Made by a program: the position numbers and the translations under genes. Shown one piece after another: positions 1-64,000 of a DNA stretch of 64,000 bases (positions are counted from its first letter, which is position 1; every line of letters starts with the position of its first letter). This DNA comes from Eutreptiella sp. 'Long Island Sound 2002'. Taxonomy: Eukaryota > Euglenozoa > Euglenophyceae > Eutreptiales > Eutreptiaceae. The notes beneath the pieces were generated by a model. That model saw only the letters and a list, made by a program, of their open reading frames with translations, ran no database searches and was not told the origin of the DNA. The stretch is taken from contig OZ038380.1 in assembly GCA_964036045.1 (NCBI GenBank), positions 189,876,951-189,940,950 on the forward strand, given 5' to 3'.

Positions 1-1296
1 CGGCCTGAGACGTTAGCACCGATAGTGAGTCCATATGAACGAGTATGAAGGGGCCATACAACGGGATAATGAACACGCAGCATCAGGTGCTTTCAACATT
101 CGCGGGAACAAAGCCCAGCATATTTGAGGCTTTGCAAGCAAGGAGATACGAGGGTGCCGACCCCCCTTGGGATAAGGAGATATTTGTGTGGCGTTTGGCA
201 ACTACCACCCCCGAATTCACGTTCATGTCCCCTAAGATGAGGCGCCCGGGAGTTTCAAGCTCCCCTCTTGTAGTATGGAAGGGTCAAAGTGCCCTCTTGA
301 AAAGGATCATCAATGTGAAGAACGGCCCTCGTGGCAAAGGGCCCTGGGTTCCTGACAGTAGCGCCGACCTGGGCAATTTTGGCATCCTGAGGCCACTTGG
401 GGACCCCATGGCTCCGAGACACCAGCGAATCAGGGGACGCCAGATTGCATAGAACGTCCAAGGGGTTCATAGGTGAAGGCTGTATTTTTTTGCCTCGCCC
501 CTACCCCGGTGGCCCCCCACAAGGGGTCATGTATGGACATTTTCAGCCAAAGTAATTCTGGGCTGAAAACACCTCTTTCGAGGCATTTGGGGCAAGGCTC
601 GGCCCTTTCAAACACTTCCATGCACTCGCAGTATATTAATGTCTTCGATTTGATGTCTCGTCCAGCTGCGAACCTTCGCATGGGATATCTACCTACTGCC
701 CTCCTTATCCAAAACGCTGGCCCAATCGTCATGCTGGGCACAGTTTGCAATCCCTTGGTTAGTAGACAGTGATGAAGCTCATCAAACAACGCACCACACT
801 GCCTCCGTGATGACTGTACAAACTGAGTATGTACTCGATTGGTCGGAGCCTTGGGTGGCCTGGGATTCTAGAGCCATCGAGCATCCCAGGGCGGAAAGCG
901 GCTTATCTACCGTGGGCCTGCTACGTAGACAGAGTCCACGCTCACGGGTGATTATGTGGCACTAAGCTGTAGAGATGGACACGCGTGGAGTTTTTGCCCT
1001 GGCGATTGCACCAAAAGCCACCACACATTGTCATTCAAAATGCCATGCACCCAGACCGACGTCATAGCACAACTATGGTAGCGGTCGTCAAAAGTGAAGG
1101 AAAGATCTGCTCGTGGAGTCTAGAGCCCCAGAGCATCCCGCAGTGCAATGTGGATTATGCACAGTGGACCTGCTACCTGGACATCCTCCAACCTCACGGG
1201 CAACTCTCTGGCACTAAGATGCAAAGATGGTCATTGCCTGATGGTGTGCCTTGGCCATTGGACCAAACGTGGTAAGGTCCACAGGATGATGGTATG
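1..1296. repeat. Subtelomere-like segment P, copy 1
   Basis: This stretch recurs almost base for base at 33226-34524 in the same orientation, with only scattered substitutions, and in both places it leads directly into the ~203-bp satellite. Inside it, 860-1000 and 1112-1250 are diverged copies of each other, offset by about 252 bp (compare the 'ctagagcc...gagcatccc' motif at about 869 and 1121). The minus strand carries open stretches, the longest at 430-789 (119 codons, with a Cys-rich piece CECMEVFERAEPCPKC), but I recognise no family and frames break between them. It could be a decayed element or non-coding subtelomeric DNA. The window begins inside it, so its left limit is unknown. Confidence 0.85.
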
Positions 1297-1843
1297 GGTA
1301 TGCATTGTCATGGAGCCTGACAGCATGAGTGTGACCTCCTAGGTGTCCTCTAGAGGTCCATAAACCTCAAGCTGAAGAGATGGCCCACAAACCGTTTTTT
1401 TGTACAAATTTCACCGTTCCACTACGTAAGTTTTAAGCTTTTTCAGGATGGCTGTTTTTCAGTGATAGTCGGCAACCCAAGGCACCCCCCCAGGGCAACG
1501 TGGATGCATTGTCATGGAGCCTGACAGCATGAGTGTGACCTCCTAGGTGTCCTCTAGAGGTTCATAAACCTCAAGCTGAAGAGATGGCCCACAAACCGTT
1601 TTTTTGTACAAATTTCACCGTTCCACTACGTAACTTTTAGGCTTTTTCAGGATGGCTGTTTTCAGTGATAGTCGGCAACCCAAGGCAGCCCCCCAGGGCA
1701 ATGTGGATGCATTGTCATGGAGCCTGACAGCATGAGTGTGACCTCCTAGGTGTCCTCTAGAGGTCCATAAACCTCAAGCTGAAGAGATGGCCCACAAACC
1801 GTTTTTTTTTACAAATTTCACCGTTCCACTACGTAACTTTTAG
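1297..1843. repeat. Short array of the ~203-bp satellite (about 2.7 units)
   Basis: Three successive copies begin near 1302, 1505 and 1711, each containing the perfect palindrome CCTCTAGAGG, the run 'ccgtttttttgtacaaatttcaccgttccactacgta' in parts, and a C-tract near 'aaggcacccccc'. The last copy stops after 'acgtaacttttag' at 1843, where unrelated sequence starts. This is the same satellite that fills 34525-59273, so this block is a nearly unexpanded version of that array. Confidence 0.95.
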
Positions 1844-2203
1844 TCTCCGTGTTGCATAGTGTGTACTTTCACCCTTTTAGGAGCACTGAGAAAAAATGCA
1901 ACAGCAAGTGAACGTGTTTGTGTTTTCGCGTTGATGGTCTTGACCGGGCTGTTGGTGTGATTTTTTTTTTACTGGCGATCCGAAAAACCCCGCATCGGCC
2001 GGCTCAACGGGACTGGGTCAGTTGCTCACCGTTTCGTCACCTCGGGTCACACCAGCGGCAACCCCAGCGGGGAACCCCGATGATGGCACTAGTCAACCCT
2101 AAATGCCAATGGCAGGCACGCGTCAGTGCCAAGCGTCTGACACGTGCTATATACATTTTTACCCGTAATCCGTCTAGAAACGGACACGAATTATCATTGT
2201 TTC

Positions 2204-2231
2204 GTGTGTGTGTGTGTGTGTGTGTGTGTGT
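2204..2231. repeat. (GT)n microsatellite
   Basis: Uninterrupted GT dinucleotide run of about 14 units. Confidence 0.95.
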
Positions 2232-3521
2232 CTGTGCCACTGTCACTGCCCCGATCCCTCGTGTGACACGCGATCGTTCATCTGAAATCCACGTTGTTGC
2301 ATCCTTGTGTGAGTACAATGCCGATATTTACTGCTCATTATTGACCACCACACACACGGAGGCGCAGGTATTTCTGGCTGCATATGCATTGGAGATACAT
2401 GCGAAGGGACACGAAAGCCGTACCATCACCTAATTGCTGTCAGCCTTGGTTTTTGGCATAGCAACTACATTTTGACGACCCAATGGGGTCCCCATGTTGG
2501 TGCCTTTGCATGTGTTATGCTATTCTTGTTTACCTCCGCTGCCTCGCACTCTCCATTGGTCTATCACTAAACACATTCCACCTACTGTTCCATGGTTGCC
2601 TTGACCAAAGATTTTTATGATTGGAGGGTTTCGGAGCAACTAGTAGTGTTGCATGGCTACTTTGTGGCAAGGAAATGGCACCGCGGGGCTTCTTTGTTGG
2701 AAGGCAGGGCAATAGATGGCTGTTGTGGACTAGTGTATAGAGAGGCCTGGATGTTTTGGAGCAAGCCATGGTCAGCCATGGTGGTATGGGAGCAAAGCAT
2801 AGCAAAGCATAGCCCTTTTGGAATCACATGAAGGGAGGCATGCTTGTTTTAGAGGAGCACATAGCAATGCTGGGTCGTTTTTCACAGCATCATTGCCTGG
2901 ACATGCGTTTCACGCACGGGGAGCACGCTATCACATGCCTCCAATTGGGGCATGGGGACAGGCCTCATAGGTTATGGAGATAGCAGTGGTACCGGAATAT
3001 AATTCACGGACGGCTTGGGGGGTCAAGACGTCAACCCACGTCTCATTCATGTTGCAGTTGTTGCAACTCACCTTTTGTGCATAAAATTATCCCTTTCTCC
3101 TCCTTCCTCTCTTTCGGAATGTGCTTCCTTCGGGGCTCTTGTGCATTATTTTCATACACCTTTCATTGGCGGAACCAAAGTCTTGCATTTGACGACAACC
3201 ACTTTTTTGGTACCACAACTTCCGTCCCAAGCTCTTGGCGGATTCATCCCGAGAGCCCCCCTAACGATTGCCGTCTATCAGGTTACATGCGGTGGTTCGA
3301 AATGCAGAGAGAGTTGTTCCAAAATGTATGGGTAGAGAAGGGTTGGAAAAGATCAATTGCAAATCCCTATTCTAAAGAGTGTGTCAAAGCTAGAGGCATG
3401 TTAGTGCTCCTCTCTTCTGCGCTTTTTTTCTACGGAAGGCCCCGGCAAGGCCACGAGTGGACACAAAAACTCGGCAAGGCTGGGGCACGGGGGGCGCTCT
3501 TGGTCAGGACCCGACCCCAAA

Positions 3522-3538
3522 GGGGGGGGGGGGGGGGG
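3522..3538. repeat. Poly-G tract of 17
   Basis: Seventeen consecutive G. Similar G or C runs of 10 or more recur through 4.5-21.2 kb (for example 14148-14167, 16264-16278, 17992-18006, 18845-18858, 21184-21200), a striking property of this region. Confidence 0.95.
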
Positions 3539-3872
3539 CCTCTACGGACCCCAAAATTGTCGCACGGAACAAGGTGCTTTGTCGGCGCCGGAGGCGCCGG
3601 AGATTTTGTTTTAGGCATACGGCGGGGGGAATTTTTCTTGTTCCACCCTATGTGTCTATACTCAACATACTCAGAATTTTGTGGAGAATTCAAAAATGGC
3701 TGAAAAGCACAAAAAAGGTTATGTAGCCACACTGCCTGTGCATTTTGTCCCCTTTGTTGGGGACCCCGGGAATGTAGGGTTGAGGTAGGACTCCGACGCT
3801 TCTTGACTCAATCCATTTCAGCAAACCCACACGGGGCACCTGGACCCCTAACCAGGGACCAGCGCCGGATAG

Positions 3873-3910
3873 GGCAAGACGGGGCGCTACATAAATGCCG
3901 TTTGTTGCCC
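3873..3910 (-). repeat. Dispersed short motif, copy 1
   Basis: A ~36-bp sequence shared with 12929-12964 and 21074-21110. Read on the minus strand it encodes the conserved peptide ATNGIYVAPRLA here, and ATNDICIAPRLA in the other two copies. The flanks of the three copies do not match, so either a short conserved exon or the edge of an old dispersed element is being seen. Confidence 0.7.
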
Positions 3911-4237
3911 ACCTAAACACCATGCTGCTGCGGCCAAACTAGCTTGTGGGATTTGTTCGTTAATCTGTTCGTTTGTTCATACCCCGTGTCACAAAACTTC
4001 CACCCAGCACAATGCCCAAACCCAAACCGGTGTGTGCTGAAACCTAAACCAATACCAATGCACTCGCCGCAGAGCGATGGGAGTAGGCACCCGGGAAAGC
4101 ATTCGCCGCAGAGCGACGGGAGTAGGCACTGTCTGGGTGGCATGGTCATGGTCGTGCTCGCCCCAAGAGTACCGGCAAGAGGGCACGCGACGAGTGGGAG
4201 GATGATTCCGAAGCTTGAGGCCCCTCCCCTCCCTTCG

Positions 4238-4239
<2 letters not shown>

Positions 4240-4270
<31 letters not shown>
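4240..4270. repeat. (CT)n microsatellite
   Basis: About 15 uninterrupted CT units, flanked on the right by a second short copy of the adjoining sequence 'ctccttcgcttctct'. Confidence 0.95.
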
Positions 4271-4272
<2 letters not shown>

Positions 4273-4811
4273 GTCTGTGGCTCCTTCGCTTCTCTACATA
4301 TATGTCTGTGGTTTGTGACAAGGGGAAGGAAAGGCCTTTGGGCGAACTCAAGGCAACATTCAATACTACTCTGAAAGTGCTGCAGTGCAGCAAAACAATG
4401 ACCATTCACAGTGCATCTTGTTAGCTTTGTGTGTTTGCGCGCTTGGACGGGGCCTGCCGGAAAAGGTGCTGGGTTTGGGTCAACCAAGGGGGGGGGAGGG
4501 CTCCCCCCCCTTCGGAGGGGGGTGGGGTCCCCCCCCCCCCCCTACAGGCCTCCAAACTGTCGAACACCCCTCGGGGTCACACATTGGCTGGCGCCCGCCC
4601 CCGTGGGCTGGGGCTTGTAGTGCGCCATTCCGCCTTTGCCCACCTTGTATTCCATTCCGTAGGTTCAGGTATTCAAATTTATTACCGATCTTGGTTTACC
4701 CTGTCGAGGTTTTACAACCCTACCTAGGGTCCAAGGGTGAGCAACCCATTTCAGCGAGCAAAAGTAGCAAGCAGCAGCAAGCACCGCAAACAGACAAGGA
4801 GAGTTACCTGA

Positions 4812-4838
4812 ACCCTAACCCTAACGCTAACCCTAACC
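4812..4838 (-). repeat. Short interstitial telomere-like block (CCCTAA)
   Basis: Four to five CCCTAA units on the plus strand, one altered to CGCTAA. The orientation is opposite to the two TTAGGG blocks at 27077 and 32929. Being short and imperfect, it looks like an old interstitial telomeric sequence rather than an active end. Confidence 0.75.
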
Positions 4839-4840
4839 GT

Positions 4841-6237
4841 TCAAGTCCATCTCGCGGTTCCCGGGCCCGTCCATACGAGAGGCACACACGTCAGAAATTC
4901 GGACGAGATACGTGTGTGCCTCTTGTGTGGTTGGAGTACGTTCGCGACACGTAGCCGTATTAAATAGAATACGGCAAAGTCGCATTCGAATTCGCCAAAG
5001 AGGGCATCAAAATCTCGTCCGGCCGGTCGCATCAACTCACGAGGGGCGATGCGGCTGGTGAAGCGAAAGCCCGCCAGAGGGTGAGTAGTTTCAACGCGAA
5101 TCATCTCGTAGCGGTTATAATTGCAAATAGCCTCCGCGGGCCGTAGCCACAGAACGGTCGTCGTATTATGTCGGCAAGGTTTCGATGCACATACGAAAGG
5201 AGGTTCCCCCGGCCGCCTCCCCCCTCTACTTTAGAGGGCCGGGGTACACCCCGAGGGGCGAGCCGAAACGACGGCACCAGCGCTCTGTTAGTCAGTGGCC
5301 TTGTTCGCAAGTGACAGCAGGAATCACCTCCACATGGCGCATGGAGGGGGCTATTACCCACAATGAGGGCCCTCAGATACTCGTTGTACGGGCGTTGTTG
5401 GCCATCCGGCTTTGGCAAGGAGGTAAGGTGAAAAGTTGTCCTCTCGCTTCGGAGTGACCACCCGACCTTGTTGCCATTGCTTGTTGGTTGATGATGATTC
5501 TGAAAGGTAACACCTTCCAAAGCAAGCGAGTGCGCTGTGTAACATGTTGTAGGCGATTGCGACGCGAAGTGCGTAATGGCGCAACAGGTGTGAGCAATGT
5601 GCCATTTGGTGCTAATAGTGTTAGATCTAGCTGGTTTGAACTCAAGCTTCTCTGCGCACTGCAGGTGAACTCCAACCCAAAGGCGTCCACACGGATTGCC
5701 GAAGGCTTAGGGTGCAACCCAAAGTATGCGGCACAGCTAAAGAGTGAGAACTTGAGCTAGGCGCACCATTTTGCCATTGGCCATCTGTTGTTGCCCCTCA
5801 GTGCGTCACAATGCTTAAATGTACACCAATTTTCAGAACATCGCATGTCAAATTGATTAATGATTCTTCGTGATTGTTCGCACGCTCATTTGCTACATGG
5901 TAGACACGTGCGTCTGCAATGTATCTGTCGCATCTATGGTGACACAAGCTCAGTCCCACTATTGAGTCTTCATTGGAGTTACCGAGTCGCAGGACCCAGT
6001 GTTCGTTTATGCACCTAAACTCTTTTTGCGGACAATCTCACCGTCATCGTTTGGTTTGGCCTCGCATATGAACACACAAATGGCAACTATGCGAGCCTCA
6101 AAATGCGACACACAGGCACATATAGGCATTACTTTGGTCTAAATATCGAGACATAAGTTCTGATTTCTAAACGGACCACCATTGTATAGGACAATTTCCA
6201 AGCGGCTCCTGTTTTATCCTTCTTCTTTTGTTTTCAG
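4841..6237. other. Upstream region of the GNAT-SET gene, possible unassigned exon
   Basis: No complete gene is visible. A plus-strand stretch at about 5630-5760 reads like coding sequence (ending KYAAQLKSENLS then a stop), and a good pyrimidine tract followed by CAG ends at 6237, so the downstream gene may have an upstream exon here. I could not connect them in frame. The rest shows nothing I can name. Confidence 0.4.
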
Positions 6238-9200
6238 CATGCCATGGCTAAGGATGACATTATCAGCAGGGTGGCATTATTCAAGCAACTTGCCGATGAG
6301 GAGGGCACCCTTGATAACATGCTGGACACCTTCAAAGGTGCTTCCTTCCCATTCTCAAGATGTTTCGTTGCTCACAATAGTAAAATTGAAACCAATGAGT
6401 GTTTGTCACAAATTTCAATGTCACGAAGTGGAAAAGAGTAAATCACATGGCATGACACGGTATTGAATGATGCGAGGCCTCAGCATTTTTTTTGTCTTAC
6501 ATCAGATGAGGGTGTGAAAAAGATTTCTGATGCTATGGCTGCATCATGCGGAGAATGGGGACAAATCGTTGGAGACAATATCCTAAATGGCACGGGCGGA
6601 TGGCACGAGATGACCAAAGTCATTGTCCGCCACAATTTGAAAGCCTCTCTACCGAGAACAGCTATGGACGGCAAGAAGTATAAGAAGCTGCACACAGACC
6701 GAGACTGGAAGCGCACTTGTCAACGGATTTGCGAACACAATGGCTTAGAGGGGTACGCAGAACCAAAGACAGTATGTACTGCCTTTTCCCTTTTCCCTTT
6801 TCCAGCGGTCAATTTATGCTCCCGCGTACTATAAGACGTTGGCTAAACACTTTTTAGGTCATCTCAGATTCGCTTTTTCGAAGCCTTCTCGATGGTGGTG
6901 CTGCATCAACAAGGCACTTGCTCACGAATTTTATAGAGTCCTCAAGAGGCTACCCATGCATGCTGTCGGGTCATGTGGGCAGGAAGGCATGGACAGTTCC
7001 GTTTGCAAGGTATTCATGTCGATTTAGTCATTCGTCGCACGTTGGCTTCAACACTCTTTGGCCTCTACATCAGGCCATGCTACATGTCCTAGGGATCATC
7101 GCTTGCGCACAGAGAAGGCCATCAAAGAGTCTGCGGGCATGGGGACACAAGATGATGAACTTGAATGGTATCTTGCAAGCTCTGCTGCAAACCAGGTTGT
7201 GCGCAAAGCATGCCATTTCTTTTCGCGCCCTCACCAAAATATGCGATGTTGATGTGACGCGAGTTCTATACTATTTCCCTTAGGTTCAATCCTTTTATCC
7301 ACGGTTTGTGATGAGCGCAAGTGATTTACAACATGCTTCTATTCCAGTGGATGCATTCTTTGAACAAATTGCCATCCTTTTGGCAGGCAGGCGCAGCGTT
7401 GTTCCAATTTTCAAACGCTCTTTGGACTCTGATTTCAATGTATGTTGCTTGCCAAATATAATGATTTCTGATGACTCCCCGTCCTGCAACCGCCAATCTT
7501 TTCACCAGATCATATTAAAAGAGAACAAGCAAGGAGAGGATGGTCAATTAGTTGATGAAGACGACTCCGATTATGATGATCTTTGTGCTTTGATCACAAT
7601 GGATATGGGTGATGAAGACGTTGTGCAACAAAATCAAACGTCTCAACGACCCACTTGCCTCATTGGTGTGTGTGTCTTTTTCTCACCTCCCTTTTAAGCG
7701 AATGATGCGTCTTAATGTGCTGTGGTGTTTCACGGGAATGATACTTTTTATGTATTGTGCAAGGGTTGGAATCTGTCCTTTAAGGCTTCCCAACTCAAAT
7801 GTTGGCCGCATCATCCCGTTGTTGCCGTTCCCGCATGGAGGACCACCGGGTATTTTTCACCCTTTGCTTATTCAGATCTACGCGGGGTGAACTCCTTTGC
7901 AAATCTTGTGCCTGCTCCCATGAGTGGCGATTCTACAGCAACAACAAGGAAAAGAAGTGCCTTTCTTAATGAGGACCACATTGGCTCACGAACAAGACGA
8001 AAAAACAATCCTCATGACATTTGTCACGATATGGAGGGTGTGGAAGGTTGTGCTTGTTGCCTGCCACGTTTGTTTGCAGTACCGGCACCAACCTTGCAAA
8101 ATTGTGGCTTGTGTATCACAAAGAATTAGTGTCTTATGAAAGTCGCATTTGCTGACTTCCGCTAGGCGGATGTTGAGAATTGTGCTCATACCAGGTCTCT
8201 AATGCCTCATTGTCACAGGCACGGATACCTCTTCAGCAAGTGGCACATGTGCTGCTCATACACAAGAATTGAGCAAGGATGTGGTTACAAGTATCACACC
8301 AAGCGATGTTTCAAGAGCAAATGACTCTCAAAGTGGCTCTACCAACCCGTTAACCGCTCCAAGTCAACTACACTCCCAAAGCCATGCAGTATCACAGCCG
8401 CAGGGCGACAAAAGTTCATTGCAAGGGTCAAAAGATGGTAACAAGAGGGATGCCAAAAACAAGTGCAATAAAGTTGGACGAATATCCTTCGTCGATCCCA
8501 CCCATCTTTGTGAGGATATTGAGGTGTGTCCCCCTAAGCTATCGGCACATTCTGGCTTCTTCAATGACTAATCGGCAACGTGAGCGACGTTGGGTACTAT
8601 GCATGAATCGTGGTACATGTCTTAGGCCCTCAGATTGGTAGTGTTGGAACTTAATGACCCCAAGAAAGCATGGGACGCCTTGATCAATCTCCGGAGTTGG
8701 AATGCCGTAGCTCCTCAAATCAGTGCTCTCACTCCAAACAACGCCTACAACATTGTGCTGGATCGCCTCAAGCAACACCTATATGATGATGTCAATGAGT
8801 TGGCAATAGTCAACAACAGGTGCATGTGGATATTAACCTCTACCGCCGATTGCTGCAGGGTTCGTGAGTCACATGTCACCAAAGCATTTCGACTCCTCTT
8901 AGGCTGCGCTTGGAGCTTGCCGTGGCAACACTCCTACACTTACGAAGTCACAATGCCATGTTGCCGCCAAACAGCAAGCCCTTCACCAGGAGGAATGTGC
9001 ACGACATGTTAAAGTACGTGTGGAAGATTTGTGAGGAAAGGTATATTTTGGGGTTAAGGAGGTGCAGTAGACATTTTGCCCCCTAAGAATGTATAGCAAA
9101 TGTTGAAAATACGAAAGTCTTGTTGTCGGATACGTGATAGATACATCAGTATGGTGCACACTTGGCCTTCTTCGTCTGTAGTTGTATTTCCAAAAACTGC

Positions 9201-9720
9201 CAAAAATACGCAAAAATGACGCAAGCACTCAAATACCAAGACCTTTGCGTACAATATCCCGGTGCAATACTCATTTGTGAGAATCAAGGAAAGACGGAAG
9301 CTCTGTTGAAGCTTAGCATGAAGAAGGTTGCTAAGAAGTATGCCACAAGTGAAAGCCCAAGCGTAGATGCTCAACGGTCAGTACACTACTTGACAGGGTA
9401 TGCAGCATGCAATGACTTCTGGCTCCGAGTGATCCTCGTTTTTCAAGGGTGCATTGCGTAGCTTACAAAGTTGCATGTATTGAATGGCACGAGAGGAATG
9501 TGACATCTTTCAAGAAGTTCCCAAATGCTGCTGTTGTGCAGAGCACAAGATTCGTATGATTGCGATGCCTCCAATGTCCGAGATTGGAAACAAAATGTGA
9601 CAAGTTGCTTGAACTCCATCAATGATCCGCAGAAATGGTATGTTACTTGTGTTCCATTCAAAAATTTCGCAACCCGGGTACCACCGAATGTGCGCATCGT
9701 AGTTCCCGCGGCAGCTTTTT
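6238..9720 (+). CDS. Upstream exons of the GNAT-SET gene (product unrecognised)
   Basis: A series of open blocks separated by GT...AG gaps suggests the 5' part of one spliced gene. The best-supported exons are 6238-6337 (contains ATGGCTAAGGAT at 6244 in a strong GCCATGG context), 6506-6771, 6858-7009, 7093-7195 and 7284-7665. The junctions 6337/6506, 6771/6858, 7009/7093 and 7195/7284 keep one frame when joined. Later blocks near 7725-8030, 8219-8523 (Ser/Gln/Asn-rich linker), 8634-8819, 8905-9010, 9213-9376, 9460-9555 and 9585-9705 look coding, but I could not resolve all their phases, and some may be broken. Exon 7284-7665 has an acidic run (DEDDSDYDDL). No domain was recognised, so this part of the protein has no assigned function. 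A CAG acceptor at 6235-6237 implies that the ATG at 6244 may be internal. Confidence 0.5.
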
Positions 9721-9820
9721 TCTGCCTTTACGTGTAGTACACAGCCTCCTTGTCCGGGGTCATAAAGGTCAAAGAGGTTTCATTCTGCACAATGTGGTTC
9801 TACACCCTTTGCTCTTATAG

Positions 9821-11186
9821 GTACGCACTTTGGTTTGCCGAAGGACCACTACTTGATGGGAAGGACCCCATCAATCATGCCCTTTGTGCCGAGTGTGATG
9901 GCAGTTGGTTGCGATCCTTGTATGCAAGTTCTGGCCGAATATTTTGCTTGTATCTGGGTACGAGACCAATTGGTTTTGTCATATTTCATCTGCAACAAGA
10001 CTTTGTTATAGTTGCCACTTGTATTGTTCACCCAGAATTTAGGCGGAAAGGGTGTTGCTCCGTTCTAATGGCCATCTTGTCCTTTCTTTGTGCAAGCAAT
10101 TCACGACCTCATATTGTTGGCCAAGCTCAACTGAGCAACACGGCACCATGGTCTGCAGTTGGTGGTGAGAGGTTGCCTGATGATGCACCCTTGCTCCAAT
10201 CGTTTCGCGAACATGCTGTATATGTAGAGGACGCGCATTGGAACTTCTGCATTGACGCTAAGGCTACCACCCTAAAGGACAACATTGTGGTTTTGTGGCA
10301 AAAGCTTTTGCAGCTCAAGCCCAACATATTTGACCCCATCGTTCCTCTTGCCCCTCCAGCCCATTTGCCAAGTTTGCATGGTTCTAGAGAGCAGAGTGTA
10401 TCAGCTTCTCGTTATGTGGCTGCAACCGAAGTAAGTGCCGTAGGGGCCATTTTTGTTGGGCCTACGGCCTCTCCTCATTCCAGAGTAGTGAAGCATCTTT
10501 GTGAACACAACTATTGGATGACCCCTTCTAAGTCAAAAGACCCCCCCCTTTGTGTAGCGGACTCAACCATTGGAGAACATGCAGGTAAGGGTGTTTTTTA
10601 TGTTGGGCATATGACGATTCCTGGAAACTGCAAGATTCTAGGAATTTATTCAGGGAGAGATGTAGGCCGCCATGTGCCAGGACAAGATACTTCATACTAT
10701 CATCCCACCACGCGCGGGCATTTGCTTGATGGGATGCGCAAAGTGGACGATATTCCTCCCCTTGTGCAAAAGGTGGGATGTGAGGTGGGGCACAATGTTG
10801 TTGCATCATTTGTGAATCACAAGCCACATGGTGTGGCCTCCAATGTTGAAATGGTATTTGTAGAGGCCCTTGAGATACGTGGCAAAAGACTCAGGGCATT
10901 TCACAGCCATCCTGTGTTGGATACTACGGGTGTTCATGGCACCCTATTGGGAATGCTGTTTCTGGTTTCCAAGCGCCCCATCCGGCCAGGAGATGAACTT
11001 TTTCTGAAGTATGCGGACGATAGCGCCAAACATTTCATGAAAACAGATGAGATGATCACTGACTCTGAGGGTGAAATGGATGAAAGTGACAACGACCCGT
11101 CACAAAAAAGGCCAAGCATCTATCATGTGGGCCAACAAAACAACACCCCTCAAGAGAATGATGGTAGTGATGACGAGTCTTTTTGA
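9821..11186 (+). CDS. Last exon of a GNAT-SET fusion protein (probable chromatin-modifying enzyme)
   Basis: The exon starts after the acceptor 'cttatag' (9814-9820) and stays open for about 455 codons to TGA at 11184-11186. The frame is also open back to 9750, but that leader is probably intron. Nt 9933-10103 resemble the core of a GNAT acetyltransferase: a strand pair around PIGFVIFH, then IVHPEFRRKGCCSVLM, matching the acetyl-CoA-binding V-x-P-x-x-R-x-x-G pattern. Nt 10542-11039 resemble a SET lysine methyltransferase: GKGVFYVG opening, LGIYSGRD, the Asn-His core FVNHKPHGVASNVEMVF, and RPGDELFLKYADDS at the end. The catalytic Tyr near GDELFLKY is present. The tail is acidic and Ser/Asp-rich. 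A substrate cannot be told from the sequence. Family assignments rest on motif recognition only. A near-identical truncated copy lies at 16603-17744. Confidence 0.72.
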
Positions 11187-11641
11187 GCCACAAGTTAGGG
11201 TGAAGCATAATACTTCCAAACACCAAGTGCCAGTCCCATTGGTATTTCATGAAATATCCGTGCAAGTGAATATTGCAAAGATCACAATTTTCTCGGTCAC
11301 AATGCCTACGAGGTTTGTTTGGCAAATTCCACTGTTGGAAGGTGGAGGTGGAGTTTTTCTGTTTATTGTCTTATTTTTCTTATGTTCATTGTGCCCATAC
11401 ATGCCGCAATTGCCAATAACTAACCAGTGCAGTGCACAATTTGTTTCTTCTGTTTGTCATTTGAGACTACTACTGCAAGACTACGACATGTAGAGTTCGT
11501 CCTTCTTTGGTTTTGTTATTAAAAGAAAATTGCATCAGGGCAAGATGCATGACATCTCAGTACAATGCCTCACCTTTAGACTTGGCCAACACCAAACCCA
11601 GCCGCGAAGACTTACAGCCCCCTCAATGCTTTTTCCTATGG
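11187..11641. other. 3' flank of the GNAT-SET gene
   Basis: Follows the stop codon. No further exon or clear AATAAA signal was found. 'ttattaaaagaaaa' near 11515 is the only A/T-rich candidate for 3' processing. Confidence 0.4.
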
Positions 11642-11979
11642 GGCTATGTGGTATCCAGGTCAGGTCAGGTCAGGTCAGGTAGTGCCAGCTACCACCGTCC
11701 GTCAGCCCGCGAAATGCGTCCGACGGCAAGACGTCTGGCCGAACACACGCACACGGAACACGGAGAGTCGCTGCAGGTTCAGACGGAACCGAGACGCCCA
11801 GAAGGGGCTCCAGCCGGTAGATGAAGACTACCTGACCCAGAGGGGGCTTCAGCTGGTGGGAGCACACTTGGTGAGGCAGTGGTGCGTCTGCCCCTCACAG
11901 GCTGCACCTCTGACCCCGGGGGGCGCCCAGGGTGGGTGGCGGCGTCGTCAGCCGGCCTGACTTGGCTATGTGGTATCCA
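11642..11979. mobile_element. ~306-bp insertion flanked by 16-bp direct repeats
   Basis: The sequence GGCTATGTGGTATCCA occurs at 11642-11657 and again at 11964-11979, so the 306 bases between them (11658-11963) look like an insertion with a target-site duplication. The insert begins with four to five GGTCA pentamers and ends with GGCCTGACTT, so its ends are weakly inverted (GGTCAGG against CCTGACT). It is GC-rich and codes for nothing I recognise. The size fits a non-autonomous element such as a MITE, SINE or introner-like element; which class is unknown. The flanks would rejoin cleanly if it were removed. Confidence 0.7.
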
Positions 11980-12112
11980 AATATGAAGTGTTTTGATGCT
12001 CTTTGCTTTGCCTGCCCAAACTTTGTGCCTGTGGTATTGGTTTCCATTGCGGCTTGCAACCAACGCCAGGTCTCGATACCAAGGCCGATAAAATACAGCT
12101 TACACGTTCAAA

Positions 12113-12560
12113 GCCATGAACTGTACTGGACAAGGACACAACTTGGAGGGCATAGAGGCGGCGTGCCGTGGAGTGGAGAATGAGACACACACACGTTGAA
12201 ACGGGGTGACACCACTAGGACACAAGAAGGACAAGTGACTCACGAGGTGGAGATAGGAAGATGAACAACGAGGCACACCAGTGGCACGCCACGGGGGCAC
12301 AAGGAGCGGGGGGCTAGCGGGGTTGCACGGTACGAAAAAGGGGGTGTTACTCCCCATTGCAAAGAGGGCGTGCGGCGAGGCACATATAGGGTGGCACGCG
12401 TGATCGTTGGGAGGGGGGGTGCTGCGTGCTACCGGTACAGGCAAGCTACTTGATGCTGCGTAGACGGGGAGTTCCCCGGCACAAGCGTTGCACGCTACAA
12501 GGCACCGAAGGAGTCATCAACAGGGGGAACTAGAACGTTTTTTTGGACTAGTTCCGTGAG
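12113..12560. repeat. Diverged duplicated segment D, copy 1
   Basis: Matches 15485-16012 with many substitutions and small indels but the same order of landmarks: 'gccatgaa-tgta', 'ctaggacacaag', 'ttactccccattgcaaagagggcg', 'gctgcgtagacgggg', 'acaagcgttgca'. No gene is visible. The match continues just beyond at 'aggcgagtaatcgtactacagtaaag' (12592), which corresponds to 15448. Confidence 0.75.
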
Positions 12561-12928
12561 CATTCTTGGAACCAAGGGAAGGCCAACTCAACAGGCGAGT
12601 AATCGTACTACAGTAAAGTGCCATCGCAAAGCCTTGGGAGGAGCCTTGGAGGGATGGAACAAAAGCGAGGGGAAATCATTTGACAATGGATCTTGAGACC
12701 ACTTTCATTGGCACTTCGGAGAAACATGCTTGGTCAGACTCACCACAGTGGGGCGCTAGGCCAGGGTCCTTGACGCCGACCCCCCACCCCTCCCTGGAAA
12801 CTGGCAGGGGAGTGCCGGACCGTTTGTGCCAAAGGCGCGAGGGGGAAATTTCGCCTGGTGTGGCATATGTGCCACAGGGTAAAAGGGGTGGAGCTGCTTT
12901 CCCCCCTTTTTTTTGAGCACGAGATTGT

Positions 12929-12964
12929 GCAAGACGAGGCGCTATACAAATGTCGTTTGTTGCT
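12929..12964 (-). repeat. Dispersed short motif, copy 2
   Basis: Same ~36-bp sequence as at 3873-3910 and 21074-21110. The minus strand reads ATNDICIAPRLAQSRA. A 130-codon minus-strand frame (12676-13068) contains it, but that frame is otherwise unrecognised. Confidence 0.7.
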
Positions 12965-13123
12965 CTTTGAAGATCCCACCCTCGAAGCTCAGCCCCGGTG
13001 TGTGGTACCCGAGGGTCCTCAGGGGGCATTTTGGGAGGTGTGTCAGTCAGCGCCTTACGGGTAAACACATTGGAAAATTAACCCACGGCGCAGATACTCC
13101 CCCAAAGGCAGAGTTAAGACTAA

Positions 13124-13393
13124 GAATGAGAACTTTTTTTTTTAAAAAAGACGTTGTGCGCACGTTGCGGAGAGAGCCCCCTCCCCCCCCAGCTCCTCCA
13201 AGGGGTTCGAAGCGTACATCAACTCCGTCTTGAAAAAAAGCATGGTTCGGCCTGGGTGGGGCGCCACTGGCAACAGTGGCCGGGAACTGACTCGGGGGTG
13301 CTATGCCCTTAAACAAAAATACCACCTACCATGCCCCCCCCCCCCAAATGCTTTGAAATTTCTTTACCCTGAAAGATATAATCAGCGCGAGAG
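13124..13393. repeat. Partial copy of duplicated segment R
   Basis: About 270 bp nearly identical to 16212-16480 and 17941-18210, running from the A/T-rich 'gagaact...ttaaa' through a C tract and 'ccactggcaacagtggc' to 'gaaagatataatcagcgc'. C and T homopolymer lengths differ between the three copies. Non-coding as far as I can see. The perfect stem CCACTG-GCAA-CAGTGG lies inside each copy. Confidence 0.85.
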
Positions 13394-14621
13394 GCGGTCA
13401 TTTTAAGCCAAATATGCTCGGGTATGGGACCCCCCCCCCCCGGGCCCTAGAAGTGGCAAGAAAGTGGGAGGGAGTCGGCATCTGGCCCATTGTCCTCCCC
13501 TCCCCCCGTGCTTTGGATAGTGTTCTGTCACATTGGTTCAGACTGATCAAGTGTCCCCTTATTTCCTCTCAGGTCTATGAAGGCCAGGCTCTGGATTGGT
13601 GGGGCACGCGAGACCGCAGCTGCAACCACAATCTCATTGACGGCTGTGAACAATGCCCCCATCATTATACCCAGCAAGGATGGTCAGTGATGAGGACAAG
13701 CACTTCGCATCTGCACTGCATGGTGCCTTCAACATTATAAATATGGATGCTTTGGAGGTGTTTCCCTGTATCCCCACAACTGGATGTTGACACCACTGCA
13801 CCCTGCACGCAGCTAGCCAACATGGTTATCTACCCTCTTTGCAATCTGGGGCAGGCAATGTGGGACTTGCAAGGGACAACATGGCAGAGACGGGTAACAC
13901 ACAGTGGAGGACAGGGTGCATGGGGTAATGGGTTGATGCATCAGTGCAACTGCACTGCACAGCAGAGCACAGCACGGCACGCCCCACCACAGCACAGCAT
14001 GCCACAGCACACCACAGTACATGACCGCACAGCACACGGCACCGCATCACAGAACTGCACAACATTTCAGGGGGAACCTAGTCTGAAAAGTAGTGCGCAG
14101 TGCGTGGGCAGTGCAAGGGTGCCCCCCAAGGGCAGCGAGGGGGGTGTTCTGGGGGGGGGGGGGGGGGCAACAACGGAGTGGGGGATTGCAGTGTGGTTCA
14201 TGGTGGTGTGCAGCACCCGTGTGGGAGCATTGGGCGTTTGGGTGTAGGGCCTGTGCAGACCCATCCCATGCAAACATTCGCGCCTCCTGTCCCACACCCT
14301 AGGGAATTTGGGCTTTCAACTGCAGTGGGGCTGTCGGGGTCAATAGAGCCCTGACCAAGGGAGGGGAGGGTCTGGGCAAAGGGCTCAATTCATATTCATC
14401 AGTCACTGTGAAGTCTGTTGACAAGGCGGCCAAAAACGTTTTAGGCATTGAGAAGGGTCTTTTTTTTTTGCCCGGAAGTGCATGCTTTTTCCTACCCCCC
14501 TGGACGCGCTGATTCCAAAAATACCATTTTCATTGTCTCTGAGCTGGGAGTTTGGGTCCCCTCTGGAGCCCAGGGGTTGGTCCGGTTGGATTTTGGGGGG
14601 CCCATCAATCTATCAACCCCC
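13394..14621. other. Non-coding mosaic with low-complexity tracts
   Basis: No supported gene. 13958-14050 is a run of CACAG/CACGG-type repeats, and 14148-14167 is an interrupted-at-most-once G tract of about 18. Open frames of 160-170 codons that cross these tracts have biased composition and are not credible as genes. Confidence 0.55.
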
Positions 14622-15016
14622 TTGCACTTGAAAGCCTGCCCACCGCTGCCCCAGCTCGTCCACCCCACCCTGCCTTGCACTGTTGTTCACCCTATCCTGC
14701 TCACCCACTGCACTGCCAAATTTGCACCCTGTGCCCTGCCCTGCCCAATCCTGCATCCCCTGCACTGCCTCGCCCACAGATCTCCTCTTGCCACCCCTAC
14801 AACTCCTGCACTTTCCAGGCCTGCATGGATCCATTCCTTGCCTCCTTCCACGAGTCCCATTCCGAGGACGTTTTCAGCAGGTGGCCTGGTCCTGATGAAC
14901 CTGCGCGCATGGGTGACACGCACAACCGCATCTCTGAGCAGGCAGAGTTGGAGTGGCTGCTGCAGCGCACGCGCGTCATCTGTGGCATGCACAACTTGCT
15001 CATGCAGTGTTACAGC
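14622..15016 (+). pseudogene. Duplicated gene fragment Q, copy 1
   Basis: Duplicated at 18222-18658. 14815-15016 reads like coding sequence: an exon-like block after 'ctttccag' encodes ACMDPFLASFHESHSEDVF, and the following block encodes RISEQAELEWLLQ and VICGMHNLLMQCY, with no stop. I do not recognise the protein. The 5' part (14622-14815) is a C/T-rich repeat of CCCTGCC-type words that looks like intron. The second copy has about 50 different bases at the junction between the two blocks, so at least one copy is broken or spliced differently. Confidence 0.5.
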
Positions 15017-15484
15017 CTCGGCAGCTCAAGAATGGTTGTCCCTCTCCGCTCTTCGAGGTGCCTTGCCGAAGGCAACAGAATTTCCCGCTGCGAAGTCCCC
15101 CCCCCCCCTGCTGCAACTTCAGCTTCAGTTATTTCCGTCTACATACTGGCTGCCAGTTTCGCTTACTCCTGTTGCAGTTTCAGCATCTTCTGGTGCCTCT
15201 GCAGGTGATTTCTCACACTGTCATTGTAGCTGCTAATAGGGTGAAGGCACTCCATTTGCATTGGGCCAGTAAATGGAAGTGCAAGGGTCGTGATCGAGCT
15301 TCAGAGGCTACCCGGCAGGTATATCTTCCAGCTAGCACAGCACAGCACAACACCTGCATAAGCATCGTAATCCCCATCCCAATCTGCTTCTTCGTCGACC
15401 TGAGCATGGTGTGCTGTGGTGTGGTGTGGTGTGGTGTGCCAACTCTACAGGCGAGTAATTGTAATGCAGTAAAGTAAGCATGAG

Positions 15485-16012
15485 AGCCATGAATTGTAGG
15501 GGACAGCCGCAATTGGCCGCAAGGCACAGAGGCAGCATGCCATGGAGCAGAGGACAAGACACTCGCACCCGGAAAGGGGGTGGGCACACCGCTAGGACAC
15601 AAGACGCAGAGGTGACTCCATGGGGGGAGATAGGGGGGGGTGCACTACGAGGCACAAGAGTGGTATGCCATGGGGGCAAGAGTAGATGGGGGGTGTTGGG
15701 ACCTAAAGGGGTCACGTCGCGGGGAAGAGGGGGTGTTACACCCCATTGCAAAGAGGGCGCGCAGCAGGGGATACACGGGGGGGGGGGTCATGCGCGAGGG
15801 CAGGGAGTAGCATGCTATAGAACACAAAGGGGCATGCAATGGGGCGCAGCGGGCAACACACCATTGAGAACTGTTGTCTAGGGGGTGTTGACGGCCGGGG
15901 AGGGCACCTGCGGGGCTAGAAGAAGATGCTCAATGCTGCGTAGAGGGGGTGTTCCCACGGAGCACAAGCTTTGCATGCTACAACACATACAAGGAGCCAA
16001 ACAGGGGGACAT
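15485..16012. repeat. Diverged duplicated segment D, copy 2
   Basis: Counterpart of 12113-12560. It leads directly into segment R copy 1. A GTGTG-type low-complexity stretch (15411-15438) precedes it. Confidence 0.75.
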
Positions 16013-16603
16013 GGTATTTTGGGTTGCTTCCGGGAGCACTGTTGAAACCAACAAACCCCCACGTTTGGGCAGCTGGGGGACACCCCGCCATGCATAACGG
16101 AGGTGCAAAGCGGAGTATAGCATGTGGTTCACCAAAGGCACATAGGGTAGGTAGGTGGGGCTAGCGATGTGCATGCATAGTACATACTCGCGTTGTGGGC
16201 ACTTAGTGTGCAATGAGAACTTGTTTTTTAAAAAGACGTTGTGCGCACGTTGCGGAGAGAGCCCCCCCCCCCCCCCCGCTCCTCCAAGGGGTTCGAAGCG
16301 TACATCAACTCCGTCTTGAAAAAAAGCATGGTTCGGCCTGGGTGGGGCGCCACTGGCAACAGTGGCCGGGAACTGACTCGGGGGTGCTATGCCCTTAAAC
16401 AAAAATACCACCTACCATGCCCCCCCCCCCCCAAAATGCTTTGAAATTTCTTTACCCTGAAAGATATAATCAGCGCAAGAGGCCCCGCCCGCACTTGAAA
16501 GCCTGCCCACCGCTGCCCCAGCTCGTCCACCCCACCCTGCCTTGCACTGTTGTTCACCCTACCCTGCTCACCCACTGCACTGCCATATTTGCACCCTGTG
16601 CCC
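16013..16603. repeat. 591-bp direct repeat R, left copy
   Basis: Matches 17742-18332 at a constant offset of 1,729 bases with almost no differences. The two copies bracket the GNAT-SET fragment. R itself is composite: its middle resembles 13124-13393 and its end resembles the start of segment Q. Confidence 0.92.
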
Positions 16604-17744
16604 AATGTGGTTCTACACCCTTTGCTCTTATAGGTACGCACTTTGGTTTGCCGAAGGACCACTACTTGATGGGAAGGACCCCATCAATCATGCCCTTTGT
16701 GCCGAGTGTGATGGCAGTTGGTTGCGATCCTTGTATGCAAGTTCTGGCCGAATATTTTGCTTGTATCTGGGTACGAGACCAATTGGTTTTGTCATATTTC
16801 ATCTGCAACAAGACTTTGTTATAGTTGCCACTTGTATTGTTCACCCAGAATTTAGGCGGAAAGGGTGTTGCTCCGTTCTAATGGCCATCTTGTCCTTTCT
16901 TTGTGCAAGCAATTCACGACCTCATATTGTTGGCCAAGCTCAACTGAGCAACACGGCACCATGGTCTGCAGTTGGTGGTGAGAGGTTGCCTGATGATGCA
17001 CCCTTGCTCCAATCGTTTCGCGAACATGCTGTATATGTAGAGGACGCACATTGGAACTTCTGCATTGACGCTAAGGCTACCACCCTAAAGGACAACATTG
17101 TGGTTTTGTGGCAAAAGCTTTTGCAGCTCAAGCCCAACATATTTGACCCCATCGTTCCTCTTGCCCCTCCAGCCCATTTGCCAAGTTTGCATGGTTCTAG
17201 AGAGCAGAGTGTATCAGCTTCTCGTTATGTGGCTGCAACCGAAGTAAGTGCCGTAGGGGCCATTTTTGTTGGGCCTACGGCCTCTCCTCATTCCAGAGTA
17301 GTGAAGCATCTTTGTGAACACAACTATTGGATGACCCCTTCTAAGTCAAAAGACCCCCCCCTTTGTGTAGCGGACTCAACCATTGGAGAACATGCAGGTA
17401 AGGGTGTTTTTTATGTTGGGCATATGACGATTCCTGGAAACTGCAAGATTCTAGGAATTTATTCAGGGAGAGATGTAGGCCGCCATGTGCCAGGACAAGA
17501 TACTTCATACTATCATCCCACCACGCGCGGGCATTTGCTTGATGGGATGCGCAAAGTGGACGATATTCCTCCCCTTGTGCAAAAGGTGGGATGTGAGGTG
17601 GGGCACAATGTTGTTGCATCATTTGTGAATCACAAGCCACATGGTGTGGCCTCCAATGTTGAAATGGTATTTGTAGAGGCCCTTGAGATACGTGGCAAAA
17701 GACTCAGGGCATTTCACAGCCATCCAGTGTTGGATACTACGGGT
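16603..17744 (+). pseudogene. Truncated duplicate of the GNAT-SET exon
   Basis: Corresponds to 9790-10931 at a constant offset of 6,813 bases with no indel. I see only two substitutions (near 17049 and 17726). The copy begins 31 bases inside the intron before the last exon and keeps its splice acceptor, so it arose at DNA level and is not a retrocopy. It retains the GNAT-like part and the Asn-His core of SET, but stops before the GDELFLKY motif. The frame runs on into segment R and ends 10 codons later (17774). With part of the SET fold missing, methyltransferase activity is unlikely. An in-frame ATG at 16542 lies in R, so a chimeric ORF of 410 codons (16542-17774) exists, but I see no reason to think it is expressed. 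Confidence 0.85.
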
Positions 17745-18332
17745 ATTTTGGGTTGCTTCCGGGAGCACTGTTGAAACCAACAAACCCCCACGTTTGGGCA
17801 GCTGGGGGACACCCCGCCATGCATAACGGAGGTGCAAAGCGGAGTATAGCATGTGGTTCACCAAAGGCACATAGGGTAGGTAGGTGGGGCTAGCGATGTG
17901 CATGCATAGTACATACTCGCGCTGTGGGCACTTAGTGTGCAATGAGAACTTGTTTTTTAAAAAGACGTTGTGCGCACGTTGCGGAGAGAGCCCCCCCCCC
18001 CCCCCCGCTCCTCCAAGGGGTTCGAAGCGTACATCAACTCCGTCTTGAAAAAAAGCATGGTTCGGCCTGGGTGGGGCGCCACTGGCAACAGTGGCCGGGA
18101 ACTGACTCGGGGGTGCTATGCCCTTAAACAAAAATACCACCTACCATGCCCCCCCCCCCCAAAAATGCTTTGAAATTTCTTTACCCTGAAAGATATAATC
18201 AGCGCAAGAGGCCCCGCCCGCACTTGAAAGCCTGCCCACCGCTGCCCCAGCTCGTCCACCCCACCCTGCCTTGCACTGTTGTTCACCCTACCCTGCTCAC
18301 CCACTGCACTGCCATATTTGCACCCTGTGCCC
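17742..18332. repeat. 591-bp direct repeat R, right copy
   Basis: Counterpart of 16013-16603. It overlaps the end of the captured exon by the three bases GGT and continues without a break into segment Q copy 2. Confidence 0.92.
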
Positions 18333-18658
18333 TGCCCTGCCCAATCCTACATCCCCTGCACTGCCTCGCCCACAGATCTCCTCTTGCCACCCCTACAACT
18401 CCTGCACTTTCCAGGCCTGCATGGATCCATTCCTTGCCTCCTTCCACGAGTCCCATTCCGAGGACGTTTTCACCAAGTGGCCATGCCTGGCCCGCTCCGT
18501 TATCACCACTACTTGATCATGGTTGTGCTGGTCCTGATGAACCTGCGCGCATGGGTGACACGCACAACCGCATCTCTGAGCAGGCAGAGTTGGAGTGGCT
18601 GCTGCAGCGCACGCGCGTCATCTGTGGCATGCACAACTTGCTCATGCAGTGTTACAGC
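18222..18658 (+). pseudogene. Duplicated gene fragment Q, copy 2
   Basis: Counterpart of 14622-15016. The blocks encoding FLASFHESHSEDVF and RISEQAELEWLLQ are kept, but about 50 bases at 18475-18528 differ from copy 1 and contain a stop in the first block's frame (TACTTGA). Function unknown. Confidence 0.5.
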
Positions 18659-18825
18659 CGTTGGCGCTCCCGACGCACGCCAGCCCATACACTGTGGGGG
18701 TGCTGGTCTGGCACAGTGCCACGCAGGCGGTGCTGGGCATCGGGTTGCAGACCTTCTTCGTGGTGGACCCCCCGCCCTGGGGCGTGTTGTTTGTCACGCC
18801 TCAGAGCGGTATGTGCCTGACACCG
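18659..18825 (+). CDS. Isolated exon-like block, product unknown
   Basis: After 'gttacag' a block of about 50 codons reads as plausible protein (VGVLVWHSATQAVLGIGL then QTFFVVDPPPWGVLFVTPQS) and ends near a GTATGT-type donor at about 18809. It is hydrophobic and could continue the Q fragment protein. I do not recognise the family, and the continuation downstream (18965-19015) is uncertain. Confidence 0.35.
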
Positions 18826-19017
18826 CGCAGTCAGGGCTGATTCGGGGGGGGGGGGGGGCTACCATTGTTGAGATGGTTGAGAAACCAAGAATTTGCGGCC
18901 TTCCAGCGGTGTGGGGGGGGGGGTTCGACAGGGGTGAAGTTCGTCGGGGAAATTTTCGTTTTTCAGATTGGTGCCGAATCATGGCGTGTGCACAGTGCGT
19001 TGGCGTACTGCAGGCCC

Positions 19018-19114
19018 ACTAAAAAAAAATATTCTGCGCTAAAAAAAAGTATTCCGCGCTAAAAAAAAATACCCAGGCATTTTTTTTCTGCGCGCAGTAT
19101 TTTTTTTTTAGCGC
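19018..19114. repeat. A/T-tract repeats with a 17-bp inverted repeat
   Basis: Three A-tracts separated by 'tattcYgcgct' are followed by the inverse. GCGCTAAAAAAAAATAC at 19056-19072 can pair with 19097-19114 with a single T bulge, leaving a 24-base loop that contains CTGCGCGCAG, itself a palindrome. No gene is involved. Confidence 0.8.
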
Positions 19115-19189
19115 AAATGCCGCAAATTCTATTGCCTTCGGCAAGTCCACCTCGCAGAGCATCTACTCCAAGCAACACACACCCAAAAT

Positions 19190-20130
19190 AGGGTATAAAC
19201 TACATAAATACGGGCTAAAACATGCTTTGCATAGCTTGGATGATCATTTTACGTGATCACGATATCAAAAAAATAAGTTTCCAAAACTTCGATTTTTGAG
19301 CTGCCCAGGGTGAAAAATTGTATGAGCAGGTTGTGGGTGTACCCATCCCTTGGAAGCCCGCCCCCCCCCCCAAGCCAATACCCAAATCGGGTGAAAAACA
19401 CGTAACTATGGCCTAAAACATGCTTTACATACCTTGGATGGCCATTTTAGGTGATTACAATATCAAAAAAACAAGTTTCATAAACTTCGATTTTTGAGCT
19501 GCCAAGGGCGAAAAATTGCATAAGCAGGTTGTGTACCAATCCCTTGGGAGACCCCCCCCCCCCCCCCCGGACCTAATACCAAAATCGGATGAAAAACACG
19601 TAAATACGGCCTAAAACATGCTTTACATACCTTGGATGGTCATTTTAGGTGGTCACAATATCAAAAAGACCAGTTTCGAAAACTTCGATTTTTGAGCTGC
19701 CCTGAGTAAAAAACTGCATAACCACGTTGTGTACCAATCCCTTGGGAGAACCCCCCCCCCCCCCCCGGGACCTAATACCCAAATAGGGTGAAAAACATCC
19801 AAATACGGCCTAGAACATGCTTTACATAGCTTGGATGGTCATTTTAAGTGGTCACAATATCCAAAAAACAAGTTTCAGAAACTTCGATTTTTGAGCTGCC
19901 CAGGGTGAAAAACTGCATAAGCAGGTTGTGTACCAATCCCTTGGGAGACCCCCCCCCCCCCACCCAATACCCAAATAAGGTGAAAAACACGTAAATACGG
20001 CCTAAAACATGCTTTACATACCTTGGATGGTCATTGTAGGTGATGACAATATCAAAAAAACAAGTTTCGAAAACTTCGATTTTTGAGCTGTCCAAGGTGA
20101 AAAACTGCATAAGCAGGTTGTGTACCGGCC
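19190..20130. repeat. Tandem repeat, period about 196-200 bp, five units
   Basis: The landmark 'cttcgatttttgagctg' occurs at about 19288, 19484, 19684, 19884 and 20075. Each unit also has 'acatgctttacata', 'ttggatggtcatttta', 'aagcaggttgtgtacc' and a C tract of 10-18 after 'cccttgggaga'. Units are diverged by substitutions and C-tract length. It is unrelated to the ~203-bp satellite despite the similar length. Confidence 0.9.
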
Positions 20131-21192
20131 CATTCACTAGGCCATTATTGGTGGAAACAGACATTTCACGTCTTTGGCACGGGCATTAACCGGCCCTAAG
20201 CAAGGCTACAGACTGCAAAAAAGGTCCTTTTGTATCCTAGTAGGCATATACTGTCACAGCATCCCTACTCACACCCCTCAGAGTGGGTACCACGGGGTCA
20301 TCGGGTTTGCCAAAACCCCCAACATAGCAAAAATGGCTAAAAAGTGCATAAACTGCGTAAGCGCTCGTCCCACTTCGCCCCATACAAACCCAATGGAGTC
20401 GGGACCGGGAAACACTTTTTCGGCTCAAAATCAAAAAAAACCAAAAGATTCATGATTTTCGACCCAAAAAAAGGGGGGGTCATTTTTTCGACATTTTTGA
20501 CCCCCCCCCCCACCCCCCCACCCCCCCCCCCCTCCCACAAAACCTTAAAAAAGTGGGTTTCAAGTGGGGGGGTCTGGGGGGCTCCGGACCAAAAACTCAT
20601 TGGGGGATGCGTTTATTGGACAAAAAAATGATTTTACAAGGGGTTAAACTAACAATTCAACCCCTTGGGGTAGGGTACGCGAATAGGCCCAAAAATGCCA
20701 AAATGGGGGGGTATGTGGCGTTTTCCCCTATATACGCCTGCCTGGCTTTGATCTAACAACCTCTGCGAGGTGATTTTAGAAGTGGTCAAAAAAGTGTTAT
20801 GGGCGATTCCCTAGGCACCTGTGGGGGACCGTGGTGTGTGCGGGGACCCCATGACGGCACGGGTGATGAAGCAAGTTTGATTTTGACCCCCCCCCCCCCC
20901 CCTCAGCTTGGATTTACACCCTGGTTTCACCCATTTCTACCTTTTTACGCATTCCCACCACATCCACTCTTTTTCTGGGTTGATTGCTCCCCACCCACAG
21001 GGGACACTGACCTGTGAGGCTTGCCACCAACCCCCCGCCCACCCCTCTAGACCCCCTCTGGAGCGCCAGATTAGCAAGACGAGGCGCTATACAAATGTCG
21101 TTTGTTGCCCAGACATGTTAAATGCAATTGTCAGCTTGAGTTGTCTGGTTAACTCCATTCAATGCACAGCATTCTATGGACCGCCCCCCCCC
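20131..21192. other. Non-coding stretch before the palindrome
   Basis: No gene recognised. It contains long C tracts at 20503-20532, 20888-20902 and 21184-21200, and A-rich runs. The third copy of the dispersed ATNDICIAPRLA motif lies at 21074-21110 on the minus strand. Confidence 0.6.
21074..21110 (-). repeat. Dispersed short motif, copy 3
   Basis: Same sequence as 12929-12964 with only edge differences. The minus strand reads ATNDICIAPRLANLA. It sits about 80 bases outside the left end of the palindrome. Confidence 0.7.
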
Positions 21193-21272
21193 CCCCCCCC
21201 ACCTTCTCGCTGCAGACAGTGCCCAGCAGTCTATGGGCGCAATTCTGTTCCGGGATGCAGGTGGTCATATCA

Positions 21273-22975
21273 GAGAGTTCATCGCAGAGGATCACAGGGA
21301 CTATCTGAATGTTGTAAAGTAGGGTACTCAGCCACTTTGGCCAGAGTCCATGTGCACAGATTCATCTGCTCAGAGAACAGAGGGAACAGGGGTCTTCCTT
21401 CGCTGGGGGACCTGTGCAGAGAGGTCATTTGAACGGATCATACATAATGCCTGAATTTTGTGAAGTAGGGCACTTAGCCACCTTGGCCAGAGCCCAGGGG
21501 CACAATTTCAAGGGTTGCGGTCAGGTGCTCGCAGTGGAGGGCTCTGAGTGCACGATCAAGTGGCAGACAGAAAAGACTGGGCACAGCCTTCATGTGTGCC
21601 TGCTGGTTTTGCTTGCATGTTCACTGAATTCACAGTATTTTTTGTCATGCGAACCCAGATAGAGGACTAATTGCAGAATGGTGCAAAGGGGCAAAGCAGT
21701 GACAATCCAGGGTGTATGACGGGCAACCCACTGATTCATCTCAGCCTTCGATCTTCACCCCGCTGTTTTTATTGAGCGGCCTACAAGCTTGGCAGTTTCC
21801 CACTGCAGTACTTGGGTTCAGACTCAGTCAATCAGGGGTTGCAGATGTCCTGTTGCAACTGAAACAGGCACTGCATCATGGCTTTTGTCTTCGTGCAAGT
21901 GTGCCAGGTGGGGCAGGGTGTTATTTAGAAAATTGCAGGTTTCATTGGTTATCGCAGGGAAGGGTTGGAAAGATGTGTTCAAGCATTTTTGAGTGGGTTC
22001 AAAACTGTTGTAGGAATGTGCAAGATTGAAACGAGTGCTTTTCTAGGCAATTTTGGACTACCCACACACAGAGAGTTCATCGCAGAGGATCACAGGGACT
22101 ATCTGAATGTTGTAAAGTAGGGTACTCAGCCACTTTGGCCAGAGTCCATGTGCACAGATTCATCTGCTCAGAGAACAGAGGGAACAGGGGTCTTCCTTCG
22201 CTGGGGGACCTGTGCAGAGAGGTCATTTGAACGGATCATACATAATGCCTGAATTTTGTGAAGTAGGGTATTTAGCCACCTTGGCCAGAGCCCAGGGGCA
22301 CAATTTCAAGGGTTGCGGTCAGGTGCTCGCAGTGGAGGGCTCTGAGTGCACGATCAAGTGGCAGACAGAAAAGACTGGGCACAGCCTTCATGTGTGCCTG
22401 CTGGTTTTGCTTGCATGTTCACTGAATTCACAGTATTTTTTGTCATGCGAACCCAGATAGAGGACTAATTGCAGAATGGTGCAAAGGGGCAAAGCAGTGA
22501 CAATCCAGGGTGTATGACGGGCAACCCACTGATTCATCTCAGCCTTCGATCTTCACCCCGCTGTTTTTATTGAGCGGCCTACAAGCTTGGCAGTTTCCCA
22601 CTGCAGTACTTGGGTTCAGACTCAGTCAATCAGGGGTTGCAGATGTCCTGTTGCAACTGAAACAGGCACTGCATCATGGGTTTTGTCTTCGTGCAAGTGT
22701 GCCAGGTGGGGCAGGGTGTTATTTAGAAAATTGCAGGTTTCATTGGTTATCGCAGGGAAGGGTTGGAAAGATGTGTTCAAGCATTTTTGAGTGGGTTCAA
22801 AACTGTTGTAGGAATGTGCAAGATTGAAACGAGTGCTTTTCTAGGCAATTTTGGACTACCCACACACAGAGAGTTCATCGCAGAGGATCACAGGGACTAT
22901 CTGAATGTTGTAAAGTAGGGTACTCAGCCACTTTGGCCAGAGTCCATGTGCACAGATTCATCTGCTCAGAGAACA
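21273..22975. repeat. 798-bp tandem duplication (left arm)
   Basis: The landmark 'gagagttcatcgcagagg' occurs at about 21273, 22071 and 22869, giving two full units and a start of a third. Units differ at very few sites (for example 'catggctttt' against 'catgggtttt'), and those differences are mirrored in the right arm at 31147-32848. The 105-codon open frames at 21712-22029 and 22510-22827 are identical to each other but match nothing I know. Confidence 0.93.
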
Positions 22976-24600
22976 GAGAGAAAATCAGTTTTCGCCCAAA
23001 AATGGCCATGAATTGCCAACTTTTTGCCGAAAGAATGCACGAACGGTTTGTAGGATCATTGACGACCGCCGGGGTCGGGGACGGACCCATTGAAACGTGT
23101 TTGCAGTTGTATTGGAGCAACATATCGGGGGTTGCAAGGCCGCCAGCACCAAAAAAAAATCAGTTCGCCCAACAATGGCCGAAAATTGCCAATTTTTTGC
23201 CGAAAGAATGCACGAGAGTTTTGTAGGATCATTGACGACCGGCGGGGTCGGGGACGGACCCACTGAAGCGTGTTTGCAGTTGTATTGGAGCAACATATCG
23301 GGGGTTGCAAGGCCGCCAGCACAAAAAAAAAATCAGTTCGCCCAACAATGGCCAAAAATTGCCAATGTTCTGCCGAAAGAATGCACGAGAGTTTTGTAAG
23401 ATCATTGACGACCGCCGGGGTCGGGGACGGACCCACTGAAACGTGTTTGCAGTTGTATTGGAGCAACATATCGGGGGTTGCAGGGCCGCCAGCGCAAAAA
23501 AAAAAAATCAGTTTTCGCCCAAAAATGGCCATGAATTGCCAACTTTTTGCCGAAAGAATGCACGAACGGTTTGTAGGATCATTGAGGACCGCCGGGGTCG
23601 GGGACGGACCCACTGAAACGTGTTTGCAGCTGTATTGGAGCAACATATCGGGGGTTGCAAGGCCGCCAGCACAAAAAAAAATCAGTTCGCCCAACAATGG
23701 CCAAAAATTGCCAATTTTTTGCCGAAAGAATGCACGAACGGTTTGTATGATCATTGACGACCGCCGGGGTCGGGGACGGACCCACTGAAACGTGTTTGCA
23801 GTTGTATTGGAGCAACATATCGGGGGTTGCAGGGCCGCCAGCACCAAAAAAAAATCAGTTCGCCCAACAATGGCCAAAAATTGCCAATTTCTTGCCGAAA
23901 GAATGCACGAGAGTTTTGTAGGATCATTGACGACCGGCGGGGTCGGGGACGGACCCACTGAAGCGTGTTTGCAGTTGTATCGGAGCAACATATCGGGGGT
24001 TGCAGGGCCGCCAGCACAAAAAAAAAATCAGTTCGCCCAACAATGGCCAAAAATTGCCAATTTTTTGCCGAAAGAATGCACGAGAGTTTTGTAGGATCAT
24101 TGACGACCGCCGGGGTCGGGGACGGACCCACTGAAACGTGTTTGCAGTTGTATTGCAGCAACATATCGGGGGTTGCAGGGCCGCCAGCGCAAAAAAAAAA
24201 AATCAGTTTTCGCCCAAAAATGGTCATGAATTGCCAAACCTTGCCGAAAGACTGCACGAACGGTTTGTAGGATCATTGACGACCGCCGGGGTCGGGGACG
24301 GACCCACTGAAACGTGTTTGCAGTTGTATTGGAGCAACATATCGGGGGTTGCAGGGCCGCCAGCACAAAAAAAAAATCAGTTCGCCCAACAATGGCCAAA
24401 AATTGCCAATATTTTGCCGAAAGAATGCACGAGAGTTTTGTAGGATCATTGACGACCGCCAGGGTCGGGGACGGACCCACTGAAACGTGTTTGGAATTGT
24501 ATTGGAGCAGCCTATTGGGGGTTGCAAGGCCGCCAGCACAAAAAAAAACAGTTTTCGCCCAAAGATGGCCAAAATTTGGCAATTTTTTTGCCGAAAATAG
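22976..24600. repeat. ~173-bp tandem repeats, about ten units (left arm)
   Basis: The landmark 'atcattga' falls at 23055, 23228, 23401, 23578, 23750, 23923, 24096, 24272 and 24445, giving spacings of 172-177. Two subtypes alternate: one with 'cagttcgcccaacaatggcc', the other, 3-4 bases longer, with 'cagttttcgcccaaaaatgg'. The repeat length is not a multiple of three, so the open frames that cross it on either strand are artefacts of low stop density. Confidence 0.93.
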
Positions 24601-25339
24601 TGTTTTTTTGGCCGGGGTCGTGAGTTGTAGGGCCCCATACCGTATTCTGAGGGTGCCCGACCCACTGAAATCTGTTTGGAATTGTATTGGAGCAACCTAT
24701 TGGGACTTGCAGGGCCGCCAGCACAACAAAAAACAGTTTTCGTCCAAAAATGGCCAAAAATTGACAATTTTTGGCCAAAAACAGTGTATTTTTGGAGATC
24801 AATCGGGCAGGAGGAACCCCCCTCTCCTATTTTGACGGTGCATATTTAAAAAAAAAGGTTTCCTTTGGTCTCTTTGGGTACAAAACCTATTTTCATGGTA
24901 TTTTTGTGCCTATACTATACTATACAGGTACGCTGGTGTGCAGCACTGTTCTGCAGCGCCAACCCAGAGCAGACCAAAATATTCAAAATAGGCCGAATTC
25001 CAGGGTTTTTGATGGTTTGGGAGAAAGCTCGGGTGGGAGGAACCTCCCCATCCGTATTTTGGGGCAAGAGAATCCCAAGAAAAGGGCAATTTCTGTCGAA
25101 AATCCTCTATAGGCAGGTACACTGGTGTGCAGCAGTGTTTTGCAGGACCAGCCCAGAGCAGGCCAAAATACCCCAAAATAGGCCAAATTTCAGGGTTTTT
25201 GATATTTTTGGACAAAACCCGCGTAGGAGGACCCCCCCCCTTTTTCGGAGCCGTAGAAGCCAAAAAAAAAATAGGCCATTTGGCGCGAAAATCCCCCTTT
25301 TGCTGAACTTTTGAATTTTGGGAAAAAACAGTTGCTAAA
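24601..25339. repeat. Diverged repeats between the 173-bp array and the minisatellite (left arm)
   Basis: 24601-24770 holds one or two decayed relatives of the 173-bp unit. Two ~190-bp units start with 'ggtacRctggtgtgcagca' at about 24926 and 25117. The first is preceded by 'tatactatactatacagg'. No gene. Confidence 0.75.
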
Positions 25340-26999
25340 ATCATAGGTGATACTCCCCAATCCTCTTTGCATCCTCCCCGATCCTCCTCGCATCATCCTC
25401 GATCCTTTAGCAGCCTCCCCGATCCTCCCGGCATCCTCCCCGGTCCTCCCCGCATCCTCCCCGTTCCTCCCCGCATCGTTCGCGATCCCCCCCGATCCTC
25501 CCTGCGTCCTCCCCGATCCTTCCCACATACTCCCCGATCCTCCCCGCATCCTCCGAGATCCTCCCCGCATCCTCGCCGATCCTCCCGCATCTTCCCCGAT
25601 CGTCCCCGCATCATCTCCGGTCCCGCCCGCATCCTCCCCGGTCCTCCCCGCATCCTCCCCGAGCCTCCCCACATAATTCTTGATCCTCCCCGCACCCTCC
25701 TCGATCCTCCTCGCATCCTCTCCAATTCTCGCTGCATACTCCCCGATCCTCTCCGCACCCTCCCCGATCCTCTCCGCATTCTCCCAGATCCTCCCCGCAT
25801 CCTGCCTGATCCTCTCCGCATCCTCCTTGACACTCCCCACCTCCTCCCCGATCCTCCCCGCATCCTCCCTGGTCCTCCCCACATCCTCCCTGGTCCTCCC
25901 CAGATCCTCCCCGCATCCTGCCCAATCCTCCCCACATTATCCACGGTCCTCACCGCGTCCCCCCCAATCCTCCTCGTATCCTTGCCAATACTCTCCGCAT
26001 CCTCCCTGATCCTCTCCGCCTCCTCCCCAATTTCTCGCTGTATCCTCTCCGATCTTCCCCCGCATCCTCCCCGATCCTCCCCTCATCGTTCCCGGTCCGC
26101 CGCGCATCCTGCCCGGTCCTCGCCACATTCTCACCGGTCCTTTCCACATCGTCCCCGATCCTCCTCGCATCCTCCCAGATCCTCACCGCATCCTCCCTGA
26201 TACTCCCCGCCTCCTCCCCGATCCTCCCCGCATCGTCCGCGGTCAGCCCCGCATCCTCCCCAACCCTCCCGGCATCCTCCCGGCATCCACCCCGGTCCTC
26301 CCCGATCCACCCCGCATACTCCCCGATCCTCCTTGCATCCTCCCCAATCCTCCCGCAGCATCCCCTATCCTCCCGCATCCTCCCCGGTCGCCACCGCATC
26401 TTCTCCGATCCTCCCTGCACCCTCTCGGATCCTCCTCGCCTTCTCCCCGATCCTCCCGCGGCCCCCCGGATGCTCCCGGCATCCTCCCCGGTCGTCCCCC
26501 CATCCTCCCCGGTCCTCCCCGCATCCTTGCCGATTCTGCCCGATCCTCCCTGCATCCTCCCCGATCCTCCCCGCATCCTGCCGGATCCTCCCTGCATCCT
26601 CCCCGATCCTCCCCGCATGCTCCCAAATCTTCCGGCATCCTCCCCGATCGTCCCGCATCCTCCCCGGTCCCCCCTGCATCCTCCCTGGTCCTCCCCGCAT
26701 CCTGACCGGTCCTCCCCGCATCCTCCCCGAACCTCCCCAAATACTCCTTGCTGCTCCATGTACCCTCGTTGATCCTCCCGGCATCCTCCCCGGTCCCCCC
26801 CACATCCTCCCCGATCCTCCCGGCATTTTCCCCGGTCCTCTCCGCATCCTCCCATGTCCTCCGCGCATCCTCCCCGATCCTCCCCATATAGTTCCCTATC
26901 GTCCCTGCACCCTCCCTGATTGTCTTCGCTTTCTCCCCGGTTCTCCCCGCATCCTCCCCGATCCTCCCCGCTTCCTCCCCGGTTATCCCCACATCCTCC
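25340..26999. repeat. Pyrimidine-rich minisatellite (left arm)
   Basis: About 1.66 kb of imperfect ~15-bp units of the type GATCCTCCCCGCATCCTCC. The plus strand is almost purely C/T apart from GATC and GCAT words. All six frames are long and open but of extreme composition (Pro/Ser/Ile or Gly/Arg/Glu/Asp), as expected of such repeats. Confidence 0.93.
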
Positions 27000-27120
27000 C
27001 TGCTCCTACCCGCATCCTCCATGGTCTTCCCCGCATCGTCCCCGATCCTCCCCGCATCCTCCCACATCCTCCCCGGTTAGGGTTAGGGTTAGGGTTAGGG
27101 TTAGGGTTAGGGGGATAGCC
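27000..27120. other. Asymmetric centre of the palindrome
   Basis: 121 bases not shared by the arms: 77 more bases of the minisatellite (27000-27076), six TTAGGG units, then GGATAGCC. The right arm begins immediately afterwards with the inverse of position 26999. Confidence 0.9.
27077..27112 (+). repeat. Telomeric repeat block, six TTAGGG units
   Basis: Six perfect TTAGGG units at the centre of the inverted repeat, with the G-rich strand running left to right. On the usual telomere convention the left arm would be the capped chromosome side. Confidence 0.95.
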
Positions 27121-28780
27121 GGAGGATGTGGGGATAACCGGGGAGGAAGCGGGGAGGATCGGGGAGGATGCGGGGAGAACCGGGGAGAAAGCGAAGACAA
27201 TCAGGGAGGGTGCAGGGACGATAGGGAACTATATGGGGAGGATCGGGGAGGATGCGCGGAGGACATGGGAGGATGCGGAGAGGACCGGGGAAAATGCCGG
27301 GAGGATCGGGGAGGATGTGGGGGGGACCGGGGAGGATGCCGGGAGGATCAACGAGGGTACATGGAGCAGCAAGGAGTATTTGGGGAGGTTCGGGGAGGAT
27401 GCGGGGAGGACCGGTCAGGATGCGGGGAGGACCAGGGAGGATGCAGGGGGGACCGGGGAGGATGCGGGACGATCGGGGAGGATGCCGGAAGATTTGGGAG
27501 CATGCGGGGAGGATCGGGGAGGATGCAGGGAGGATCCGGCAGGATGCGGGGAGGATCGGGGAGGATGCAGGGAGGATCGGGCAGAATCGGCAAGGATGCG
27601 GGGAGGACCGGGGAGGATGGGGGGACGACCGGGGAGGATGCCGGGAGCATCCGGGGGGCCGCGGGAGGATCGGGGAGAAGGCGAGGAGGATCCGAGAGGG
27701 TGCAGGGAGGATCGGAGAAGATGCGGTGGCGACCGGGGAGGATGCGGGAGGATAGGGGATGCTGCGGGAGGATTGGGGAGGATGCAAGGAGGATCGGGGA
27801 GTATGCGGGGTGGATCGGGGAGGACCGGGGTGGATGCCGGGAGGATGCCGGGAGGATTGGGGAGGATGCGGGGCTGACCGCGGACGATGCGGGGAGGATC
27901 GGGGAGGAGGCGGGGAGTATCAGGGAGGATGCGGTGAGGATCTGGGAGGATGCGAGGAGGATCGGGGACGATGTGGAAAGGACCGGTGAGAATGTGGCGA
28001 GGACCGGGCAGGATGCGCGGCGGACCGGGAACGATGAGGGGAGGATCGGGGAGGATGCGGGGGAAGATCGGAGAGGATACAGCGAGAAATTGGGGAGGAG
28101 GCGGAGAGGATCAGGGAGGATGCGGAGAGTATTGGCAAGGATACGAGGAGGATTGGGGGGGACGCGGTGAGGACCGTGGATAATGTGGGGAGGATTGGGC
28201 AGGATGCGGGGAGGATCTGGGGAGGACCAGGGAGGATGTGGGGAGGACCAGGGAGGATGCGGGGAGGATCGGGGAGGAGGTGGGGAGTGTCAAGGAGGAT
28301 GCGGAGAGGATCAGGCAGGATGCGGGGAGGATCTGGGAGAATGCGGAGAGGATCGGGGAGGGTGCGGAGAGGATCGGGGAGTATGCAGCGAGAATTGGAG
28401 AGGATGCGAGGAGGATCGAGGAGGGTGCGGGGAGGATCAAGAATTATGTGGGGAGGCTCGGGGAGGATGCGGGGAGGACCGGGGAGGATGCGGGCGGGAC
28501 CGGAGATGATGCGGGGACGATCGGGGAAGATGCGGGAGGATCGGCGAGGATGCGGGGAGGATCTCGGAGGATGCGGGGAGGATCGGGGAGTATGTGGGAA
28601 GGATCGGGGAGGACGCAGGGAGGATCGGGGGGGATCGCGAACGATGCGGGGAGGAACGGGGAGGATGCGGGGAGGACCGGGGAGGATGCCGGGAGGATCG
28701 GGGAGGCTGCTAAAGGATCGAGGATGATGCGAGGAGGATCGGGGAGGATGCAAAGAGGATTGGGGAGTATCACCTATGAT
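27121..28780. repeat. Purine-rich minisatellite (right arm)
   Basis: Mirror of 25340-26999, with units of the type GGGGAGGATCGGGGAGGATGC. The frequent GGGG runs spaced by a few bases give it G-quadruplex potential on the plus strand. Confidence 0.93.
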
Positions 28781-29520
28781 TTTAGCAACTGTTTTTTCCC
28801 AAAATTCAAAAGTTCAGCAAAAGGGGGATTTTCGCGCCAAATGGCCTATTTTTTTTTTGGCTTCTACGGCTCCGAAAAAGGGGGGGGGTCCTCCTACGCG
28901 GGTTTTGTCCAAAAATATCAAAAACCCTGAAATTTGGCCTATTTTGGGGTATTTTGGCCTGCTCTGGGCTGGTCCTGCAAAACACTGCTGCACACCAGTG
29001 TACCTGCCTATAGAGGATTTTCGACAGAAATTGCCCTTTTCTTGGGATTCTCTTGCCCCAAAATACGGATGGGGAGGTTCCTCCCACCCGAGCTTTCTCC
29101 CAAACCATCAAAAACCCTGGAATTCGGCCTATTTTGAATATTTTGGTCTGCTCTGGGTTGGCGCTGCAGAACAGTGCTGCACACCAGCGTACCTGTATAG
29201 TATAGTATAGGCACAAAAATACCATGAAAATAGGTTTTGTACCCAAAGAGACCAAAGGAAACCTTTTTTTTTAAATATGCACCGTCAAAATAGGAGAGGG
29301 GGGTTCCTCCTGCCCGATTGATCTCCAAAAATACACTGTTTTTGGCCAAAAATTGTCAATTTTTGGCCATTTTTGGACGAAAACTGTTTTTTGTTGTGCT
29401 GGCGGCCCTGCAAGTCCCAATAGGTTGCTCCAATACAATTCCAAACAGATTTCAGTGGGTCGGGCACCCTCAGAATACGGTATGGGGCCCTACAACTCAC
29501 GACCCCGGCCAAAAAAACAC

Positions 29521-31146
29521 TATTTTCGGCAAAAAAATTGCCAAATTTTGGCCATCTTTGGGCGAAAACTGTTTTTTTTTGTGCTGGCGGCCTTGCAACC
29601 CCCAATAGGCTGCTCCAATACAATTCCAAACACGTTTCAGTGGGTCCGTCCCCGACCCTGGCGGTCGTCAATGATCCTACAAAACTCTCGTGCATTCTTT
29701 CGGCAAAATATTGGCAATTTTTGGCCATTGTTGGGCGAACTGATTTTTTTTTTGTGCTGGCGGCCCTGCAACCCCCGATATGTTGCTCCAATACAACTGC
29801 AAACACGTTTCAGTGGGTCCGTCCCCGACCCCGGCGGTCGTCAATGATCCTACAAACCGTTCGTGCAGTCTTTCGGCAAGGTTTGGCAATTCATGACCAT
29901 TTTTGGGCGAAAACTGATTTTTTTTTTTTGGTGCTGGCGGCCCTGCAACCCCCGATATGTTGCTGCAATACAACTGCAAACACGTTTCAGTGGGTCCGTC
30001 CCCGACCCCGGCGGTCGTCAATGATCCTACAAAACTCTCGTGCATTCTTTCGGCAAAAAATTGGCAATTTTTGGCCATTGTTGGGCGAACTGATTTTTTT
30101 TTTGTGCTGGCGGCCCTGCAACCCCCGATATGTTGCTCCAATACAACTGCAAACACGCTTCAGTGGGTCCGTCCCCGACCCCGCCGGTCGTCAATGATCC
30201 TACAAAACTCTCGTGCATTCTTTCGGCAAGAAATTGGCAATTTTTGGCCATTGTTGGGCGAACTGATTTTTTTTTGGTGCTGGCGGCCCTGCAACCCCCG
30301 ATATGTTGCTCCAATACAACTGCAAACACGTTTCAGTGGGTCCGTCCCCGACCCCGGCGGTCGTCAATGATCATACAAACCGTTCGTGCATTCTTTCGGC
30401 AAAAAATTGGCAATTTTTGGCCATTGTTGGGCGAACTGATTTTTTTTTGTGCTGGCGGCCTTGCAACCCCCGATATGTTGCTCCAATACAGCTGCAAACA
30501 CGTTTCAGTGGGTCCGTCCCCGACCCCGGCGGTCCTCAATGATCCTACAAACCGTTCGTGCATTCTTTCGGCAAAAAGTTGGCAATTCATGGCCATTTTT
30601 GGGCGAAAACTGATTTTTTTTTTTTGCGCTGGCGGCCCTGCAACCCCCGATATGTTGCTCCAATACAACTGCAAACACGTTTCAGTGGGTCCGTCCCCGA
30701 CCCCGGCGGTCGTCAATGATCTTACAAAACTCTCGTGCATTCTTTCGGCAGAACATTGGCAATTTTTGGCCATTGTTGGGCGAACTGATTTTTTTTTTGT
30801 GCTGGCGGCCTTGCAACCCCCGATATGTTGCTCCAATACAACTGCAAACACGCTTCAGTGGGTCCGTCCCCGACCCCGCCGGTCGTCAATGATCCTACAA
30901 AACTCTCGTGCATTCTTTCGGCAAAAAATTGGCAATTTTCGGCCATTGTTGGGCGAACTGATTTTTTTTTGGTGCTGGCGGCCTTGCAACCCCCGATATG
31001 TTGCTCCAATACAACTGCAAACACGTTTCAATGGGTCCGTCCCCGACCCCGGCGGTCGTCAATGATCCTACAAACCGTTCGTGCATTCTTTCGGCAAAAA
31101 GTTGGCAATTCATGGCCATTTTTGGGCGAAAACTGATTTTCTCTCT
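29521..31146. repeat. ~173-bp tandem repeats, about ten units (right arm)
   Basis: Mirror of 22976-24600, with the same two subtypes in the reverse order. Confidence 0.93.
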
Positions 31147-32848
31147 GTTCTCTGAGCAGATGAATCTGTGCACATGGACTCTGGCCAAAGTGGCTGAGTA
31201 CCCTACTTTACAACATTCAGATAGTCCCTGTGATCCTCTGCGATGAACTCTCTGTGTGTGGGTAGTCCAAAATTGCCTAGAAAAGCACTCGTTTCAATCT
31301 TGCACATTCCTACAACAGTTTTGAACCCACTCAAAAATGCTTGAACACATCTTTCCAACCCTTCCCTGCGATAACCAATGAAACCTGCAATTTTCTAAAT
31401 AACACCCTGCCCCACCTGGCACACTTGCACGAAGACAAAACCCATGATGCAGTGCCTGTTTCAGTTGCAACAGGACATCTGCAACCCCTGATTGACTGAG
31501 TCTGAACCCAAGTACTGCAGTGGGAAACTGCCAAGCTTGTAGGCCGCTCAATAAAAACAGCGGGGTGAAGATCGAAGGCTGAGATGAATCAGTGGGTTGC
31601 CCGTCATACACCCTGGATTGTCACTGCTTTGCCCCTTTGCACCATTCTGCAATTAGTCCTCTATCTGGGTTCGCATGACAAAAAATACTGTGAATTCAGT
31701 GAACATGCAAGCAAAACCAGCAGGCACACATGAAGGCTGTGCCCAGTCTTTTCTGTCTGCCACTTGATCGTGCACTCAGAGCCCTCCACTGCGAGCACCT
31801 GACCGCAACCCTTGAAATTGTGCCCCTGGGCTCTGGCCAAGGTGGCTAAATACCCTACTTCACAAAATTCAGGCATTATGTATGATCCGTTCAAATGACC
31901 TCTCTGCACAGGTCCCCCAGCGAAGGAAGACCCCTGTTCCCTCTGTTCTCTGAGCAGATGAATCTGTGCACATGGACTCTGGCCAAAGTGGCTGAGTACC
32001 CTACTTTACAACATTCAGATAGTCCCTGTGATCCTCTGCGATGAACTCTCTGTGTGTGGGTAGTCCAAAATTGCCTAGAAAAGCACTCGTTTCAATCTTG
32101 CACATTCCTACAACAGTTTTGAACCCACTCAAAAATGCTTGAACACATCTTTCCAACCCTTCCCTGCGATAACCAATGAAACCTGCAATTTTCTAAATAA
32201 CACCCTGCCCCACCTGGCACACTTGCACGAAGACAAAAGCCATGATGCAGTGCCTGTTTCAGTTGCAACAGGACATCTGCAACCCCTGATTGACTGAGTC
32301 TGAACCCAAGTACTGCAGTGGGAAACTGCCAAGCTTGTAGGCCGCTCAATAAAAACAGCGGGGTGAAGATCGAAGGCTGAGATGAATCAGTGGGTTGCCC
32401 GTCATACACCCTGGATTGTCACTGCTTTGCCCCTTTGCACCATTCTGCAATTAGTCCTCTATCTGGGTTCGCATGACAAAAAATACTGTGAATTCAGTGA
32501 ACATGCAAGCAAAACCAGCAGGCACACATGAAGGCTGTGCCCAGTCTTTTCTGTCTGCCACTTGATCGTGCACTCAGAGCCCTCCACTGCGAGCACCTGA
32601 CCGCAACCCTTGAAATTGTGCCCCTGGGCTCTGGCCAAGGTGGCTAAGTGCCCTACTTCACAAAATTCAGGCATTATGTATGATCCGTTCAAATGACCTC
32701 TCTGCACAGGTCCCCCAGCGAAGGAAGACCCCTGTTCCCTCTGTTCTCTGAGCAGATGAATCTGTGCACATGGACTCTGGCCAAAGTGGCTGAGTACCCT
32801 ACTTTACAACATTCAGATAGTCCCTGTGATCCTCTGCGATGAACTCTC
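31147..32848. repeat. 798-bp tandem duplication (right arm)
   Basis: Mirror of 21273-22975, including the single-base difference between the two units (31441 against 32240). Confidence 0.93.
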
Positions 32849-32928
32849 TGATATGACCACCTGCATCCCGGAACAGAATTGCGCCCATAGACTGCTGGGC
32901 ACTGTCTGCAGCGAGAAGGTGGGGGGGG

Positions 32929-33055
32929 TTAGGGTTAGGGTTAGGGTTAGGGTTAGGGTTAGGGTTAGGGTTAGGGTTAGGGTTAGGGTTAGGGTTAGGG
33001 TTAGGGTTAGGGTTAGGGTTAGGGTTAGGGTTAGGGGTTAGGGTTAGGGTTAGGG
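32929..33055 (+). repeat. Long internal telomeric array, 21 TTAGGG units
   Basis: Twenty perfect TTAGGG units and one TTAGGGG (33031-33037). It starts exactly where the right arm's G tract ends. It is followed by two degenerate units (TTATGG, TTATGGG) and then non-telomeric DNA, so it is interstitial in this sequence. The orientation is what a chromosome end on the right would show. Confidence 0.97.
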
Positions 33056-33068
33056 TTATGGTTATGGG

Positions 33069-33225
33069 CGGTCTATAGACAACAAAAAAGTACCAGCTTT
33101 GACGCCACAAAACGGCATGGTGCTTGCACTGTCAAAGGCGGCCCCAAATTTCTTTGGGCCCGAGGAAACGTGAACTTCAAAAGCGAGGTAGAAGCCCTTT
33201 TTTCCTTTACCTGGTGGATAGAGCG
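33069..33225. other. Sequence between the telomeric array and segment P
   Basis: 157 bases that have no second copy inside the window, because the window starts where the other P copy begins. The minus strand is open from 33301 to 33062 (79 codons, including KGFYLAFEVHVSSGPKKFG). It is protein-like in composition but unrecognised. Confidence 0.5.
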
Positions 33226-34524
33226 CGGCCTGAGACGTTAGCACCGATAGTGAGTCCATATGAACGAGTATGAAGGGGCCATACAACGGGATAATGAACA
33301 CGCAGCATCAGGTGCTTTCAACATTCGCGGGAACAAAGCCCAGCATATTTGAGGCTTTGCAAGCAAGGAGATACGAGGGTGCCGACCCCCCTTGGGATAA
33401 GGAGATATTTGTGTGGCGTTTGGCAACTACCACCCCCGAATTCACGTTCATGTCCCCTAAGATGAGGCGCCCGGGAGTTTCAAGCTCCCCTCTTGTAGTA
33501 TGGAAAGGTCAAAGTGCCCTCTTGAAAAGGATCATCAATGTGAAGAACGGCCCTCGTGGCAAAGGGCCCTGGGTTCCTGACAGTAGCGCCGACCTGGGCA
33601 ATTTTGGCATCCTGAGGCCACTTGGGGACCCCATGGCTCCGAGACACCAGCGAATCAGGGGACGCCAGATTGCATAGAACGTCCAAGGGGTTCATAGGCG
33701 AAGGCTGTATTTTTTTGCCTCGCCCCTACCCCGGTGGCCCCCCACAAGGGGTCATGTATGGACATTTTCAGCCAAAGTAATTCTGGGCTGAAAACACCTC
33801 TTTCGAGGCATTTGGGGCAAGGCTCGGCCCTTTCAAACACTTCCATGCACTCGCAGTATATTAATGTCTTCGATTTGATGTCTCGTCCAGCTGCGAACCT
33901 TCGCATGGGATATCTACCTACTGCCCTCCTTATCCAAAACGCTGGCCCAATCGTCATGCTGGGCACAGTTTGCAATCCCTTGGTTAGTAGACAGTGATGA
34001 AGCTCATCAAACAACGCACCACACTGCCTCCGTGATGACTGTACAAACTGAGTATGTACTCGATTGGTCGGAGCCTTGGGTGGCCTGGGATTCTAGAGCC
34101 ATCGAGCATCCCAGGGCGGAAAGCGGATTATCCACCGTGGGCCTGCTACGTAGACAGAGTCCACGCTCACGGGTGATTATGTGGCACTAAGCTGTAGAGA
34201 TGGACACGCGTGGAGTTTTTGCCCTGGCGATTGCACCAAAAGCCACCACACATTGTCATTCAAAATGCCATGCACCCAGACCGACCTCATAGCACAACTA
34301 TGGTAGCGGTCGTCAAAAGTGAAGGAAAGATCTGCTCGTGGAGTCTAGAGCCCCAGAGCATCCCGCAGTGCAATGTGGATTGTGCACAGTGGACCTGCTA
34401 CCTGGACATCCTCCAACCTCACGGGCAACTCTCTGGCACTAAGATGCAAAGATGGTCATTGCCCGATGGTGTGCCTTGGCCATTGGACCAAACGTGGTAA
34501 GGTCCACAGTATGATGGTATGGGT
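33226..34524. repeat. Subtelomere-like segment P, copy 2
   Basis: Direct repeat of 1-1296 at an offset of 33,225, with a handful of substitutions (for example at 33506, 33699 and around 34126-34132). It lies between the telomeric array and the long satellite array. The matching order P then satellite in both places indicates a duplicated subtelomeric unit. Confidence 0.95.
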
Positions 34525-37500
34525 ATGCATTGTCATGGAGCCTGACAGCATGAGTGTGACCTCCTAGGTGTCCTCTAGAGGTCCATAAACCTCAAGCTGA
34601 AGAGATGGCCCACAAACCGTTTTTTTGTACAAATTTCACCGTTCCACTACGTAACTTTTAAGCTTTTTCAGGATGGCTGTTTTTCAGTGATAGTCGGCAA
34701 CCCAAGGCACCCCCCCAGGGCAACGTGGATGCATTGTCATGGAGCCTGACAGCATGAGTGTGACCTCCTAGGTGTCCTCTAGAGGTTCATAAACCTCAAG
34801 CTGAAGAGATGGCCCACAAACCGTTTTTTTTGTACAAATGTCACCGTTCCACTACGTAACTTTTAGGCTTTTTCAGGATGGCTGTTTTCAGTGATAGTCG
34901 GCAACCCAAGGCACCCCCCCAGGGCAATGTGGATGCATTGTCATGGAGCCTGACAGCATGAGTGTGACCTCCTAGGTGTCCTCTAGAGGTTCATAAACCT
35001 CAAGCTGAAGAGATGGCCCGCAAACCATTTTTTTGTACAAATTTCACCGTTCCACTACGTAACTTTTAGGCTTTTTCAAGATGGCTGTTTTCAGTGGTAG
35101 TCGGCAACCCAAGGCACCCCCCCAGGGCAACGTGGATGCATTATCATGGAGCCTGACAGCATGAGTGTGACCTCCTAGGTGTCCTCTAGAGGTCCATAAA
35201 CCTCAAGCTGAAGAGATGGCCCGCAAACCATTTTTTTGTACAAATTTCACCGTTCCACTACGTAACTTTTAGGCTTTTTCAAGATGGCTGTTTTCAGTGG
35301 TAGTCGGCAACCCAAGGCACCCCCCCAGGGCAATGTGGATGCATTGTCATGGAGCCTGACAGCATGAGTGTGACCTCCTAGGTGTCCTCTAGAGGTTCAT
35401 AAACCTCAAGCTGAAGAGATGGCCCACAAACCGTTTTTTTGTACAAATTTCACCATTCCACTACGTAACTTTTAGGCTTTTTCAGGATGGCTGTTTTCAG
35501 TGATAGTCGGCAACCCAAGGCACCCCCCCAGGGCAATGTGGATGCATTGTCATGGAGCCTGACAGCATGAGTGTGACCTCCTAGGTGTCCTCTAGAGGTC
35601 CATAAACCTCAAGCTGAAGAGATGGCCCACAAACCGTTTTTTTGTACAAATTTCACCGTTCCACTACGTAACTTTTAAGCTTTTTCAGGATGGCTGTTTT
35701 TCAGTGATAGTCGGCAACCCAAGGCACCCCCCCAGGGCAACGTGGATGCATTGTCATGGAGCCTGACAGCATGAGTTTGACCTCCTAGGTGTCCTCTAGA
35801 GGTTCATCAACCTCAAGCTGAAGAGATGGCCCGCAAACCATTTTTTTTGTACAAATTTCACCGTTCCACTACGTAACTTTTAGGCTTTTTCAGGATGGCT
35901 GTTTTCAGTAATAGTCGGCAACCCAAGGCACCCCCCCAGGGCAATGTGGATGCATTGTCATGGAGCCTGACAGCATGAGTGTGACCTCCTAGGTGTCGGC
36001 TAGAGGTTCATAAACCTCAAGCTGAAGAGATGGCCCACAAACCGTTTTTTTTGTACAAATGTCACCGTTCCACTACGTAACTTTTAGGCTTTTTCAGGAT
36101 GGCTGTTTTCAGTGATAGTCGGCAACCCAAGGCACCCCCCCAGGGCAATGTGGATGCATTGTCATGGAGCTTGACAGCATGAGTGTGACCTCCTTGGTGT
36201 CCTCTAGAGGTTCATAAACCTCAAGCTGAAGAGATGGCCCGCAACCCGTTTTTTTGTACAAATTTCACCGTTCCACTACGTAACTTTTAGGCTTTTTCAA
36301 GATGGCTGTTTTCAGTAATAGTCGGCAACCCAAGGCACCCCCCCAGGGCAATGTGGATGCATTGTCATTGAGCCTGACAGCATGAGTGTGACCTCCTAGG
36401 TGTCCTCTAGAGGTTCATAAACCTCAAGCTGAAGAGATGGCCCACAAACCGTTTTTTTGTACCAATTTCACCGTTCCAGTACGTAACTTTTAGGCTTTTT
36501 CAGGATGGCTGTTTTCAGTGATAGTCGGCAACCCAAGGCACCCCCCCGGGGCAATGTGGATGCATTGTCACGGAGCCTGACCGCATGAGTGTGACCTCCT
36601 AGGTGTCCTCTAGAGGTTCAGAAACCTCAAGCTGAAGAGATGGCCCACAAACCGTTTTTTTTGTACAAATTTCACCGTTCCACTACGTAACTTTTAGGCT
36701 TTTTCAGGATGGCTGTTTTCAGTGATAGTCGGCAACCCAAGGCACCCCCCCAGGGCAATGTGGATGCATTGTCACGGAGCCTGACAGCATGAGTGTGACC
36801 TCCTAGGTGTCCTCTAGAGGTCCATAAACCTCAAGCTGAAGAGATGGCCCACAAACCGTTTTTTCGTACAAATTTCACCGTTCCACTACGTAACTTTTAA
36901 GCTTTTTCAGGATGGCTGTTTTCAGTGATAGTCGGCAACCCAAGGCAGCCCCCCAGGGCAACGTGGATGCATTGTCACGGAGCCTGACCGCATGAGTGTG
37001 AGCTCCTAGGTGTCCTCTAGAGGTTCATAAACCTCAAGCTGAAGAGATGGCCCACAAACCTTTTTTTTTGTACAAATTTCACCATTCCACTACGTAACTT
37101 TTAGGCTTTTTCAGGATGGCTGTTTTCAGTGATAGTCGGCAACCCAAGGCAGCCCCCCAGGGCAACGTGGATGCATTATCATGGAGCCTGACAGCATGAG
37201 TTTGACCTCCTAGGTGTCCTCTAGAGGTTCATCAACCTCAAGCTGAAGAGATGGCCCGCAAACCATTTTTTTTGTACAAATTTCACCGTTCCACTACGTA
37301 ACTTTTAGGCTTTTTCAGGATGGCTGTTTTCAGTAATAGTCGGCAACCCAAGGCACCCCCCCAGGGCAATGTGGATGCATTGTCATGGAGCCTGACAGCA
37401 TGAGTGTGACCTCCTAGGTGTCGGCTAGAGGTTCATAAACCTCAAGCTGAAGAGATGGCCCACAAACCGTTTTTTTTGTACAAATGTCACCGTTCCACTA

Positions 37501-40500
37501 CGTAACTTTTAGGCTTTTTCAGGATGGCTGTTTTCAGTGATAGTCGGCAACCCAAGGCACCCCCCCAGGGCAATGTGGATGCATTGTCATGGAGCTTGAC
37601 AGCATGAGTGTGACCTCCTAGGTGTCCTCTAGAGGTTCATAAACCTCAAGCTGAAGAGATGGCCCGCAAACCATTTTTTTGTACAAATTTCACCGTTCCA
37701 CTACGTAACTTTTAGGCTTTTTCAAGATGGCTGTTTTCAGTGGTAGTCGGCAACCCAAGGCACCCCCCCGGGGCAACGTGGATGCATTGTCATGGAGCCT
37801 GACAGCATGAGTGTGACCTCCTAGGTGTCCTCTAGAGGTTCATAAACCTCAAGCTGAAGAGATGGCCCACCAATCATTTTTTTGTACAAATGTCACCGTT
37901 CCACTACGTAACTTTTAAGCTTTTTCAGGATGGCTGTTTTCAGTGATAGTCGGCAACCCAAGGCAGCCCCCCAGGGCAACGTGGATGCATTGTCACGGAG
38001 CCTGACCGCATGAGTGTGACCTCCTAGGTGTCCTCTAGAGGTTCATAAACCTCAAGCTGAAGAGATGGCCCACAAACCGTTTTTTTTGTACAAATTTCAC
38101 CATTCCACTACGTAACTTTTAGGCTTTTTCAAGATGGCTGTTTTCAGTGGTAGTCGGCAACCCAAGGCACCCCCCCAGGGCAATGTGGATGCATTGTCAT
38201 GGAGCCTGACAGCATGAGTGTGACCTCCTAGGTGTCGGCTAGAGGTTCATAAACCTCAAGCTGAAGAGATGGCCCACAAACCGTTTTTTTGTACAAATTT
38301 CACCGTTCCACTACGTAACTTTTAAGCTTTTTCAGGATGGCTGTTTTCAGTGATAGTCGGCAACCCAAGGCAGCCCCCCAGGGCAACGTGGATGCATTGT
38401 CACGGAGCCTGACCGCATGAGTGTGACCTCCTAGGTGTCCTCTAGAGGTTCATAAACCTCAAGCTGAAGAGATGGCCCACAAACCGTTTTTTTTGTACAA
38501 ATTTCACCATTCCACTACGTAACTTTTAGGCTTTTTCAGGATGGCTGTTTTCAGTGATAGTCGGCAACCCAAGGCACCCCCCCAGGGCAACGTGGATGCA
38601 TTATCATGGAGCCTGACAGCATGAGTGTGACCTCCTAGGTGTCCTCTAGAGGTTCATAAACCTCAAGCTGAAGAGATGGCCCACCAATCATTTTTTTGTA
38701 CAAATGTCACCGTTCCACTACGTAACTTTTAGGCTTTTTCAGGATGGCTGTTTTCAGTGATAGTCGGCAACCCAAGGCAGCCCCCCAGGGCAACGTGGAT
38801 GCATTGTCACGGAGCCTGACCGCATGAGTGTGACCTCCTAGGTGTCCTCTAGAGGTTCATAAACCTCAAGCTGAAGAGATGGCCCGCAAACCATTTTTTT
38901 GTACAAATTTCACCGTTCCACTACGTAACTTTTAGGCTTTTTCAAGATGGCTGTTTTCAGTGGTAGTCGGCAACCCAAGGCACCCCCCCAGGGCAATGTG
39001 GATGCATTGTCATGGAGCCTGACAGCATGAGTGTGACCTCCTAGGTGTCGGCTAGAGGTTCATAAACCTCAAGCTGAAGAGATGGCCCACAAACCGTTTT
39101 TTTGTACAAATTTCACCGTTCCACTACGTAACTTTTAAGCTTTTTCAGGATGGCTGTTTTCAGTGATAGTCGGCAACCCAAGGCAGCCCCCCAGGGCAAC
39201 GTGGATGCATTGTCACGGAGCCTGACCGCATGAGTGTGACCTCCTAGGTGTCCTCTAGAGGTTCATAAACCTCAAGCTGAAGAGATGGCCCACAAACCGT
39301 TTTTTTTGTACAAATTTCACCATTCCACTACGTAACTTTTAGGCTTTTTCAGGATGGCTGTTTTCAGTGATAGTCGGCAACCCAAGGCACCCCCCCAGGG
39401 CAACGTGGATGCATTATCATGGAGCCTGACAGCATGAGTGTGACCTCCTAGGTGTCCTCTAGAGGTTCATAAACCTCAAGCTGAAGAGATGGCCCACCAA
39501 TCATTTTTTTGTACAAATGTCACCGTTCCACTACGTAACTTTGGGGCTTTTTCAAAATGGCTGTTTTCAGTGATAGTCGGCAACCCAAGGCACCCCCCCA
39601 GAGCAACGTGGATGCATTGTCATGGAGCCTGACAGCATGAGTGTGACCTCCTAGGTGTCGGCTAGAGGTTCATAAACCTCAAGCTGAAGAGATGGCCCAC
39701 AAACCGTTTTTTTTGTACAAATGTCACCGTTCCACTACGTAACTTTTAGGCTTTTTCAGGATGGCTGTTTTCAGTGATAGTCGGCAACCCAAGGCACCCC
39801 CCCAGGGCAATGTGGATGCATTGTCATGGAGCTTGACAGCATGAGTGTGACCTCCTAGGTGTCCTCTAGAGGTTCATAAACCTCAAGCTGAAGAGATGGC
39901 CCACAAACCATTTTTTTGTACAAATTTCACCGTTCCACTACGTAACTTTTAGGCTTTTTCAAGATGGCTGTTTTCAGTGGTAGTCGGCAACCCAAGGCAC
40001 CCCCCCGGGGCAACGTGGATGCATTGTCATGGAGCCTGACAGCATGAGTGTGACCTCCTAGGTGTCCTCTAGAAGTTCATAAACCTCAAGCTGAAGAGAT
40101 GGCCCACAAACCGTTTTTTCGTACAAATTTCACCGTTCCACTACGTAACTTTTAAGCTTTTTCAGGATGGCTGTTTTCAGTGATAGTCGGCAACCCAAGG
40201 CAGCCCCCCAGGGCAACGTGGATGCATTGTCACGGAGCCTGACCGCATGAGTGTGACCTCCTAGGTGTCCTCTAGAGGTTCATAAACCTCAAGCTGAAGA
40301 GATGGCCCACAAACCTTTTTTTTTGTACAAATTTCACCATTCCACTACGTAACTTTTAGGCTTTTTCAGGATGGCTGTTTTCAGTGATAGTCGGCAACCC
40401 AAGGCACCCCCCCAGGGCAACGTGGATGCATTATCATGGAGCCTGACAGCATGAGTTTGACCTCCTAGGTGTCCTCTAGAGGTTCATCAACCTCAAGCTG

Positions 40501-43500
40501 AAGAGATGGCCCGCAAACCATTTTTTTTGTACAAATTTCACCGTTCCACTACGTAACTTTTAGGCTTTTTCAGGATGGCTGTTTTCAGTAATAGTCGGCA
40601 ACCCAAGGCACCCCCCCAGGGCAATGTGGATGCATTGTCATGGAGCCTGACAGCATGAGTGTGACCTCCTAGGTGTCGGCTAGAGGTTCATAAACCTCAA
40701 GCTGAAGAGATGGCCCACAAACCGTTTTTTTTGTACAAATGTCACCGTTCCACTACGTAACTTTTAGGCTTTTTCAGGATGGCTGTTTTCAGTGATAGTC
40801 GGCAACCCAAGGCACCCCCCCAGGGCAATGTGGATGCATTGTCATGGAGCTTGACAGCATGAGTGTGACCTCCTTGGTGTCCTCTAGAGGTTCATAAACC
40901 TCAAGCTGAAGAGATGGCCCGCAACCCGTTTTTTTGTACAAATTTCACCGTTCCACTACGTAACTTTTAGGCTTTTTCAAGATGGCTGTTTTCAGTAATA
41001 GTCGGCAACCCAAGGCACCCCCCCAGGGCAATGTGGATGCATTGTCATTGAGCCTGACAGCATGAGTGTGACCTCCTAGGTGTCCTCTAGAGGTTCATAA
41101 ACCTCAAGCTGAAGAGATGGCCCACAAACCGTTTTTTTGTACCAATTTCACCGTTCCAGTACGTAACTTTTAGGCTTTTTCAGGATGGCTGTTTTCAGTG
41201 ATAGTCGGCAACCCAAGGCACCCCCCCGGGGCAATGTGGATGCATTGTCACGGAGCCTGACCGCATGAGTGTGACCTCCTAGGTGTCCTCTAGAGGTTCA
41301 GAAACCTCAAGCTGAAGAGATGGCCCACAAACCGTTTTTTTTGTACAAATTTCACCGTTCCACTACGTAACTTTTAGGCTTTTTCAGGATGGCTGTTTTC
41401 AGTAATAGTCGGCAACCCAAGGCACCCCCCCAGGGCAATGTGGATGCATTGTCATGGAGCCTGACAGCATGAGTGTGACCTCCTAGGTGTCGGCTAGAGG
41501 TTCATAAACCTCAAGCTGAAGAGATGGCCCACAAACCGTTTTTTTTGTACAAATGTCACCGTTCCACTACGTAACTTTTAGGCTTTTTCAGGATGGCTGT
41601 TTTCAGTGATAGTCGGCAACCCAAGGCACCCCCCCAGGGCAATGTGGATGCATTGTCATGGAGCTTGACAGCATGAGTGTGACCTCCTAGGTGTCCTCTA
41701 GAGGTTCATAAACCTCAAGCTGAAGAGATGGCCCGCAAACCATTTTTTTGTACAAATTTCACCGTTCCACTACGTAACTTTTAGGCTTTTTCAAGATGGC
41801 TGTTTTCAGTGGTAGTCGGCAACCCAAGGCACCCCCCCGGGGCAACGTGGATGCATTGTCATGGAGCCTGACAGCATGAGTGTGACCTCCTAGGTGTCCT
41901 CTAGAAGTTCATAAACCTCAAGCTGAAGAGATGGCCCACAAACCGTTTTTTTGTACAAATTTCACCGTTCCACTACGTAACTTTTAAGCTTTTTCAGGAT
42001 GGCTGTTTTCAGTGATAGTCGGCAACCCAAGGCAGCCCCCCAGGGCAACGTGGATGCATTGTCACGGAGCCTGACCGCATGAGTGTGACCTCCTAGGTGT
42101 CCTCTAGAGGTTCATAAACCTCAAGCTGAAGAGATGGCCCACAAACCGTTTTTTTTGTACAAATTTCACCATTCCACTACGTAACTTTTAGGCTTTTTCA
42201 GGATGGCTGTTTTCAGTGATAGTCGGCAACCCAAGGCACCCCCCCAGGGCAACGTGGATGCATTATCATGGAGCCTGACAGCATGAGTGTGACCTCCTAG
42301 GTGTCCTCTAGAGGTTCATAAACCTCAAGCTGAAGAGATGGCCCACCAATCATTTTTTTGTACAAATGTCACCGTTCCACTACGTAACTTTGGGGCTTTT
42401 TCAAAATGGCTGTTTTCAGTGATAGTCGGCAACCCAAGGCACCCCCCCAGAGCAACGTGGATGCATTGTCATGGAGCCTGACAGCATGAGTGTGACCTCC
42501 TAGGTGTCGGCTAGAGGTTCATAAACCTCAAGCTGAAGAGATGGCCCACAAACCGTTTTTTTTGTACAAATGTCACCGTTCCACTACGTAACTTTTAGGC
42601 TTTTTCAGGATGGCTGTTTTCAGTGATAGTCGGCAACCCAAGGCACCCCCCCAGGGCAATGTGGATGCATTGTCATGGAGCTTGACAGCATGAGTGTGAC
42701 CTCCTAGGTGTCCTCTAGAGGTTCATAAACCTCAAGCTGAAGAGATGGCCCACAAACCATTTTTTTGTACAAATTTCACCGTTCCACTACGTAACTTTTA
42801 GGCTTTTTCAAGATGGCTGTTTTCAGTGGTAGTCGGCAACCCAAGGCACCCCCCCGGGGCAACGTGGATGCATTGTCATGGAGCCTGACAGCATGAGTGT
42901 GACCTCCTAGGTGTCCTCTAGAGGTTCATCAACCTCAAGCTGAAGAGATGGCCCACAAACCGTTTTTTCGTACAAATTTCACCGTTCCACTACGTAACTT
43001 TTAAGCTTTTTCAGGATGGCTGTTTTCAGTGATAGTCGGCAACCCAAGGCAGCCCCCCAGGGCAACGTGGATGCATTGTCACGGAGCCTGACCGCATGAG
43101 TGTGACCTCCTAGGTGTCCTCTAGAGGTTCATAAACCTCAAGCTGAAGAGATGGCCCACAAACCTTTTTTTTTGTACAAATTTCACCATTCCACTACGTA
43201 ACTTTTAGGCTTTTTCAGGATGGCTGTTTTCAGTGATAGTCGGCAACCCAAGGCACCCCCCCAGGGCAACGTGGATGCATTATCATGGAGCCTGACAGCA
43301 TGAGTTTGACCTCCTAGGTGTCCTCTAGAGGTTCATCAACCTCAAGCTGAAGAGATGGCCCGCAAACCATTTTTTTTGTACAAATTTCACCGTTCCACTA
43401 CGTAACTTTTAGGCTTTTTCAGGATGGCTGTTTTCAGTAATAGTCGGCAACCCAAGGCACCCCCCCAGGGCAATGTGGATGCATTGTCATGGAGCCTGAC

Positions 43501-46500
43501 AGCATGAGTGTGACCTCCTAGGTGTCGGCTAGAGGTTCATAAACCTCAAGCTGAAGAGATGGCCCACAAACCGTTTTTTTTGTACAAATGTCACCGTTCC
43601 ACTACGTAACTTTTAGGCTTTTTCAGGATGGCTGTTTTCAGTGATAGTCGGCAACCCAAGGCACCCCCCCAGGGCAATGTGGATGCATTGTCATGGAGCT
43701 TGACAGCATGAGTGTGACCTCCTTGGTGTCCTCTAGAGGTTCATAAACCTCAAGCTGAAGAGATGGCCCGCAACCCGTTTTTTTGTACAAATTTCACCGT
43801 TCCACTACGTAACTTTTAGGCTTTTTCAAGATGGCTGTTTTCAGTAATAGTCGGCAACCCAAGGCACCCCCCCAGGGCAATGTGGATGCATTGTCATTGA
43901 GCCTGACAGCATGAGTGTGACCTCCTAGGTGTCCTCTAGAGGTTCATAAACCTCAAGCTGAAGAGATGGCCCACAAACCGTTTTTTTGTACCAATTTCAC
44001 CGTTCCAGTACGTAACTTTTAGGCTTTTTCAGGATGGCTGTTTTCAGTGATAGTCGGCAACCCAAGGCACCCCCCCGGGGCAATGTGGATGCATTGTCAC
44101 GGAGCCTGACCGCATGAGTGTGACCTCCTAGGTGTCCTCTAGAGGTTCAGAAACCTCAAGCTGAAGAGATGGCCCACAAACCGTTTTTTTTGTACAAATT
44201 TCACCGTTCCACTACGTAACTTTTAGGCTTTTTCAGGATGGCTGTTTTCAGTGATAGTCGGCAACCCAAGGCACCCCCCCAGGGCAATGTGGATGCATTG
44301 TCACGGAGCCTGACAGCATGAGTGTGACCTCCTAGGTGTCCTCTAGAGGTCCATAAACCTCAAGCTGAAGAGATGGCCCACAAACCGTTTTTTCGTACAA
44401 ATTTCACCGTTCCACTACGTAACTTTTAAGCTTTTTCAGGATGGCTGTTTTCAGTGATAGTCGGCAACCCAAGGCAGCCCCCCAGGGCAACGTGGATGCA
44501 TTGTCACGGAGCCTGACCGCATGAGTGTGAGCTCCTAGGTGTCCTCTAGAGGTTCATAAACCTCAAGCTGAAGAGATGGCCCACAAACCTTTTTTTTTGT
44601 ACAAATTTCACCATTCCACTACGTAACTTTTAGGCTTTTTCAGGATGGCTGTTTTCAGTGATAGTCGGCAACCCAAGGCACCCCCCCAGGGCAACGTGGA
44701 TGCATTATCATGGAGCCTGACAGCATGAGTTTGACCTCCTAGGTGTCCTCTAGAGGTTCATCAACCTCAAGCTGAAGAGATGGCCCGCAAACCATTTTTT
44801 TTGTACAAATTTCACCGTTCCACTACGTAACTTTTAGGCTTTTTCAGGATGGCTGTTTTCAGTAATAGTCGGCAACCCAAGGCACCCCCCCAGGGCAATG
44901 TGGATGCATTGTCATGGAGCCTGACAGCATGAGTGTGACCTCCTAGGTGTCGGCTAGAGGTTCATAAACCTCAAGCTGAAGAGATGGCCCACAAACCGTT
45001 TTTTTTGTACAAATGTCACCGTTCCACTACGTAACTTTTAGGCTTTTTCAGGATGGCTGTTTTCAGTGATAGTCGGCAACCCAAGGCACCCCCCCAGGGC
45101 AATGTGGATGCATTGTCATGGAGCTTGACAGCATGAGTGTGACCTCCTTGGTGTCCTCTAGAGGTTCATAAACCTCAAGCTGAAGAGATGGCCCACAAAC
45201 CATTTTTTTGTACAAATTTCACCGTTCCACTACGTAACTTTTAGGCTTTTTCAAGATGGCTGTTTTCAGTGGTAGTCGGCAACCCAAGGCACCCCCCCGG
45301 GGCAACGTGGATGCATTGTCATGGAGCCTGACAGCATGAGTGTGACCTCCTAGGTGTCCTCTAGAAGTTCATAAACCTCAAGCTGAAGAGATGGCCCACA
45401 AACCGTTTTTTTGTACAAATTTCACCGTTCCACTACGTAACTTTTAAGCTTTTTCAGGATGGCTGTTTTCAGTGATAGTCGGCAACCCAAGGCAGCCCCC
45501 CAGGGCAACGTGGATGCATTGTCACGGAGCCTGACCGCATGAGTGTGACCTCCTAGGTGTCCTCTAGAGGTTCATAAACCTCAAGCTGAAGAGATGGCCC
45601 ACAAACCGTTTTTTTTGTACAAATTTCACCATTCCACTACGTAACTTTTAGGCTTTTTCAGGATGGCTGTTTTCAGTAATAGTCGGCAACCCAAGGCACC
45701 CCCCCAGGGCAACGTGGATGCATTATCATGGAGCCTGACAGCATGAGTGTGACCTCCTAGGTGTCCTCTAGAGGTTCATAAACCTCAAGCTGAAGAGATG
45801 GCCCACCAATCATTTTTTTGTACAAATGTCACCGTTCCACTACGTAACTTTGGGGCTTTTTCAAAATGGCTGTTTTCAGTGATAGTCGGCAACCCAAGGC
45901 ACCCCCCCAGAGCAACGTGGATGCATTGTCATGGAGCCTGACAGCATGAGTGTGACCTCCTAGGTGTCGGCTAGAGGTTCATAAACCTCAAGCTGAAGAG
46001 ATGGCCCACAAACCGTTTTTTTTGTACAAATGTCACCGTTCCACTACGTAACTTTTAGGCTTTTTCAGGATGGCTGTTTTCAGTGATAGTCGGCAACCCA
46101 AGGCACCCCCCCAGGGCAATGTGGATGCATTGTCATGGAGCTTGACAGCATGAGTGTGACCTCCTAGGTGTCCTCTAGAGGTTCATAAACCTCAAGCTGA
46201 AGAGATGGCCCACAAACCATTTTTTTGTACAAATTTCACCGTTCCACTACGTAACTTTTAGGCTTTTTCAAGATGGCTGTTTTCAGTGGTAGTCGGCAAC
46301 CCAAGGCACCCCCCCGGGGCAACGTGGATGCATTGTCATGGAGCCTGACAGCATGAGTGTGACCTCCTAGGTGTCCTCTAGAAGTTCATAAACCTCAAGC
46401 TGAAGAGATGGCCCACAAACCGTTTTTTTGTACAAATTTCACCGTTCCACTACGTAACTTTTAAGCTTTTTCAGGATGGCTGTTTTCAGTGATAGTCGGC

Positions 46501-49500
46501 AACCCAAGGCAGCCCCCCAGGGCAACGTGGATGCATTGTCACGGAGCCTGACCGCATGAGTGTGACCTCCTAGGTGTCCTCTAGAGGTTCATAAACCTCA
46601 AGCTGAAGAGATGGCCCACAAACCGTTTTTTTTGTACAAATTTCACCATTCCACTACGTAACTTTTAGGCTTTTTCAGGATGGCTGTTTTCAGTGATAGT
46701 CGGCAACCCAAGGCACCCCCCCAGGGCAACGTGGATGCATTATCATGGAGCCTGACAGCATGAGTGTGACCTCCTAGGTGTCCTCTAGAGGTTCATAAAC
46801 CTCAAGCTGAAGAGATGGCCCACCAATGATTTTTTTGTACAAATGTCACCGTTCCACTACGTAACTTTGGGGCTTTTTCAAAATGGCTGTTTTCAGTGAT
46901 AGTCGGCAACCCAAGGCACCCCCCCAGAGCAACGTGGATGCATTGTCATGGAGGCTGACAGCATGAGTGTGACCTCCTAGGTGTCCTCTAGAGGTTCATA
47001 AACCTCAAGCTGAAGAGATGGCCCACAAACCGTTTTTTTGTACCAATTTCACCGTTCCACTACGTAACTTTTAGGCTTTTTCAAGATGGCTGTTTTCAGT
47101 GGTAGTCGGCAACCCAAGGCAGCCCCCCAGGGCAATGTGGATGCATTGTCATGGAGCCTGACAGCATGAGTGTGACCTCCTAGGTGTCCTCTAGAGGTCC
47201 ATAAACCTCAAGCTGAAGAGATGGCCCACAAACCGTTTTTTTGTACAAATTTCACCGTTCCACTACGTAACTTTTAAGCTTTTTCAGGATGGCTGTTTTT
47301 CAGTGATAGTCGGCAACCCAAGGCACCCCCCCAGGGCAACGTGGATGCATTGTCACGGAGCCTGACAGCATGAGTGTGACCTCCTAGGTGTCCTCTAGAG
47401 GTTCATAAACCTCAAGCTGAAGAGATGGCCCACAAACCGTTTTTTTGTACAAATTTCACCGTTCCAGTACGTAACTTTTAGGCTTTTTCAGGATGGCTGT
47501 TTTCAGTAATAGTCGGCAACCCAAGGCACCCCCCCAGGGCAACGTGGATGCATTGTCATGGAGCCTGACAGCATGAGTGTGACCTCCTAGGTGTCCTCTA
47601 GAGGTTCATAAACCTCAAGCTGAAGAGATGGCCCGCAACCCGTTTTTTTTGTACAAATTTCACCGTTCCACTACGTAACTTTTAGGCTTTTTCAGGATGG
47701 CTGTTTTCAGTAATAGTCGGCAACCCAAGGCACCCCCCCAGGGCAATGTGGATGCATTGTCATTGAGCCTGACAGCATGAGTGTGACCTCCTAGGTGTCC
47801 TCTAGAGGTTCATAAACCTCAAGCTGAAGAGATGGCCCACAAACCGTTTTTTTGTACAAATTTCACCGTTCCAGTACGTAACTTTTAGGCTTTTTCAGGA
47901 TGGCTGTTTTCAGTGATAGTCGGCAACCCAAGGCACCCCCCCGGGGCAATGTGGATGCATTGTCATGGAGCCTGACAGCATGAGTGTGACCTCCTAGGTG
48001 TCCTCTAGAGGTTCATAAACCTCAAGCTGAAGAGATGGCCCACAAACCGTTTTTTTGTACAAATTTCACCGTTCCACTACGTAACTTTTAGGCTTTTTCA
48101 AGATGGCTGTTTTCAGTGGTAGTCGGCAACCCAAGGCACCCCCCCAGGGCAACGTGGATGCATTATCATGGAGCCTGACAGCATGAGTGTGACCTCCTAG
48201 GTGTCCTCTAGAGGTCCATAAACTTCAAGCTGAAGAGATGGCCCACAAACCGTTTTTTTTGTACAAATTTCACCGTTCCACTACGTAACTTTTAAGCTTT
48301 TTCAGGATGGCTGTTTTCAGTGATAGTCGGCAACCCAAGGCAGCCCCCCAGGGCAACGTGGATGCATTGTCACGGAGCCTGACCGCATGAGTGTGACCTC
48401 CTAGGTGTCCTCTAGAGGTTCATAAACCTCAAGCTGAAGAGATGGCCCACAAACCGTTTTTTTTGTACAAATTTCACCATTCCACTACGTAACTTTTAGG
48501 CTTTTTCAGGATGGCTGTTTTCAGTGATAGTCGGCAACCCAAGGCACCCCCCCAGGGCAACGTGGATGCATTATCATGGAGCCTGACAGCATGAGTGTGA
48601 CCTCCTAGGTGTCCTCTAGAGGTTCATCAACCTCAAGCTGAAGAGACGGCCCACCAATCATTTTTTTGTACAAATGTCACCGTTCCACTACGTAACTTTG
48701 GGGCTTTTTCAAAATGGCTGTTTTCAGTGATAGTCGGCAAACCAAGGCACCCCCCCAGAGCAACGTGGATGCATTGTCATGGAGGCTGACAGCATGAGTG
48801 TGACCTCCTAGGTGTCCTCTAGAGGTTCATAAACCTCAAGCTGAAGAGATGGCCCACAAACCGTTTTTTTGTACAAATTTCACCGTTCCACTACGTAACT
48901 TTTAGGCTTTTTCAAGATGGCTGTTTTCAGTGGTAGTCGGCAACCCAAGGCACCCCCCCAGGGCAATGTGGATGCATTGTCATGGAGCCTGACAGCATGA
49001 GTGTGATCTCCTAGGTGTCCTCTAGAGGTCCATAAACCTCAAGCTGAAGAGATGGCCCACAAACCGTTTTTTTGTACAAATTTCACCGTTCCACTACGTA
49101 ACTTTTAAGCTTTTTCAGGATGGCTGTTTTTCAGTGATAGTCGGCAACCCAAGGCACCCCCCCAGGGCAACGTGGATGCATTGTCATGGAGCCTGACAGC
49201 ATGAGTGTGACCTCCTAGGTGTCCTCTAGAGGTTCATAAACCTCAAGCTGAAGAGATGGCCCGCAACCCGTTTTTTTTGTACAAATTTCACCGTTCCACT
49301 ACGTAACTTTTAGGCTTTTTCAGGATGGCTGTTTTCAGTAATAGTCGGCAACCCAAGGCACCCCCCCAGGGCAATGTGGATGCATTGTCATGGAGCCTGA
49401 CAGCATGAGTGTGACCTCCTAGGTGTCCTCTAGAGGTTCATAAACCTCAAGCTGAAGAGATGGCCCACAAACCGTTTTTTTGTACAAATTTCACCGTTCC

Positions 49501-52500
49501 AGTACGTAACTTTTAGGCTTTTTCAGGATGGCTGTTTTTCAGTGATAGTCGGCAACCCAAGGCACCCCCCCAGGGCAACGTGGATGCATTGTCATGGAGC
49601 CTGACAGCATGAGTGTGACCTCCTAGGTGTCCTCTAGAGGTTCATAAACCTCAAGCTGAAGAGATGGCCCACAAACCGTTTTTTTTGTACAAATGTCACC
49701 GTTCCACTACGTAACTTTTAGGCTTTTTCAGGATGGCTGTTTTCAGTAATAGTCGGCAACCCAAGGCACCCCCCCAGGGCAACGTGGATGCATTATCATG
49801 GAGCCTGACACCATGAGTGTGACCTCCTAGGTGTCCTCTAGAGGTTCATAAACCTCAAGCTGAAGAGATGGCCCACAAACCGTTTTTGTGTACAAATTTC
49901 ACCGTTCCACTACGTAACTTTTAAGCTTTTTCAGGATGGCTGTTTTCAGTGATAGTCGGCAACCCAAGGCACCCCCCCAGGGCAACGTGGATGCATTATC
50001 ATGGAGCCTGACAGCATGAGTGTGACCTCCTAGGTGTCCTCTAGAGGTTCATAAACCTCAAGCTGAAGAGATGGCCCACAAACCGTTTTTTTGTACAAAT
50101 TTCACCGTTCCACTACGTAACTTTTAGGCTTTTTCAGGATGGCTGTTTTCATTGATAGTCGGCAACCCAAGGCACCCCCCCGGGGCAATGTGGATGCATT
50201 GTCATGGAGCCTGACAGCATGAGTGTGACCTCCTAGGTGTCCTCTAGAGGTTCATAAACCTCAAGCTGAAGAGATGGCCCAGAAACCGTTTTTTTGTACA
50301 AATTTCACGGTTCCACTACGTAACTTTTAGGCTTTTTCAAGATGGCTCTTTTCGGTGATAGTCGGCAACCCAAGGCACCCCCCCAGGGCAACGTGGATGC
50401 ATTGTCATGGAGGCTGACAGCATGAGTGTGACCTCCAAGGTGTCCTCTAGAGGTCCATAAACCTCAAGCTGAAGAGATGGCCCACAAACCGTTTTTTTGT
50501 ACAAATTTCACCGTTCCACTACGTAACTTTTAAGCTTTTTCAGGATGGCTGTTTTTCAGTGATAGTCGGCAACCCAAGGCACCCCCCCAGGGCAACGTGG
50601 ATGCATTGTCATGGAGCCTGACAGCATGAGTGTGACCTCCTAGGTGTCCTCTAGAGGTTCATAAACCTCAAGCTGAAGAGATGGCCCACAAACCGTTTTT
50701 TTTGTACAAATGTCACCGTTCCACTACGTAACTTTTAGGCTTTTTCAGGATGGCTGTTTTGAGTGATAGTCGGCAACCCAAGGCACCCCCCCAGGGCAAT
50801 GTGGATGCATTGTCATGGAGCCTGACAGCATGAGTGTGACCTCCTAGGTGTCCTCTAGAAGTTCATAAACCTCAAGCTGAAGAGATGGCCCACAAACCGT
50901 TTTTTTGTACAAATTTCACCGTTCCACTACGTAACTTTTAGGCTTTTTCAGGATGGCTGTTTTCAGTGATAGTCGGCAACCCAAGGCAGCCCCCCAGGGC
51001 AACGTGGATGCATTGTCACGGAGCCTGACCGCATGAGTGTGACCTCCTAGGTGTCCTCTAGAGGTTCATAAACCTCAAGCTGAAGAGATGGCCCACAAAC
51101 CGTTTTTTTTTTGTACAAATTTCACCATTCCACTACGTAACTTTTAGGCTTTTGCAGGATGGCTGTTTTCAGTGATAGTCGGCAACCCAAGGCACCCCCC
51201 CAGGGCAACGTGGATGCATTATCATGGAGCCTGACAGCATGAGTGTGACCTCCTAGGTGTCCTCTAGAGGTTCATAAACCTCAAGCTGAAGAGATGGCCC
51301 GCAAACCGTTTTTTTTGTACAAATTTCACCGTTCCACTACGTAACTTTTAGGCTTTTTCAGGATGGCTGTTTTCAGTAATAGTCGGCAACCCAAGGCACC
51401 CCCCCAGGGCAATGTGGATGCATTGTCATGGAGCCTGACAGCATGAGTGTGACCTCCTTGGTGTCCTCTAGAGGTTCATGCACCTCAAGCTGAAGAGATG
51501 GCCCACAAACCGTTTTTTTTGTACAAATGTCACCGTTCCACTACGTAACTTTTAGGCTTTTTCAGGATGGCTGTTTTCAGTGATAGTCGGCAACCCAAGG
51601 CACCCCCCCAGGGCAATGTGGATGCATTGTCATGGAGCTTGACAGCATGAGTGTGACCTCCTTGGTGTCCTCTAGAGGTTCATAAACCTCAAGCTGAAGA
51701 GATGGCCCACAAACCATTTTTTTGTACAAATTTCACCGTTCCACTACGTAACTTTTAGGCTTTTTCAAGATGGCTGTTTTCAGTTGTAGTCGGCAACCCA
51801 AGGCACCCCCCCAGGGCAACGTGGATGCATTATCATGGAGCCTGACAGCATGAGTGTGACCTCCTAGGTGTCCTCTAGAGGTTCATAAAACTCAAGCTGA
51901 AGAGATGGCCCACAAACCGTTTTTTTTGTACAAATGTCACCGTTCCACTACGTAACTTTTAGGCTTTTTCAGGATGGCTGTTTTCAGTGATAGTCGGCAA
52001 CCCAAGGCACCCCCCGAGGGCAATGTGGATGCATTGTCATGGAGCTTGACAGCATGAGTGTGACCTCCTTGGTGTCCTCTAGAGGTTCATAAACCTCAAG
52101 CTGAAGAGATGGCCCACAAACCGTTTTTTTGTACAAATTTCACCGTTCCACTACGTAACTTTTAGGCTTTTTCAAGATGGCTGTTTTCAGTGGTAGTCGG
52201 CAACCCAAGGCACCCCCCCGGGGCAACGTGGATGCATTGTCATGGAGCCTGACAGCATGAGTGTGACCTCCTAGGTGTCCTCTAGAAGTTCATAAACCTC
52301 AAGCTGAAGAGATGGCCCGCAACCCGTTTTTTTGTACAAATTTCACCGTTCCACTACGTAACTTTTAAGCTTTTTCAGGATGGCTGTTTTCAGTGATAGT
52401 CGGCAACCCAAGGCAGCCCCCCAGGGCAACGTGGATGCATTGTCACGGAGCCTGACCGCATGAGTGTGACCTCCTAGGTGTCCTCTAGAGGTTCATAAAC

Positions 52501-55500
52501 CTCAAGCTGAAGAGATGGCCCACAAACCGTTTTTTTTGTACAAATTTCACCATTCCACTACGTAACTTTTAGGCTTTTTCAGGATGGCTGTTTTCAGTGA
52601 TAGTCGGCAACCCAAGGCACCCCCCCAGGGCAACGTGGATGCATTATCATGGAGCCTGACAGCATGAGTGTGACCTCCTAGGTGTCCTCTAGAGGTTCAT
52701 AAACCTCAAGCTGAAGAGATGGCCCACCAATCATTTTTTTGTACAAATGTCACCGTTCCACTGCGTAACTTTGGGGCTTTTTCAAAATGGCTGTTTTCAG
52801 TGATAGTCGGCAACCCAAGGCACCCCCCCAGAGCAACGTGGATGCATTGTCATGGAGCCTGACAGCATGAGTGTGACCTCCTAGGTGTCGGCTAGAGGTT
52901 CATAAACCTCAAGCTGAAGAGATGGCCCACAAACCGTTTTTTTTGTACAAATGTCACCGTTCCACTACGTAACTTTTAGGCTTTTTCAGGATGGCTGTTT
53001 TCAGTGATAGTCGGCAACCCAAGGCACCCCCCCAGGGCAATGTGGATGCATTGTCATGGAGCTTGACAGCATGAGTGTGACCTCCTTGGTGTCCTCTAGA
53101 GGTTCATAAACCTCAAGCTGAAGAGATGGCCCACAAACCATTTTTTTGTACAAATTTCACCGTTCCACTACGTAACTTTTAGGCTTTTTCAAGATGGCTG
53201 TTTTCAGTGGTAGTCGGCAACCCAAGGCACCCCCCCGGGGCAACGTGGATGCATTGTCATGGAGCCTGACAGCATGAGTGTGACCTCCTAGGTGTCCTCT
53301 AGAAGTTCATAAACCTCAAGCTGAAGAGATGGCCCACAAACCGTTTTTTTGTACAAATTTCACCGTTCCACTACGTAACTTTTAAGCTTTTTCAGGATGG
53401 CTGTTTTCAGTGATAGTCGGCAACCCAAGGCAGCCCCCCAGGGCAACGTGGATGCATTGTCACGGAGCCTGACCGCATGAGTGTGACCTCCTAGGTGTCC
53501 TCTAGAGGTTCATAAACCTCAAGCTGAAGAGATGGCCCACAAACCGTTTTTTTTGTACAAATTTCACCGTTCCACTACGTAACTTTTAGGCTTTTTCAGG
53601 ATGGCTGTTTTCAGTGATAGTCGGCAACCCAAGGCACCCCCCCAGGGCAACGTGGATGCATTATCATGGAGCCTGACAGCATGAGTGTGACCTCCTAGGT
53701 GTCCTCTAGAGGTTCATAAACCTCAAGCTGAAGAGATGGCCCACCAATGATTTTTTTGTACAAATGTCACCGTTCCACTACGTAACTTTGGGGCTTTTTC
53801 AAAATGGCTGTTTTCAGTGATAGTCGGCAACCCAAGGCACCCCCCCAGAGCAACGTGGATGCATTGTCATGGAGGCTGACAGCATGAGTGTGACCTCCTA
53901 GGTGTCCTCTAGAGGTTCATAAACCTCAAGCTGAAGAGATGGCCCACAAACCGTTTTTTTGTACCAATTTCACCGTTCCACTACGTAACTTTTAGGCTTT
54001 TTCAAGATGGCTGTTTTCAGTGGTAGTCGGCAACCCAAGGCAGCCCCCCAGGGCAATGTGGATGCATTGTCATGGAGCCTGACAGCATGAGTGTGACCTC
54101 CTAGGTGTCCTCTAGAGGTCCATAAACCTCAAGCTGAAGAGATGGCCCACAAACCGTTTTTTTGTACAAATTTCACCGTTCCACTACGTAACTTTTAAGC
54201 TTTTTCAGGATGGCTGTTTTTCAGTGATAGTCGGCAACCCAAGGCACCCCCCCAGGGCAACGTGGATGCATTGTCATGGAGCCTGACAGCATGAGTGTGA
54301 CCTCCTAGGTGTCCTCTAGAGGTTCATAAACCTCAAGCTGAAGAGATGGCCCACAAACCGTTTTTTTGTACAAATTTCACCGTTCCAGTACGTAACTTTT
54401 AGGCTTTTTCAGGATGGCTGTTTTCAGTAATAGTCGGCAACCCAAGGCACCCCCCCAGGGCAACGTGGATGCATTGTCATGGAGCCTGACAGCATGAGTG
54501 TGACCTCCTAGGTGTCCTCTAGAGGTTCATAAACCTCAAGCTGAAGAGATGGCCCGCAACCCGTTTTTTTTGTACAAATTTCACCGTTCCACTACGTAAC
54601 TTTTAGGCTTTTTCAGGATGGCTGTTTTCAGTAATAGTCGGCAACCCAAGGCACCCCCCCAGGGCAATGTGGATGCATTGTCATTGAGCCTGACAGCATG
54701 AGTGTGACCTCCTAGGTGTCCTCTAGAGGTTCATAAACCTCAAGCTGAAGAGATGGCCCACAAACCGTTTTTTTGTACAAATTTCACCGTTCCAGTACGT
54801 AACTTTTAGGCTTTTTCAGGATGGCTGTTTTCAGTGATAGTCGGCAACCCAAGGCACCCCCCCGGGGCAATGTGGATGCATTGTCATGGAGCCTGACAGC
54901 ATGAGTGTGACCTCCTAGGTGTCCTCTAGAGGTTCATAAACCTCAAGCTGAAGAGATGGCCCACAAACCGTTTTTTTGTACAAATTTCACCGTTCCACTA
55001 CGTAACTTTTAGGCTTTTTCAAGATGGCTGTTTTCAGTGGTAGTCGGCAACCCAAGGCACCCCCCCAGGGCAACGTGGATGCATTGTCATGGAGCCTGAC
55101 AGCATGAGTGTGACCTCCTAGGTGTCCTGTAGAGGTCCATAAACTTCAAGCTGAAGAGATGGCCCACAAACCGTTTTTTTTGTACAAATTTCACCGTTCC
55201 ACTACGTAACTTTTAAGCTTTTTCAGGATGGCTGTTTTCAGTGATAGTCGGCAACCCAAGGCAGCCCCCCAGGGCAACGTGGATGCATTGTCACGGAGCC
55301 TGACCGCATGAGTGTGACCTCCTAGGTGTCCTCTAGAGGTTCATAAACCTCAAGCTGAAGAGATGGCCCACAAACCGTTTTTTTTGTACAAATTTCACCA
55401 TTCCACTACGTAACTTTTAGGCTTTTTCAGGATGGCTGTTTTCAGTGATAGTCGGCAACCCAAGGCACCCCCCCAGGGCAACGTGGATGCATTATCATGG

Positions 55501-58500
55501 AGCCTGACAGCATGAGTGTGACCTCCTAGGTGTCCTCTAGAGGTTCATCAACCTCAAGCTGAAGAGACGGCCCACCAATCATTTTTTTGTACAAATGTCA
55601 CCGTTCCACTACGTAACTTTGGGGCTTTTTCAAAATGGCTGTTTTCAGTGATAGTCGGCAAACCAAGGCACCCCCCCAGAGCAACGTGGATGCATTGTCA
55701 TGGAGGCTGACAGCATGAGTGTGACCTCCTAGGTGTCCTCTAGAGGTTCATAAACCTCAAGCTGAAGAGATGGCCCACAAACCGTTTTTTTGTACAAATT
55801 TCACCGTTCCACTACGTAACTTTTAGGCTTTTTCAAGATGGCTGTTTTCAGTGGTAGTCGGCAACCCAAGGCACCCCCCCAGGGCAATGTGGATGCATTG
55901 TCATGGAGCCTGACAGCATGAGTGTGACCTCCTAGGTGTCCTCTAGAGGTCCATAAACCTCAAGCTGAAGAGATGGCCCACAAACCGTTTTTTTGTACAA
56001 ATTTCACCGTTCCACTACGTAACTTTTAAGCTTTTTCAGGATGGCTGTTTTTCAGTGATAGTCGGCAACCCAAGGCACCCCCCCAGGGCAACGTGGATGC
56101 ATTGTCATGGAGCCTGACAGCATGAGTGTGACCTCCTAGGTGTCCTCTAGAGGTTCATAAACCTCAAGCTGAAGAGATGGCCCGCAACCCGTTTTTTTTG
56201 TACAAATTTCACCGTTCCACTACGTAACTTTTAGGCTTTTTCAGGATGGCTGTTTTCAGTAATAGTCGGCAACCCAAGGCACCCCCCCAGGGCAATGTGG
56301 ATGCATTGTCATGGAGCCTGACAGCATGAGTGTGACCTCCTAGGTGTCCTCTAGAGGTTCATAAACCTCAAGCTGAAGAGATGGCCCACAAACCGTTTTT
56401 TTGTACAAATTTCACCGTTCCAGTACGTAACTTTTAGGCTTTTTCAGGATGGCTGTTTTTCAGTGATAGTCGGCAACCCAAGGCACCCCCCCAGGGCAAC
56501 GTGGATGCATTGTCATGGAGCCTGACAGCATGAGTGTGACCTCCTAGGTGTCCTCTAGAGGTTCATAAACCTCAAGCTGAAGAGATGGCCCACAAACCGT
56601 TTTTTTTGTACAAATGTCACCGTTCCACTACGTAACTTTTAGGCTTTTTCAGGATGGCTGTTTTCAGTAATAGTCGGCAACCCAAGGCACCCCCCCAGGG
56701 CAACGTGGATGCATTATCATGGAGCCTGACACCATGAGTGTGACCTCCTAGGTGTCCTCTAGAGGTTCATAAACCTCAAGCTGAAGAGATGGCCCACAAA
56801 CCGTTTTTGTGTACAAATTTCACCGTTCCACTACGTAACTTTTAAGCTTTTTCAGGATGGCTGTTTTCAGTGATAGTCGGCAACCCAAGGCACCCCCCCA
56901 GGGCAACGTGGATGCATTATCATGGAGCCTGACAGCATGAGTGTGACCTCCTAGGTGTCCTCTAGAGGTTCATAAACCTCAAGCTGAAGAGATGGCCCAC
57001 AAACCGTTTTTTTGTACAAATTTCACCGTTCCACTACGTAACTTTTAGGCTTTTTCAGGATGGCTGTTTTCATTGATAGTCGGCAACCCAAGGCACCCCC
57101 CCGGGGCAATGTGGATGCATTGTCATGGAGCCTGACAGCATGAGTGTGACCTCCTAGGTGTCCTCTAGAGGTTCATAAACCTCAAGCTGAAGAGATGGCC
57201 CAGAAACCGTTTTTTTGTACAAATTTCACGGTTCCACTACGTAACTTTTAGGCTTTTTCAAGATGGCTCTTTTCGGTGATAGTCGGCAACCCAAGGCACC
57301 CCCCCAGGGCAACGTGGATGCATTGTCATGGAGGCTGACAGCATGAGTGTGACCTCCAAGGTGTCCTCTAGAGGTCCATAAACCTCAAGCTGAAGAGATG
57401 GCCCACAAACCGTTTTTTTGTACAAATTTCACCGTTCCACTACGTAACTTTTAAGCTTTTTCAGGATGGCTGTTTTTCAGTGATAGTCGGCAACCCAAGG
57501 CACCCCCCCAGGGCAACGTGGATGCATTGTCATGGAGCCTGACAGCATGAGTGTGACCTCCTAGGTGTCCTCTAGAGGTTCATAAACCTCAAGCTGAAGA
57601 GATGGCCCACAAACCGTTTTTTTTGTACAAATGTCACCGTTCCACTACGTAACTTTTAGGCTTTTTCAGGATGGCTGTTTTGAGTGATAGTCGGCAACCC
57701 AAGGCACCCCCCCAGGGCAATGTGGATGCATTGTCATGGAGCCTGACAGCATGAGTGTGACCTCCTAGGTGTCCTCTAGAAGTTCATAAACCTCAAGCTG
57801 AAGAGATGGCCCACAAACCGTTTTTTTGTACAAATTTCACCGTTCCACTACGTAACTTTTAGGCTTTTTCAGGATGGCTGTTTTCAGTGATAGTCGGCAA
57901 CCCAAGGCAGCCCCCCAGGGCAACGTGGATGCATTGTCACGGAGCCTGACCGCATGAGTGTGACCTCCTAGGTGTCCTCTAGAGGTTCATAAACCTCAAG
58001 CTGAAGAGATGGCCCACAAACCGTTTTTTTTTGTACAAATTTCACCATTCCACTACGTAACTTTTAGGCTTTTGCAGGATGGCTGTTTTCAGTGATAGTC
58101 GGCAACCCAAGGCACCCCCCCAGGGCAACGTGGATGCATTATCATGGAGCCTGACAGCATGAGTGTGACCTCCTAGGTGTCCTCTAGAGGTTCATAAACC
58201 TCAAGCTGAAGAGATGGCCCGCAAACCGTTTTTTTTGTACAAATTTCACCGTTCCACTACGTAACTTTTAGGCTTTTTCAGGATGGCTGTTTTCAGTAAT
58301 AGTCGGCAACCCAAGGCACCCCCCCAGGGCAATGTGGATGCATTGTCATGGAGCCTGACAGCATGAGTGTGACCTCCTTGGTGTCCTCTAGAGGTTCATG
58401 CACCTCAAGCTGAAGAGATGGCCCACAAACCGTTTTTTTTGTACAAATGTCACCGTTCCACTACGTAACTTTTAGGCTTTTTCAGGATGGCTGTTTTCAG

Positions 58501-59273
58501 TGGTAGTCGGCAACCCAAGGCACCCCCCCAGGGCAATGTGGATGCATTGTCATGGAGCTTGACAGCATGAGTGTGACCTCCTTGGTGTCCTCTAGAGGTT
58601 CATAAACCTCAAGCTGAAGAGATGGCCCACAAACCATTTTTTTGTACAAATTTCACCGTTCCACTACGTAACTTTTAGGCTTTTTCAAGATGGCTGTTTT
58701 CAGTTGTAGTCGGCAACCCAAGGCACCCCCCCAGGGCAACGTGGATGCATTATCATGGAGCCTGACAGCATGAGTGTGACCTCCTAGGTGTCCTCTAGAG
58801 GTTCATAAAACTCAAGCTGAAGAGATGGCCCACAAACCGTTTTTTTTGTACAAATGTCACCGTTCCACTACGTAACTTTTAGGCTTTTTCAGGATGGCTG
58901 TTTTCAGTGATAGTCGGCAACCCAAGGCACCCCCCGAGGGCAATGTGGATGCATTGTCATGGAGCTTGACAGCATGAGTGTGACCTCCTTGGTGTCCTCT
59001 AGAGGTTCATAAACCTCAAGCTGAAGAGATGGCCCACAAACCGTTTTTTTGTACAAATTTCACCGTTCCACTACGTAACTTTTAAGCTTTTTCAGGATGG
59101 CTGTTTTCAGTGATAGTCGGCAACCCAAGGCAGCCCCCCAGGGCAACGTGGATGCATTGTCACGGAGCCTGACCGCATGAGTGTGACCTCCTAGGTGTCC
59201 TCTAGAGGTTCATAAACCTCAAGCTGAAGAGATGGCCCGCAAACCATTTTTTTGTACAAATTTCACCATTCCA
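34525..59273. repeat. ~203-bp satellite array, about 122 units
   Basis: Uninterrupted head-to-tail units, each close to 203 bases (spacings of the 'gatgcattRtca' landmark are 203-204). Each unit has the palindrome CCTCTAGAGG (sometimes changed to CGGCTAGAGG), a T tract of 6-10 before GTACAAAT, 'ccactacgtaactttt' and a C tract of 6-8. No long reading frame exists. Diagnostic variants recur at fixed multiples of the unit, so the array is organised in higher-order repeats (7, 14, 23 and 34 units). The type is consistent with subtelomeric or centromeric satellite DNA. Confidence 0.97.
45100..59085. repeat. Tandem duplication of a ~6.92-kb, 34-unit higher-order repeat
   Basis: Rare variants come in pairs about 6,921 bases apart: 'ttttcattgatagtc' (50150 and 57072), 'gacaccatgag' (49809 and 56729), 'cccagaaaccg' (50279 and 57200), 'gttcatgcacctc' (51475 and 58397), and 'cccccgagggc' (52014 and 58935). 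The match ends near 52165/59085, where the two copies diverge ('aggctttttcaag' against 'aagctttttcagg'). The exact left limit cannot be set inside a repeat array. Confidence 0.9.
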
Positions 59274-59510
59274 CTACACTGTGCAGCCTGACCCACCACC
59301 CTGGACTCCCCCTGAACAAGGGATCTCCAGGGGGCGGGAGCCCATTCACAAGGGCCAGGCATTGCTGGGGTAGACATATAGGCATGCTATTGGGGTATGG
59401 AGGACAACATTCATGTGTGTTGCATGGCAATACATTCATTTGGAACGCAAACTCAGGCACATGGGACCGAACCCAAGCCCAAGGCAGCAGCCAACCCTGG
59501 CCCCAAGGAT
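59274..59510. other. Foreign segment interrupting the satellite
   Basis: After 'caccattccactac' the unit is replaced by 237 unrelated bases (starting 'actgtgcagcctgacccacc'). It resumes at 'gatggttgttttcaatgatagtc', having lost about 20 bases of the unit. No terminal repeats or target duplication are evident. No gene recognised. Confidence 0.8.
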
Positions 59511-59851
59511 GGTTGTTTTCAATGATAGTCGGCAACCCAAGGCACCCCCCCAGGGCAACGTGGATGCATTGTCATGGAGCCTGACAGCATGAATGTGACC
59601 TCCTCGGTGTCCTCTAGAGGTTCCTGAACCTCAAGCTGAAGAGATGGCCCACAAACCTTTTTTTTGTACAAATTTCACCGTTCTACTACGTAACTTTTCG
59701 GCCTTTTCAGGACGGCTGTTTTCAGTGATAGCCGGCAACCCAAGGCACCCTCCCAGGGCAGCATCGATGCATTATCATGGAGCCTGACAGCATGAGTGTG
59801 ACCTCCTAGGTGTCCTCTAGAGGTTCATAAACCTCAAGCTGAAGAGATGGC
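59511..59851. repeat. Terminal, diverged satellite units (about 1.6)
   Basis: These units carry more substitutions than those in the main array (for example 'cctcggtgtcc', 'ttctactacg', 'ggacggctg', 'agccggcaa'), as usual at the edge of a satellite. The match stops after 'gaagagatggcc' at 59851. Confidence 0.9.
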
Positions 59852-60517
59852 CGACAAAGACAGGAGACAATGGGGTGGGGTGGGGTGGGGGGGGGCATGC
59901 GCGCAGTTGAGGCCGCGGTCACATTTTCTCGGCCCATTTGTGCGTGCTTCTTCATTACTTGGGCCCTGGTTCCCCGTTTGCAGGGTATCTTTGTCTGATT
60001 GTGCCCCATGTGCGGCTCTTAACGGCCAAATCTGTTCGTTGCTGGCAGAAAAGTTTATAGTGTTTTCAGCACTGTGTTTTTGCTTCTCCTGCTGCTTGTT
60101 GTTGCTGTAGGGTGTCCTGCTGCTGGTTTTGGATGATGAAAAGCTTTTGTTTGTTGAAATACAGTAAAGCCAACTCAATCCAGGATAGCCCAAGCCAACA
60201 GTATGCAAAGAGAAGGTAATTCAGGATCAAAGCATGAAGGGCTGCAGTGTAAACAGTGAAAGATGATTAGATATTCACAGAAACTGCAACTCAGGATACA
60301 AATGAATGCATATCCACAGAGATAGCTGAAATGTTTTGGGAAAAGAGTTAGAAAACTGCCTCAGGATCACTCTCTCTCCATAGTGCCATCTTAGGAGATG
60401 TGCACTCTTTGTTTTGGGTCCCATATGTGCTGAGGTGGCATGGTATGTGGCGATGAGGTCACTGCCATGTCACATGGGATCTTCCTACTCACATGGGATC
60501 TTCCTACTTAGTTAGGC
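59852..60517. other. Region without a recognisable gene
   Basis: Starts with a GGGGT run. No domain or reliable exon seen. 60472-60509 is a perfect tandem pair of a ~19-bp unit (CACATGGGATCTTCCTACT). Confidence 0.55.
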
Positions 60518-60590
60518 TGACCAGGAATTGAACCCAGGACCTCTCAAAAAGAGGTGCCTAACCCCCTATGGTGCATACCACTAGGGCAGA
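60518..60590 (-). ncRNA. tRNA-Lys(TTT)-like sequence, probably the head of a SINE
   Basis: On the minus strand there is a box-B-like GGTTCAATTCC (60524-60534), an anticodon arm ACCTC-TTTTTGA-GAGGT with TTT in the anticodon position, and a D-arm-like TAGTGGTATGCACC. A T stem of five pairs (two G-T) can form. The acceptor ends (ATCTGCC against TCAGCCT) do not pair, so a working tRNA is unlikely. A tRNA-derived SINE or a decayed tRNA gene fits better. The SINE body, if any, would run toward lower coordinates. Confidence 0.5.
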
Positions 60591-62155
60591 TAAGTATTCA
60601 TGGAAAAACATAGATAAATTCATAGGCTCTACCTTAGGTATGTCAGTGCTCAGTCAACTCAGGAAAAGATGTTTTACTTCTGATTGAAAGGGGATTAAGG
60701 GGTCCACTCCATATCCTGATTGGGTGTTTGGTTCCATAGGTCAAAATGTGTTCTCACCACTTTTGGCTGGACCAATACTAAGATAAAAATGCATGGTTGC
60801 TCAGTGCATCTCTAATACAACTAGAGTATGTCCTAAAGCAATGGAATAGCACTTTTTCTTACTCCCCCCTTGTGCTGTGGTGGCCACCACTGTCGCATTT
60901 TAGGAAAAAGGGAATTTTTCTTGGCCTTTCCTTGGTTTCCACATCTACTTTAAAATACCTACAGTCTCCCTCACACTGGAAAATGGGCGCTCACCATGGC
61001 TGGCGTCCTTTTGCTGCTCTGATTGTACAGTTTCCTACAGAAGACTCAGCGCTCTTGGCGCTGCCGGGGCTCCTGTGGCTTGGTTGGGTTAGATTGGGAG
61101 CATGCCAAACATGTGCATATGCATCCCTTCCTCCAAGACGCAGCGTCGACACAACCCAAACGCAAGACACATTATACACACTCGCATGGGTTCTCGTAAA
61201 CCTGCTGGCGACCTGTGACCTGTCTTAGGGCGTAGGGAGTCGAAAAGAAATTGATTTGCCCCTTGGTGGGGTCTTGGTTCTGCTCAGTCTCTCCAGGCAC
61301 CTGCGTTCCGGCCCGAACACGGCCTACTCAGCGAGGCTGCGCGTGGGTATCTGCAGAGGCAGGAATGGGAGAATTACGGACGAATCCACGCAAAAACGAA
61401 GCGACGACACCAAAATCCGTCAAATGACGGCGCAGAATTTTTCTGAAACGACACACCTGAGTAGAATCCAATTGTGCATCTTCAGCACATTTTTATAGAA
61501 ATTATAGTCATCTCTGGATTTTTTTAGTCCAGAAATTCATACGTACAAAATGGCGGCGCGCAGGAGCGGCTCCTAGCGAAGCGCCGGAAAATGGAAAAAT
61601 AATGGAATTATAAACGTATGTATCACGTAGTCTTGAAAATGACGAGACACACATTAAAAAACAAACATACAGATTCCACCCACACTAATAGAAGCTTCAA
61701 AAATTCAAGAATTCGAAAATCAATTGAAAAGACTTCAATGAATCAGGTATAAACTACAGGTATGCTCGTCTTGCATGCCGCATACACATTGCTCGTCTCG
61801 TGTCTCCGTGAACGAGTCGTGTAGCAGCGTTAACAACGATAACCACGATAGGACGCGGTAGAGGGATTGATTAGAAAGATTGCAGATGATTAGCGGTCAG
61901 ATCAGGGTGATTAGTCATACACACAAGTGCATAGCAACGTTCTTCGCGTGCGCCCCTTTCGTTTTCTCTTCTTGCTTCACTTCCCAGCGGTAGGTAAGGT
62001 AGGTACGCCCAGGCGGGGCCACCCCCTGGTGGAGTCAAGATTGTGGTGGAGATGGGCAGGTTTGCCCCACGTGATTGTGCATAGTCGTGCATGCACACAC
62101 GCATTAAAGGGTAGGCCACGCGAAGTGCGCACGGTAAACCTTGTTTAGGCTACCC

Positions 62156-62200
62156 AGGGGCTCCTCGGTACGTTCTTTAAGAGAACCTGAGGAGTCCCTT
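62156..62200. other. Imperfect long hairpin
   Basis: AGGGgCTCCTC pairs with GAGGAGtCCCTT, and GTTCT with AGAAC inside it, giving a near-continuous stem of about 18 pairs with a small loop. It does not end in a T tract in either direction, so it is not an obvious terminator. Confidence 0.6.
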
Positions 62201-62264
62201 AACGCTTGCTTGCTTGATAAGGGTAGCTGCTCCATGCAGCGTGTTTGCGGACAGCGTATTATAG

Positions 62265-62300
62265 GGCACACTGAGAAGGGTATAATACCTGGAGTGTGCC
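62265..62300. other. Hairpin with 8-bp perfect stem
   Basis: GGCACACT (62265-62272) is the inverse of AGTGTGCC (62293-62300), with a 20-base loop. A smaller stem GCTGC/GCAGC lies just upstream near 62225-62240. Confidence 0.6.
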
Positions 62301-63135
62301 TTGGTTCCTCCGCCGCAAACGCCCTTTCATTTGCCTTTGTTTTACAGGTGGGCAGGTAGGGTGAGTGGTGCAGCAGCATTTTTTTATGCCCTGCTAAACA
62401 GGGGCGCAGATCACACAAACAAGTAACTCCGCTCCGCCTGTGGCAGAGCAGGGAGTCCGACTTCATCGACATCTGTGCCTTGCACACGGGAGCACTCCTT
62501 CCCTCCAAGCCCTTGCAGGGGAAACGCGTTGTGGCGTCCCCTGTGAGGCCACAGTTGCTTAGTAGCGCTGTGTTCTCTTGTCATTTCACAGGTGGGTCGC
62601 TAGGACCCTCGAGAACTTCCTCTTCGCAACGCCAAGTAGAGTGTGCGTGTAGGAGTGGTAGTCCTGCGTGGGGGCTAGAGCCAGTTGCCCAGCGCTCGCC
62701 CACCAGGATGGTGCCACTGTAGGGTGTGTAGGACCTGTAAGGGGCGTGTCACTGTCCCACCCTTTTCCTGCAATTTTAGCTGGGTTGGTGGGCTGTGACA
62801 GTGGGTTAGGTTAGTGTTTTTGGCCACATAGCAAACAGGCGTTTTGCATGCCTTCATGGCTTTTGGCCACCCCTCCCTTTAGTAGACAGGTAGGTAGGGA
62901 AAACAATACCTGGATTAACACTCTGGGTATTCCCCCAAGGTTTTGCGCCAGCACAGAAATTGGGCGCATAGGGGAGGGGAGACCCGGGGCGTACCCCGTG
63001 GCATCAATAAGCCAACCCTCCAGGTTTAGCAAGGGCGCAGACTTGGGTATAATTAGGACACCACTTCTGCGGCTTGCTCTCAGGACCTTAGGACTAGCAC
63101 ACTCACACATACGCTTTGGCAGGTAAGGGTAAGGT

Positions 63136-64000
63136 TCAGTCCCTAGCTTTATTCTTGGAGGCAAGCGTCTCGGCGAGCCTCAACAACTCACCAAGGTTGT
63201 TCTGGGACAAGTAGTCAACCAGAACTGAGTTTAGGCGTCCCTCAGGTAGAACAAATGCAGAGAAGGGCTCCCAGGTGGCCTCTTCGACTCCAAACCCTTC
63301 CCAGAGGGTGAGGAAGCGCCAACCCTGGCGATAGCGGTGGCGTAGGACAGACTTCACCAGGTAGAAGCCCTCCTTAGCCATCTCCTCGGCGTTCATGTCG
63401 GGGAGTTCACCTTCAACTTCCATAGGGCTGGCAGCCCCTTGTAGGTCCAGAGCGGCGATTTCCTCGTCGTTCAGCTCCCACTCCTCCCCACAGAGGTCTT
63501 CAGGATCATGGTAGCGCTTCAGGTGTTGAGCGGCGCACACCAGGGTCCCCCCTAGACGGGGAGAACACCGCACGGTGATACGGTGTCCATCCACAGATAG
63601 GATCTTGTACGGCCCGAAGTATGGGTCATCGCTGGTAGAGCGTGGCCAGGCGGGTAGTCGACTGTGGTGCACCAGCACCCAGTCCCCTTCTTGGTAGGTG
63701 GCCGGTACACGGTGCTTGTTCTTCTTGTTCCACTGACGCTCCCTCACTCTCTGGAGCATAGCCTTGGCCTTGTCCACCTTCGCTTGTTGCTCTTGGACCC
63801 ATTCACCCACAGAAGAATGGGTGTCCTCTGGATAGGGGGCATGTAGGAACCACGCCGGGCGCCCCATGAATAGCTCATGTGGCGAGTAGCCAGTAGCTGA
63901 ACTCTCTTGGGAGTTCATCATCAAGGATATGACGGGGAGTAGTCTCACCCAGTCTCTGGTGCGTTCAGTTTTGCACCATATCCTGACGTTCTCCTTCAGG
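63136..64000 (-). CDS. pol: 3' part of chromovirus (Ty3/gypsy-type) pol: integrase C-terminus with chromodomain
   Basis: The minus-strand frame is open from the window edge to TGA at 63136-63138, so this is the C-terminal ~287 codons of a longer polyprotein. It begins in the end of the integrase core (DWVRLLPVISLMMN, then TGYSPHELFMGRP), which is typical of Ty3/gypsy. A basic linker with coiled-coil character follows (QQAKVDKAKAMLQRVRERQW), then a GPY/F-type module (EGDWVLV, YFGPYKILSVDGHRITVRC) and a chromodomain (FYLVKSVLRHRY, then LTLWEGFGVEEATWEPFSAF, about 63244-63369). Integrase joins element cDNA to the genome, and chromodomains of this class can direct insertion to marked chromatin. 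The frame has no break in this part. Reverse transcriptase, protease and gag would lie beyond 64000. Confidence 0.93.
   Translation of the reverse strand, partial: LKENVRIWCKTERTRDWVRLLPVISLMMNSQESSATGYSPHELFMGRPAWFLHAPYPEDTHSSVGEWVQEQQAKVDKAKAMLQRVRERQWNKKNKHRVPATYQEGDWVLVHHSRLPAWPRSTSDDPYFGPYKILSVDGHRITVRCSPRLGGTLVCAAQHLKRYHDPEDLCGEEWELNDEEIAALDLQGAASPMEVEGELPDMNAEEMAKEGFYLVKSVLRHRYRQGWRFLTLWEGFGVEEATWEPFSAFVLPEGRLNSVLVDYLSQNNLGELLRLAETLASKNKARD

Follow-up and report, generated by a model that had tools for sequence, protein, structure and literature searches.

What is known of how telomeres fuse, break and heal comes largely from cancer cells, patients and mutants of yeast. In human cells in crisis, as far as the available sections of PMC4864465 describe them, sister-chromatid fusions almost exclusively unite a chromatid that still bears telomere repeats with one that has been resected into the subtelomere. 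Human GC-rich subtelomeric minisatellites carried in yeast undergo truncation, and the addition of a telomere then caps them, according to the accessible part of PMC3486850, and palindrome formation by synthesis, which is the main biological rival of the reading offered below, follows telomere loss in the excerpts available of PMC4981268. Among the papers listed by a literature search none dealt with Euglena subtelomeres, which is not proof that none exists. We describe here a palindrome at a chromosome end that we take, with a probability of about 0.65 and judging from its sequence and that of its relatives, to be the probable scar left when an end lost its telomere, fused, broke and was capped anew. 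Events of this kind are already known. Comparison with intact relatives in the same genome lets its original end, fusion point, second break, second cap and later capture be followed one after another, which makes it testable how very large protist subtelomeres grow; if the reading is true, an episode of fusion, breakage and healing was survived and kept.

The palindrome resembles the sister fusions and breakage-fusion-bridge products of PMC4864465, as its available sections present them, in having inverted copies with telomere repeats on one side and a resected side opposite, and in the later breakage that yields a terminal inverted duplication. It differs from the crisis cells in coming from a natural assembled genome, probably that of a euglenid, and in bearing a further cap and a module captured afterwards, and its sister origin is presumed. 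What breakage-fusion-bridge cycles leave behind is seen here as inverted arms near an end, telomere repeats on one side and a far end that is cut and capped or translocated. With the human inverted duplications accompanied by terminal deletion or translocation (PMC3907307, in the portions available) it shares a spacer and an inversion-telomere junction at which the overlap is short; unlike those, its arms measure 5.8 kb and not megabases, its 121-base spacer carries telomere repeats and its boundary has no inverted homology. Similar to the de novo telomere addition in the accessible part of PMC3486850, an array is truncated and telomere-capped with a very short overlap, whereas here the event is a natural one.

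The stretch analysed, called the window throughout, comprises 64 kb (C3:189876951-189940950) of a 2.28-Gb genome assembled in 2205 contigs, and C3 itself has 189,951,280 bases. Because the window ends 10.3 kb (10,330 bases) before the end of this 190-Mb contig, we place the palindrome in a subtelomere. The 114,330 bases around the palindrome contain no N. The assembled end of C3 is non-telomeric; of 16 contigs examined over their first 400 bases, 8 begin with CCCTAA and 2 with N. Features of the window are collected in Table 1.

Table 1. Features of the subtelomeric window, in window coordinates.
Feature	Position	Strand	Basis or remark
Second module T (1-1299) and 2.7 satellite units	1..1843	+	Tract at -217 to -170
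Proximal flank of left arm	18909..21192	+	Continuous with the arm at other chromosome ends
Run of 17 C	21184..21200	+	Counterpart cut in right arm, 8 left; 14-19 C in 11 unbroken loci
Left arm	21193..26999	+	Original orientation, towards chromosome end, judged from arm alignment and relatives
173-bp tandem array in left arm	22981..24596	+	Tandem Repeats Finder; mirror copy 29524-31140
GC-rich minisatellite, about 21/42 bp	25353..27075	+	Stops at 27075; goes on in C10, C13 and C11
77 left-only bases	27000..27076	+	Up to 27075 also in C10, C13 and C11
(TTAGGG)6, taken to be the eroded left-arm telomere	27077..27112	+	Cap junction once in genome
8 extra bases at putative fusion point	27113..27120	+	Fusion junction once in genome
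Right arm, inverted copy	27121..32928	-	Arm alignment and relatives
TTAGGG tract joined to G run of right arm	32929..33064	+	Arm/tract junction once in genome
Module T, third copy in this subtelomere	33065..34524	+	Boundary pattern with 128 exact copies genome-wide
203-bp satellite array after module T, about 124 copies	34525..59858	+	

The earlier note on this DNA reported an 11.7-kb near-perfect palindrome with two 5.8-kb arms, and alignment bears this out: near a contig end, 21193-26999 matches 32928-27121 in inverted orientation with 5804 identities, three mismatches (left/right arm positions 23981/30140, 24189/29931 and 26264/27856) and one 1-base indel, or 99.93% identity. A chance origin is excluded for 5.8-kb arms at this identity. 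The asymmetric 121-base centre (27000-27120) holds the 77 left-only bases and the six TTAGGG units that had been described and, between these and the right arm, 8 bases that the earlier note had not listed. The absence of TTAGGG meeting CCCTAA was likewise correctly seen: no CCCTAA follows the central TTAGGG block, and a plain telomere-telomere fusion was rejected on this ground. The right arm terminates in 8 G that abut the second TTAGGG tract, and the left arm starts within its C run, with ordinary sequence on the far side; these two features and the subtelomeric location had escaped the earlier note. RNA genes were sought with Rfam, where nothing reached the gathering score, and with ARAGORN, which reported none.

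Copies of the arm elsewhere in the genome allow the two arms to be told apart. With the first 1674 bases of the arm as query, 67 matches were retrieved, 24 of them at least 1400 bases long, and this count is to be read as a lower bound (at least 24 long copies), with 40 of 1493 candidates scored. Fifteen of the long copies point towards a chromosome end, six are on contigs with unassigned ends and three point inward, namely the right arm of the palindrome and two copies on C21. Among 12 loci cut out around the outer boundary at 21193, 11, including the left arm itself, cross it unbroken with runs of 14-19 C, and the right arm is the sole locus that is cut there, with 8 C and then CCCTAA. The end of C1 crosses the boundary with 18 C, and C1:1-5113 aligns without a break to 24029-18909. 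On the inner side, the copies on C10, C13 and C11 are 99.84, 99.68 and 99.28% identical to the window up to 27075 and continue past this point in minisatellite for the 1342-1371 bases compared, within which no TTAGGG was found. Because relatives thus run unbroken over 21193 and past 27075 without TTAGGG, the left arm, which is found with both flanks on other chromosomes, is by this comparison the original arm, an end belonging to this subtelomeric family that underwent truncation at 27075/27076 and received a cap. Its counterpart on the right, alone of the two in being cut at both ends, is by the same comparison an inverted copy, 77 bases shorter on the inside, cut in the G run on the outside and joined to TTAGGG. 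As exceptions to the simple alignment, five of the 12 loci (C1777, C1590, C26, C21 and C4) and the C1 end hold pieces of the segment in tandem, with the sequence jumping from about 23100 to 18909, and the right copy of C10 is without part of the 173-bp array.

The fusion, left-cap and right-cap junctions each have one exact match in the genome, in C3. At the left cap CCCCG is followed by GTTAGGG, with one or two bases of overlap, and the repeats begin where the minisatellite is truncated by comparison with C10, C13 and C11; at the right cap they begin where the G run is truncated by comparison with the 11 unbroken loci. Since C runs of at least 8 hold 261 of the 25,230 bases of 1847-27076, a random break would fall in such a run about 1 time in 100. 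The right cap could be a telomerase product or a tract captured together with module T, the two being alike in sequence, and telomerase is favoured because the cap lies at a G run. We would like to note that capture of an existing tract would in general resemble telomere addition, above all at the right cap. With their flank, the 8 extra bases at the fusion point show 1 mismatch in 11 against a stretch 19 bases further in, which points to minisatellite slippage or to templated insertion; no source was found in the C10, C13 and C11 arrays compared.

The history that we propose for this end would have four steps. The end would have been truncated at 27075/27076, inside the GC-rich minisatellite, and given a TTAGGG cap, where truncation and tract are seen and telomerase is the presumed agent. 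With about six repeats left, it would then have joined a sister or homologue that lacked its telomere and 77 more bases, and the inverted right arm would be the visible result of this presumed joining. The product, with two centromeres, would have broken 5.8 kb past the fusion in the G run, and its G-ended strand would have been extended with TTAGGG; the junction is seen, and the dicentric and the part of telomerase are suppositions. Finally, the new telomere would have acquired module T and its satellite from another end, by recombination within the telomere repeats, for which the affinity of T to C1 is observed and the route is conjectural.

The joined end could in principle have belonged to another chromosome, so that the right arm would derive from a C10-like copy by inter-chromosomal fusion or by insertion of a foreign inverted segment. 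C10 is nearly as close as the left arm: over 5799 positions the right arm has 6 mismatches to C10 and 3 to the left arm (against 12 differences to C13 and 33 to C11), the left arm differs from C10 at 7 of 5875 positions, and over the first 1674 bases the three are 100% identical. At 23181, however, the two arms share G while C10, C13, C11 and both C1 copies all carry A; moreover, four alleles private to C10 (23537, 23563, 26150 and 26698) are missing from the right arm, so that we hold a C10-like donor to be highly unlikely. Because the arms are closest to each other and the allele at 23181 is private to the two, an origin of the right arm from the same chromosome end as the left arm is favoured but not secured; that single shared site, together with the four C10-private sites, carries the choice. 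The earlier proposal that a capped end was united with a slightly shortened and inverted copy of that same end thereby gains support, as the relatives identify the left arm as original, with the words "same end" favoured to the degree just given. The left arm has C at 23981 and 26264, which no other copy compared has, and at 24189 it is the right arm that differs, in a place where the alignment is uncertain. Compared with the C1 end, the arms agree at 56 of 57 variable sites (2833 columns).

Replicative fold-back would dispense with end joining altogether, in that the resected 3' end of a capped chromosome folds and copies its own strand, synthesis halts at the C run and the product is then capped. 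This would yield the same palindrome with a spacer, and fold-back and synthesis-driven palindromes are described from human patients and telomere-less yeast in the available portions of PMC3907307 and PMC4981268, respectively. The inverted homology that would be expected from the former source is lacking, with 0 contiguous complementary bases at the boundary for a primer end before 27121, a test that is blurred by the 8 extra bases, and we regard fold-back as rather unlikely. The second and third steps of the proposed history and replicative fold-back are indistinguishable by sequence alone. An assembly artefact, whether from a chimeric or folded read or from a wrong contig join at a repetitive end, is suggested by subtelomeric repeats with near-identical copies, by inward blocks of module T on the right of C2 and the left of C21, which suggest orientation errors, and by a C3 that lacks its closing telomere in the assembly. 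A folded read should nevertheless leave a symmetric centre, whereas here 77 bases, the TTAGGG block and 8 bases lie on one side; the palindrome has at its outer end a junction of its own, unique and at the G run; and the surrounding sequence is uninterrupted by N. The arm mismatches had already been held to speak weakly against a folded-back read, and do so in that the substitutions sort with alleles of other copies. A read folded on itself was rejected on the asymmetric centre and the separate outer junction, an asymmetric centre with a G-run cap is not expected from misassembly, and an artefact in any form appears quite unlikely. A reading of the palindrome as a transposon that targets telomeres and has long inverted repeats is hardly credible: the arm is indeed repeated near chromosome ends, and Magnaporthe telomeric retrotransposons leave interstitial telomere tracts in the excerpted account of PMC7367193, but the arm ends are not the ends of an element, since homology in other copies continues past both, the palindrome centre is unique in the genome, and the two arm ORFs searched had no Pfam match. 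The copies compared included no further palindrome that shared these ends and had a target-site duplication.

Returning to the proposed fusion, breakage and re-capping, the sequence past the right arm bears on its last step. Module T is 1.46 kb long and present in three copies in the region; the tract in front of the copy beside the palindrome has at its distal end two TTATGG variants, common to all the T copies searched for, and the boundary between tract and T has 128 exact copies in the genome. The T beside the palindrome shows 1 difference in 1459 positions to the C1 copy, against 10 and 11 to the two others on C3, and a local duplication from its neighbours was rejected for this greater nearness to C1. 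Among 100 listed T copies, the 86 on contigs of known length comprise 47 that point outward and 39 inward, or 42 and 3 when two contig ends are set aside, the right one of C2 and the left one of C21, whose T copies stand for the most part in inward-pointing blocks; some end blocks of the assembly may thus be misplaced or flipped. All 86 lie at most 1.5 Mb from an end, and listed copies on C22 (16.6 Mb) and C23 are deep inside contigs. Thirty T copies, all from C1 and C2, were cut out, and since 11 different sequences precede the tract in them, T appears to have been added to a number of ends tipped with telomere repeats, by way of those repeats; two of these sequences account for 20 of the 30, and the large groups are explained by the copying of entire blocks. 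The single T ORF searched (45-449) had no Pfam match.

Yeast Y' elements, which carry a helicase gene, form arrays that are separated by telomere tracts. Module T can be likened to them, by arrangement alone, in being headed by a tract, in its many copies, in its mostly outward orientation and in its varied proximal neighbours, and differs from them in that some copies lie far inside contigs. A wider reading, which we put forward tentatively and consider doubtful, is that chromosome ends here are renewed in repeated cycles, of which the 128 tract/T boundaries, with their differing neighbours, would be a fossil record and the palindrome one whole cycle whose junctions have all survived. Such a cycle would consist of truncation in GC-rich repeats, TTAGGG addition at G-ended sites, occasional sister fusion and capture of tract-headed modules that come from other ends.

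In the genome at large, a query that we take to be the Euglena spliced-leader sequence gave 702 and 811 exact matches, and its reversed control 0 and 0, which makes Euglena the probable source of this DNA. Of two further ORFs in the region, one with a GNAT domain has one protein match and an integrase-like one has 572.

Exact copies of the boundary between the TTAGGG tract and module T, the 1.46-kb subtelomeric module that the tract precedes, were located across the Eutreptiella assembly, and the placements given here are among the matches listed (100 of 128). At the right end of contig C2 (192.98-193.54 Mb) and the left end of contig C21 (7-237 kb), these boundaries lie in blocks and point inward, and the orientation of module T switches within each of the two blocks. 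These inward-pointing blocks may represent either inverted end blocks or scaffolding errors. Exact boundaries were also found deep within contigs C22 (16.6 Mb) and C23 (11.9, 12.7, and 29.1 Mb), where they may mark places at which chromosomes fused long ago, or may stem from misjoins.

The arm segment of the palindrome occurs in tandem pieces at C1:1-5795 and at loci L038-L042, with a jump from approximately 23100 (inside the left arm) to 18909 (the proximal flank start). In the C1 copy this tandem join sits at a G run, and is a second join of such kind. Four near-identical (99.5-99.9%) 3-kb loci on C1 (230150, 342199, 364259, and 497921), each surrounding a 4-unit telomere tract, belong to large repeats close to the C1 end.

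Left of the window (L009 1581-9773, ~8.4 to 0.2 kb away), short inverted units of the TTGTCCGACGGACAA type form arrays with a higher period of 252 bp, which stop at a telomere tract. The direct repeat in the window contains a GNAT-domain ORF, for which one homologue, with 13 members, was found. The likeness of a second ORF to the end of a Ty3-type integrase is our own reading. Pfam gave no match for the ORF itself, and PF00665 is present in some of its 572 homologues, among the matches listed.

Repeat and ORF coordinates in the window
Feature	Position	Strand	Remarks
Direct repeat, 1149 bp	9786-10934 and 16599-17747		Copies 99.65% identical
ORF, integrase-like	63136-63948	minus	Resembles end of Ty3-type integrase
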